A stretch of DNA of 64,000 bases from Rhizophagus irregularis (taxonomy: Eukaryota; Glomeromycota; Glomeromycetes; Glomerales; Glomeraceae). The translations under genes and the position numbers were made by a program. Shown one piece after another: positions 1 to 64,000 of this stretch. The first letter of the stretch is position 1. Every line of letters starts with the position of its first letter. The notes beneath the pieces are model-generated. The model worked only from the letters and a program-made list of their open reading frames with translations. It had not been told where the DNA came from and did not search any database. The stretch is from NCBI RefSeq assembly GCF_026210795.1, contig NC_089435.1, positions 496,001-560,000 of the forward strand. The letters are read 5' to 3'.

Positions 1-3000
1 TCATGAATTACTTTAAGTCCTAATATAATTGTTTTCAATAATTGTAGCTTATCTTGCCACTTAAATTTAATTATATCAGGTAAACATTTTCTCAAACTTC
101 CTTTTTTCGCATAACTCATTACAATTATATAATTTAAATTATTTGGATCTTGAGTAATTCCAAAGAATTGAATAAATTTTGAAAATGATTTCTTTTGACA
201 ATTATAATGATATTTCCACTATATAGACGATAAAAAAATTATTAAATTTTTTGCAAAAGAAAATAAAATTTGCTATTAAAATAAATACTATACCTCATCC
301 AGAAATTTACTATTTAAACTTGATGAATTATTAAGTATTTTAAGAACAACCTCATAATCTATTTGTCTATTCCATTGTTGTTGTTTAAAATTCCAACTAT
401 AAATAGGTCCATCTAACCAGATAGCTTTATGGATTTCTCCAAATCCTCCTTTATCATAATAATAAATACTTGACAATTTATTATAAGGTATCCATTCTAA
501 AATTTCATAACTATTTTTAGTATTCTGTTGTGCTTCTTGAATAAATTTATCAATAAATTCATTTTTACTAGTCCATTTTGAAAAATCTTGTTGAAATCGT
601 CTAGTATTACATTGTTGACACCACTGATAATCAGTATATGGTTGCATGCATTCATTACATGATTCAACTTCATTTTTAGAATTTACGTTATTTTCTGCTA
701 CTTTTTGATACCAATAAAAAGCTTTTTCTAAATTCTTCTTTGTCCCTTCTCCATCATAATACCAATTGGCTAAATTAAGCATTGCTTTAATATGATCTTT
801 TTCTGCTGCTTTTTGGCACCAACGAAAGGCTTTTTCTAAATTCTTTTCTGTTCCTTCTCCATTATAATAGCTATTGGATAAATTAAACATTGCTACTTCA
901 TCACCATTTTCTGCTGATTTTTGAAACCAATGAAAGGCTTTTTCTAAATTCTTTTCTGTTCCTTTTCCATTATAATAATTACTGGCTAAACTAAGCATTG
1001 CATTAATACACCCATTTTCTGCTGCATTTTGATTCCAATAAAAGGCTTTTCCTAAATTCTTTTCTGTTCCTTCTCCATTTTTATAACATATGGCTAAATC
1101 TTTCATTGCATACTTCTCGCCATTTTCTGCTGCTCTTTGAAACAAATAAAAGGCTTTTTCTAAATTCTTTTCTGTTCCTTCTCCATTTTTATAACTAGTT
1201 GCTAAATTAAACATCGCTACTTCATCACCATTTTCTACTGCTTTTTGATACCAATAAAAGGCTTTTTCTAAATTCTTTTCTGTTCCTTTTCCATAATAAT
1301 AACTATCAGCTAAATTATTCATTGCTTTAATATAATCTTTTTCTGCTGCTTTTTGATACCAATGAAAGGCTTTTTCATAATTCTTTTCTATTCCTTTTCC
1401 ATCATAATAACTATTGGCTAAATTATTCATTGCTTTAATATAATCTTTTTCTGCTGCTTTTTGATACCAATAAAAAGCTTTTTCATAATTCTTTTCTGTT
1501 CCTTCTCCATTTTCATAGCATATAGCTAAATTAAGCATTGCTTTTTCATAACCATTTTCTGCTGCTTTTTGATACCAATGAAAGGCTTTTTCATAACTAT
1601 TTTCTGTTCCTTCTCCATAATAATAACTATCAGCTAAATTAAACATTGCTACTTCATTACCATTTTCCGTTGCTTTTTGATACCAATGAAAGGCTTTTTT
1701 ATAATTATTTTCTGTTCCTTCTCCATGATAATAACTATTGGCTAAATTATTCATTGCTACTTCATCACCATTTTCTGCTGCTTTTTAATACCAATAAAAG
1801 GCTTTTTCTAAATTCTTTTCTGTTCCTTCTCCATTATAATAGCTATTGGATAAATTAAACATTGCTACTTCATTACCATTTTCTGCTGCTTTTTGATACC
1901 AATGAAAGGCTTTTTCATAATTCTTTCCTGTTCCTTTTCCATTATAATAACTATTAGCTAAATTAAACATTGCTACTTCATCACCATTTTCTGCTGCTTT
2001 TTGATGCCAATGAAAGGCTTTTTTTAAATTCTTTTCTGTTCCTTTTCCATCATAATAACATAGCGCTAAACTATTTATTGCTTTAATATGATCCTTTTCT
2101 GCTGCTTTTTGATACCAATAAAAAGCTTTTTCATAACTATTTCCTGTACCTTCTCCATAATAATAACTATTTGCTAAATTAAACATTGCTACTTCATTAC
2201 CATTTTCTGCTGCTTTTTGATACCAATGAAAGGCTTTTTTATAATTATTTTCTGTTCCTTCTCCATGATAATAACTATTGGCTAAATTATTCATTGCTAC
2301 TTCATCGCCATTTTCTGCTGCTTTTTTATACCAATAAAAGGCTTTTTCTAAATTCTTTTCTGTTCCTTCTCCATTTTTATAACTAGCTGCCAAATTAAAC
2401 ATTGCTACTTTATTACCATTTTCTGCTGCTTTTTGATACCAATAAAAGGCTTTTTCATAATTCTTTTCTGTTTCTTTTCCATTATAATAACTATTGGCTA
2501 AATTATTCATTGCTTTAATATAATCTTTTTCTGCTGCATTTTGATACCAATAAAAGGCTTTTTCATAATTCTTTTCTGTTCCTTTTCCATTATAATAACT
2601 ATTGGCTAAATTATTCATTGCTTTAATATAATCTTTTTCTACTGCTTTCTGATACCAATAAAAGGCTGTTTCATAATTCTTTTCTGTTCCTTCTCCATTT
2701 TCATAGACCATAGCTAAATTAAGCATTGCTTTTTCATCACCATTTTCTGCTGCTTTTTGATACCAATTAAAGGCTTTTTCATAATTCTTTTCTGTTCCTT
2801 CTCCATTTTCATAACATATGGCCAAACTATTCATTGCTTTTACATAACCATTTTCTGCTGCTTTTTGATAACAATAAACTGCTTTTTCTAAATCCTTTTC
2901 TGTTCCTTTTCCATTTTCATAGCATATAGCTAAATTAAACATTGCTTTTTTATCACCATTTTCTGCTGCTTTTTGATACCAATAAAAAGCTTTTTCATAA

Positions 3001-4067
3001 CTATTTTCTGTTCCTTCTCCATAATAATAACTATAAGCTAAATTAAACATTGCTACTTCATTACCATTTTCTGCTGCGTTTTGATACCAACAAAAGGCTT
3101 TTTCTAAATCCTTTTCTGTTCCTTTTCCATTTTTATAGCATATGGTTAAATTATACATTGCTTTTTCATCACCATTTTCTGCTGCTTTTTGATACCAATA
3201 AAGGGCTTTTTCATAATTCTTTTCTGTTCCTTCTCCATGATAATAACATATAGCTAAACTATTCATTGCTTTTTCATACCCATTTTCTGCTGCTTTTTAA
3301 TGCCAACAAAAGGCTTTTTCTAAATCCTTTTCTGTTCCTTTTCCATTTTTATAGCATATGGTTAAATTATACATTGCTTTTTCATCACCATTTTCTGCTG
3401 CTTTTTGATACCAATAAAAGGCTTTTTCATAATTCTTTTCTGTTCCTTCTCCATGATAATAACATATGGCCGAACTATTCATTGCTACTTCATCACCATT
3501 TTCCGCTGCTTTTTGATACCAATGAAAGGCTTTTTCTAAATCCTTTTCTGTTCCTTTTCCATTTTTATAGCATATGGTTAAATTATACATTGCTTTTTCA
3601 TCACCATTTTCTGCTGCTTTTTGATACCAATAAAAGGCTTTTTCATAATTCTTTTCTGTTCCTTCTCCATGATAATAACATATGGCCGAACTATTCATTG
3701 CTACTTCATCACCATTTTCCGCTGCTTTTTGATACCAATGAAAGGCTTTTTCTAAATCCTTTTCTGTTCCTTTTCCATCATAATAACATAGAGCTAAACT
3801 ATTCATTGCTTTAATATGATCTTTTTCTGCTGCTTTTTGATACCAATGAAAGGCTTTTTCTGAATTCTTTTCTGTTCCTTCTTCATCTCTATATCTATTG
3901 GCTAAATTAAACATTGCAACTTTGTCATCATTTTCTGCTGATCTTTTTAAATAATCAATACATTCTTTACACCATAATCCTTCAGTAAATGGGTTACAAC
4001 AATTTTTGATGTTTATTATATCTGTATCTTTATCTGAGATATTTAAATTACTAAGTTTAATTTCCAT
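1..4067 (-). pseudogene. Sel1-repeat/protein kinase-like gene, broken by two in-frame stops; 3' end beyond the window
   Basis: It reads right to left from the ATG at 4067. About 48 N-terminal residues with a CxxC-like motif (CCNPF...WCKEC) are followed by 30 Sel1-like repeats of 36 residues (TPR-like helical pairs that scaffold protein interactions). Then come a second Cys motif (CNECMQPY...WCQQC) and the N-lobe of a kinase: glycine loop DKGGFGEIHKAIW and VVLK with the ATP-binding lysine. A clean intron (293-219, GT...AG, 75 nt) joins FLDE to a second exon starting at 218 (WKYHYNCQKK), which reaches the GLKVIH helix before the catalytic loop. The loop itself lies off the window. Two TAA codons, at 3299-3297 and 1787-1785, interrupt the single long exon without changing frame. 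Both replace the CAA of the repeat motif WYQKAAE. It is therefore a pseudogene, a read-through gene or an assembly artefact. The family and exon structure are clear; functional status is not. Confidence 0.82.
675..3920 (-). repeat. Tandem array of thirty 108-bp Sel1-coding repeats
   Basis: Each unit encodes 36 residues of the pattern NLAxxYxxGEGTEKNxEKAFxWYQKAAENGxxxAM. I counted 6 units before the first stop, 14 between the stops and 10 after the second. Spacing is constant at 108 bp and there is no frameshift. A two-unit block near 3410-3840 is duplicated almost exactly (period 216 bp), which shows recent unequal exchange. The opposite strand stays open over several hundred bases only because the codon pattern repeats. 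Confidence 0.93.
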
Positions 4068-4176
4068 TTGGCTATTTTAGAAATTTATTTTATTGAAAAA
4101 AAAATTTTTTTTTTTATTCAATATGCCATAAATGAGTTACTAAAAAAGAATACTTACCAAAAGTAGAAGTTACTAT

Positions 4177-4184
4177 AAAAAATG
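4177..4184. repeat. Target-site duplication, left copy (AAAAAATG)
   Basis: The same octamer is at 8122-8129, immediately outside the right end of the foldback element. Confidence 0.85.
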
Positions 4185-6985
4185 CACCCCAGCCAAATGA
4201 TCGACATAGTTTCTAAGCTAAGTGGGCGTGCACTACATCCTAGCTTATAAACTGCCCATGGGCCAGATTAGCCCACGAGATCTGATTGGTCCAAACAACT
4301 TACCAACATTTAATTACAAATAAGGCAATTTTATAACTTTTGACCGGATATTTACTTATAAACTCATGGTCAAGGATTGCATTAATGTACATTTTGTACC
4401 ACCTTGTAACTATAAAAAAGGCAAAAAATTTTCAAGGTTACACATTAATTTGGCCAGAATTAAGATAATTTCGCCCAGCAAAATTTGGCCGGAATTATAA
4501 AAACGGACATTAATGTCCGTTTTTGTAAATTTGGTAAGCATTATATTATAAATGCAAATATTATAAATTGCATCAATTTATCATAATCCAGTAATCATAG
4601 AAAAAATAAATTATAACTTGTTAGCTTTGTCTCATCAAGACATGTTAAATTGTTAAATTGTGGTTTCTATCATCAATAGATGGAAAGTTATTGGCATTTG
4701 GAAATATTTAAAAATACAAAAAAATTCTTTTCAAACAATGTAAATATCTTATTATTTATTAATCCTAAAGGTATAAAACTCCTACCATTTAATACATCTC
4801 AATACAATCCAACAAGCTGTGTATTATATTTTTACAATTACTTGATGACAAGTTAATGCAATTTAACTTTTAGCAATTTGGTATATTTTAACCAAAAAAA
4901 AAATTTTTTTATTGTAAATTTAAGTTATTTAACATTTAAAAAATGATTTTTTGTTTTTATTTTTCACTATTAAATACAAATTATTTCAAAAATGCAGAAA
5001 ATTAAATCTTTTAATTATTATTTAAAAATTATGCTATTAAATAAAACATTATTTTTTTGTTTTTTATTTACTTTTTTTATTAGATCTAAAAATTGTCAGA
5101 AATTTAAATCCTTCAATTATTAATACATTACATATTTATGGAAGTTAAATAAACATACTTATTTAATGTAATTTAGCAATTAACATTGATTAATTTTGAT
5201 TTTATTAATTTTTTTTTATTTGATGATTTTGATCCAAATTATTTCGAAAATTGATAAAAATTTAAATGATTTGGCTCTTTTAATTATTAATATATTACAT
5301 ATTTATGGAAGTTAAATAAATATACTTATTTATTAATCTACTATTTAATGTAATTTAGCAATTAACATTTTATTTTGATTTTATTTATTTTTTTTATTGA
5401 TCTAAATTATTTAAAAATTAATAGAAATTAAATGATTTATTTGGCTCTTTTAATTATTAATATATTATATATTTATAGAAGTTAAATAAACATACTTATT
5501 TAATCTATTTAATGTAATTTAGCAATTAACATTGATTTTATTTTAATTTTATTTTATTTTTTTATTTGATCTAAATTATTTAAAATTTGATAGAAAATTA
5601 AAGGATTTGATTCTTAATTATTAGTACATTATATTTATGGAAGTTAGATAAACATACCTATTTAATAATGGAATTTAATGTTTAAAATTATTTTATTAAT
5701 ATAAAACTTAATTTTTGTTTTGTTTTTATTTACAGTTTTTTATTTTTATTTTTTTTTATTAGATACAAATTATTTTAAATATTGTTAGAAATTGGATCAA
5801 CAAAATCATTTATTAAAAAAATTTGGATTTGCAAATATTGCAGTAAATGTTTATCAGTACATTTCGCAAATCCAAATTTTTTTTAATGAATGATTTTGTT
5901 GATCCAATTTCTAACAATATTTAAAATAATTTGTATCTAATAAAAAATAAATAAATAATAAATACTGTAAATAAAAACAAAACAAAAATTAAGTTTTATA
6001 TTAATAAAATAATTTAAATATTAAATTCCATTAAATAGGTATGTTTATTCAACTTCTATAGATATAATAATATACTAATAATTAAAAGAATCAAATCATT
6101 TAATTTTCTAATAATATTTAAAATAAATTATATCTAATTAAAAAAAAGAATAAAACTAAAATAAAATCAATGGCCTATTAATAAAATAATTTTTCAATTG
6201 CTAAATTGCATATGTAATGTACTAATAATTAAAGAATCTAATTTTTTGACAATTTTTAAAATAATTTGCATCTAATAATAAAAAAAATATTTTAATTAAT
6301 AAAATAATTTTAAATACCAAATTACATTAAATACCAATATGTTTATGTAACTTTCACATATATTTAATTTACTACTAAATACTAGGTATATTTATATATG
6401 TAACTTCCACATATATTTAATATACTAATAATTGAAAGATCTAATTTTTTGGCAATTTTAAAAATAAAAAAACTAAAAAGTCAATATTTTTTCAATAAAC
6501 CAATTTTTTAAATGCCAAATAGCATTAAATAAATAGTATATTTATATAACATTATCTACAAAGATAGTATATAATGAATTGGATAATTAAATAATTTATT
6601 TATACATTCTTAATGTAATATATATATATTATATTAAAGTAAACTTCCATAAATAGCATGTGATGTATTATTTTATAACAATTAGAATAATAAATTAAAT
6701 TATTAATTAATTATATCAATTATAAATTTTTGTAAATTTTCTTTACAAAATTTTCGTATAATATTTATAAAACACAATGTTCATATAACTTTTATATATT
6801 AAATAAATAATAAAACAATATCTAGTATTCTGATTTAAAAAAAACAAATGTCTATTATCTGATTAAATATTTACATTAAATTGCTGAAAGCTAAACTGCT
6901 TTAGCTTGAAATCAAGTAATTACAAATAGAAAGATAAAATATATATAGCTTGTTGGATTGTTTTTTTGAGATATTTTAAATGGTA

Positions 6986-7387
6986 TGGTGCGGCGCATCT
7001 ATACTCATCAACAGTCCAAAAATTTATTTTAGGCCGATCTTTACCAAATTAAGTAATAGTTTAGCCTTATTTGGTAACATCCCCATTGATCATTGCGTGA
7101 TTTATTAAATTAGATTTACCTGATTGGCTCAAATCGTAATCACGTGGAAAATTGATTCCGAAATTTCACTATTTTACATAGACTTATATAAAAAATACTC
7201 CAACTTAAAAAGCTAATAACTTTTAATCTATAAAAGTTAGAGGAAATTAAATCCGATAGAATGAAAGAGAATCCTTTAATCTATAATTGTATCAGTTTAC
7301 TTTTTCAGTTTAACATAAAATTTTAATGAGTTATTGAAGTTTAAAAATACCCAATTTTCATTTGATGAGTATAGATGCGCCGCACCA
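6986..7387. mobile_element. Nested MITE, TA target duplication (Tc1/mariner-like)
   Basis: A 402-bp insertion in the right arm of the foldback element. Its termini are TGGTGCGGCGCATCTATACT and the complement ending in GCGCCGCACCA, flanked by TA on both sides (6984-6985 and 7388-7389). The matching position in the left arm (about 4790, AAATGGTAGGAG) has an uninterrupted single TA, so the empty site is preserved in the same molecule. No ORF. The TA duplication and short matched ends fit Tc1/mariner-derived MITEs. Confidence 0.88.
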
Positions 7388-7631
7388 TAGCAGTTTTATA
7401 CCTTTAGGATTAATAAATACAGTAAATAATAAAATATTAACATTTTCTTGAAATAATTTTTTATATTTTTAAATATTTATAAATGCTAATAACTTTTATT
7501 TATTGATAATAGAAATTCCACTATTTAGCATATTTTGATGAGACAAAGACAACAAAATATAATTTATTTATTTATGATTACTGAATAATTAGTTAAAATA
7601 TTTACATTCATAATGCTGGCCAAATTTACAA

Positions 7632-7830
7632 AAACGGACATAAATGTCCGTTTTTATAATTCCGGCCAAATTTGAAAACCATCTATTTTATAATTCCGGC
7701 CAAATTTATGTCCGTTTTTATAATTCTGGCCAAATTTGCAAACGGACATTTATGTCCGTTTTTATAATTCTTGCCAAATTTGCAAACGGACATTTATGTC
7801 CGTTTTATAATTCCGGCCAAATTTTGCTGG
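7632..7830. repeat. Tandem repeats carrying the palindrome ACGGACATNNATGTCCGT
   Basis: About four units of roughly 40-48 bp, each combining the palindrome with TATAATTCCGGCCAAATTT. One unit has lost its left half-palindrome. The left arm has a single unit (about 4485-4535), so the array expanded on one side only. Confidence 0.8.
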
Positions 7831-8121
7831 GCGAAATTATCTTAATTCTGGCCAAATTAATGTGTAACCTTAAAAAATTTTTTGCCTTTTTTATAGTTAC
7901 AAGGTGGTACAAAATGTACATTAATGCAATCCTTGACCATGAGTTTATAAGTAAATATCCGGTCAAAAGTTATAAAATTGCCTTATTTGTAATTAAATGT
8001 TGGTAAGTTGTTTGGACCAATCAGATCTCGTGGGCTAATCTGGCCCATGGGCAGTTTATAAGCTAGGATGTAGTGCACGCCCACTTAGCTTAGAAACTAT
8101 GCCGATCATTTGGCTGGGGTG

Positions 8122-8129
8122 AAAAAATG
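8122..8129. repeat. Target-site duplication, right copy (AAAAAATG)
   Basis: Identical to 4177-4184. Together they set the element borders at 4185 and 8121. Confidence 0.85.
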
Positions 8130-9200
8130 AATTTTTTTCGGGTCATATTTTTTCCGATGCACTGATCTGCATCATACCCAAATTCTTAAAAAAATTTTCT
8201 ATTGAAACAGATTGCGATGTGTTGAATTTCACTATGTTTTAGTATACGGTAGTAGACATAAATAAAAAAAATTGTTAACGTAAAAATAAACAAGCTTAAT
8301 TTTGAAAAATTTTAAAATTAAAAGAAGCATTTTTTATCAGCACGTTCTTTAATGAAATTGGTAGACAAATGGGTATTAATTGAATATTTTCACAAATAAA
8401 ACTTTACATAGGTATACAAAAATCGTTATACTAATATAATTATAATAATTACATTCAATAGTAATTTTTTTATGTTCTCAGAAATTTGACGATACATAGT
8501 ATAATAAATGATTATATATTATAAACTAAGAATCCTGTTATACTCAAATAATATTAAAAAAAAGATTTTTTTTAAAAAAAATTTTCTGGGTAACATATGC
8601 TTAAAAAATAATAAAAGTTAAATAAATAAATAAAATCTATTTTTGATAAAAATAGATGTTAAAAGTTACAATAAATGAATCCTAAATTTAGATTGGCCCA
8701 TGTGCTATTACGTAATTCTAATTTTTGTATATTAATTAAATTTGAAAAAATTTCAAAAAATTCTTCTAATTGTAAATAGGCATGTTTTATTATTTCTTAT
8801 CCATAACCATAATGATATATTATGGTAAGCCGACTGAACCGTGCTTGACAAACGTGTGCCACATTTTACGGCAGCAGCAGGTACAGAGGTGTTGCGGCAG
8901 GTAGCGCCTAATCGTGGCAGGTGTTTTTTACAGCAGGTGCTTCGGTAATAGGCTTTTTTGGAAATTGGATTTTTGAGCTTTTTACATTCATTTCTAAATT
9001 AATTAGTTTATTTTTAATTTTCTAAACAAAAATGGTTAGGACAAATTTTTTTCTGAATCGTTGGTCCTATACCTTTTTATTGGATTAATTATTAAAATAT
9101 ATTTAGTCTAATTTAGATGCCACATACATAATGCATAGAGCTGACCCGAAAGTTATTAAGAAAGTGGTTCAGCATATTTTATATAGAAAATTTCAAAGTT
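8130..9200. other. Intergenic, no gene recognised
   Basis: AT-rich sequence without a credible ORF. A short G-rich patch at 8868-8950 repeats GCAGGT several times. A 24-codon open stretch from the ATG at 9131 runs into the MITE at 9203 and could be a truncated coding remnant, but I do not recognise it. Confidence 0.5.
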
Positions 9201-9202
9201 TA

Positions 9203-9571
9203 CACGGGGTGTTTGAACACGGGTCATGTGAAATATAATGACACCAATGTCACACCCTTTTACTTTTTCTATGTAATATATGTATTTTTGACTGCTCTGC
9301 AAGTTTACTTAAGGCATCAAAGGGGGTTTTGAATGCCGTTTTTGACTTATATATGAAAAACTGTCTTTGCCGATCATTTCCTAAATTTTTTTAAGAGCGA
9401 TCGGCAAAATCAATTATTCATAGGTAAAGTCAAAACTGACATTCATAAGCACCTTTGATGCCTTAGGTAAACTTGTAGAGCAGGCAAAAATCCATTTATC
9501 TACTAATTTTGAAGTTTATACTATTAGTCAAAATGGCAATAATCACATGACCCGGGTTCAAACACCCCGTG
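9203..9571. mobile_element. MITE, 369 bp, TA-flanked
   Basis: Termini CACGGGGTGTTTGAACACGG and the complement ending in AACACCCCGTG, flanked by TA at 9201-9202 and 9572-9573. The inner part is also an inverted repeat (CTGCTCTGCAAGTTTACTTA at about 9292 against TAAACTTGTAGAGCAGG near 9470). The same core recurs near 45.7 and 56.1 kb with other outer ends. No coding capacity. Confidence 0.82.
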
Positions 9572-9595
9572 TACAAATAGAAATTGCCTTTTATA

Positions 9596-10437
9596 TATAA
9601 ACAAACTTCTAATGATGCATTTAAAGCTCTTATAGAACGGTTACCGACCTTAGAACAAATAGAAAACTCTGTACAAGTAGAAAATAAAATTATTGCTGAT
9701 CATCAAAAAATTGCTAAAGAATTGGAACCTTTAATTGAATTTATTGATTTCAGACGAATTCAAGTTCAAGTATTAGTTGATATTATTGAGCTTGAGCCAC
9801 TAGAAATTGTTCTAACTAAAATTATTCTAAATGTATATCGATATAATACAAAATCAATTAATTCCGGTAGAAATTATACCCATTTATTTCAATTATACAG
9901 CATGTGGATCAAAACTTATTATTGAGGATAATGGAAAAGTTATTCATGCACGAAATGATCTTGATTTACTCCACAGTGTTAGAGCTAAAATGAAATTAGA
10001 AAATAATTATATTTTTGAATGGGATGTTATTATTGAAAGAGATTGTAGTTGGTCTTGGGTTGGGGTATGTGCATCAGAAAATTTTAATTATGAAATTCCT
10101 GCAGGAAAACAATCTTCTGGATGGGTATTAGGTTCAATGGTAATTGTCGTAGTTCTGGAGTTAATATAGGAAATTATTGCCCATCATTCGGAGATGGTAC
10201 AAAAATTACTGTCCACTTAGATATGAATAAAAGAACTTGTGCACGGTACAAAGTATCCAGAAGTATCAACATGGGATAATTTACCATCAAAGCTTTATTC
10301 AGTACTCAGTAGTATCGTTGTATTACCCTGGTCAATTTCGAATTCAGCTTCATCAGAAAAGAATTTGATTGTAAAAAATCTTTTGATATTATTTACAACT
10401 ATAATGAAAGATTTAAATTCGTGGCCAAATTACTAAT
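9596..10437 (+). pseudogene. SPRY-domain protein pseudogene
   Basis: Reading through frame changes gives a recognisable SPRY (B30.2-like) protein. An N-terminal helical part (QTSNDAFKALIERLPTLEQI) is followed by YFNYTACGSKL, then FEWDVIIERDCSWSWVGVCA and SGWVLGS. GNYCPSFGDGTKITVHLDMN, GTKYPEVSTWDNLPSKLY and finally YPGQFRIQLHQKRI complete it. At least four frame changes are needed: near 9800-9835, near 10137, near 10240 where several codons before GTKYPE are missing, and near 10310. There is no long intact frame. The MITE at 9203-9571 abuts the 5' end, where the start is lost. Similar SPRY proteins are abundant in Rhizophagus. Similarity is judged by eye. Confidence 0.7.
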
Positions 10438-11355
10438 ATAGTCAGAAATCATAATTTAGTGTTCAAGTCTTTTTTCAAATTTTGGTTATTTTTAATTTAT
10501 ATATTTTATAAATTAATAAAATAACAATAATAAACAGCTTTTTTTTTATGGCTGATGAAATATTTTAACCATACATGCAAATTTTACGGTACTAATACTT
10601 TTTAACCGCGTAAAGAAACCCTTTATCCAATCATATGAGTCACTGAATAGCGTAAAAAAAGTTAGTCGAACTAAGCTAAATTTATTAAATATTAAATTAA
10701 TCAAACCACATTTTTGCGAGTGAATATGATAAGAAAAAATAAGAATAAAACTAGAAAGAGAAGAAAAACTCTATAATTGAAAAGTTCTATTTGTCTATGG
10801 GAGTAAAAATCTATATCCCAGTTCACATCTTCAACTGTGCATAAGAAGTAAGAATTTCACCTGACGCCAACGTTAAGACACCTATTTAAAAGAAAAAATT
10901 AATTGATACATGCCCTACAAAATTTACAAAATTTTTTAGTCACTATCACCTTATACCATATGAGGTTTACCACCCTGTTAATTATGCCTAAGCAGGGAAC
11001 CCCAGGACACCCATGTGGCCATCATAGGATCTATGGTAAATGGACTCATATAGTATTCAATAACAATTACTAAGTAAGTGACATGGCATAGGAGATATGT
11101 GTCATTTCCAACGGGAACCTGGCCTTCCCTTCCATATGGATCAGCTTGGGGATCACCTATATGGCATCATTGTAGCTATGACTTTGTGCACAAAATCAGA
11201 TAGCTACTAGCCTGTAGCAAATGGTACGTACTACGAGCACATAAACCCCTATGTCAATTATACCAGTTCACCATCCGGAAGACTTTCAGTGAACCCTGCA
11301 GTGTTACACCTACACATACGTCCATCCGGCGAACTATTATAATTATACTTACCAC
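10438..11355. other. Intergenic, nothing recognised
   Basis: Less AT-rich than its surroundings from about 10.95 kb, with no sustained ORF or clear repeat. It may be old transposon sequence. Confidence 0.4.
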
Positions 11356-11535
11356 TTAATGATATGACCTAGCCTCATTTAGTGTTAGCTTGTCCCCTAT
11401 CGAAGGAGCTCTAGTAGTAGAAGAGGGATCTGCAGGAGAATGAGAAGAAATGAAACCAGAAGCTGGAGCGTGAATAGAGGTTTCAAGAGAAGAGTTTTCT
11501 GAAGCGGTAAGTTCAGCGGTATTTTGAGTATTCAT
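11356..11535 (-). CDS. Short Ser/Thr/Ala-rich ORF, 59 aa, possible N-terminal exon
   Basis: It starts at the ATG at 11535 (MNTQNTAELTASENSSLETS) and ends in EARSYH with TAA at 11358-11356. The composition (Ser, Thr, Ala, Pro) is unlike the AT-driven noise nearby, and GTAAGT, a strong donor, follows a few bases after the stop. It could be the low-complexity N-terminus of a larger, now broken gene or a gag-like protein. I do not recognise the family. Confidence 0.3.
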   Translation of the reverse strand: MNTQNTAELTASENSSLETSIHAPASGFISSHSPADPSSTTRAPSIGDKLTLNEARSYH

Positions 11536-11772
11536 TACTTCCTATACAAGCTCTATTGAGAAGTGAAAACAAGTGAATATTTGCGATGCGTAACCAAAGG
11601 AAGAATGATAACTAATAAAATAGTACCGTAAATACAGTAGGTACAAGAACCACAAAACGTCACAAGAGTAGTTTGAATGGTTTTTCACTTACAAACAAGT
11701 TTTTAATAGCCAATGAAACTCATTACCCATATGTTGTCCAAAGGCAGTAAATACAGTTCTTAATGTTAAAAA

Positions 11773-12040
11773 AGGTGTTTACTTGCGTGTGAAAAAAAAG
11801 GTATTTACTTGCGCGTGAAAAAAGGTATTTATTTGCGCGTAAAAAAAAAAGGCATTTCTCTTGCGCGTGAAAAAAGATATTTACTTACGCGTGAAAAAAA
11901 GGTATTCACTTGTGCGTGAAAAAAAAAGGTATTTATTGTATTTATTTTCGCGTGAAAAAAAAGATATTTATTTGCGTGTGATAAAAAGGTATTTGTTAGA
12001 TATTTATTTGAAAAGAAAGTATTTATAAAAAAAGTATTTA
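11773..12040. repeat. Minisatellite, about nine units of ~27 bp
   Basis: Units of the type AAAAAAGGTATTTACTTGCGCGTG, with variable A-tract length and decay of the GCGCG core toward the right end. Clean tandem organisation and no coding potential. Confidence 0.85.
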
Positions 12041-14320
12041 GTTGAGTTTGAAGGAGGAATGAAAGAGATGGAGGAGAGATATGTATTAAAAAAAAAGAAA
12101 AGAACCGTATAAATATTATTTTTTTTGTTGTACAATGATCATAGAAAAAGTATAAATGATATCAATATCTGCAATCAATTAAATCAATTACTCAACAATA
12201 TCAATACGTATAGTTATATTGTAGCTTTTAATTACCTAATCATGATGTATTTACATTCATATACATCTTTTTATTCATATGAATAATTATAATACAACTT
12301 ATAATTATAATAGGAGACAGACACAAACTAACACAAGCCACCGATTTTATTAAGTATATCATAATAATTTATTGCTGCATATGCTTTAAAGTAGGTAATA
12401 TTCTTTTTACCGTATAACGATTTACGATATGATGTAAAATTTCAAGAGAGTTGTCTTTAAGAGATTTAAATGGCGTATGAAAAACTTTTATTCTTAAAAA
12501 AATTTGTTGAAAGAGATGTTTTTTCAATGACTGACTACCATCTTCGTAGTGGATACCATTCTTGCTGAGTTTTTTAGTGCCTAGACTACGTATATTGCAC
12601 TCATACATTGATACCAAAAATTCAATAAGACAAAGTTGCCTTTCAACCTTAATGAAGACCAAGGATAGAAATCGGTATAGGTTAGGACTGCCACCAGGAA
12701 TCCAGGAACTTTTTTCCATAATCATCTTTTTACAAATACTTCAATTATTTGAATCTTTTATTTATATATTCAGTATTTATTTAATTTGGCCGACCACCTT
12801 AATGTTGAGAAGAATTGAAATTATATTATACAAATGTTAACAATCTATTATATGACTTTTTACTTTAATAATTAATTATAATTATTAACTAAGAGGCTTA
12901 ATTTATACATTTAATTGATTTAAAATTTGGTCCATAAATTACTTTATACTAGTAATATTATTATTACTTGTATAACATTTTAAAAAAACTTTTGTTTTAA
13001 AGTTTTATTATAATTACAATATCTCTTGATTTGAAATTTATTTTTTTTAGAAGCTTGTAATTTCAAATATCTTTATTATTTTCGTATACTTTGAAGTTTT
13101 TTTAAATAATTCAATTAAAAAAATGAGGAATTGTAATATAAAAAATATCACGTATAGGCATTATTTATCACATGATAAACAATTTATTGATCATTTGATC
13201 CTATACAAAATGGTCCGATCAATGTCTCATCATCACCGGAATTTTAGGAATCCTTCTCTTGTAAGATGTTGAGAATAAACAATGTTAATAAAATAAATAT
13301 ATCATTTTAACTACCACTAATACCATCTTAAAATTATTATTTCTGACCAATGATAACATTACTTTTGTTCTTATATTTTATTTTAATCCTTGCTTAATGT
13401 CTCGTAGAAAATCTTATGATAAATTCCTTATCTAATATTTTGAATAATTTCATTATTTGTTGAATTATTTCCTAATTCACGTGGTTTTCCTTGTTATTAT
13501 TATTATTTTGTTATTTCTTAATTATTTTTTTTTTGTTATTGTTTTATTCTTTATTTTCTTTGGTTGTTAGATATTATATTTTATTTCACGGGTAAATTTT
13601 GAGGCTGATAGGGCTGAGTTTTTTTTGGTAATTATCATCTATTTTCAGATAATAAATTTTCTTACATTTAATTTAAATTGATTATATTTATCGTGTGATC
13701 ATGCATATTTGTATTTCAGATAATTTGACACTCCGCTATATTTAAGGCAAAAATAATGATTGTAGACTAACCGATATGGAAATTTACTATTGTTTGAATT
13801 TACTTTTAAAGAAAAAAAAAACTTACTACGTGACGCAATGATTTCTCTAAATCAGAGTTAGTAAAGATGACTCATATGTCAAACAAACTATTAGTCAGAC
13901 TTATATCATGTGATAAGAAAATAATATAAAAAAGTACACCTTCTCAACAAAAAAAATCACTACCTAATAAAAAACTCTCCTAACAAAAAAGCAATAGTTT
14001 CCAAGTTCTAAACTCTCCTAACAAAAAAAAAGATGACGGGGACGGTCCATACGAACAACAAAAGACTTTATGGGTAATAACGTCGCCTCCGACCTATGAA
14101 GAAATTAAACGTTAAAATCTAATGTCTAATAAATGTTACTGTTTACTGGAATTTTTAAGAGGTGGGTAAAGAGTATTCTATCACCCACTGACCATAATCC
14201 TTGACTGCACACCGCGAAAGCAACGTGCGAAGGTTTATGAGGGCTGACCGAACGGCTTTAAAGGGTTGCAAATAGATGACTGGGGCCCATCGTACCCCAA
14301 GGTTATATCTTTAAAAGTGG

Positions 14321-14370
14321 AGCCTTGGTTAAGGTACCTGAATATAAGTCATCAGGTTCAAATTCACCGT
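14321..14370 (+). other. tRNA-like box A/box B pair, possible SINE or tRNA relic
   Basis: TTGGTTAAGG (D-loop-like, about 14325) and GGTTCAAATTC (T-loop-like, 14355-14365) are about 30 bp apart, as in a pol III internal promoter. The acceptor and T stems do not pair convincingly, so it is not called as a tRNA gene. Confidence 0.2.
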
Positions 14371-16822
14371 CTTGAAGATATAGTAGTTGGCTGCCAAGTG
14401 CTCTGGAGTCACTCTTGCAAAGGATCTGATGGTCATAATAGAGAATATAGATGGTGGTGAAGGATACCATGATATATATAGTCACTCCCGAAATGTATAC
14501 TTATCCCTAAGGTAGTTGGGTTATGGTGTACAACCACTTGTCAAAATGGTCACTGTTCACAATACCATTTTGGTATTCACTATTATGGCCTGAAGTGAAT
14601 GAGCTAGAACTAACATAAGGTTTCAATGCTAATTTATAGGGATAAGCGGAAAGAAATGCAATAAAGAGAACTCTACTTCAAGAATTTAAATCGGCTTTTA
14701 TTGCTTCGAATCTTTTCAGTTTACATTTTTCATTATTTTATGTTACCACACAATTGGTTGACTGACCACCCAACTAGCGTTATAAGATCAACATACTGTA
14801 TAATGAAGTCCGGCAAAAAAAAATAGAGATATATGTGACGGTATAATCTATAGTCAATAATCATGTATATTAGTGTAGAAAATTTGCAAGGCGCCTTTCG
14901 GCCGTCGTATCACGGCTATGAGCGAATCATGTAATTTATTTACTACATCAATAAATAATTCATCCGAAAAGGCTATACATTGTATTAAGAATATTTTTTG
15001 TGGGATATAGAGATGTATGGTGATAAAAAAGTGAGACCTAAAGTCCCACCTGAATAAAATAGATCACGTCCTAGTTGTAATCGAATATGCAATCTGAATT
15101 TGATAATTAATGCGCAGTAACGTTGTATCCCAGGAAAGCGTAATTTATTCTCGAACTTTCTTGCATATACTCAAAGTTTTACGTATAGATCTTTGTGGTA
15201 TAAATCCATTGATCAGATTTTCATGATGCGATCATATTAACGTAATCTTCCCTAAAGTGTATTCCAAAATTGACCCTGCAAATTATATAAAAAGGTGAGA
15301 CCCTGATTAGTGAACTCTTTATCTATCTTGTGCAAGTAAGGTGAAAAAATAACAAACGAACAATCAAACTTACCATTATTTACATCATCAATAATATTAA
15401 TCAAACGAACTCGTATATGTCGCAAATTGATAAAAGGTATGTTGGTTTTGTTGCTCGACTAGTTTCTAAAAGAACATCATCACAATGTTAATCGATTTTT
15501 CCGGCTCTATAGATGCTCAAAGTCAAAGCGGGCATATTACTATTCTTGATCTTTTAACATATTTGATATTCGCCGAGAAATCGTGATCTCTAGCACGTGC
15601 CTCATCGGCGCAGTGAAATTCAGAGAAAAAAAAATCTCAACCGTGGCCTGACCATGGAATTTGGCGTAGTATCATTCCTGCCGATAAAAAAAAATCGAAA
15701 CACTTTTATTATAACGCATTAAGCAATGAATACGAGACAGAATTGAATGTTATTAAATGGATCATAGTAGTAAGTGTAAATCAGAAATATTGCTTATTTT
15801 TTTTACCTCATTGCTAAATCTTCCGAATTTATACTTAGGTTCGTAATTTCCTATTCTCGGAGAAGTTCTCTTGCTAGAATATTATTATTTTATTTAGTGT
15901 TGTATGGGCGGGAGTGATGTACTGTAAATAGACAAAACTTTTATAGATATGTGTGGGATAATTTATTTCGGAAATCTAGTGTAGAAAAAGCTGAGAATCT
16001 ATAGTGATAGAAGCAAATTGGTTATAGATATTTTTCGGAAACGTGAGAGAACAAAGAAAAAACTTGACCCACTTTGAAAACATCATACAATTTATTCGCT
16101 TAACACAGTCCTATTTCTTGGATTAAATTTCCAGATTTGCAATAAATAATAAAATTGTGTACTTGTGTTTGGCCACGTTATTTATAATAATGTGCATGTG
16201 GGATCTGTGTCTATCCTTACTATGATATACAACACAAATCGCAATTCGTAACTCATAATCCTGCGCGTTGACCTGATTAATTTCGATGTCATATGATCGC
16301 TCGAATTTTTATAAATAGCTTGAATTTCATTGCCATATCACAGATGACTTTCTTTGAAACACCCGCAAAATACTGGAGCTTGGACACAATTGCATCACAC
16401 TATTGTTATTACGAAGACAACGTTTGTCGCATTCTCGACTATATTTAGAAAGACTGATGCTCAGCAAGTAAAATAACTTCTGGGTCCTGACTGGACGATA
16501 CGTAAATAGCATTTTGATGTTTCTCTGAATGGAGATACGCGTCATATGGAGCAAAATCAATGTCAAAGGTCCGCAACCAAATTATTTATTAGTATTTTAT
16601 TTTTATTTTTAAAATATGCGACAAAAGCTGGACTACAAGTAAACGCTAGCAGACCGAATTACAAAAACGATACAAAACTAGACTAATGCGAGTGGCTAAA
16701 TTAGCAGTGAATCTGAATCACGTGATTCCTGATTTACGATATAAGTCAAAATTTCTTATAATTATGTCATTTAATAGTTGCGGTTGCGACTTGTCTTTTT
16801 ATAATGAAGCACTACAATAATG

Positions 16823-17278
16823 TTAAAAGGCGCACAAAACTGTAAGGGCTGAAATAGAACTCAAACAAGAAGTAGAAGAGTGTTTTAGACAAAGCCTTTT
16901 AAGTATGTATTTGAAAAATCGAAAATAGGATGGTATAAAAGTAACTCCAGTTGTTTGTCTTTTTATCAAAAAATATTTTCGCAACATAGATAAATCAATT
17001 CTTTGGATTTTACACAAAGTTTTTGGAAAAAAAACAACACCACCATCAAGTTTTTTCAGAAGCATAAGTAAACAAAAAGCAGCCGACCACCTAAAATTCA
17101 ATAAAATAAGCTGTTTCTCATTAATAAATTTACATTTATGTAATGAAAAACCTATTTTGAGAATAAAATCATATAACATTACATATGATTGATCTACATA
17201 TGATACCGTACTGGCTGTACGGTACAGAATTTTTGAAATTTTTGGAAAAATGATCAACAGTAACATACAGGTTTGCAA
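16823..17278 (-). CDS. Hypothetical ORF, 151 aa
   Basis: An uninterrupted minus-strand frame starting MQTCMLLLIIFPKISK and ending in SALTVLCAF. It is moderately hydrophobic and basic (many Lys, Leu, Ser), with a short hydrophobic N-terminus but no motif I recognise. It is longer than chance ORFs nearby, yet nothing supports expression. It could be a relic or noise. Confidence 0.2.
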   Translation of the reverse strand: MQTCMLLLIIFPKISKILYRTASTVSYVDQSYVMLYDFILKIGFSLHKCKFINEKQLILLNFRWSAAFCLLMLLKKLDGGVVFFPKTLCKIQRIDLSMLRKYFLIKRQTTGVTFIPSYFRFFKYILKRLCLKHSSTSCLSSISALTVLCAF

Positions 17279-17562
17279 ATGCTTACTAGTACTGAATAGC
17301 CTACTACCTTCTCAAGTCTCTTGCTTGCAAGAAAAAAATGTTCGAGAAACCAAGATAAAAGGTTTCTGGTTTGGTACTAACTATTTGGTTTTGTAGGACG
17401 AGTGAGATTACAGGGCTTTGACGTGGAAAAAGGTTGGGCTACACGCTAGGCCATGTTTGCCTTTGTACCTTTGTCTAAACTTAGTCAGTGTTTCTTTAGT
17501 CGTAGTTTTTGTGATTCTGTTCTTCCAGTATTAGAGATAGAGATAGTTGTTTTGTTTTTAGG

Positions 17563-17711
17563 CCCTATAAAAACGAAATGTGTTAAATTTGTTGTTCATG
17601 TGTAATAAGTGTCTAAAAAAGCACCATTTTGTCCGATTACAAAAAAAAGAAAATTAAACAAAATGGTGCTTTTTTAGGCATTTATTACACATGAACAACA
17701 AATTTATAGGG
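17563..17711. mobile_element. Short foldback/MITE-like inverted repeat
   Basis: Arms of about 50-65 bp begin and end with CCCTATAAA and contain TTTGTTGTTCATGTGTAATA and AAAAAAGCACCATTTTGT. The left arm has about 14 extra bases just inside the end. The loop is about 25 bp. It forms a near-perfect hairpin and has no ORF. Confidence 0.75.
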
Positions 17712-18000
17712 AGGATAGATTAATGTTTTGTTATAGAGTCATATCATGTTGCACGTATGATTCTAGGTATTTCTGTAGTTGGATATCTATCATTAATAAA
17801 GAAATGCGTTACAAAAAAAAACAATTATATATGTAAGCGTAAAATATTATTTCTCTAATAAAATGCTGATCTCCACGAGAGTAAAATTTAAAAAAAAAAA
17901 TTATGAGCGATTATAATTAAATTTAAAGATCACTGAATTTAATTCTTTTTTTACTTTATTTATGTGGGCAGTAGACTATGTTTAATTTTTTATAAATTAA

Positions 18001-18261
18001 CAAGAGGAACTTGGGAGACTTCTTGCATCAAACGAGGACTTTTTAATTACCATCGATGATAAGAAATTGCCTGAAATTCCTTTCAATTACGTACAACCTT
18101 CCAACAACAACACACCCCGACCTAACAACACGCCCCCATTTAACAACACATCCCAGCCTAACAAAACGCCTCCATTTAACAATACGCCTCTTCCTAACAA
18201 TACTGAGATGCCAGTAATTTCTGTGAGAAATGCTGAAAGTTTGAACGCTAATAGCAATTAA
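18001..18261 (+). CDS. Possible last exon of an Asn/Pro/Thr-rich protein
   Basis: Open from CAAGAG at 18001 (EELGRLLASNEDFLITIDDK, then LPEIPFNYVQPSN), followed by four or five degenerate repeats of NNTPPFNNT/NNTPRPN type, ending NANSN with a stop at 18259-18261. It opens just after a T-rich tract and an AG, as an acceptor would. No upstream exon was identified, so the gene may be truncated or the exon orphaned. Family unknown. Confidence 0.33.
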   Translation, partial: QEELGRLLASNEDFLITIDDKKLPEIPFNYVQPSNNNTPRPNNTPPFNNTSQPNKTPPFNNTPLPNNTEMPVISVRNAESLNANSN

Positions 18262-20684
18262 TAATATAAAAACGACAATGAGAATGAGAAAATGAATTAC
18301 TCAAATAATAATGTATTATTTTTCTCATTAAAATTTTTTTTTTTGTTTAATTTATTTTTCTTTTAGGGTCAAAATAACAACCAAAGTTAATATTAAATGT
18401 CTCCAATATGTATAATATGGAGTCGTTTAAAATCTCGACGAATCCCGTTACAACACAAAACTCATTAACCCGACACTTATTGTCCCGATATATTATTACT
18501 TTTATAGTCGTAATATTATTGTAATACTTTGTAATAATTAATCCTTTTATTAATATGTAATAATTTTTAAAATATATCGCAAAAATTAAATAAAAATTAA
18601 TATATTTTTAATATTTAAATGGGAATCTGGCGTCCGTGGCGTCAAATAAAAGTAAAATTATGTGAAAAAATTATTATAAAAAACTAACTATTTGAAACTT
18701 TAGAATAAATATTATGTATTAAAATACAGTATGTTAGTATTGAACAGGTTCACATAAAGAGAATGAAAATCGGGCATCTGAAAAAAATTACTTATGATCG
18801 ACATAAAATCATATACGGATCAGTCGGATCATGAATCAAGAATTTCGCAAAAATTGCAAAAATATATAAAAATTAATGTCTTTTATAAAAAATACGTTAC
18901 AATAATTAAATACTTTGCAAAAATTAATGGTTTTAATGAATATTTTTATTATTAATAATTAATGATTTTAATAATACATCACAAAAATTAACAATTAATA
19001 TTTTTTTATTGATATGTAATGATTTTTTATAACGCTTCACAAATATTAATGTTTTATTATAAATGTCATCCCTGATACAGAATCAGTAAAATACATTTCC
19101 TGAAACCAATCTTCAAAAACAGTTGTCATGAGGGATTTTTGTGTCTACTAAAAAAACTGCGTCTTGTTACATTTTTTTTTCAAACATGTACTGTATATGT
19201 AGTATATATTAAGAATGAATAACTAATTTCGGCGTAGAAACAATAATTTAAGTGAAGATTCTTTAACGATTGTATGAAAAGATAGGTTTGATAGGTAGTA
19301 TGATACAATATTTTGCATAGTCATACGATTAATCACGTGATCATCTGCCACTTCGCATGAGTAACGTGACTAATTTGTTAGTTGTGAGGCGTAGTATTAT
19401 ATTTAGTTTAAGATTATTATTTCTGCGGTCCGTATTAATGACATTAAACTATCAAAATGGGCTAATCATAACTCCGGGATCACGAGTATAAACTGAGCTA
19501 GTTCTTGTGTTCACTTTTATTTTTAGGGATTGGGAATAGGATCGTAATATTACTTTATAAGGATATAGGATGAAGATCAAGAATTGCGAATTTTGAAAAG
19601 TTTATAATTATGAAAAGTGGAAAACGACATTGGGAATCACTTCAAGAAAAAGCATCACTAATATCAAAATTTGTTGGGATCAAAAATTGGAAGACTTCAA
19701 AAAGGGAGAACTGAAATATTTTTGTGGTCTTAGAATTTATTTCTATGAAAATCATTTATTAGAATATACAGTAAATAGGGGTAAATTTAGACCTCATGAA
19801 AAGGGACGAATTATTAGGAATTAACAGAATTTACGATCATTTATTAGAAATTATCTTATTAGGAAATATTATTAAACCAAGCATTTTATTATTTTGTCGT
19901 AATTTTATATTATTAATAAAAATATCATTTTTGTTAAGACTATGATTATCACGGGCGTAGGTCTTACAATACTTATATCGACTTATCAGTTATCATCCAT
20001 TTATAAAAAGATTTTAGATGAATATTAAAAAATCTTACAATAAGTCACTTTTAATTTGACTTACTGGAAAATTATATAGCAAGTCTATTTATTACAAAAT
20101 TAGGTCCTAGTATTAAATATATTTTTCAGTCCTACTATTATAGTAAAATTAAACACTATGTAAAAAAGAATTTTTTTTTTTTTTTTTTTATTACCAAATT
20201 TATTGTAACATAATTTAATTTAATAATAGAATGAAAATAATGCATAAAAAAACCAAGTAAATTTTGGTAATTTTTTTTAAACTTCATCTATATAACAAAA
20301 AATATGTCTGAACAAAAATAAAAGAAAATTTGCTTTTCATCAATTGAATAACAATCATTGATTAAATTATTTGAATATTAATAAGGATACTATCTATTCA
20401 TTAAGTATGACAATCAAATTTGTTAAACGCAAATTATTATTCTCTGAAAAAAATATAAATATAAAAATAAAAAATAAAAAAAACGTAATTATTTAATTAT
20501 ACTAAATAAGTAAATGGTAGTAATATTTTTCTTTTTTTGGTTATGAGGCGTAAAATTATTACGCCTCAAGGTCACAAAATTTATGTGAGACAACATGAAA
20601 TTTTGATCAACAATTTGCATTTTACTAATTTATCAAGTGAATGAACTTAAAATAATTCATTCATCCTTTCTTATTGATTACATT
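18262..20684. other. Intergenic, no gene recognised
   Basis: AT-rich with long A/T homopolymers (for example about 20170-20190). A 64-codon frame at 19630-19824 has no motif. The last ~150 bp are the presumed promoter of the kinase gene that starts at 20685. Confidence 0.45.
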
Positions 20685-22971
20685 ATGTCCACCCTTCGAA
20701 AAGAATTAATTTATACAACAATTAATAGAGCATTTACATTAACAGATACTAATATTTACAATGATATACACAAACAATTTGAATTTCAAAAACAAACAGT
20801 CCTTGCTGATAAAATTCTTACAAATGATGAAAAAACTTTCGCAATAAGAGATTTAACTAAAAATTATGATCAAAGTAAAGTTAATCATAATTCAGGAACA
20901 AAAAGAATTTGTGAAAATTGTAAGCAAGAATGTTTGGCCACATTATATTGTGAATTTTGTGTTCGAAATTATTTAAAAGAAGATTTTTCAAATTGGACAT
21001 CTGGAAATGATGATATTGATAATTTAATACAGAAATGTCAATTGGAAACAACTAGACCAAATGTAATAGTTGAATGGATCCCATATAGTAATTTAAAAAA
21101 TATTAAATATTTAACGAAAGGTGGATTTTCTGAAATTTATACAGCAGATTGGATTGACGGAGCGTATGAAGAATGGGATTCTGAAAAAAAACAATTAAAA
21201 AGAATTGAAAGACCTGGAATACAAAACATAGTGGTAGAAGTAATACTTAAAGCGTTAGAAAATGTTGAAAGTGCAAATCAAAGTTGGATTGAAGAGGTTT
21301 GTATTATTGTATTCTATATTTTATAAAATTGTTGTAATTTTTGTATTAGCACTAGTATTTTTACAATATTATCTTTTAGGCTAAATCGCATTTAACTATA
21401 AGTAATAAATGGGCAGATGTTGTTCGATGTTATGGTTTAACGCAAAATCCATCAAATGGAAATTATATGCTTGTAATGTATAAAATGGATATGGATTTAA
21501 GAAAATATTTACAACAAAATCATAATCAACTTACATGGAAAGATAGAATGAAAATTATTGAAGAAATAACTGCTGCACTTTATTATATTCATAAAGAGAA
21601 AGCAATTCATAGAGATTTGCATTCTGGAAATATATTATATTTACAATATAATAATTCCTGGTGTATTAGTGATCTTGGATTTTGTGGACCTGCTGATAAA
21701 TCTTCAACAAGTATATATGGAAATCTTCCATACATAGCACCCGAAGTTATTGTTGGAAGAGAATATACTTTTGCATCTGATATTTATAGTATTGCAATTC
21801 TTATGTGGGAAATTTCATCTGGACAAACACCATTTATAAATTATGAACATGAAAATGACATTGTAATGAATATTATTAACGGTATAAGGCCAAGAATTGT
21901 GCCAGGAACTCCATTAGAATATAAAAATTTAATGAAAGAATGTTGGGATGTTGATCCATTAAAAAGACCTGACGCTTATGCACTTGCAATTAAAGTGAAT
22001 GAACTTAATTTATATTTTCAAAATATGACAGATGAATTATTCAAATCAGAAATGGATAATTTAGAAATGAATAAAGTAGAAGAAAATTATACGAGTAGCA
22101 GATTATTTACAAGTAAAATTCACAACTTTGGAAATCTACCTGAACCAAGAAATGCAACAGAAGGTATATATAAGTGTATAATATTTTATTAATGAATATA
22201 TTATTTTAAAATGCATTATTAATGTTATCTTTTTATTATAACAGAAGAACAAGAAGGTATAACCGTATAAACAATAATTTCTACCATTTTTTGGTTACTA
22301 TAATAATTTAATTTTTAAATACTTTATTTTACTACTAATAGTGTTTCATAGTAAATTGTATGATTTTAACATTCCTGACAATAGTAAGTATTTAAATAAC
22401 ATTATAGCGTTGAATTATCATATAATGATTAATTTATCTTTTTTTAGTTGAAGACTTTAATAAATCAAATGAGCAGAATAGTAGCAAATCATCAAAAGTA
22501 ATTACTATTTTTAGAGGTAATATATTTTAATTATTGTCAAATCGAGATTGATTTATATATTAAATCTATATCTTAATTTTTAGATAGTAATAAAAAATTA
22601 TCTAAATTATTTAAAAAGTTGCAAATAAAGTCAAATAGTAAGTAAATTATTAACAAATAAAGTTACTATATCAATTTAATTTATTAAACGCGACTTTTAT
22701 TTAAAATTTAGATGACGAAAAAGAAAAAACTCAAAAATATGTCGATGGTAGGTGAAAATTTTATGTAATAACAAACAATTTTAATACCGTTTTAATTCTA
22801 TTTACTTATCTATTACAGGTGATGATGAAGTATATAATAATCCAAACTTTCATTCAAAAGAACAAGATGAACTGGAAATTCCTGATGGTAAGCTCTTAAA
22901 ATAAAGTAGAAAAAATAAATTCTTTATAAAGCAAATAATTAATCTATTTTTTATCTTTAGATGGATTTTAA
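20685..22971 (+). CDS. TKL-type protein kinase with N-terminal double-CxxC domain, nine exons, about 562 aa
   Basis: Start chosen at the ATG at 20685 because MSTLRKELIYTTINRAF aligns with the paralogues at 60.1 and 63.4 kb; an in-frame GTG lies 48 nt upstream. Residues about 65-90 carry CENCKQECLATLYCEFC, a zinc-binding-like motif. Kinase motifs: glycine loop LTKGGFSEIYTADW, VILK lysine, HRDLHSGNIL catalytic loop, SDLGF (DLG for DFG), GNLPYIAPEV activation end and ASDIYSIAILMWE. Exons: 20685-21296, 21380-22163, 22245-22256, 22342-22383, 22448-22516, 22584-22637, 22712-22747, 22819-22887, 22961-22971. All introns are GT-AG. Exons 3 to 8 begin and end in phase 1 and number 12-69 nt, giving an acidic, Lys-rich tail that ends NFHSKEQDELEIPDDGF. 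All catalytic residues are present; substrate unknown. Intron borders are inferred by eye and from the paralogues. Confidence 0.88.
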
Positions 22972-25900
22972 ATTGTCTTTTTATAAATCAAATTAACAAT
23001 ATTTTTTTTATATTTTAAATTATTGTCACTTATTTATTTATCATGTATTATTTAAACACTAAGACTAGAGTACAATATTCTTAGTTTGTAATATAAATAC
23101 CGTATATTGATTTAATGAATTATTTCACAAGGTTTATATTTATTTATTTTATTTTATTTATTTGTGAAAAGAGAATTAAAGACAAATTGATGTATTATAT
23201 AAGTTCGGTAGCCTTCAAGATGTAATCTAGTTAAATTTTTATATTTTTAACTTTTTTTATCTAAATCCTTAAATGATATAACTTTTAATAAATAATTATT
23301 GAATAAATTTTACTTTGATGCTTTTCATTCTAATTACATATTTAGTAATAGCACGTTACATTCTAGGTTGTCGCACTAAAAAAAGTTTAAATCTTGGAAT
23401 TTTTTTTTTATTTAAATAAAAAAAACTTGTTATTAAGCAATAACATCATGACTAATGAATGCTCAATTTCTGAAAATTTATTTCCTGCTGATAATCATGA
23501 AAATTATAACTAGCCCAATCAAATGATTTATACCAGATGACGTCATTGTATTTGAATATGAAAAAGTATTGGGTGAAAAAAGAAAAATTTAAAGCCCAAG
23601 AAAAAAAATATTTGCATAATTGTCAAGAATTTAATTTATTTATCCATTATATAAACTAAACTATAAATTCAAATTTAATATTTTTTCCAAAAAGAAATAT
23701 CGATTACTTGTTATAATTTAATTAGGAATTAATATGATATATAGTTATTTTTGTAATATTATGACGAGAATTATTGTTTGTGTTTTCTTAATACGCATAT
23801 TTGGAAACTGTAATAAAAATAACATACATGACAAATTGTATTTGTATCTTTTTTGAAATGTAAATTTGTTATTTAATGATATGATAAACTAATTTTTTTT
23901 TATAAAAAAAAATTGCATAAAATTATTATTAAAAAAAAACGGAAAAGAAATATTTCACTTACCTAATAAAAATTTGTATGATGAGAATAAATTATAAGAT
24001 CTTTCTAACTATAAACCTTTTCCTTAATTAAATGAATCGTGGGGACAAATTTCTTAAATACAAATCAGTCCAGTCCTGGCTCAATCCGGTCCAGGCTGAA
24101 AAATTTTTGATTTTTGGGACTGGACCGGACCGGACTGAGCTAATCCAACCCTAGTTTTAGTATTTATTTTACAAAATAAACAAAACAGTATTTTGTTATT
24201 CCATTTTTTTTGCTTAAAAAATAATCTAATATTATAACTTTGTAGAATTTTATTTTTTTGAATGATACAGTTGATTTCAAAAAGGTGTGACAAGGCGCAG
24301 ATAACGAAAAGATTCTCAAATTTATTTCAAAAAAAAAATAAAAATCAATTTATTAATAGTACTAAGATTATAATTATTTCTTAAATTATTGTTTATAAAC
24401 ATTAAAAGAAAAAATATTAGCAACTGAAATTAATAAAAAACCAATGACAGATGCGCATCTTTCCAATTATTATAAATAACTAAAAATAAAAAGGAATAAT
24501 GATTTTTTTTTTTCAAAAATAAATAAAATAAAATAAAGTAAAATAGTATTTATTTAATAGAATTGCATAATAGCACGCAACTATAGATCTGCACCTAAAA
24601 TTTTAAGTCAGTTAAAACTTATTTCTGGTCAGCATTAATATTTGACTGGAATTAATACGAAAATTTTCTCTTAATTCTGGCCAGAATTACTTCATGTATC
24701 TTCACGTGATTAAATCGGAAAACCGAAATACCGAATACATATGCAAATGATGGATATATATACTTTATTAATAAATTAATAAATAGTTAATAATTATGTA
24801 CAATAATAATATAATAAAATACAATAAAATATTGAAATGATGAAATGATAAAGAATGAGTATAAAGAAATAAGTATAGATGATATCGTTGCATATCTAAC
24901 GAAACTTAAAAACTAAATCGATTATGATCTTTGATATAAACAATATCCAGTTATCTGTCGTTAAATTACTCCAAGTATACGGTAGATACTTACATTGCGA
25001 GATCATCTTGAATCTAAATACTGTTTCCGCGTAACATAACTTTTCAACAAGTGTTGTTGAAAATTTAGCTTAAGTATATATTTTAAATATATAAGAAACT
25101 ATATTCTCTGTTACAATTTCATTATACTAAATATCATAAACTTCATGATCTCATATTTTAACTGGATTAATTAACCGGTTAAATTATCGTACAGGTTAAC
25201 AGTCATCTTAATCAGTTCTAAATTCTAGTGTCAGAAACTATGTGACAAAATGGACGGAATCGATTAAAATTCAAAAGGTTTTTATATAAAGGTTCTGATA
25301 CTACACGTTAAAATGATTCGCGACATTAATCACAGTAATTTAAAAAATATGGGTGTCTAATTTATCGATATATATCGTATACGTATACGTTAAGCTACTC
25401 TTAAACAAGCAATTTTTAATACTCTACGCCCAAATACTACTCCAAAGATTATTCCTTCCCCGTATTTTTTAGTAGGATTTAACCTTTGATTTTGAATTCA
25501 AATATTTTAGCGTTATCCCAATAACCGGAGAACATATTGTACATATTGTTGTTACTTGGGATCTAAAATATGGTTAATATCGATTAATATCGACGTTTTT
25601 ATATGTTAACTATAAAGTTCAAACTGATTCGTACAATTTTTAAGGTCCAAATATTAATAATCAATTAAAGTTTTATTTATTTATTTATTTATTTTTAACG
25701 AATAAGTAAAAAAAAAATACTGACAAATAAAAACCTATTAAATTATTAGAATATATTAATTTTTGAAAATACTGTAAAAAAGATATCGTAAAAATGCATG
25801 CTGCGCACTTTTTTAAAAAAATTTTTACTACCGGTTAAAGATATGAAAATCACGATTTTTTTTATCTGATTTTCAAAGGGCATAAACAATCCAGACTTCT

Positions 25901-27445
25901 TTTGGTATAGTACATACAAATCATTCATTCATTTGTTACTATTTTTGGTAAAATATTATGATGATTTTGCGCAGTAGTATCCAAATTAAATCAATCAATT
26001 GTATAAACACATTTCCAATTTGTCATTTCTTTAGAAATAATATCTTATGTTCGGTGCTTGTGTATAATATACCCCGATTAAATCCGATTAAATTCATGCA
26101 TCAATCTAAATAAGACCAAATTTTCCTATACTAGAAATAGGTTCAATATAATTCGCCTATGCATCATGCAGCAAGCCCCATGACTGTGTCAGAGTCATAC
26201 AGAATCATACTTGATTGACGTATTCTCGCATAGATCGTCTCCCGTTAATTCTATACAAAGAGAGCCGAAGTCACTACCGGTAATAAGTTTCTATGCTTCA
26301 TCTGCATTAGGTTATGCCACAAAAAAAAAAATGATGCAAGCAACAAGGCTAGACTTCTTTCAGCGTACAACACTAAAGCAATAGGAAAAGATTTACCATA
26401 CCGCCCAAGAGTTGTAACGCCTTACAGTCTTACACTATTATTTTTAAGAATAAGTGTTTGGAGTAATGAAGTTATATTTTAAAGGTAACAATTAAAATAG
26501 GATTTAAGGGGGAAAAGATGGATGTCTTAGGAATAACGAGATACATAAAAATATTAATATACTTTGTTATAAAGTATTTTTACTCGATTATTTTCACAAC
26601 TTAAATAATTTAAGATAGATACGAAGTAATAATATATTGATTAATAATTTAAACATTCCTATAAAGTAATTAAATAAATTAATAAAAATATACTTTAACT
26701 TAATAGAAGCCTAAATATAAAAATTATATGCAAGGCATCACGACGAGTAAGTTTTTTCATAACAAGTTTTAAACAGGTTTTAATAGGATTTTGATCATCA
26801 CTCGACATGCCAAATGATAATTGAATATTAACGTAGTCTACCGGCCGGTAAGGAATAAAATTTTATTATATTTGAGTTTCTAAACTCGTAGAATATTTTT
26901 CGTAATATCGAGCTAATTGATTTTTAGTTTCCAGAGATAAAATAACAAAAGTTAACAATATTTATTTTATAAACATCCTAAAAATTCGACCGATACTTGG
27001 AAATTATGATATATGAAAATTTTAATTTGGTATATACTACAAAGTGAAACGGAAAGCACTATTATTTCTTCGCAAGTTGATTTATTTTATATGTAAAAAC
27101 TTCCTGGAGTCTGTTTTGAAACGGAATGAAATGTCTCATTGTCCGACTAATTAATAAACAATAATATTTCGGACTTTATAATCCATTTCTTAAAATATGA
27201 ATATTAAAAGAGATCTGCGTATTAAATATTTAGTGTCATTCATGCATGAAAGGGCGGATAATATAGAAGCGCAGACAAACAATCACAGAACTATAATCAA
27301 TCACACTTAAATGCACGTAACATGCTTAAAACTTCCTTTTTAGTTCAGATTGTTGTTTTTTCAAGTGATAATTCAATGATCTGCGATTACATTGCATATT
27401 GATCATTTGATACATTTTGATACATTAAAAATTTCTAAATTCCAT
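22972..27445. other. Intergenic, no gene recognised
   Basis: About 4.5 kb of AT-rich sequence without a credible coding frame. It holds one G/C-rich inverted repeat (24066-24155). Near 24640-24700, TTAATTCTGGCCAGAATTA-type sequence resembles the GGCCGGAATT motif of the foldback element. The rest shows nothing I can name. Confidence 0.5.
24066..24155. repeat. G/C-rich inverted repeat (GGACCGGA type)
   Basis: CAGTCCAGTCCTGGCTCAAT followed by CCGGTCC pairs imperfectly with GGGACTGGACCGGACCGGAC followed by TGAGC across an AT spacer. It stands out from its surroundings by composition. Possibly a foldback remnant. Confidence 0.55.
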
Positions 27446-27488
27446 TTTCTTTTTCTTTTTCTTTTTCCTTTTTTTTTTTTTTTTTTAT
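27446..27488 (+). promoter_or_regulatory. Pyrimidine tract upstream of the BTB/TLDc gene
   Basis: Repeated CTTTTT units grade into a poly-T run that ends about 25 bp before the ATG at 27515. Such tracts are common in fungal core promoters; the role here is inferred. Confidence 0.4.
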
Positions 27489-27514
27489 TTTTTTATTTAC
27501 AAAATTTGTAAAAT

Positions 27515-29243
27515 ATGAATCGTACCTTATCCATAGATTTTTTAAATTTACTTCAAGATCCTATTGATTATAATGCAAAAATTATAGTTGGCAAAGAACA
27601 AAATATTAAAGAATTTAACTTACATTCAGCAATCTTAGCTTCTAGATCCAATTATTTTAAAAACGCTTTATCTTTACGATGGGCAAAAAAAGAAAATGGA
27701 ATAATTATTTTTAAAAAGCCTAACATTTCACCTTTGGTATTTCAAGTTTTAATAAAGTAAGTATTTTATTTCCATTATTTAATAAAAAAAAAAAGAAAAA
27801 AAATTTATTATTTTTTAAAATCAAATTATTATTAATAGGTATATTTATTCGGGAATAATTTCCATTGAAAATAATGAGATTGGTCTTATTATTGATGTTA
27901 TAATTGCCGCTGATGAACTTGAATTACTTGAGCTTTATCAACAACTTGAGGAAGTTTTACTTGGAAATATATTAGAATGGAAAACAAAAGATATTATTAA
28001 AATTTTACGATGTGATAATTTCGTCAATTTATATAAAGCTGCAATAAATTTGGTGTGTAACAATCCCGGAGTTATTTTTGAATCTGATGATTTCTTAAAA
28101 ATGGAAGAAACTTATCTTATTCAACTTTTAAAATGTGATTATCTTAAATTAGAAGAAATTAAAATTTGGGAATATTTAATTAAATGGGGAATCAAAAATA
28201 CAAATTCTATATTAAATAATGATATAAAAACATGGAAACCATTGAATTTCATAGATCTAAAGAAAACTTTACAAAATTGTATCCCTCATATTCGATTTTT
28301 TCAAATGTCACCTGATGAATACACGAAGATTAGAACTGATTTTAAAAATATTTTACCTGATGATCTCGATGATGAAGTTACTCAATATTTTTCAAATTCT
28401 GCTTCCAGACTTTCTTTCAATGCTTTACCGCCAAGATATATATTTGATTCCAAGATTATTAACGCTACAGATGTTGCTTTAATAGCAAGTTGGATTGATA
28501 AGAAAAATGGAACACCTCATCATTTTAACGATTTACCTTTTAAATTTAATCTTATTTATCGTGCTAGTCGGGATGGTTTTGGGACTGATAAATTTCATAA
28601 ACATTGCGATAATAAGGGACCAACTATTCTTTTAATTAAAGTTCGTCACCCAAGAGAGATAATTGGTGGTTATAATCCATTAGAATGGTGTCGTACCAAG
28701 ATGGTAGAAGATGAAAGATCTCATAATCATAAAAATTATCAATGTGAAACGTCAAATAGTTTTTTATTTTCATTAACAAGTCGATTTAATCCTATATTAA
28801 GTCGAGTCAATTTTGAAAAAGAAGCAATCATTTGGAGTAAAAATGAGGGACCATATTTTGGTTTACAAGATTTGTATATTAAATCATCAGGATCTTTTAT
28901 TAATAATATTGTTGGTAAAAGCAAGCAACATTCATATGAAAAGAAAATCATCAATAGAGAAACTTTTGAAATAGAAGAATATGAAGTATTTCAAGTTATT
29001 GATAATAGATTATCTACCTTGATATTAATTAGGTTTCAAAAGATTTTTAAGAAAATTTTTGATAATATTAAAAGGATACCCATAATGATATCCAGAAATA
29101 TTATACTTATTATTCTTATAATTCTTATAATTTTGTGTTTAAATTGGCTTTATGCTAGAGCTACTAGGGGTTTTGCCAACAGACAACTAAATCGTTCAAA
29201 TCGTTACAACTGCAGAAATATGATTCAAACTGATTATTACTGA
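27515..29243 (+). CDS. BTB-BACK-TLDc protein with C-terminal membrane segment, two exons, about 548 aa
   Basis: Exon 1 is 27515-27756 and exon 2 is 27839-29243 (GTAAGT...AG; phase 2), restoring the BTB strand VLIKYIYSG. The BTB domain covers about residues 20-125 (FNLHSAILASRSNYFKNAL, IAADELELLEL). A BACK-like helical region follows (LLKCDYLKLEE, IWEYLIKWG). The TLDc domain is at about 278-475 (DSKIINATDVALIASWI, YRASRDGFGTDKFH, IIGGYNPLEW, EEYEVFQVI). BTB proteins often act as CUL3 substrate adaptors, and TLDc is linked to oxidation resistance and V-ATPase regulation. Family members usually stop just after the TLDc end. Here about 70 extra residues include an Ile/Leu-rich helix at about 498-518, long enough to span a membrane, then a basic tail. 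It would be a tail-anchored-like form. Confidence 0.88.
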
Positions 29244-29332
29244 TTATTGTACATCACTCTAGTTAGATGTTAAAATAAATGATATTTTTGAAAATAATTT
29301 AAGTTACGCAGAAATGGTTTTTTCGTGTTAGT

Positions 29333-29372
29333 TATGTAATGATGTAATGATGTAATGATGTAATGATATAAC
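29333..29372. repeat. Microsatellite-like (ATGATGTA)n
   Basis: Four to five head-to-tail copies of TAATGATG just downstream of the BTB/TLDc gene. Confidence 0.7.
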
Positions 29373-31700
29373 GCCCACAGCAAATACTAAAATAGTATAT
29401 AAAATTTGACGTCGTATACAAGATTACGTGAGAAATTATTGCAAACACATGTTTACTGATTAATATCTATTTTTTATACTACGGAGTTCACATGTTTATA
29501 ATATGACTCACCATGGTTAAGTGATACATGATTAAAATATAAAATAGCCACTTTTTTCTCTTATTCTCTTTAACTCTCTCTCCTTTCATATTCCTTCTCG
29601 CCTTTCTTTTTCTTTTATTTTTCTTGTTAAGTATGGTAATAGGTAAGGTACAACCAACTTCACACCTCATTTTAAACCGTAGGTACGACCAACTCCACGT
29701 TAAAAACTTTAAAAAAGTTAAAACCATACTTGAACAAATTTTTTAATAAAATTGAGTAGAGAAACCTGTGTTTATTGCTCGAACGACTTTCCCACATTAC
29801 GTATATATACGTACGTATTTTATGTATGTATGTACATAGTACGTATTGTGTATATATGTAAACCAAATAATTAGATGGGGGAATGAGAAAGCTTATTTTT
29901 GATTTTTACAAAAATAATTTCTTTCTTGTTCTGATGCACATGTGCATTATTTGTTTTATTTGTTTTGATTTTACGTACATAATTTTCTTTTATAATTTTC
30001 TTTCTTGTTTTTAATGCATGTGTGCATAAGTAGTTGTATCTGGGGCCAGAACATAACTAAAAAAACACAGTTTACATATAGAATTTGTCAAGTTGTGAAA
30101 GTTATTATATTATTTATCTATATGTCCGAACGTCTCTGCTCAATTTTTTGTTCTTAACAACCCAAATATTATTATTATTTTTTATTTAATCCTATTAATT
30201 ATAAACTGGTTGTATTAAGATTACAGGTAAGTGGTTTCTTTTTTCCCTGAACGAAGCTTGCCACCTCTACGTGGTGTTCAGGAGTAACAGTTGTATGTTT
30301 ATAACTGGCCAAGAGCAAGCAATATTTTATTTTAAATATTTTTGGATTTTTTGCGCCATTTTGTATTGAATATCACGTAAAAATGTTTATTCATAATATT
30401 ATTCATAATATTAGCGTCATGTTGCGTATAAAATCGTAAAAATCAAAGGGAGTTGTAAAAAGAAGTATTTAGATTTTCAAAGTTTCGGGTCGTGTTACAG
30501 TTTGACCCGACCCGATTGAATTGGAAACTTGGAGATAATGGCGTCACAACTCTTTTTTTTAAAAAAAAAATCACTATTGAAGTTTAATTTATCGAAAATA
30601 TATTAAGTTATTAATATATAGTTTTTAAGATGTAAATATTACTAAAAAAGAAAATTTTTTATTGTTTAATAAAGATTTAACAAAAAACTTTAATATTGCT
30701 TTTAATTTGTAGTATAGTCAGCACAATTATTGCTAATGACAAAAAGTTGCTTTTTGATTGCACATTTCTGGTAGATGATCTGAATTTTTGGACCACGAGA
30801 AACCATCAAAGCTGCTTTATCGGATGATTTTACTGAAGGTGTCACTAAGACTTGGAGACAATATAATGGAACCTGTAAATTATAAGTTTTATAAACTTCA
30901 AAGATCACATTCATATTTTTATACCATTACTTCTCGTTTTTACTAAAAAAGATTTGTGCGAACGTAATAAAATAAAAGATCTTGCGCGAGCATAATATAT
31001 AATGTAAATTTAAGTTTGATTAAATAAATTTGAAATATTTATATTTTTTACACTATGAAAATTATGTAATTTTTTCTAAAACCATGGATATTACCTAACC
31101 TGATGAACATTATTACGATATTTTCATAATTTTTTCATACTTTATAATTGTTTTTACAAATTTAAGAAATCAAAATTAAATGAAATAAAATCAAAATTTA
31201 AAAACATTAACATCTAGAAAAATAATGATTTGAACGTTTAAATTTCTTTTCAAAAAAAAAAACACTTATAAATATATAAGATATTCTGTATTTTTATTTA
31301 TTTTAAAATATATTAAAAAATATTAAACAAAAAATAAAACTAAAAAAAAAATTAAGAATTTCTAGGAGAAAAGAAAAGAAAATATTTAAATTAACTAGAA
31401 ATACGGGCATCACATGAAACCTACTGTACAGTATATAACTTCACAAAGGTTACTTAAATAAATGAAATCTAATCATCACGAAACACCTGTTTAAACATAA
31501 TCACACGATATTATCTTGTTTCATGATTAGTAAATAATTAGGTCAATAATTATGAATACATTATTGAAATGACTCAGAATAATTCTTTTAATCCACTATT
31601 ATAATTTTTACTTACCGATTAATCAAAAGCAAAATTATCAATAAAAGTAATTTAGAATATTATATTTTTTTAGTATAATAACTATATTAATAGATAATTA
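29373..31700. other. Intergenic, no gene recognised
   Basis: No supported coding frame. Two loosely related copies of a TTTCTTTCTTGTT...GCA...TGTGCAT segment occur at about 29920-29950 and 29998-30030. A 70-codon minus frame at 30702-30914 lacks motifs. Confidence 0.4.
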
Positions 31701-31779
31701 TCTCAACAAAGAAACAATGCAAAATAGTAAAAAAAATAAATTTCCTGCATGATCTTCATCATCTATTTCGTATCTTACC

Positions 31780-32610
31780 TTAGATCGCACAGTCTAAGCA
31801 ATCAGTATTTATTATCCATGTACTTTGATAAATTTTCCATCCCATATCTGAAATATGGTTTGGCGTAGCCCAATGATAAGTATCCTTAAATAATATATTT
31901 CCTGGATGAAAATCACGATGAACCATCCGTTTTTGATGAATTTCTTTCAGAAACAAAAGTTTAATTGATGGTAATATACTAAAACTAATAGGGAATGAAA
32001 GAAATATGATGATTTGAATGACATTATTGAAAATATGATAAAATGTTAAATTGTTTATCGCGAGATAATTGATAAAATGAAAAATAAAATGACAATAATT
32101 GGAAATTATCAATTTCATACTAAAAATTTTAATAAGTTCATGATTTATTTTTTGGAAATTCGTGAAGATACATGTTGAATTTGCTTATTTATCTTAATAA
32201 AAACCTTTGTGTAGAAGCTATTATAAAATTTTTGACACCTATATATATATTGCTCAGGGTCCCCGCTGATATACCATATATTTTTAGAATTCCATCAGGA
32301 ATTATCAAAGTTATTATAATTATCAATTGAATATGTTTTAACCTAAAGAAAGAAACCAAGTTAATTATAATATTTAAGAAAAGTGTTCAAATAGTTAAAT
32401 ATTTACAGTACATACCTCATTTAGAAAATTACTGGAAATATTCTGAGAATCATTTAAAACATTTTAAAACCATTGATTCATTTAATTGTATATCTTTATG
32501 TTCAACTAATTTTAATTGCATTTCTTCAATTAATCTATCAATTTATTTATTATTACTGGTCCAGTTTGTAAAATTTCATTCAAATAACTTTTTTACATCA
32601 TTTATATTCT
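31780..32610 (-). pseudogene. Protein kinase pseudogene (paralogue of the double-CxxC kinases)
   Basis: Reading leftward, TNWTSNNK, an in-frame stop and then IDRLIEEMQL correspond to the NWTSGNNDIDNLIQ segment of the intact genes. A frameshifted MVLK...NDSQNISSNFLNE follows, ending at a GTATG donor near 32417. Then comes a fragment resembling IYGIS.DP near 32270, and later EIHQKRMVHRDFHPGNILF and NHISDMGW, the catalytic and metal-binding loops. Stops and frame changes occur in every block and the glycine loop is not found. HRDFHPGNIL is intact, so decay is probably moderate in age. Confidence 0.72.
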
Positions 32611-33179
32611 AAATTTACATATTTATTAACATATTATCACAAACAATTTTAAAAATTGATTTAGAAAATATTTAAAATTAAATTTATAGAAAACTTACAT
32701 ATCTTGTTCAGAAATTCATTAGTAAGATTTCGTGAAGTAATTAAATATAATAAAATAACTTCTCTATTTACTGAATTTCTTGTATATTACTATATTCCAA
32801 ATGTTGTATAATTAACCAATTTATTTTACATAGTTTACGCTATCCCATAATTTTTATAGATAAAATATAGTACAAACTTAACACTACTACCTTCTACTAC
32901 TAGTGCTAATCATGATTATATAAAGCAAGCTACACAATATTATTAATTCGTGATTTTTTTTTTTTTAGTGAAAACATTTTGTCGAAAGATTTTCAAAGTC
33001 CCAATTTCATCAAAAAATTAATTACTCATTCAAATTTTTTATAAGTATTAACGAAACGATATTAATAAATAATAATTACAAAATTTGACGTTCAATTAAA
33101 AATTTACAAGTATTAATACATATTGCTATTTTTCAAGATCGGTAATATAAGGTACCAGGGAATACAGAATTTGAATGTA

Positions 33180-34115
33180 AAGAAGGGGACCTAAAAGAAA
33201 AAGACCTAAATAAAGAGAAAACCTAAATGGACCTAAAAAAAAAAAAGACGAAAAAAAAAGTTAAAATACCACACACATTCTCCCTCTCCCACGCAACACT
33301 CCCAACCTACATACCTAAAGAGAGACGTAAAGAAAAGGGCCTAAAAGAAGATCTAATAAAGAAAAGACCTAGACAGAGAGAAGATAACCTAAAAAAAAAG
33401 ATGACGAAAAAAAAATAAAATGAAACACCACATACACAAACCCATACACACACAAACCCACACTCTCGCACTCCCACACCCACACACACTCCCACACTCC
33501 CACACCCACAATCCCACACTCCCAACCCACACTCCCACTTCCACACTCCCAACCCGCACTCCCACACTCACACACACACCACACTCCCACACCCACTCCC
33601 ACACTCCCACACCCACACTCCCAACCCACACTCCCACTTCCACACTCCACACCCACACACACTCCCACACTCCACACTCCCAACCCACACCCACACTTCC
33701 AACCCACATACCTAAAGAAAGACATAAAGAAAAGGGCCTAAAAGAAGATCCAATAAAGAGAAGACCTAGACAGAGAGAAGATAAACCTAAAAAAAAGATG
33801 ACGAAAAAAAAAGACAACGATACAAAAGAAAAAAGACGACGAAGAGAAAAAAAAGATGACGAAATGAAAAAAAGAGTCTAAAAGAAAATCTAATAAGAGA
33901 AGACCTAGACAGAGAGAAGATAGACCTAAAAAAAATGACGAAAAAAAAATAAGATAAAAACACCACACACAAAACCCACACTCCACACTTCCACACTCTC
34001 AACCCACATACCTAAAGGAAGGCGTAGAGAAAAGGCCTAAGAGATAGAAGACCTAATAAAGAGAAGCCTAGGCAGAGAGAAGATAGACCTCGAAAAAAAA
34101 AGACGACGAAAGTAT
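33180..34115. repeat. Low-complexity block: purine-rich ~100-bp repeats around a CA/CCC-rich core
   Basis: A unit beginning ACCTAAAGAAAGACATAAAG and ending GATGACGAAAAAAAA occurs around 33312, 33710 and 34009, with partial copies near 33190 and 33880. Between the units lie short arrays of CACACTCCCACACC and CCCAACCCAC. Long frames on both strands here are compositional artefacts. Confidence 0.85.
33420..33712 (-). repeat. C-rich/G-rich strand-asymmetric minisatellite with G-quadruplex potential
   Basis: The plus strand is almost free of G and repeats CACTCCCACACCCACACTCC. The minus strand therefore carries dozens of GGG runs separated by 3-9 bases, the pattern expected of G-quadruplexes (i-motif on the other strand). 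Confidence 0.75.
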
Positions 34116-34593
34116 ATATTGTGTATATATAATATTGTAGTTGATGGAAAAAAAGACGATGAAAAAAAAGAGGTGAGGTATTGAGGGTATATAAATACTT
34201 TTTTCGAATACAATACACAGGGAGATTAAATAAATTGATTACATATTACTATGACTCATTTTTTAATATTTCCCTTCCCATGAAATAAATGGGTAATCCC
34301 CTCTGGAGCGTGTCACTCATTAAATAATTTAAACTATTTTAAACTAAAATTAGTAATTTCCCGGCTATCTATATGAGGAAATAAGTAAACGGTCATTTAT
34401 AAACTCAGCTAATCACTCGCAATTTTTAAAAGGTGACACTTAGTGCGACAGGGGATTACATAATTAATATCTTTCCGGTTCTTCCGACTGTTTTGCTGCG
34501 GCTTGTTGAACTTAGTATATTATTAAAGTGCACCCCGTATCAGATTCCAAAAAAATGTTACCTTCCTTATGAAATTAAATAGATTAATGCAAT

Positions 34594-35077
34594 TTATAGT
34601 ACGTTTTCACATAATTTTATTACTGTAATTCCTAAAATTCTTTGTATGTCATATATTAATTGGAATTCGCTTGTAAGTTTAATGGTTACTTTGTAAATTT
34701 CATTCATTGATGTGTTGCCAGATATTTTCTTTGGAAATTCACGTTTAAAGAATTCATTTGATGAATATGTTTTCCAAAAGATGATTTTTAATCTCCTGTG
34801 GATTAATGATTTCCGCCTTAAAACAAAGCGAACGAAAGTTGACAAGAAATTTAGTGGCATTATCTTCATCATCTTGGAAACTCATTTGATCTAATCTATA
34901 CTTGCAACCATTTTTATATATTTCAAAAGTGGAATGGGTTTTAAGAGCCTTTGAAAGTTCATTAAGTATATTTATTTCATTGGAGATAGATATCGGAGAA
35001 TCAATATTTAATTTACGTAATTTCAAAATATCTCTTTCTTGTCTAATAATATTAATTAAAGAACTTGCTTTACCCAT
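34594..35077 (-). pseudogene. Frameshifted ORF, possibly gag-like
   Basis: The first frame starts at 35077 (MGKASSLINIIRQERDILKL) and continues through DDEDNATKFLVNFRSLCFKA to HLLENIFIK at a stop near 34754. The sense continues in another frame as SSNEFFKREFPKKISGN and MNEIYKVTIKLTSEFQLIY down to 34594. A single frameshift joins them. The pattern FLxNFRSLCFKA..INxPQEIKNxLLE recalls retrotransposon capsid helices, but this is weak. It may be one exon of an unknown gene. Confidence 0.4.
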
Positions 35078-35893
35078 TCTTCAGGCAGGATGAACGATCC
35101 CCTTATATCGTATCTTGTTATATAAAATCAAATAATAATTTTATATTGATAAAAGTGGTCGTGGTCCTTAATTTATTTATTCGAATTCAATGGATTCAAT
35201 GATATTATCGTTCTGGAAACGAAAATGAAACTATTTTGTAAATATTTAGTATTTACAGTGTCATGATACCGATGCCAAGAATATACTAACACACAAACAT
35301 AACTATTTTCCTTTATTTGGTTTTAACCATTAATAATAGCACACTCATTATTTATTAGGAAAAATAAAATATGGTTAATTATCTTTCATGAAATAAATAA
35401 CCTGGTCCCGTTCGAATAAATAACAAATAAATCAGAAACAAATTTATTTAGCTAGTTTCTCCGGCTTTTTTTGATAAATATATACTGTAGTTCATAGTAT
35501 CATTTTCTTTATATCAAAGCGACTCCAAACATCTATTGACTGATATTTTATATTTTATGCAGATACTTTACAACGGACGTCCTTAACGTACAGTTGGGTG
35601 TACAATTTTAACGTACAAACTAACCCAGTTATGCACTTGCACGTGATAGAGTTAACGTTAATTCCGGTGTTAATATCGTACACCCTCATTGTACAATGAA
35701 AATTTGTATCGTACGGCAAAAAAAAAAATTTTTTTTTCTATTCCTAATCCCGGCTAGATTCAATTAATTCTATTGTTAGTTTATCACGTGGAACATAACC
35801 AATAAAAACCACTTTGTTCAAGTATATGTAGATCAACCAAATTATGGCGCGACGCGTTTCTCTTTATTACGAATAACTTTTACAACACTTATT

Positions 35894-38387
35894 ATGAATT
35901 CTTGGAATCGTTATTTTGATGATATTCCTGTTAATAACTGGTCTGTTTTCCAATTTCATAAAAATTGGATCGATGTTCACAAAAATGAACCTGAGAAACT
36001 AATTTATAGCAAGGCTATGGACACGCTTATTAAAAGCCTCCGCGCGATTATTAATCGGAGCGCGGATCTCTCAAAAATCTGGAAAGCTAACGAACTTTTA
36101 GCCAAATGTCAGGCAAGTACTTTCTCCGTATAGGAAATGTCCTCCGCAGTGATCTTTTAGTTGACTGCGGTTGTCCACGACAAGGAAGACACAACTTTTA
36201 GTTGTCCTTCTGAAGATCTTTTAGATCGTTGTGGTTGCGACGTCCATAACAAGGAAGACGTAACTTTTAGTTGTCCTTCTGATGATCTTTTAGATCGTTA
36301 TGGTTAATATATTAATAGCATTTTTTATTTTTTAACGTTAATGGTACGCTAAAAGCATTTTAAATATATTAATAGTATTTTTCTTTTTTTTTGTATCAAG
36401 AACCAGAATCATCGTAAAGCAGGAAGCAATATAGATAAATTATGGCTTTGTGTTGAAAAAACTTTTCAAGAAAAGAATATTAACGCGGGAACGAACTGCA
36501 TACAGCTTGTTTCTTGCGAAGGCGTCAACATTAGTAATGTTGGAGATAAACGGTCTTTGGCAACTCCGATAACTGATAAGCACCTAGGTATATATTATTT
36601 AGTTTTTTTCAGTGCCTTGAAATTAACCAATTAGATAACAAATATAATAAATATTAAATTCCATTATTAAATAGGTATGTTATTATTTATAGTTATTCAA
36701 TTTATTGAATATTACATTAAAGTAGATTTTGAAACGGAAGATAAGGAAAACTCATATAAACGCCGACGTGAAGATCTGGATAACGTAAACTTTCTTTATG
36801 ATGAAAAAAATACTAATGAGGAGGATGAATTAGAAAAACATGCCGAAGAGACCATCCAATATAATGGAAAGATATGGATTGTGGGTAGCACGAAGATCAA
36901 TGTACGTGATGCGTTAACAAAATGGCAAAAACGAAAAGACCGACCGCGCACCGAGTAATTATTTCTTATAATATGTTTAAAATGCATTATGTTTATACTT
37001 GATATGTTTATATTGGAAAATTTTAGTCTAGCATTTTACGATATTATAGATGTTACTCCAGGGTCAAATAGTGACTTTATACGATCCCAGCCTAATGATG
37101 CAATATATGAGATGAAGCAATTTGGATCATCAGAAGAGCCATCTATCGCGAATGATGTGAAAGAATTAATTGTTAAATTTATTAAGGTATATGTGGTCTA
37201 TTCTTTGTCTCATTATATACAGTACAATTTAATCAAACCCATGGGTTGTTTAAAATTATAGCATAATTATTGGATGCCTTTTTTTTAAATATTCTACTTA
37301 ATTTAATAATATAGGCAAACGATTTTCGCAAGGTTGTCGATGAGAACTATGTTGAAACACGAAAAAACGATACTCTGAAATTTATATGGGACTTTGCGAA
37401 TCTTCTGTAAGAATAAGATAATTTAGTCTTTGTTTTTTTTTCGAAGTCTCACATCCAAGTTCTTTTTCTTAGTGCGGAATCTTTTGAAAGAGACAACGAC
37501 CTTACAGACTTTGATTTGTCTGAACTAGCATATCGAGAAATTTTTCTGGCACCTCTCATTCGTAGTTTGTTCCGTGGAATGCATCGGGAGATGCGCATTT
37601 TTTTGTGAGTATACTTAAAAGTTTGCTTAAACTTGATCTATTTTTAATGAGTATATCCATGCAGCGGTGAGAAACATTTATTCGCATCATCTGAAGAACT
37701 TAATCTCGAAAAAACTGATAAAGAATCTCGTGAAGTTGGACGAAAAGTTGATATCATTTGGTCTTTAAAGTCAACAGACCTTGAATTTACTGTCGGTGAA
37801 GTCAGTGGACCACCAAACCAGCGCAGCCATCCACGCTTTTTCAGTGATAAATTAAAGATCGCTAAGATGTTGAAAATCATAATCAATAGGATTGTAAGAA
37901 AGCATTGTGGTACAGGTGTGAAACTTAGCTCGTTAAAACTATACGGATTACAAATATATAGTAAGTGTTAACGTATTTGAAAATGATCCATGTTGCATAA
38001 GAATTTTATTATTAAATTTTCTTTTATATCAGATAATGAAGTAATTTGCTATGAATTGTCAGTACCCTTTCGAGGGTTATATATCTTCCGCGAAGTTCTT
38101 CGGTCGAAATTGCCAACTAATAAGGTTGAATTGGCGTTAATATCACGATCCATACCAACGTTGCTCAAATTCAAGGTTTGTTCTTTTTATTTGTTCTACA
38201 CCAACCATCTCTTACATCTAACGCACCTAAAAAAATTTTATTATATCACTATTATCAGGAGTTGCTCGAACAGAGTCAAAAAAGTCTGAAAGATTATATT
38301 GTGGACGCATACATTATGTCAATAGATTCTGGTGAAAGCGCAAACCAGTTTATCACGTTTACGAAACAGGATAAAAAAAACAAGTAG
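35894..38387 (+). CDS. Gene X: nine-exon protein, about 529 aa, candidate PD-(D/E)XK nuclease-like domain
   Basis: Exons: 35894-36112, 36401-36587, 36723-36954, 37027-37186, 37315-37406, 37473-37604, 37665-37960, 38033-38175, 38259-38387. All joins keep frame. Intron 1 appears to be GC-AG (CAG|GCAAGT), because the next exon is open only in phase 0; the others are GT-AG. Exon 3 could instead begin near 36675 in the same frame. The N-terminal half is helical and charged (KRRREDLDNVNFLYDEK). At about residues 367-395, GRKVDIIWSLKSTDLEFTVG followed by EVSGPP and then DKLKIAKMLK shows the D...E...K layout of restriction-endonuclease-like folds. The E is followed by V-S-G, so the classical ExK is not exact. 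Function is not established. A P450 remnant lies convergently downstream, and truncated copies of X occur at 44.7, 49.2-50.4 and 50.6 kb. Confidence 0.8.
36113..36310 (+). repeat. Tandem repeat inside intron 1 of gene X
   Basis: Two and a half units of about 66 bp, each with GATCTTTTAGATCGTTGTGG and ACTTTTAGTTGTCCTTCTGA, both of which contain short self-complementary stretches. The same array is present in the X pseudogene at about 49960-50150. Confidence 0.8.
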
Positions 38388-38865
38388 CCGCCATAATATA
38401 GAAAGTGTTTTAACAAAACCTGTAACAGAAGAGCTTTATTATTTTATTAATTATTTAATTTCTTTATAACTACGTGATATTAAAATGTAACACGACGGTC
38501 AAGTTTAATCGATTTTTCTTTTTGTAGTCAAAAAAATAATAAAGCGTTTATTTGACACATATCGGGTTCGTATAAAATGACTACTGTACGTCTGTACCTA
38601 CTGTATATGTGGTGGCGTGAGTATAACCACCAAGACTGCACAAAAATTTTAAATTTTTAAGTTCAAAAATAATAAAAATACTGAAATAAATAAATTTAAT
38701 CTTAAATAATTTAGTTATATAATTCGCCAATAATCAAAACTTAACCTGTAAATATCTGAATGGCAACAGTTGTTTACGAGTCGCCGCGGTATATAAATTT
38801 ATCTTTAAAATAATATAAGAAAGTCCATTTCTCTGTTTAATCTCAAATAATAACGATGAAAAATC
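38388..38865. other. 3' flank of gene X
   Basis: AT-rich convergent spacer between X and the P450 remnant. A block near 38570-38640 (TATAAAATG...CTACTGTATATGTGGTGG) recurs near 44560-44620 (complement) and 50938-50990, marking the duplicated module. Confidence 0.5.
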
Positions 38866-38869
38866 AATT

Positions 38870-39670
38870 TCTCGGTTGAATTTCAACTAATAATTCGACA
38901 TAATCAACCAAAACACCGACTTTCCCAAACAATAAAGCTATCTACTGTTATACATAAACAGTACACGGTAGGGATTGGGAACGACTCGCTTGATCCGTTC
39001 CGGTTCCTAACCGATTCTATTGAACGAATCGACTTGAGCTTAACTGATCATATCAAAAACTTATCGGAACCGATTCGGAACCGAAAGCATCGAACCAAAA
39101 GGAACGAATCAACTCAAACCGCTCAACCGCGAACCTTTTCCATTCTAATGTTGCAATGAACACATGATCATAACGGGGTGACATTTAGGTTTCGATTAGT
39201 GACCCATGATACTACTACCTTGCTAATCATTTTTAATAAGTAAAATTATGTTCCGCAGAATAACCTTGGTAATAAATTATAGATTTACGGATTAATTTGG
39301 ATAGTTCTTTAATTATATTTCTTCAACAATGATGTTGAGAATTTAACAGATATAAAAAATTTTTATAATATTAAAATTTATTTGTTAAATTTTAAAAATA
39401 GAGGCTGAGGGAAGTTCGGGGAGTGTCATTATCAGTGTATCAGTGTAATAATATCAATAATATCCAATAAGTTAGGGATGTTAATAACAATTCCATTAAA
39501 GGCTGATCATTGTAAGGATCTATTATAAATAATGTGCGCTCTGCGCTACAAAATTTCAACCAATTTGTCATCCTGATCGATAAATCACACTTATTCGGGA
39601 TTTCGTACTAATTATTGAATTTGTCAAAGTTTTTAAACCACATGAAGTCATATCAGATATGCGCTCTTGC
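38870..39670 (-). pseudogene. P450 remnant: last codons and upstream region only
   Basis: On the minus strand, about 38950-38880 reads VDYVELLVEIQPRN and a stop, nearly the same as the P450 C-terminus VDCFELLVEIKPRN. About 39470-39660 (GGGATGTTAATAACAAT, TGATCATTGTAAGGATC, GAAGTCATAT..GCGC) matches sequence upstream of the P450 copies at 42.1-42.3 and 52.06-52.34 kb. Almost all coding sequence between is gone. A G/C-rich GAACCGA-type stretch (38970-39130) lies in the gap. Confidence 0.65.
38970..39130. repeat. Degenerate GGAACCGA-type repeats
   Basis: Repeated CCGTTCCGGTTCCTAACCGA and GGAACCGATTCGGAACCGAA motifs in both orientations, within an otherwise AT-rich stretch. Confidence 0.6.
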
Positions 39671-42476
39671 ATATGAAAATAAAAATAATAATGAGCGCCA
39701 TTATGAAATATCGCGCTTATATACATTCAATCACATCCAATTTTCATCATTGCAGTATCAATGAGCATTTTATATGAAATTTCCTTTAAATCTCAATTAC
39801 GATACTGAGCGATTGATTCCACACGGTTCTACTGTAAGGTTTATAAGTATATTTTTGAGTCTTGGTATTGTAAAGTATATTAATTAGGATGAACCGATGA
39901 AGATTTATTTTAATTATTATTTTTTTATAATAATAAATTGCATATACTTTATTACCGTATAAAAATTCATGTTACATATTATTTTCGTGACCTTTTTGCT
40001 ACTTGGAAATTACCACGCTTCTTCTTATTTGAAACTGTCATATAACACTCATCACAATAGTGTTAATATATTTCATTCACGCTAACTTTTTCAGATTCAT
40101 CAAATTCATCTTCTGGTACTTTTCCACACTGAAAGCAAATGTCTTCAAATAAACCACTTGAACAATAGGAAACTTCCAGTTTTAGAACGAAGCAAAACAC
40201 GTACAATTATAGATTTTACTTTTTATAAAAAAAGTGGCGGAAGATAGATTTACATAGATTTAACAATTTATCTTTGTTTGTGTAATACAAGATATATTTG
40301 TACAAAATATAATACATATAATATGAAAAAGAAAAAAAAATCCCCGTCAATTTTAAAATTTTATGTCACGAATATCTAAAAATTAATTTTGCCCGGCCTA
40401 ATCTAATGAAAAAAATTTTAAATTTTTATTATTTATTATTATCCTTCAATAAATTTATTTCGTAATTATTGTATTGTAATGTTTTGATATTATTGTGATA
40501 TGCCTGGTATGACTTTCCAATTTTTTTTTTTAAAAAAAAAATTCAAACCGAGACGGAATAATCCTTATTACAATTTATTGGTAGATATTTTTGTCAGAAA
40601 TATACGGGATCCCATTTTTATCTAATTTAAAATTAATTATAATTCGTCATTCTTGATTTTTGACAGATTATAAAAGAATAAAAGTACCGTATTATTAATC
40701 GAATATTAAAATAGATACACTTTGACAGAACATTTTTACTTTATCAATTTATGTCATACATTAAATTTGTATCAAAAAAATATATGATAATAATAAAACT
40801 TATTTTTTATTGACGTAAAAATTTATAATTTATTTGCATCCAAAATTATTTTAATAAATACTTATTGATTTGAATGTTCATCTCTTGACAGACTTGACGT
40901 TCCAAGGTATTATTATTATCATGTCGTTCTTGTCTTAAAAGGCACGATTTTCATACAACGTTCATCCAATGGAATAAATGAAGCCTTATTACTTGCATTC
41001 TGCTCAAGTTGAATAAGGAATAGATATGCGAATGATAATCATCTAATTTTCAAGAAAATTCTGTCATAAAAAAAATGTCGTCATATAAATATCAAAAAAT
41101 TTGAAAACTATTGCATAACTTACTGTAAAATTTGTTTTAGGTCAAGAATTTCCTTCGCATTATCATTGTTTATGACCATACTTCTAAAATCAATTGATTA
41201 CATGGATGAGCATAAATTATCCGCAATAATTGTCATTATATTGTTTCGTGCAACGGCGAGATACTTTGCGTTAATAGAAAAAGGTTTTTTTAGTGGGAAA
41301 AAAAGGAAAATAAGGTCTTTCGGATGAATTAATTGTGTATATTTGACGCTCATTCAACATTCAGGACTATTCTATTTTCTTAATTTTTATTGTACACCTC
41401 TTGGGACTAAAAAAGTATGGTGTGATTATAAAAATACTATATGATGTGACTAAAGAGGGGTTTTTTTTTGATAAGTTTATTAGTAACATGGAGCTAACGT
41501 AAATGTGCTTATAAGGAGGGTGTGATTATATCTGAGTGTGCCTATAAAGGAGAGTCGACTGTATTTTATTTTGTTGTTATATTCTCTGTAAAAATTCCAT
41601 GATTTTTCCGTGAATGTATCTTTTTCACAGAATTTTTACGAAAGTCACGGAGAAATAATGGAAATATTCGGATAAAAATTTTTTATAGGGATTAAATTAC
41701 AAAATTAATTGAAAATTTTTTCGCAACCTTGGAAGTATAAAGACGAACTATCAAGTTTTGAATCAGACTTTTCTATTTAATATGTTATAAAAATTATCTT
41801 TTTTATCACAATTATTTAAATTATTTAAGTTTTTAAAATAATAAATAATTTATTCGGTTATTTTAATAGAAAAAACCAACAATAAAATTTTATAATGTGA
41901 AAAGGATTATAAGAAATATTTTAAATAAATGTTTCTTCATTTTTTTTTTATTATAATATTTTTAAGTTATAAAATGTTATTTTTTTTCTTGAAAAAAAAA
42001 AATCGCGAAAAATCTGACCAATAAAATTCGGTAAATCACGTTACCGAAATTTTCTTTAGCGTACATTTCAATTGAAAGTAGTTCATAGTGACGCTTAATA
42101 TTATTAATTTTAAATAAGAGCGCATATGACTTCATATGTTGTGCACAAAATATTTACGAATAATGTGCACTCTAATAATAATTTATGTCACACTATTTTT
42201 TGACCGACATCACCTATTAGAGTTCGAATTTGTTAAGGAGCTTCCCCTTTTCTCATAATCATAATTTGTAGATCCCTTACAATGATCAGTTTTTACAAAT
42301 AGATAATGAAATATTCGTTTGCTCTGATTGGATGGCCCTTTGACTATCTTTATCGGAATATATTTATTTATATACTGATAATAATGATACTTTCCAAACT
42401 TTCTTCAACTTTCACTTTTAAATGATTTATTTTATCGTATAAAAACATATAAATATCCCTGAAAAAATTATCTGAG
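39671..42476. other. Intergenic, mostly featureless; right end is the P450 5' flank
   Basis: No gene recognised. From about 41550 to 42330 the sequence is also found, inverted, at about 52060-52680, so it belongs to the duplicated module. It includes TATATAAAT-like sequence near 42448 upstream of the P450 ATG. Confidence 0.5.
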
Positions 42477-44189
42477 ATGATTATTAACCTGCTTGAGAAT
42501 TTTACAATTAATGATTGTGCTTTGTTGTTAAGTGCAGCATTAATGACATATGTGGCATATTATTATTATACATATTTTACTCGTGTTAACCCTTTACCTG
42601 GCCCAATCCCAATCCCATTCATTGGTAATTTGCCCCATATTCATTGGCAGTTTAAGGGAGATGCTCAAATGTTTTACGATTATTGTCACGAGAAATATGG
42701 TGACATATATGAAATTTATTCAACTTATACAGGCGTACGGTCTATAGTTTTATGTCGAAAAGAATATATTGAAAATTTTTTATCAGAACGAAGTGCACAT
42801 TGGACGAGATTTCCCAATTTCAAAGGGCCAGATGAATTGGGAATTGAAGGAAAAGGATTAGTATTCAATAATAATTTTAAATCGTGGATATATAATCGTC
42901 ATTTTTTTTTACAAGCCATTATGTCACCGAAATTTACTGATGAAGCTATTGATTGGACAAATGAACGTTTCAATAAATTAGATAGTTATTGGAATAAATT
43001 ATTTCTTAAAGAAGAAATTATCAAAGAAAATAAAAATATATTTAATATGTTTCAATGGCTTAATCAATACTCATTTGATATGATTATTAAATTATTGACT
43101 GGTAAAAGACCTGATTTAATGAAAGCTTATTTTGATACTTTCGGTGATGAAAAATCCGGTCCATCAGCAATAGTCTGTGATTCTGCAAAAATAGTTCAAG
43201 CACTTCGCATATTTCTTGCAGATTATGCAATATTTTATTCCATTTCTCCTTTCTTACGACATTATTTTCCATTTTTTAAAAATAAAGCAGATAATTTACT
43301 TCAAAACATGAAGTTTGTTAATAAAAAACTTGATGCAATTATTAAGAAACGTAGACAAGAAATTGAAGATATACCGTTGGATGAACATTTACCGCATGAT
43401 ATATTGACATCAATGATTATTAAAAATACACTTCGTGATGTTAATTATATCGAAGCTGGTAAAGCCACGAAAGCTATGACTGATACTGAAATTCGCGGTA
43501 ATTTATTTGATGGACTTCTTGGCGGATGTAACAAAGTAAGCAACTTTTTTAGAAAAATCATAAATGCGATGCTTTAATTTGAAATTATTTTAATCATTCA
43601 TTTTCAAACATATCAAACATAGACTGCGAATATGCTTTCATTCATTATTTATTATATTTCACGTAATCCAGATGTGAAAAAGAAAATGCTAAAAGAAATT
43701 GATAGTATATTCCAAGATGATAAAATACGACCAATCACAAAAGATGATTATTATAGTTTAAGCTACTGTGAAGCAATTGTAAAAGAAGTAGCTCGAATTC
43801 TCCCAGCTATGCGCTCATTTTCAAGATATACTAATAAATCTGATAAAATAGCAGGATATCAATGGCCAGCTGGCATAACGTTTATAATTGATATTAAAGC
43901 TATTCATAATAAAGATGATTATTGGGAAGAACCTAATAGATTTAATCCTGATAGATGGATGGTTGAAAATTTTGAGCCAAAGAAGAATTCTTTTATTATG
44001 TTTGGTGGAGGTTTAAGATCATGTCCAGGAAGAAAGTTGGCAATGATTGAATTAGTTTGTACAATGGTTTTATTGTTTAGGAAATATGATATTAATTTAG
44101 TAGATACGAATTCTCCTATTAAAACTAGGAGTATCGCTATTTTTGTTGATTGCTTCGAATTACTAGTTGAAATTAAACCAAGAAATTGA
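42477..44189 (+). CDS. Cytochrome P450 monooxygenase, two exons, about 541 aa
   Basis: Exon 1 is 42477-43535 and exon 2 is 43623-44189 (GTAAGC...TAG, phase 0), joining LLGGCNK to TANMLSF. The N-terminus has a membrane anchor (CALLLSAALMTYVAYYYY) and a proline hinge (PLPGPIPIPFIG), so it should sit in the ER membrane. Other landmarks: I-helix GGCNKT in place of the common AGxDTT, ExxR as EVAR at about 408-411, FNPDRW at about 460-465, and the haem loop FGGGLRSCPGR with the iron-ligating Cys at about 487. Length and motif order are normal for a fungal class II P450 supplied by P450 reductase; substrate unknown. Asn in place of the acidic I-helix residue and Lys in place of the first Thr may alter oxygen activation. 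A truncated copy lies at 51205-52053 (minus). Confidence 0.93.
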
Positions 44190-44589
44190 TTTATTGAATT
44201 ATAATTATTATTAGCTAGTTAAGATTAAACGTAAAAATAAGTTCATATATCGCGGCGGCACGTAAATAACCGTCACCATTCATAGAGATAATTATGTTGA
44301 TTATTGGTGAATTATGTAATTTCGTTAGGGCAGTGACATATATTACATAATATTACTTTAATATAAGAGCTTACCCCTATTACCCCTAAGATATATATAT
44401 TAATTACCTTTATATAGTAATATATGTAACCTAAGATTTATGAATACCTCACCCCTTAAAATATTACCTAATATAATGCCACGGCCCTTATTTAAAGTTA
44501 AATTTGTCATTTAAATATTTTTATTATTGCTGTACTATATAAATTTTGACAATATAAGTATAACCGTGCAGTCATGTCGGTTATACCCA

Positions 44590-44812
44590 CCACATATACA
44601 GTAAGTATTTTATATGATGCGTTAAAAATCACGAACATGACATGTGCAAACAAACGATGGTGGCCACTTGCTGTTTCGTAAATGTGATAAACCGATTTGC
44701 GCTTTCACCAAAATCTGTTAATATAATATAATCTTTCAGATTTTTTAGTCTCCATTCAAGCAACTCCTGATAATAGGTTTATATAATAAAATTTTGTTAG
44801 GTGTGTTAAAGA
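44590..44812 (-). pseudogene. Last exon of a gene X copy, decayed
   Basis: On the minus strand from about 44812, TTATTATATAAACC...TATCAG|GAGTTGCTTGA and then AAATCTGAAAGATTATAT...TTTGGTGAAAGCGCAAATC match intron 8 and exon 9 of gene X (38230-38380), with deletions and no open frame. It lies convergent to the P450, the same arrangement as X and the P450 remnant at 38-39 kb. Confidence 0.72.
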
Positions 44813-45649
44813 GATGGGCTGATGTAGAAAGAAAAGAATCAAACCTTGAATTTGAGCAACGTTGGTATGGATGTGATATTGTCGCCAATTCAACCTTATT
44901 AGTTGGCAGTTTTACCGCAGAACTTCATGAAAGATATGACATGTATATAAAGGCACCGACAACTCATTTCATTATCTGATATATTAAAATTGATAAAATT
45001 CAAATATGTTAATACTTACTATATATTTGTAATCCGTATAGTTTCAACGAGTTTAATTTTATACCTGTACCGCCATGCGTAAGACGGAATAAATCATATA
45101 TCAGATATTCTTAATCTGAATTCGGGATCTGACAAAAATCCGGATATCAGGTGATGAATTATCAATTTTTTTTATTTTGCTAGATATAATTTATTTCTGG
45201 CGCACATCTGAAATCTGTGTCACGCCACAGCTCTTGATCACGTGACACATCCAATCAGATTATCTCATTATCGTGTTGTACTGATAAATATCCTTAGAAA
45301 AAAACGAAGTTAAAAAAAAAGAGATGAAAAAAAAGCAGTATTTTTCTTAAAATATTATTATAAAAAAATTATTTTATTACTTTTATAATAAAGACATTTA
45401 AGAAATTATTCTTTTACACTTTATTAACTTTTAATAAACAAATAAACAAACTATTTTTAAAGAAAATAGTTTTTAGTAAAAACGTGAATTATTCTATGAA
45501 TATTTGAATCAGCTTGATACTAGGTATTTTTTACATCTGAATAATGATCTCAAAGCTTGGCGCAGCCAATTGATTGTGGCGCAACAAAAGTCATAAAAAG
45601 AAATTTTTTTTCTAATAATAAATTGCCATTAAAAGTTACTAGCTAGGTG

Positions 45650-45815
45650 TAATTTTTGAATTTACTTAGAGCGACAAAGGCGGTTTTAAATATCGTTATC
45701 GATTTATTTATTCTTTCGCCAAATCTATTTTTTAAAAAATCATCGTCAAAATCGACATTCAAAACCTTCTTCCGAATCCTAAGTAAACTTTCAGAGCAGG
45801 TGAAAATACCTCCAT
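45650..45815. mobile_element. Degenerate copy of the MITE core seen at 9.2 and 56.1 kb
   Basis: TTTACTTAGAGCG...GGCGGTTTTAAATATCGTTATCGA pairs with TCGACATTCAAAACC...TAAGTAAACTTTCAGAGCAGG, the same inverted core and spacing as the other two copies. The outer ends were not found. Confidence 0.6.
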
Positions 45816-45929
45816 TATAAATTTATAAGCTTTTATGCTAAATAAAAAAATCTTAAAGACCTTTTTTGAAATCACCACGAACCTGGCCGGATATAGGTCA
45901 AACTATAGATTTTGATTATATACAGTAAC

Positions 45930-48925
45930 TATTATCTTTTCTGCCGCTTATGGTTATTTTTACCATTACTATCTTCTTCAAGTCTTTTATTAGGTTCGAT
46001 TACCCTTTGTTCTGCTGATTCTTTACGCGAGCTTGCTGAATACCTTGTAATCCATCCTTCAACTGTTTTTATTTCTGGCACTTCATTTTCCCTTCTTCAG
46101 CTAGCTCTTTTAGCTATATTACTATTTCTTTTGCAGACATTCGATCAATTTTGTTCACATTCCCTGCTAAAAAAACCTTTCTAAGTAAGTTTTCACCTTC
46201 ATTGATATGCATTTTCCAGTGCCTTGTTGACCATATTTATGGCTACTTTTGAGCGCTCATCCACTTTTTAATGGAAAATTTTCGTTTATAACTAACAATG
46301 AATTGCAGTTATCAGTGATTTGTTCCTAAGCCGTAATATAGATATTATACCTATATGATGGTTTTTACTCTCAAAAGTGGTCTTATCTGAAATATTTACT
46401 AAAAAGATTAGGTTTCTTACGAACATAAATAGAACATTCACTACCGTACTTTCAGTCCGAGCAATGGGAAATTCCATACTAAATTTGGTTTCGTATGGGC
46501 GGAAAAACTAGGAGTTGACGTATTCAAGGGTTCTTTGATCAGATTTGTTGAGAATAACACCTATGTGCGGTAATAATACCTGAGCCTCCTTAGGCCACTC
46601 AAAATAAGATGATTTGTAATGCCTGGTATAGTTTTAACGAGCACTTGATTACGTTTTGGATCCAGATGAGCAACGGAGGTTCCGCCCAAGTTTTTTATAG
46701 CAACATCTATTATCTCACCTCCATCTAAATAGTAACAAACTCTTACTTATCTCTTGCTATTTAAAATATAATTATTTTAGCGAAAAAAAAATTTCAAATA
46801 TAACAAGTCCTTACTCATTAATTAATATAATGCTTTAATTATAGGATGATTTTCAGTTCAAGATGTCCAATTTACACGCTTGTTCATGATACAGTAGATA
46901 TTGATGGATGTTCCTCTTTTCGGTGAAATTCTGCAACTTACCTGCGATTGATGCGAATCAACGCTGGGTTTTCATCCCAGGTTCAAGGAAGTTCCATGAA
47001 CATCGATATTATACCATTGGTTCCAATTTGCAACAATGGTCATCAATTCCGAATTGTGGTAACGTTCACCATTATCAGAAAAGATTTTGATCCACTTTGG
47101 TTTTGGGTCTAGCGTTTCGGCAACAGCATCAAAGAATGATGCTGTAAACCAAGTGTCTTGCTTGGTAGATCAGTGGTCAAATGCTTGCACATTAAGCTGC
47201 AAATCGTCACGTTTTGTAAAAACCAAAATCGTATGAAGATTCCATCCTCGTTTTCCAAAGAATTACGCCTTGGTTTCCCGGGCACTTTTAGGTAAAATTC
47301 TCGTTTTGTAATCGCATACCAATACCGTTCTACCATCATCAAGTTCTAAAAGTTTGCTTTGAAGTGATTCGAACAGACCTTTCTTGCCTGGTAAGCAAGA
47401 AAATAGTAAAGGTTATTTCGTGACTCCTCAATTGTAGTTCGAAGATTCTTTGGAAGTATAGGTAGCTAAATGTTCGATAAGCACGAACAGTTGATCGCGG
47501 ATCTTATGTTCTTAATTACATTCCCCAAACACGTACAGTAAACAACGGTTAATTATATCCGAATGCGAGATTGTGCTTCTATATTTACAGCTATATTTAC
47601 GGATCTTCATGGCGTAACTTCTCAAGTTCGTTCATCAATGTATTAATGTTTCTTGAAAATTATTAGATTTATTTTATTAGAGAATATTATGTATATTTAT
47701 TTATAATAAATTCATTAAATGTAACAAATAAATGAATATTTTACCCACGATTCCTGTTTTACATTTGACTTTACCAAATTTATCAATGTATCAAACACTT
47801 CGTAGCAATAATCACTGCAAATATTATATAATCCGCCCAAATCTTTTCGATACACATGGCGACCACTTGCTAAGCGTGCGATAAGTCGCTTCGAATTTTG
47901 TCAGAGGGATTCTTTGTTATCCTTTAAATATAGTAACGGCAGGTTAGTTTTCGGATCAACGCGTTATGAGCTCATAGTGACATTATCTTTGTCAGAAAAA
48001 AACTCTTGAATTCTTTGTCTTTTATTTCAGAAATATAACTTCGTTTTAACTCTCGCGGGTCATCCTGATCATTTGCACGTCTATATTTCTTTGTGGCATT
48101 AATTAAATCGTTTGAAGTCTAAAAAAAATTAGAATAAATATTATTTTTCATGAAATAACGAAATAATTGACGAATTGTTTTTTATGTATATCAGCAAAAT
48201 TTCTTGTATTTCCCTATGTCCAAATTTTTCCGCGATAATAGAGAATTCGTTGCTTTCTATCCAATCCACATTTATTGACTCTAATCGTTTCTTTAAAACT
48301 ATTCTAAAATTCATCAATTATACTTTTCAATCGATTATTTTCTTTTATAGATCCATTTAGTAGATTCTTGTATTATAAAAGTAGCTATCGACTTTTTGGC
48401 AAAAATGAAGTTGTTTAAATTTAAAAAAAACATACTTTCGATCCTTGCTTTTAGTAGGGAGTTAACATATGTACAACTACGCTTTTCATCATCTTCGTTA
48501 TAGCCGTTTAAGATGCATCATAAATTCTATAATACTTGACTCTTGCTCTTTCCACTCAGTAAAAAACGTATACTAATCAATTCCAACAACGGAAATTTTA
48601 CGCTTTAGATTCTTTCAATTTCTTGGGTCATTAATTCAACATCATTCTATTCATTCACATTATATATTGGAGATTACTGTTAAATTTTCAATGCATTAAT
48701 TGTAAAATGATGCTTAATTCCAAATAAAATATTACCATTATAATTTTTCGGAATTCCCATTTTCTTCCAGACTTTAGTTGGTGAAACATCACTGTAATAT
48801 GCGATCCTTTCTTTCTTTTGGAATACTTCTATATGACAATATTTGCTTTCAATTATTTGGATAAAAAGACTTTGCTTTTCTCGATATTTGTGCATGAAAC
48901 TTGTTTGATATCCTATTTGAATCAC
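45930..48925 (-). pseudogene. DDE-type transposase pseudogene, heavily decayed
   Basis: Reading leftward from about 48925, an N-terminal block (SPTKVWKKMGIPKNYNGNIL) is followed by a middle part near 47.8-47.9 kb (LIARLASGRHVYRKDLGGLY, NICSDYCYEVFDTLINLV). The catalytic region is at about 47.35-46.95 kb: LDDGRTVLVCDYKTRILPKS, then DTWFTASFFDAVAETLDPK, then KIFSDNGERYHNSELM. CDYK and SDNG are the likely first and second acidic residues. The region 46.75-46.65 kb reads EIIDVAIKNLGG and AHLDPKRNQVLVKTIPG, and the C-terminus at about 46.15-45.95 kb reads NVNKIDRMSAKEIV and LKELAEEGK. Each block has stops or frameshifts. Similar proteins recur in Rhizophagus genomes; I do not assign a superfamily. 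It interrupts a gene X copy. Confidence 0.7.
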
Positions 48926-49242
48926 TTAAATTTATAATCAAAAGAGAAAGCTTGTCAACTGTTATCTTAAAGGACAAAACAAAACATCGGACAATAGTTC
49001 TTGGGTAATATTTTCATAAAATTGAAGTCCTGAATATCGTGTTTTATTATTGAATTTATAGCTTTTGAAGCAGATAAATAAAATTTTGAAGTTACATCTG
49101 ACTCACAGGCATAACCTGGCTTTATAATCAAATTTTAACCACGTGTACCGATTATTGCACGGATCAAGAATAAATCTAACAATCATATCAATCGCGACAA
49201 ATGGCTCTTCTGATGATCCGAACGCTTCATCTCATATATTCT

Positions 49243-49340
49243 AACCCTAATTCATACCTAATCCATACCTTAATCTCAATTTTATACCCTATCTAAACCA
49301 TATCCTGATCGAACCCTAATCCTAATCAATACCCTAGACT
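49243..49340 (-). repeat. Interstitial telomere-like degenerate (TTAGGG)-type patch
   Basis: The minus strand reads TTAGGG, ATTAGG, TTTAGATAGGG, ATTAAGG, ATTAGGATTAGGG and similar at roughly 6-15-bp spacing. It replaces about 69 nt of exon 4 of the X pseudogene: the sequence on each side (TCTAG and AATATATGAGATGAAGC) is contiguous with exon 4. Confidence 0.7.
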
Positions 49341-49959
49341 AAAATTTTCCAATATTAAGTTATCAACATCTTGCATTTTAAACATATTACTGTATATCAA
49401 ATAATTACTCGGTGCGCGGTTGGTCTTTCGTTATTGCCATTTGTTAACGCATCACGTACATTGATTATTTTGTTACCACAATCCATATCTTTCCATCATA
49501 TTGAATTCTTCTCAGAATTGTTTTCCAATTCATCCTTGTTACCAGTATTTTTTTAAATCATTAAGAGAGTCTTCTATACGTCGGCGTTTATATGAAGTCT
49601 CCTTATTTTCAGTTTCAAAATCTATTTAGCATAATATTCAATAAATTGAATAAAACAAATCATAAAAAGGCACTGTGAAAAAGACTAAATAGTACCAAAT
49701 TATCGGAGCCCCTAATGGTCGTTATCTCCAACATTGCTAATGTTGACACTTTCGCAAGAAACAAGCCGTAAGCAGTTTGTTCCCGTGTTAATATTCTTTT
49801 CTTAGAGTGTTTTTTCAACTCCAAGCCATAATTTATCTATATTGCTTCCTGTTTTACGTTGATTCTGGTTCTTGATACAAAAAAAAAAATAAAAAAAAAT
49901 ACTATTAATATATTTAAAATGCTTTTAGCGTACAATTAAAAAAAATGCTATTAATATAT

Positions 49960-50150
49960 TAACCATAACGATCTAAAAGATCATCAGAAGGACAACTAAA
50001 AGTTGCGTCTTCCTTGTTATGGATGTCGCAACCACAACGATCTAAAAGATCTTCAGAAGGACAACTAAAAGTTGTGTCTTCCTTGTCGTGGACAACCGCA
50101 GTCAACTAAAAGATCACTGCAGAGGACATACATTTCCTATATGGAGAAAG
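49960..50150 (-). repeat. Second copy of the gene X intron-1 tandem repeat
   Basis: Complement of 36113-36310, with one 4-nt insertion and only a few substitutions. It contains the same ~66-bp units. Confidence 0.85.
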
Positions 50151-50599
50151 TACTTGCCTGACATTTGGCTAAAAGTTCGTTAGCTTTCCAGATTTTTGGA
50201 AGATCTAAGCCACGATTAATAATCGCGCGGAGACTTTAAGAAGCGCGTCCATGTCTTGTTATAAATGTTTCTTAGGTTCATTTTTGTGAACTTCGATCCA
50301 ATTTTTATGAAATTGAAAAATAATTAACAGGTATATCATCAAAATAACGATTCTAAAATTCATAGTAAGTGCTGTGTAATGAGTTCAGAACGCGTCGCTC
50401 ACGAACACTGAACTAGTTTTAGTGATCTACAATGCTTGTTTTATTGGTTATGTCTCATGTGATTAATTATAAACCAATACAATTTATTGAATAACGTGAC
50501 AAATAACTAATGAAATTACCGTCTGCGCCACCAGATTGCTCTGATTGATCGAATTAAGATATATATGATTTATTCTTTGTATCATTGTATTAACATACC

Positions 50600-50695
50600 T
50601 AACAAAATTTTATTATATGACTATCAGGAGTCAGTCTAAAAAACACATTTATGAAACAGTACAAAAAAAGCAAGTGGCCACCACAGCCGAGGTCG
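50600..50695 (+). pseudogene. Fragment of gene X last exon, third copy
   Basis: TTATTATATGACTATCAG|GAGTCAGTC and later TTTATGAAACAG...AGCAAGTGGCCACC match the intron 8/exon 9 region of X, with a large internal deletion. It faces the truncated P450 at 51.2-52.1 kb, repeating the convergent X/P450 layout. Confidence 0.65.
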
Positions 50696-50704
50696 AAGAG
50701 ATAG

Positions 50705-50820
50705 TGGAAACTTGTCCAATTTCCATGGTGTACGCAAGACTTCAATGAAGTTTGGAAATATTATGGAAATATTATGCAAATTGGACAAGTTTCAATCGCG
50801 CACATCAAGATTTCCCTAGT
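50705..50820. repeat. Small inverted repeat (GGAAACTTGTCCAATTT)
   Basis: GAAACTTGTCCAATTT near 50708 and AAATTGGACAAGTTTC near 50783 form a hairpin with an AT-rich loop. It is absent from the equivalent position at 44.6 kb, so it was probably inserted. Confidence 0.55.
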
Positions 50821-51204
50821 GGAAGCCATATCACTTCAAATATTTTAACAAATCTATAACAAAAATGAGAATTGTTTATGGAAGTTAAACTTTTTATATT
50901 ACACTATTATTAAATTTTTTTTCAAGCGTTCGTTTTAACGTATAAAATGCTTACTATATATGCGGTGATATAACCGAAATGACTTCACGGTTGTATTTAA
51001 GAACTTTTAAGTAACAACAATAATAAAAATACTTAAATAAATTTTAATTCATCAATAATCAGCGGTATATAAACTTATTTTTACAAATAATATAAGAAAG
51101 CCAATTTCTTTGTTTAATCTCAACTAATGAAAATTATGACAACAACAAATCAATTTCTTGGTTTAATTTCAACTATTAATTTGACATAATCAGCTTTACA
51201 TTTA

Positions 51205-52053
51205 ATGAGCGAATTCATATCTACTAAATTAACATCATATTTTCTAAACAATAAAGCTATCGAACAAACTAATTCAATCATTACTAACTTTCTTCCTGGA
51301 CATGATCTTAATCCTCCACCAAACATAATATAAAAGAATTCTTCTTTGGCTCAAAATTTTCAACCATCCATCTATCAGGATTAATCTATTAGGTTCTTCC
51401 CAATAATCATCTTTATTATGAATATCAATTATAAACAGTATGTCAACTGGCCATTGATATCCTGCTATTTTATCAGATTTATCAGTATATCTTGAAAATG
51501 AGCGCATAGCTGGGAGAATTCGAGCTACTTCTTTTACAATTGCTTCACAGTAGCTTAAACTATAATAATCATCTTTTGTGATTGGTCGTATTTTATCATC
51601 TTGGAATATACTATCAATTTCTTTTAGCATTTTCTTTTCACATCTGGATTACGTGAAATATAATATATAATGAATGAAAACATATTCGCAGTCTATGAAT
51701 TAAAAAAAAAAGAATGATTAAAATAATTTCAAATTAAAGCGTCGCATTTATGATTTTTCTAAAAGTTACTTACTTTATTAACTCCAAGAAGTCCATCAAA
51801 TAAATTAACGCGAATTTCAGTATCAGTCATAGCTCTCGTGACTTTGCCAGCTTCGATATAATCAACATCACGAAGTGTATTTTTAATAATCATTGATGTC
51901 AATATATCATGTGGTAAATGTTCATTCAATGGTGTATCTTCAATTTCCTGTCTACGTTTCTTAATAATTGCATCCAGTTTTTTATTAATAAACTCCATTT
52001 TTTGAAGTACGATATCTGCTTTATTTTTAAAAAATGGAAAATAATGTCGTAAG
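51205..52053 (-). pseudogene. Truncated cytochrome P450 copy
   Basis: It matches the P450 at 42477-44189 from about residue 260 onward. KKLDAIIKKRRQEIED, RDVDYIEAGK and LLGVNK (two residues lost from GGCNK) belong to exon 1. EIDSIFQDDKIRPITKDDYY, EVARILPAMRSFSRYT and YWEEPNR belong to exon 2. A frameshift after EEPNR destroys the haem loop. The 5' ~780 nt of coding sequence are missing: at 52053 the match passes directly into P450 upstream sequence, a deletion of about 0.9 kb. Confidence 0.9.
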
Positions 52054-52683
52054 GGATGTTAATAACAATCAAATAGTCATCCAATCAGAACAAACGAATA
52101 TTTCATTACAAATTTTCTTGTTTGTACTTTATAACTGATAAAGACTGATCATTGTAAGGGATCTACTGTATAACGCAATTATGATTATAACAATGAGAAA
52201 AAGGGGCTATGGTTTTGAATGGACTTTTGACAAATTCGAACTATACTAATAGGCGATTTGTCGATCAGTTTGAAAATTCAATTACGTAGGGCAAATTATT
52301 CATTAATGTTTTGCGCAACATATGAAGTCATATGCGCTTTTATAACGTCAAAAATTTTCGATAACGTGATTTAACGAATTTTATTGGCCAGATTTATTTC
52401 GTACAACATTTATCTTTGAAAAATTTTCATAAAAAAAAATATAAAGAAACACTTTATAAAATTTATTGTTGGTTTTTTTTATTAAAATTAGCGATGAAAT
52501 TATTTATTATTTTAGAAATTTGACAATAGTTCTTTGTATTAATTATAATAATTGCAATAAAAAGATAATTTTTATAATGTATTAAATAGAAAAGTCTTAT
52601 TCAAACTTGATAGTTTACCTTTATACTTCCAGGTTGTAAAAAAAATTGTATTTAATATATAAAAAAAGCGTTTTTATATTCAC

Positions 52684-53395
52684 AACAAAGTAAAATATAA
52701 TAAAATTAAGAAAATAGAATAGAAAAACTATAATAAAAGAATAATATAAAATTTCAAAGAAATTACTGGAAATAAACACAAAACACGCTAATACTAACAG
52801 GTGAGGCTGTGAAAATATTATTTTTATCGATATTATTATTAGATTAATAGTACAAAGTCACGTTACCGAAAATTTTTTTGTGGTGTTCTAACTGCGCGAA
52901 TCCAATTTCTATCACTGCAGTAGCAACTTTAAGATTATTAATTAAAAATAAAAAAAAAAATGAAAAAGAGGATATAAAAAGATTAGTCCGTTGATTTTAT
53001 TTGAATCGCATCATTGCTGACTAACGTAATTCCGATTTGTGCTTACCACCACAGCATCTCACTGAACCCAATCTAAACCCAAAAGATAAAAAATATCGTT
53101 ATACATGTGCCATCAAAACTCGCCATCCGATTTTGAAGTTAATGAAGATCAATTTGATGATAAAATATTAATTTTAATTTAATAGTTAATTAGAAAAAAA
53201 AATCCCAATTTTGCTGATCAAGCCTAAAGAATAAATAAAATTAATTTATAATATTTACTAAAAAATGCAGCGGCAATGCATTTTTTTAAACATTTAATTA
53301 CTTATAATACCTATAGTAATAATAATTATCAAAAAAGAAATATTCAATAATTCTTTTTCTATTTTTTTTTTAACACCAAATCTGGCATAGATTGA
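52684..53395. other. Intergenic, nothing recognised
   Basis: AT-rich, no coding frame. The duplication shared with 41.5-42.3 kb fades out at its left end. Confidence 0.4.
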
Positions 53396-53399
53396 TAAT

Positions 53400-53610
53400 T
53401 TTTTAAATACCAAAGTATAAAGTTATCCAACCATTTTTAGAATTGATCGACTGATTCACTAATACAAATCAACCCTTTCCAATTGCCAAATAAAACCTTA
53501 AAACTTTTTGAATGATTATTCTCAGAATAACCCTGTAAAAAAGGTTGATCTGGTTTTATATTCCATCTTTTTTCCGTAAAAGGTTCATATTTCCAATTAT
53601 TTACATTTTC
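53400..53610 (-). pseudogene. Unidentified coding relic
   Basis: The minus strand reads NVNNWKYEPFTEKRWNIKPD, then QPFLQGYSENNHSKSFKVLF and GNWKGLICISESVDQF, then a stop and KWLDNFIL. Residue choice (Trp, Gly, Pro, His) is protein-like and stands out from the AT-driven surroundings. No start or flanking exons were found and the family is unknown. Confidence 0.33.
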
Positions 53611-55941
53611 CGTGAATGGAACCGTGAAAGGCTCATTTTTACGGAGTTTTACAGAAATAACGGATAAAATTTTTTATAGCTTTAACTTTTTTAGGGTTTA
53701 TATATTCTTTTATGAGTTTGTAAGATTTAATATATGTTAGTACTAGTGTTTTAATATTAGTGAGAATGTACAATTTTTGAATGAATCCTTTTACTTTTCG
53801 TAATAATAATCTAACATTATGGTCATAAAATATATTATATAAGTAGAAATATGAATAAAAAAATCTATACGAACGCTTTTATTGTAATATAACTTGTACA
53901 TTTATACCTAAATGTAAAACAACATAATATATTATGTGATTATTTCTGAGTGACCAATATATTTTTTAAGTTGTTATTTCAATTCGATACTATTTTAATT
54001 TTATCGTTATATCAAAAATATCTTCCCATTTTGTATTTCATTACTTTTTTAAATGTGTCATTTTTTTCAAGGTTCTGAAAATATAAAAATAACTTTTCAT
54101 GATATTTATTTAAATTTTCAAAAGAAAAAATGATTACAGTTCTAAAATTTGTTATCGATACGTGTAAATATTTTTGAATATATTACAAATTTTTAAAACC
54201 TTTCATTTATAATAAAAAATTTCGTACACTTCCGGGTACAGCGTACCTATAACTATATGAATCACGTAAAAAATTTTACTATTTTTATTATATTTTAATA
54301 CAATTATTAAATAAAATAAAGTTAACAGGAGAAGTTTAATAATCGCTAAAATCGGTTAATACCCCTTTTTACTGGATCATCTCATCATGTGATATGATAT
54401 CCACTTACAGAGTTAGTCGCTAAAATTCCACGTCTTCAACTTCATTATGGAGGAACATAAGATTCTGACGCTAATTTAAATTATAAATGATTTATTTTTG
54501 AACCATTTTGACCAAAAATAAGTTAATTTTGGTTCTTATTTTGTTTTTAAACCTTTATTTAGTTTTAGTTTGGCTTTTTATTTATTTATTTTTTTTATCT
54601 TTTACACTTGCACAGTTTTACATATATATCCCATAGTGCGAATTTTTAAATAATTCCCTTAGCCAAAAGAGTTACTACATATTGTTTTTTTTTGTTCATT
54701 AAAAAAGTTTGTATAATAAAAAACACGAAATTCTAAAAAAATTTTTTTTTATTAATAACGAAGCCCGTAAAATTAATTATAGATTGCCAATCATTTTCTC
54801 CTGTTCGAATAAATATCATTAATATTGCTGAAAATGACATTAAAAAAGGTATTATTTAAATTGTTACGTTGGTATGATAATCAATTTACTAATCATACCG
54901 TACCTACTGTTTTGCCGCATACTATCATTAAAGTTGCAGGTACAGTACGAAGCCAAAATATATGAAGATTGTACTTGTAATAAATAACACAAGCCTGATT
55001 ATTAACAAGGTGTTCAAATTGCGTCCAGCTGACAAGAAGCTATTTATTAAAATTTCAAAAAATAATAATTCCATTTATTCATTACGTACTATATAATAAA
55101 ATTATCAACCCCACTTTCTTTATATATTGTAAAAAATATATTTGATATTATATTTTTTTTTTATAAACATGCAAAAATTTGCTATCTAAATTTATAAAAA
55201 AATTTTCTGAAACTTGATAATTAGATTTTTTACAATAATAAAGTCATTCTTCCCAATTTTTTAAATTTTCTTTCAATGAATCAAATTCTAATGGAATTGA
55301 GATCAGCAGATAAAACAATCATAAATTATTCGTACCTCTCACTCCATATCGTACCGTATCGCATTATATAGAGTTATTTATATATATACTATATATGTAA
55401 ACCATATCTCTTCGACCTGTGTATAATATTAGTATAGATATAAATTTCATTAATCTTCATAAGAGTACATTCATATTGTCACGTCACTACTTGTTTTACC
55501 TCCTTAACATCCTAGTTAATGATATATTGTATAATGAGTTTGACCTTGATGTCATTTTTTTTTTTGATAATTGTATGAATTTTTTGTTTTTATTTCACAC
55601 CTTTTTTCTCATTTTGTAACTTTCCTGACTATTTTAACTAAAATCATTTAGCACGAACATAATTAGATATGTAAATTTAGTATTTGTATTAAAAAATAAA
55701 TTTGGTCGGTCGATTAAACAATCCTTTTAGCTCTTTTAGTCTAATTGATGAGAGAATTTGTATGCTGTGTGCAGTATGCTGTAACAGCTGATTTTTTCTA
55801 GTATATCGTATATAAAAGAATAACCTATAGAGACGTACAGTAGATCGAAACTTTATTATTAAACAAAAATATTTTTGTAATAATTATACATATCATAAGG
55901 GGATTTGATTCACGGGTTAAAATTACTTTATTGCCTTTTGC
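53611..55941. other. Intergenic, no gene recognised
   Basis: Long A/T-rich stretch. The 66-codon frame at 55419-55619 is Phe/Leu-rich and compositional. Nothing else supported. Confidence 0.45.
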
Positions 55942-56356
55942 GGAGGTCGTCTAAAGCAGGGGCAAATCACGTGACTTCGAAAAAAATTGTTTTCATAAAA
56001 TAAAACTTTTTACCATATATTCAACCATTCTAAACACACATCCTAAATGCATTTTTGCCTGCTCTGCAAGTTTACTTAGAGCGCAGAGTAGGGTTTTGAA
56101 TGCTGTTTTTGATTTATTTGACTTTTTCAATTTCGTTATCCATTTTTGGATATGATCGGCAAAGTTTCGTTCATTCATATGTAAAGTCAAAAACAATATT
56201 CATAATCCACTTTTTTTCCTTAAGTAAACTTGCAAAGCAGATAAAAATACGCTTATATTATGATTTTAAAGTTTCTATTAATCTTTCTTTATAAAAAATT
56301 AATCTAATTAAAATTACACCGAATCACGTGATTTGCCCCCGCTTTAGACGACCTCC
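55942..56356. mobile_element. MITE, about 415 bp
   Basis: Inverted ends GGAGGTCGTCTAAAGCAGGG and the complement ending in TTTAGACGACCTCC, extending inward through GCAAATCACGTGA. The inner core (TGCTCTGCAAGTTTACTTA ... TAAGTAAACTTGCAAAGCAG) is homologous to the MITE at 9203-9571. The target duplication is not clear; CCTTTT-rich sequence flanks both sides. Confidence 0.78.
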
Positions 56357-57004
56357 TTTTCCTTTTTTGCGTAATACTAAACTGATCAGCAAACACAAGA
56401 TTTCACATATCAATTAAAAAAATTTTTTTTTTTTGAACTTCACAACGTTAAAAAAAAATATTTTATAAAAAAACCGTGTTTTAACCCATCCGACATAGTC
56501 ACAATCCATCCGACTTAGGGAGTTAGGGTATGTCAGTTTGTGAGTTGTATGAATATTTAGTGCTGGAGATTTTTTTTATTCTTTTGACTAGTTTTCTGTT
56601 TCTTTTTTTTTCTTTTTACCTTTTAGATCTAAGAATTTTTGTAAAAAATATTGTTCTAAATTCCCCCTTTTTTGCTTATATAGGTTCATTTGAGAAGACT
56701 TATTGTAAGGATATTTTGAAAGTGAATTTTTGAAAAGAGTTTGGGTGGTTATCTTTATATTTTATTATTTTTTTGTCATAAGTGTTGAGCGTTCAAATGT
56801 TTATTTTTCTTATTATACTTAAATTTAAGTATTATAAATACTGTAATATATTAAATTTATAATTTAAAAATCAATTTTTAAGTTTTAACTTGTAGACTCA
56901 TATACTACTACTTGTGTACTTTTTAAAATTAGAAATTAAATTAAAAAGAAAGCGAAAGTAAAAAAACATTTTAGCGTTATCATATGATGTTACATCGATC
57001 TACG

Positions 57005-57055
57005 TATCATAAATCTGGCCAAAATTATGTATAATTCCAGCCAAAATTAAAATCG
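57005..57055. repeat. Remnant with (C)TGGCCAAAATTA motifs
   Basis: AAATCTGGCCAAAATTATGTATAATTCCAGCCAAAATTA resembles the inner repeat of the foldback element at 4185-8121. Confidence 0.4.
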
Positions 57056-57059
57056 TATC

Positions 57060-57335
57060 AAAATTGTATTTTTTTTAATCACATCTTTATGGATATCGTG
57101 CAACGCATCCTTAACTTTTCTGTGCCTGCATAATGCAAAAATTCAGCATATTTAGGCGATGAAACAAATCCGCCGATATGTACTTCTTCAAAATATAAAA
57201 ATACATTTAAATTTAATAATTTCTATTTATAACGGTAGTTATCAATCTTATTATTAACCGAATGAGGAAATGAGATTTCAGATAGCTTAGATAACACATC
57301 AAGTCTTGCTATTTGTTCAGACGTCAGTCTAAAAA
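57060..57335 (-). pseudogene. Unidentified coding relic, frameshifted
   Basis: On the minus strand LTSEQIARLDVLSKLSEISF and PHSVNNKID are followed by FEEVHIGGFVSSPKYAEFLH and YAGTEK. After a one-base frame change the sense continues as VKDALHDIHKDVIKKNT. A possible short intron lies between the two blocks. The sequence is protein-like, but I do not recognise it. It sits just downstream of the kinase duplication. Confidence 0.35.
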
Positions 57336-57889
57336 AATTAAAAATCAAAAAAATTTAATAAGCCAAAAAAAAAGCAAATACATTTTTTTACCAAACATCA
57401 TACTCACTTGAATTCAAGTGTTTTAAGATTCAAGTTGAGTAACAGTTGTAGAATTAATTATTTATCTAACCTAATTCAAAGTAACCTAAAATAAAAAAAT
57501 TTTCACGTCAATTAAAAAAAAATTACTTTATATAAATTATAAATAATTACTTAAGCGGGAGTTCTATTAAATTTCCGATACAATCATTTAAAATTTTCCA
57601 ATTTTTTTATTTTTTGCAGTATCCGCAACTACTTGATCGCAACATCCTGATTTTGGATCATTATAAAAGTTTAAAATAGCTAATTTTTTATGGTATTACA
57701 TATTATGACATTACGTGATTTGTTATATAGATCATAATTTAGTTTATAAAAAAGAAATTGTTTAATTTTATTAAATCATATATAACTTATAAATAAAGTG
57801 AATTATTCAAATTACAAACTAAGAAACCTGCAAATATTGCTACTCTAAACCTTAGTGTTTAAATAATTCTAAATAACTAATAATAAAAT

Positions 57890-60073
57890 TTAATTTAAAA
57901 GATAATTAAGATCCATCTTACCTAAAAATTGGTTATTATAAGTTAATATTAATAATAGTACGCAAGAAGATATTCTAAAAATATACTTACAGTCAGAAAC
58001 TTTTAATTCAGCCTGTTCTTCTGAATGAAAATTGGGATCATCATCATCTAACTTTAAGATTAAAATAAAATTGTAAGTATCCTATTTTATTACACGTATA
58101 ATTCTTAAATAATTTTATAATAACGAAATAAAATTTCTTAGATCTAGAAATAATTACCTTTATCATTATTATCTAACTTTATTTTTTTAGGGTTAATAGT
58201 TAAATCATCTTGTCCTTCTACTTTTAAGTAATAGAAAATCAATTATTTTTACTTACAGCTGACAAACATTTCATAAAATAACTCATTACCATTAAAATAA
58301 ATTCTTTTATTAGATTCGTCTTTTACTTCTTAAAAAAAAAAATAAATAAACTGTTAAATTATTTCAATTAAGAAATTTCAAAATTTTGTATTAATTATTA
58401 CCTGTAATCATGCCATCTTGTAAATCAAAGTCAAATTGTATACTATGATAAGCTATAAAACAAACGTTATAAATACTATACTTTTCCATATATAATTTGT
58501 TTTGACAAATATTGATGATTACCTTCTTGTTCTTCTATTAAATAAAAATATAGATGACCAGCTATTATGATGTTAACTAATCTTGATAAATAAATTTTTT
58601 TTACCTTTTGTTGCATTTCTTGGTTCAGGCAAATCTTTAAAATAATAAACTCTGCTACTAGAATTTCTAAAAAAGGAGTTAATAGAGTTAGTAGAACTAA
58701 TACTAAAATTTGTATTTAATTGAAAGTTGTCTATGCTTGTAATGTTATTTGTCTGTTGTTCATCATTTTCATTAATAAGATATGATCTATATAAAGATTT
58801 TATTTCATCATAAAGAGTATCAATATCAGGTCTTTTTGATGGGTCAGCATCCCAACATTGTTCCATTAGTTCTTTATATTTTAAAGGAGTTCCCGGTATT
58901 ATTCTTGGCCTCATTCCATTTATTATTTTCAGTGTAAGATCATAATTATGTTTATAAACAAAAGGTGGTTGTCCGGATGAGATTTCCCACATAAGCATAC
59001 CAATACTATATACATCAGACGCAAAAGAATATTTCATTTTTACAATAACTTCAAGAGCTATATAAGGAAGATTTCCATATATACTATTTAATGGTTTATC
59101 AGCTGGTCCACAAAACCCAAGATCGCTTATACGAACATCTATTTTACCAAATAATATATTTCCAGAATGCAAATCTCTGTGAATTGCATTTTCTTTATGA
59201 ATTCTAGATACACCATACAATATATGATAAATAATATGAATTCTTCTTTTCCATGTGAGTTTATTATTATTTTGTTGTAAATATTCTCTTAAATTATTAT
59301 GCAATTCAAACATTACAAGCATATAATTCCCATCTGATGGATCTTTTGTTATACCATAGCATTGAACAACATGACCATATTTGTTACTTATAGATAAATG
59401 AGATTTACACTATAAAAAATAATGGATATTACTATATAGTAATTATTTTAATCACTTTTTCAAATAATTTTAAATTACATACCTCTTCAAACCAACTTTT
59501 ATTAGCACTTTCAACATTTTCTAACTTTTTGAGTACTACATAATGTCCTTCATATCTTTTTAATTGTTTTTCTTTTGAATCCCATTCATCATAATGTCCA
59601 TCAATCCAATATGCTTCATAAATTTCAGAACATCCACCTTTAGTTAAATATTCAATATTTTGTAATTTATCATATGGGATCCATTCTACTATTCTATTTG
59701 GTTTAAGTGTTTCCATTTGACATTGTTGTATTAAATTATCAATATCATTATTTCCAGATGTCCAGTTTGAAAATTTTGATTTTAAATAATTTCGAACACA
59801 ATGTTCACAGTATAATGTAGCTAAACATTCATCATGACAATTTTCACAAATTCTTTTTGTTCCTTCATTATAAAAAATTTTATAATAGTCAAATTCTTTA
59901 TTTAATAATTTCACTGCATTTGATTTTTCATCTTTTGTAAGAGATTTGTCATCAAGAATAGTTTGTTGCATAAATTCAAGTCGTTTATCTATGGTATCTT
60001 GAGTATTATAATCTGTTAATGCATATGCTCTATGACATGCAGCAAAAACTATGTTTTCTCGAATAGAAGTCAT
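57890..60073 (-). CDS. TKL-type protein kinase, copy A, eight exons, about 549 aa
   Basis: Exons (minus): 60073-59483, 59409-58605, 58534-58523, 58452-58402, 58328-58290, 58220-58158, 58047-57991, 57921-57890. The N-terminal region has CENCHDECLATLYCEHC at about residues 75-91. The kinase domain has LTKGGCSEIYEAYW, VVLKKL, HRDLHSGNILF, ISDLGF and SDVYSIGMLMWE. The usual APE at the end of the activation segment is ALE here (NLPYIALEV), while copy B and the 20.7-kb gene keep APE. That Pro/Leu change could weaken activity, though catalytic Lys and both Asp are present. Exons 3 to 7 are phase 1 at both ends and multiples of three (12, 51, 39, 63, 57 nt). The tail includes AYHSIQFDFDLQDGMIT and VEGQDDLTINPKKIKLDNND. 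Confidence 0.88.
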
Positions 60074-60267
60074 AATGTGAGATAAACATAAATTTTTTTT
60101 TTATTAAAAATGAAATTTATGGATTAACAAATTCCGGAGCGAGTTTCACAAAATTTCGTAAACAAAGCAAATATTAATTAGACGAGTTAATTGTCACGCT
60201 CATGCATAATATAAATAAATATTGTACAGTACAGGTGATAAACAGAGTGATGATTAATGTGGTGAAC

Positions 60268-60297
60268 TTGCAGGGGCTGCAGGGGCTGCAGGTGCAT
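60268..60297. repeat. Short CTGCAGGGG repeat upstream of kinase copy A
   Basis: Three to four copies of GGGGCTGCA. The equivalent site in unit B (about 63565-63592) has a changed first unit. Confidence 0.6.
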
Positions 60298-60351
60298 AAA
60301 TCAAAAACGTTCAAATAAAGAATGGTCAATCACGCTATTGAAATTTTAAAT

Positions 60352-60366
60352 CACGTGAGTCACGTG
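60352..60366. promoter_or_regulatory. Paired CACGTG (E-box) motifs upstream of kinase copy A
   Basis: Two perfect CACGTG palindromes, starts 9 bp apart (60352 and 60361), about 280 bp upstream of the ATG. The pair is retained in copy B. CACGTG is a typical bHLH site; binding is not shown. Confidence 0.4.
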
Positions 60367-60695
60367 AACCAAAGAAATAACGAAACAAATTGTAAAAGGA
60401 AAAGATTACGTAATTTGAAAATTTACACACAATATTTGTACGTTTATTATCGCAGTGTAATTGAACAAATTAGTGAGAATTTCTGTTATAACTTGATTTA
60501 TATCAAATAAATCTTCTAAAGTTGATTTATAGACAAATTACAGTTTAGTAAAGTAGTTGGTGCTTCAAATCAAGCGATTATAACATTCGAATAATTATAT
60601 AAAAACGATCTATTGTCGATTAATAAGAAACCATGGTTTAAAGTTAAACAAGTCGCACGCGTGTCCCACTACATCATAACTCTATACAGTATCGT

Positions 60696-60950
60696 TGTCA
60701 TACTTTATCATATTGTTTCTGATATATTACAAAAATTTATATAAAATAAATAATGAATTGGAAGAAAAAAGATTTGCAAATTTGTTTATAAACAGAATAA
60801 TTCTACTACATATCACAGAATTAATACTTATAAATTCTAATTTTTTTTTATAAAAAAGGTACGTCAAAAATTAATTTTTTTTTCTGATAAAATTTTATAA
60901 ATATATTATTTTATTAGTACGCAAAAAAATTCAAAAAAGTGTTTATCTAT
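60696..60950. other. Junction between the two duplication units
   Basis: About 255 bp of AT-rich sequence with no counterpart recognised in the units. No gene. Confidence 0.5.
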
Positions 60951-61177
60951 TATAAAAGTTTAAAATAGCTAATTTTTATGGTATTACATATTATGATATT
61001 ACGTGATTTGTTATATAGATCATAATTTAGCTTATAAAAAAGAAATTGTTTAATTTTATTAAATCATATATAACTCATAAATAAAGTGAATTATTCAAAT
61101 TACAAACTAAGAAACTTGCAAATATTGCTACTCTAAACCTTAGTGTTTAAATAATTCTAAATAACTAATAATAAAAT

Positions 61178-63368
61178 TTAATTTAAAAGATAATTAAGAT
61201 CCATCTTACCTAAAAATTGGTTATTATAAGTTAATATTAATAATAGTACGCAAGAAGATATTCTAAAAATATACTTACAGTCAGAAACTTTTAATTCAGC
61301 CTGTTCTTCTGGATGAAAATTGGGATTACTTATATCATCATCATCTAATTTTAAGATTAAAATAAAATTGTAAGTATCCTATTTTATTACACGTATAATT
61401 CTTAAATAATTTTATAATAACGAAATAAAATTTCTTAGATCTAGAAATAATTACCTTTATCACTATTATCAAACTTTATTTTCTTAGGGTTAATAGTTAA
61501 ATCATCTTGTCCTTCTACTTTTAAGTAATAGAAAATTAATTATTTTACTTATTGCTGATAAATAATTCATAAAATGACTCATTACCATTAATGTAACTTC
61601 TTTTAATAGATTCGTCTTTTACTTCTTAAAAAATAAATAAAATATTAAATTATTTCAATTAAGAAATTTCAAAATTTTGTATTAATTATTACCTGTAATC
61701 ATGCCATCTTGTAAATCAAAGTCAAATTGTATACTATGATAAGCTATAAAAACAAACGTTATAAATACTAGTATACTTTTCCATATATAATTTGTTTTGA
61801 CAAATATTGATGATTACCTTCTTGTTCTTCTATTAAATAAAAATATAGATGTCCAGTTATTATGATGTTAACTAATCTTGATAAATAAATTTTTTTTACC
61901 TTTTGTTGCATTTCTTGGTTCAGGCAAATCTTTAAAATAATAAACTCTGCTACTAGAATTTCTAAAAAAGGAGTTAATAGAGTTAGTAGAACTAATGCTA
62001 AAATTTGTATTTAATTGAAAGTTATCTATGCTTGTAATGTTATTTGTCTGTTGTTCTTCACTTTCATTGATGAGATATGATCTATATAAAGAACTTGTTT
62101 CATCATAAAGAGTATAGATATCAGGTCTTTTTGTTGGATCAGCATCCCAACATTGTTCCATTAGTTCTTTATATTTTAAAGGAGTTCCCGGTATTATTCT
62201 TGGTCTCATTCCATTTATTATTTTTAGTGCAAGATCATAATTATGTTTATAAACAAATGGTGGTTGTCCGGATGAGATTTCCCACATAAGCATGCCAATA
62301 CTATATACGTCAGACGCAAAAGAATATTTCATTTTTACAATAACTTCGGGAGCTATATAAGGAAGATTTCCATATATACTATTTAATGGTTTATCAGCTG
62401 GTCCACAAAATCCAAGATCACTTATATAAGTATCTCCATTATATAATATGTTTCCAGAATGCAAATCTCTGTGAATTGCATTTTCTTTATGAATTCTAGA
62501 CACACCATACACTATATCATCAATAATTTGAATTCTTCTTTTCCATGTAAGTTTATTATGATTTTGATGTAAATATCCTCTTAAATTATTATCCAATTCA
62601 AACATTACAAGCATATAATTCCCATCTGATGGATCTTTTGTTATACCATAGCATTTAACAATTTGACCATATTTGTTACTTATAGATAAATGAGATTTAC
62701 CCTATAAAAAATAATGGATATTATTATATAGTAATTATTTTAATCACTTTTTCAAATAATTTTAAATTACATACCTCTTCAAACCAACTTTTATTAGCAC
62801 TTTCAACATTTTCTAACTTTTTGAGTACTACATTATGTCCTCCATATCTTTTTAATTGTTTTTCTTTTGAATCCCATTCTTCATAAAATCCATCAATCCA
62901 ATATGCTTCATAAATTTCAGAACATCCACCTTTAGTTAAATATTCAATATTTTGTAATTTATCATATGGGATCCATTCTACTATACTATCTGGTTGAAGT
63001 GTTTCCATTTGACATTGTTGTATTAAATTATCAATATCATTATTTCCAGATGTCCAGTTTGAAAATTTTGATTTTAAATAATTTCGAACACAATGTTCAC
63101 AGTATAATGTAGCTAAACATTCATCATGACAATTTTCACAAATTCTTTTTATTCCTTCATTTTCAAGAATTTTATAATAGTCAAAATCTTTATTTAATAA
63201 TTTTACTGCTGCATATGATTTTTCATCTTTTGTAAGAGATTTGTCAGCAAGAATAGTTTGTTGCATAAATTCAAATTGTTTGTCTATGGTATCTTGAGTA
63301 TTAAAATCTGTTAATGCAAATGCTCTATTAATTGCATCAAAAACTATGTCTTCTCGAATAGAAGTCAT
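61178..63368 (-). CDS. TKL-type protein kinase, copy B, eight exons, about 552 aa
   Basis: Exons (minus): 63368-62775, 62701-61900, 61829-61818, 61743-61693, 61624-61586, 61517-61455, 61344-61279, 61209-61178. Same architecture as copy A: double CxxC (CENCHDECLATLYCEHC), glycine loop, VVLKKL, HRDLHSGNILY, YISDLGF and intact NLPYIAPEV, then the cassette-like tail. The seventh exon is 9 nt longer than in copy A (DDDDISNPNFHP). No stop or frameshift was seen, so it is probably functional. N-terminal differences from copy A cluster near DAINRAFALTDF versus AACHRAYALTDY. Splice sites are inferred by eye, supported by conservation among three paralogues. Confidence 0.89.
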
Positions 63369-63646
63369 AATGTGAGATAAACATAAATTTTTTTTTTTAT
63401 TAAAAATGAAATTTATGGATTAACAAATTCCGGAGCGAGTTTCACAAAATTTCGTAAACAAAGCAAATATTAATTAGACGAGTTAATTGTCACGCTCATG
63501 CATAATATAAATAAATATTGTGCGGTACAGGTGATAAACAGAGTGATGATTAATGTGGTGAACTTGCAGTTTCTGCAGGTGCTGCAGGTGCATAAATCAA
63601 AAACGTCAAATAAAGAATGGTCAATCACGCTATTGAAATGTTGAAT

Positions 63647-63661
63647 CACGTGAGTCACGTG
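63647..63661. promoter_or_regulatory. Paired CACGTG motifs upstream of kinase copy B
   Basis: CACGTG at 63647-63652 and 63656-63661, the same spacing as at 60352-60366. Confidence 0.4.
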
Positions 63662-64000
63662 AACCGAAGAAATGACGAAACAAATTGTAAAAGTTGTAAA
63701 AGGAAAAGATTACGTAATTTGAAAATTTACACACAAAATTTGTACGTTTATTATCGCAGAATATAAGTGAACAAATTAGTGTGAATTTCTGTTATAACTT
63801 GATTTTTATCAAATAAATCGTCTAAAGTTGATTTTTAGACAAATTACAGTTTAGTAAAGTAGTTGGTGCTTCAAATCAAGCGATTATAACATTAGAATTA
63901 ATGCAAAAAACAATCACCTGTTGACTAATAAGAAACCATGGCTTAAAGTTAAACAAGTCGCATGCGTGTCCTACTACATCATAACCCTATACAACATCGT

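Follow-up and report, generated by a model that had tools for sequence, protein, structure and literature searches.

Local segmental duplication and decay of a convergent orphan gene/P450 pair in Rhizophagus irregularis, with probable gene conversion between the copies

The stretch of DNA analysed here (64,000 nucleotides, hereafter the window) carries three copies of a unit composed of two convergent genes, a nameless gene designated X and a cytochrome P450 gene. The copies are collinear, their genes have mostly decayed, and the identity between them is mosaic. Our preferred reading, to which we would assign a probability of roughly 0.78, is that local segmental duplication was followed by decay of the extra copies, accompanied by gene conversion of short stretches between copies.

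We infer at least two duplications: a segment with X and the P450 as convergent neighbours would have been copied near its original place, one copy coming to lie in inverted orientation. Redundancy would then have allowed the extra gene copies to decay by deletion, by point mutation and, in copy 2, by a large insertion, so that a single intact X and a single intact P450 remain in the window. In the meantime, non-reciprocal gene conversion would have transferred short stretches between nearby copies, and this would account for 98-99% identical blocks within surroundings whose difference is mostly 6-25%.

Arrangement of the three copies

Comparison of the window with itself by blastn, combined with a more sensitive pairwise comparison, revealed three collinear copies of the convergent X/P450 unit, with copy 2 in the opposite orientation to the other two. 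The self-matches are far beyond chance, and they confirm both the order and the orientation claimed in the original prediction. Copy 1 extends from about 35758 to 39710, copy 2 from about 50492 back to 41367, and copy 3 from about 50553 to 52722, these outer limits being approximate and based on short or weak matches. The X genes of copies 1 and 2 match at 35882-36572 versus 50375-49700 (88%, blastn E 0), and the P450 genes of copies 2 and 3 at 43253-44238 versus 52053-51104 (89%, blastn E 0).

The self-comparison also answers the dot-plot check that had been proposed, and matches confined to the coding fragments, the outcome named as refuting, are not what it shows: the homology continues beyond the coding parts into the 5' flank of X, the spacer between the two genes and the promoter of the P450. 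The flank of X matches at 35758-35807 versus 50492-50439 (E 8e-6), and the spacers of copies 1 and 2 at 38595-38709 versus 44607-44488 and at 38715-38919 versus 44319-44134 (blastn); the copy 2 spacer (44190-44670) contains pieces common to copies 1 and 3. The region upstream of the P450 is shared by copy 2 (41367-42476, plus strand, firm in 41704-42343 and including a 21-bp match at 41367-41387) and copy 3 (52054-52722, minus strand), with 41704-42343 matching 52656-52069 in three blastn pieces. Such collinear homology beyond the coding sequence supports a segmental duplication as the origin of the arrangement.

The spacers suggest no clear order for the duplications, because over the 229 columns common to all three copies both the K2P distances (0.30 for copies 1-2, 0.25 for 1-3 and 0.26 for 2-3) and the numbers of sites grouping two copies (18, 25 and 24, respectively) are similar.

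Only about 60 bp separate copies 2 and 3, a closeness that would suit an assembly artefact in which haplotypes or repeats had been wrongly joined. However, such an artefact is very improbable, considering that the copies differ by about 6.5% in the P450 (59 of 902 sites) to about 25% in the spacer, and that each of them has its private deletions and insertions, unlike allelic or collapsed sequence.

Gene X and the insertion in copy 2

The X gene of copy 1 (35894-38387, plus strand) is intact, as had been proposed, and is the only intact X of the three. The predicted splice model encodes 529 aa, in frame and without internal stops, on nine exons (35894-36112, 36401-36587, 36723-36954, 37027-37186, 37315-37406, 37473-37604, 37665-37960, 38033-38175 and 38259-38387) separated by eight introns, the first of which is predicted to be of the GC-AG type.

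In copy 2, X is indeed split in two parts on the minus strand, but the bounds had to be revised and the damage is greater than a split. The 5' part, with its flank, occupies 49183-50492 (X itself 50375-49183, from blastn matches), and the 3' part, comprising the end of exon 7 and exons 8 and 9, lies within 44671-45101 (45078-44671, blastn E 2.5e-84); a possible scrap of intron 4 at 45087-45101 matches copy 3 over 15 bp (E 0.11). No convincing match to the equivalent of about 37165-37901 was found in copy 2 by pairwise comparison, so that about 0.7 kb has been lost, in addition to the gain of an insert of about 4.07 kb. In the 5' part, 10 of 234 comparable codons are in-frame stops, and indels that shift the frame are numerous; the 3' part has no stops in 94 codons, but indels are present. 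Copy 3 does contain the predicted tail of X (50591-50683, plus strand), but not alone: a piece of intron 4 is also kept at 50553-50590 (38 bp, 84% identical to 37181-37218, E 3.5e-6, pairwise comparison), so that the scraps span 50553-50683.

As to the nature of X, no match above the cut-off was found in Pfam and none in NCBIfam; the best match in the PDB, at E 0.029, is unconvincing, and the AlphaFold model of the exon 7 ORF (mean pLDDT 43.8) is too poor for use. A block of the form KVDII...GEVSGPP...K bears a possible resemblance to the core of PD-(D/E)XK nucleases. No relatives of the exon 7 ORF were confirmed in viral and prokaryote contig collections, and none of P450 exon 2 in the viral collection; these searches have little bearing on fungi.

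Judged by eye, the insert in the X gene of copy 2 (45096-49167) sits close to the border between exon 4 and intron 4; it has the 9-bp string GAATAAATC on either side (45087-45095 and 49168-49176). This direct repeat may be a target duplication, or it may belong to X itself, given that copy 3 has the identical string at 50567 without any insert. Four pieces from the minus-strand frames of the insert had no match in Pfam. By eye, these frames contain what may be transposase debris, in comparison with DDE elements.

The original prediction had proposed that the pair moved or was amplified as a unit. Amplification is borne out by the collinear homology of both genes and their surroundings; the approximate unit ends give no clear sign of movement. 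The corresponding alternative is that a transposable element transported the unit, in a Pack-MULE-like capture, with X and the P450 as cargo copied by transposition. The direct repeats around the insert would fit this explanation, 9 bp being the typical repeat length for Mutator-like elements, but GAATAAATC may be native to X, and the insert breaks into a unit instead of flanking one; moreover, the insert has no inverted match at its extreme ends, the inverted matches within it being short and AT-rich. No element was found flanking the X/P450 units: within 150 bp on either side of the unit ends, which are approximate, copies 1 and 2 show no inverted match and copy 3 shows a single one, of 13 bp and AT-rich. 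The strings common near these approximate ends are of only 7-8 bases; the duplication breakpoints are without clear signature, a point that tells against the duplication reading as well. In favour of a transposon, PMC8647823 reports that the expanded signalling families of R. irregularis adjoin Mutator-like elements at a higher frequency than the core genes do. On balance, transposon capture of the unit appears unlikely.

The cytochrome P450 genes

The P450 of copy 2 (42477-44189, plus strand; 541 aa) proved intact, as had been claimed, and is the only intact P450 of the three; its gene model has two exons (42477-43535 and 43623-44189) and one intron. The ORFs of the two exons match PF00067 in Pfam (E 2.9e-22 and 2.2e-39), and in an alignment with CYP24A1 and CYP3A4 the ExxR motif (KEVAR) and the heme motif FGGGLRSCPG, with its cysteine, align with both, which identifies the product as a P450. 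The acid-threonine pair of the I helix, usually needed for oxygen activation, is absent: copy 2 has GGCNKT where CYP3A4 has AGYETT and CYP24A1 has AAVETT, so that N-K is aligned with the E-T of the two solved P450s, and copy 3 has N-K too. Because this pair is absent, the copy 2 protein may not be a classical monooxygenase. The N terminus of the copy 2 P450 has, by eye, the look of a membrane anchor.

The P450 of copy 3 (51104-52053, minus strand; blastn, tblastn and gene model) is truncated, as predicted, about the first 258 codons being gone, and is also frameshifted. In copy 1, a P450 remnant had been placed at 38870-39670. A remnant exists, but it consists only of the last 18 codons (38867-38920, minus strand; tblastn 61%, E 0.019), backed by the DNA match of 38715-38919 to copy 2 mentioned above (E 7.6e-15), and of weak promoter scraps. 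The latter, within 39386-39710 on the minus strand, are collinear blastn matches at 39386-39470, 39497-39522 and 39657-39710 (E 0.05, 0.014 and 0.001 versus copy 2; E 1.5e-4 for the second versus copy 3). Between the last 18 codons and these scraps, neither tblastn nor the pairwise comparison gave any match to the P450.

The joint string GGGATGTTAATAACAAT had hinted at a P450 deletion common to copies 1 and 3, a reading that was considered and rejected. Copy 1 retains a promoter piece (39386-39470, weak, E 0.05) that has been lost from copy 3, which makes GGGATGTTAATAACAAT more likely to be common promoter sequence.

Survival of the intact genes

In the window, one intact member of each gene survives, and the two are in different copies, X in copy 1 and the P450 in copy 2, exactly as originally described. 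One could argue that X and the P450 form a functional two-gene module, of which selection retained one working copy each, considering that each gene has one intact ORF and that the two remained paired through duplication. However, passive co-duplication of linked neighbours would leave them paired as well, and the genes are convergent, without a shared promoter. If one intact example of each gene is placed by chance among three copies, 6 of the 9 possible outcomes separate the two, so that the complementary survival needs no explanation and is uninformative.

The substitution rates (dS 0.28, dN 0.15 and dN/dS 0.54 for X of copies 1 and 2; dS 0.10, dN 0.055 and dN/dS 0.55 for the P450 of copies 2 and 3) fit one constrained and one decaying copy of each gene, but prove nothing and are silent on a joint role. 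Among the matches listed for literature titles and abstract openings, no X-P450 pair was present, X itself being nameless. We regard a functional module as highly unlikely, and see no evidence for either a functional or a mobile module of X and the P450; duplication and decay of this kind look ordinary. The case advises caution, as parts that survive in complementary fashion need not belong to a functional pair.

Mosaic identity and gene conversion

Along X, copies 1 and 2 are most alike in intron 1 (98% identity), followed by exon 1 (91%) and intron 3 (89%); exon 2 and intron 2 each reach 86%, exon 3 reaches 85%, the 5' flank 70% and the poorly aligned exon 4 59%. Farther on, the identity is 86% in the aligned part of exon 7, 80% in intron 7, 83% in exon 8, 78% in intron 8 and 86% in exon 9. 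According to the list of mismatches, the 98% block starts about 41 bp inside exon 1 and stops just inside exon 2. In windows picked after inspection of the data, intron 1 has 6 mismatches in 277 sites versus 17 in 134 for introns 2 and 3 together (Fisher p 3.6e-5), and a 300-column stretch has 5 mismatches, a value reached by none of 5000 shuffles.

The P450 genes of copies 2 and 3 likewise share a block, of about 410 bp, that is far more alike than its surroundings. With windows again chosen post hoc, identity is unbroken over 182 aligned columns, a run equalled in 0 of 5000 shuffles, and the best 250 columns contain at most 3 mismatches (1 of 5000 shuffles, gene alone). Third codon positions differ at 2 of 134 sites in 43650-44060 versus 16 of 141 elsewhere (Fisher p 0.001), and their longest identical run is 117 of 275 (4 of 5000 shuffles), so that protein constraint alone is insufficient as an explanation.

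Tracts of unexpectedly high identity in otherwise diverged paralogs, silent sites included, are what gene conversion would produce, with the proviso that the windows are post hoc and that the comparison is of paralogs only, without an outgroup, so that phylogeny cannot part conversion from locally slow evolution. From these alignments we infer that the mosaic probably results from gene conversion between copies, which is the simplest cause since the X gene of copy 2 is dead and the similarity of the P450 block extends to silent sites.

It should be noted that the high-identity block of X nearly coincides with intron 1 (36113-36400 in copy 1, plus strand), and that selection on a structured RNA would give a similar pattern. 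The intron is 97.8% identical between copies 1 and 2 over 277 aligned sites although the gene of copy 2 is dead, and such selection is possible. The intron folds better than its shuffles (z -3.06, 1 of 200 shuffles as good), its core even more so (z -3.35, 0 of 200), and alignment and folding reveal a tandem pair of units, about 69 nt long, in which an outer stem surrounds two hairpins with TTTTA-type loops. Across the four units (two in each copy), every one of the 69 counted pair cells is intact, with one two-sided change; covariation is weak, there being 3 distinct rows, with 173 of 500 shuffles reaching the score. A 21-base string of the intron, searched as an exact match, had 0 matches in viral and prokaryote contig collections, which has little bearing on fungi. 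That intron 1 is a structured RNA, or a mobile structured element in its own right, seems doubtful to us; if the conserved element were real, it would indicate an undescribed structured RNA. The drop to only 59% in exon 4 means either that rates vary for other reasons, or that the alignment fails there.

Comparison with known systems

The locus is a small, clean instance of local duplication and decay, with apparent gene conversion, in an AM-fungus-like genome. Many duplications are reported for AMF genomes in PMC9249182. In PMC8647823, the repeats of R. irregularis are described as transposons and expanded families, occasionally in tandem arrays of duplicates, along with many domain-less orphan genes. 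The Sel1-repeat, protein-kinase and BACK-TLD genes present in the window fit the expanded families described there; unlike the expanded signalling families, the case studied here concerns a P450/orphan pair, with one copy inverted.

A further comparison is with the rDNA of R. irregularis, for which Maeda et al. (2018; PMC6123716) report that pairs situated on reverse strands of the same contig resemble each other more than other paralogs do, and suggest gene conversion. Like those pairs, the X/P450 copies are opposite-strand paralogs on one contig with raised similarity. The rDNA pairs, however, encode rRNA and are more than 70 kb apart, whereas the X/P450 copies consist of protein genes, most of them decayed, at distances of a few kb, and their raised similarity is confined to blocks.

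Repeats and a candidate ribozyme in the window

The Rfam search of the window gave a match to RF02682 on the forward strand at 30246-30320, scoring 44.8 bits where the gathering score is 44 (for the window, E 4.9e-5), and a pseudoknot of the P2 type (GCUUGC/GCAAGC) was seen by eye in the same segment. An HDV-like ribozyme, as these features suggest, would be unexpected in a fungus-like contig; a literature search on this point, covering listed titles and the beginnings of abstracts, returned nothing evidently on topic.

Self-comparison of the window (blastn) revealed a tandem duplication of 3.05 kb (57660-60695 and 60949-64000, 94.4% identity), each half of which has an inverted match of about 76% at 20680-21972; the ORF of that region (21380-22189) encodes a protein kinase domain. 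The minus-strand Sel1-repeat gene at 291-4076 (Sel1 in the ORF 291-1784) contains many repeats of about 108 bp in a long array. The self-comparison also showed an inverted match of 97% between 4185-4545 and 8121-7763. Between these arms, the segment 5342-6333 aligns with itself in inverted orientation at 77% and contains nested direct repeats.

The X and P450 copies

Intron 1 of X, the gene that faces the P450 and matched no family searched, contains tandem hairpin units with TTTTA-type loops (36113-36400 in copy 1, 49956-50110 in copy 2), whose conservation is 97.8% although the copy-2 X is dead. The string CACGTTACCGAAA lies within a palindrome (GGTAAATCACGTTACC) at 42037, upstream of the copy-2 P450, and is found again at 52859, beyond copy 3; it may possibly be a small element or a binding site.

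The intact copy-2 P450 lacks the acid-threonine pair of the I helix (43500-43640). It reads GGCNKT, with the N-K also present in the copy 3 P450, compared with AGYETT in CYP3A4 and AAVETT in CYP24A1.
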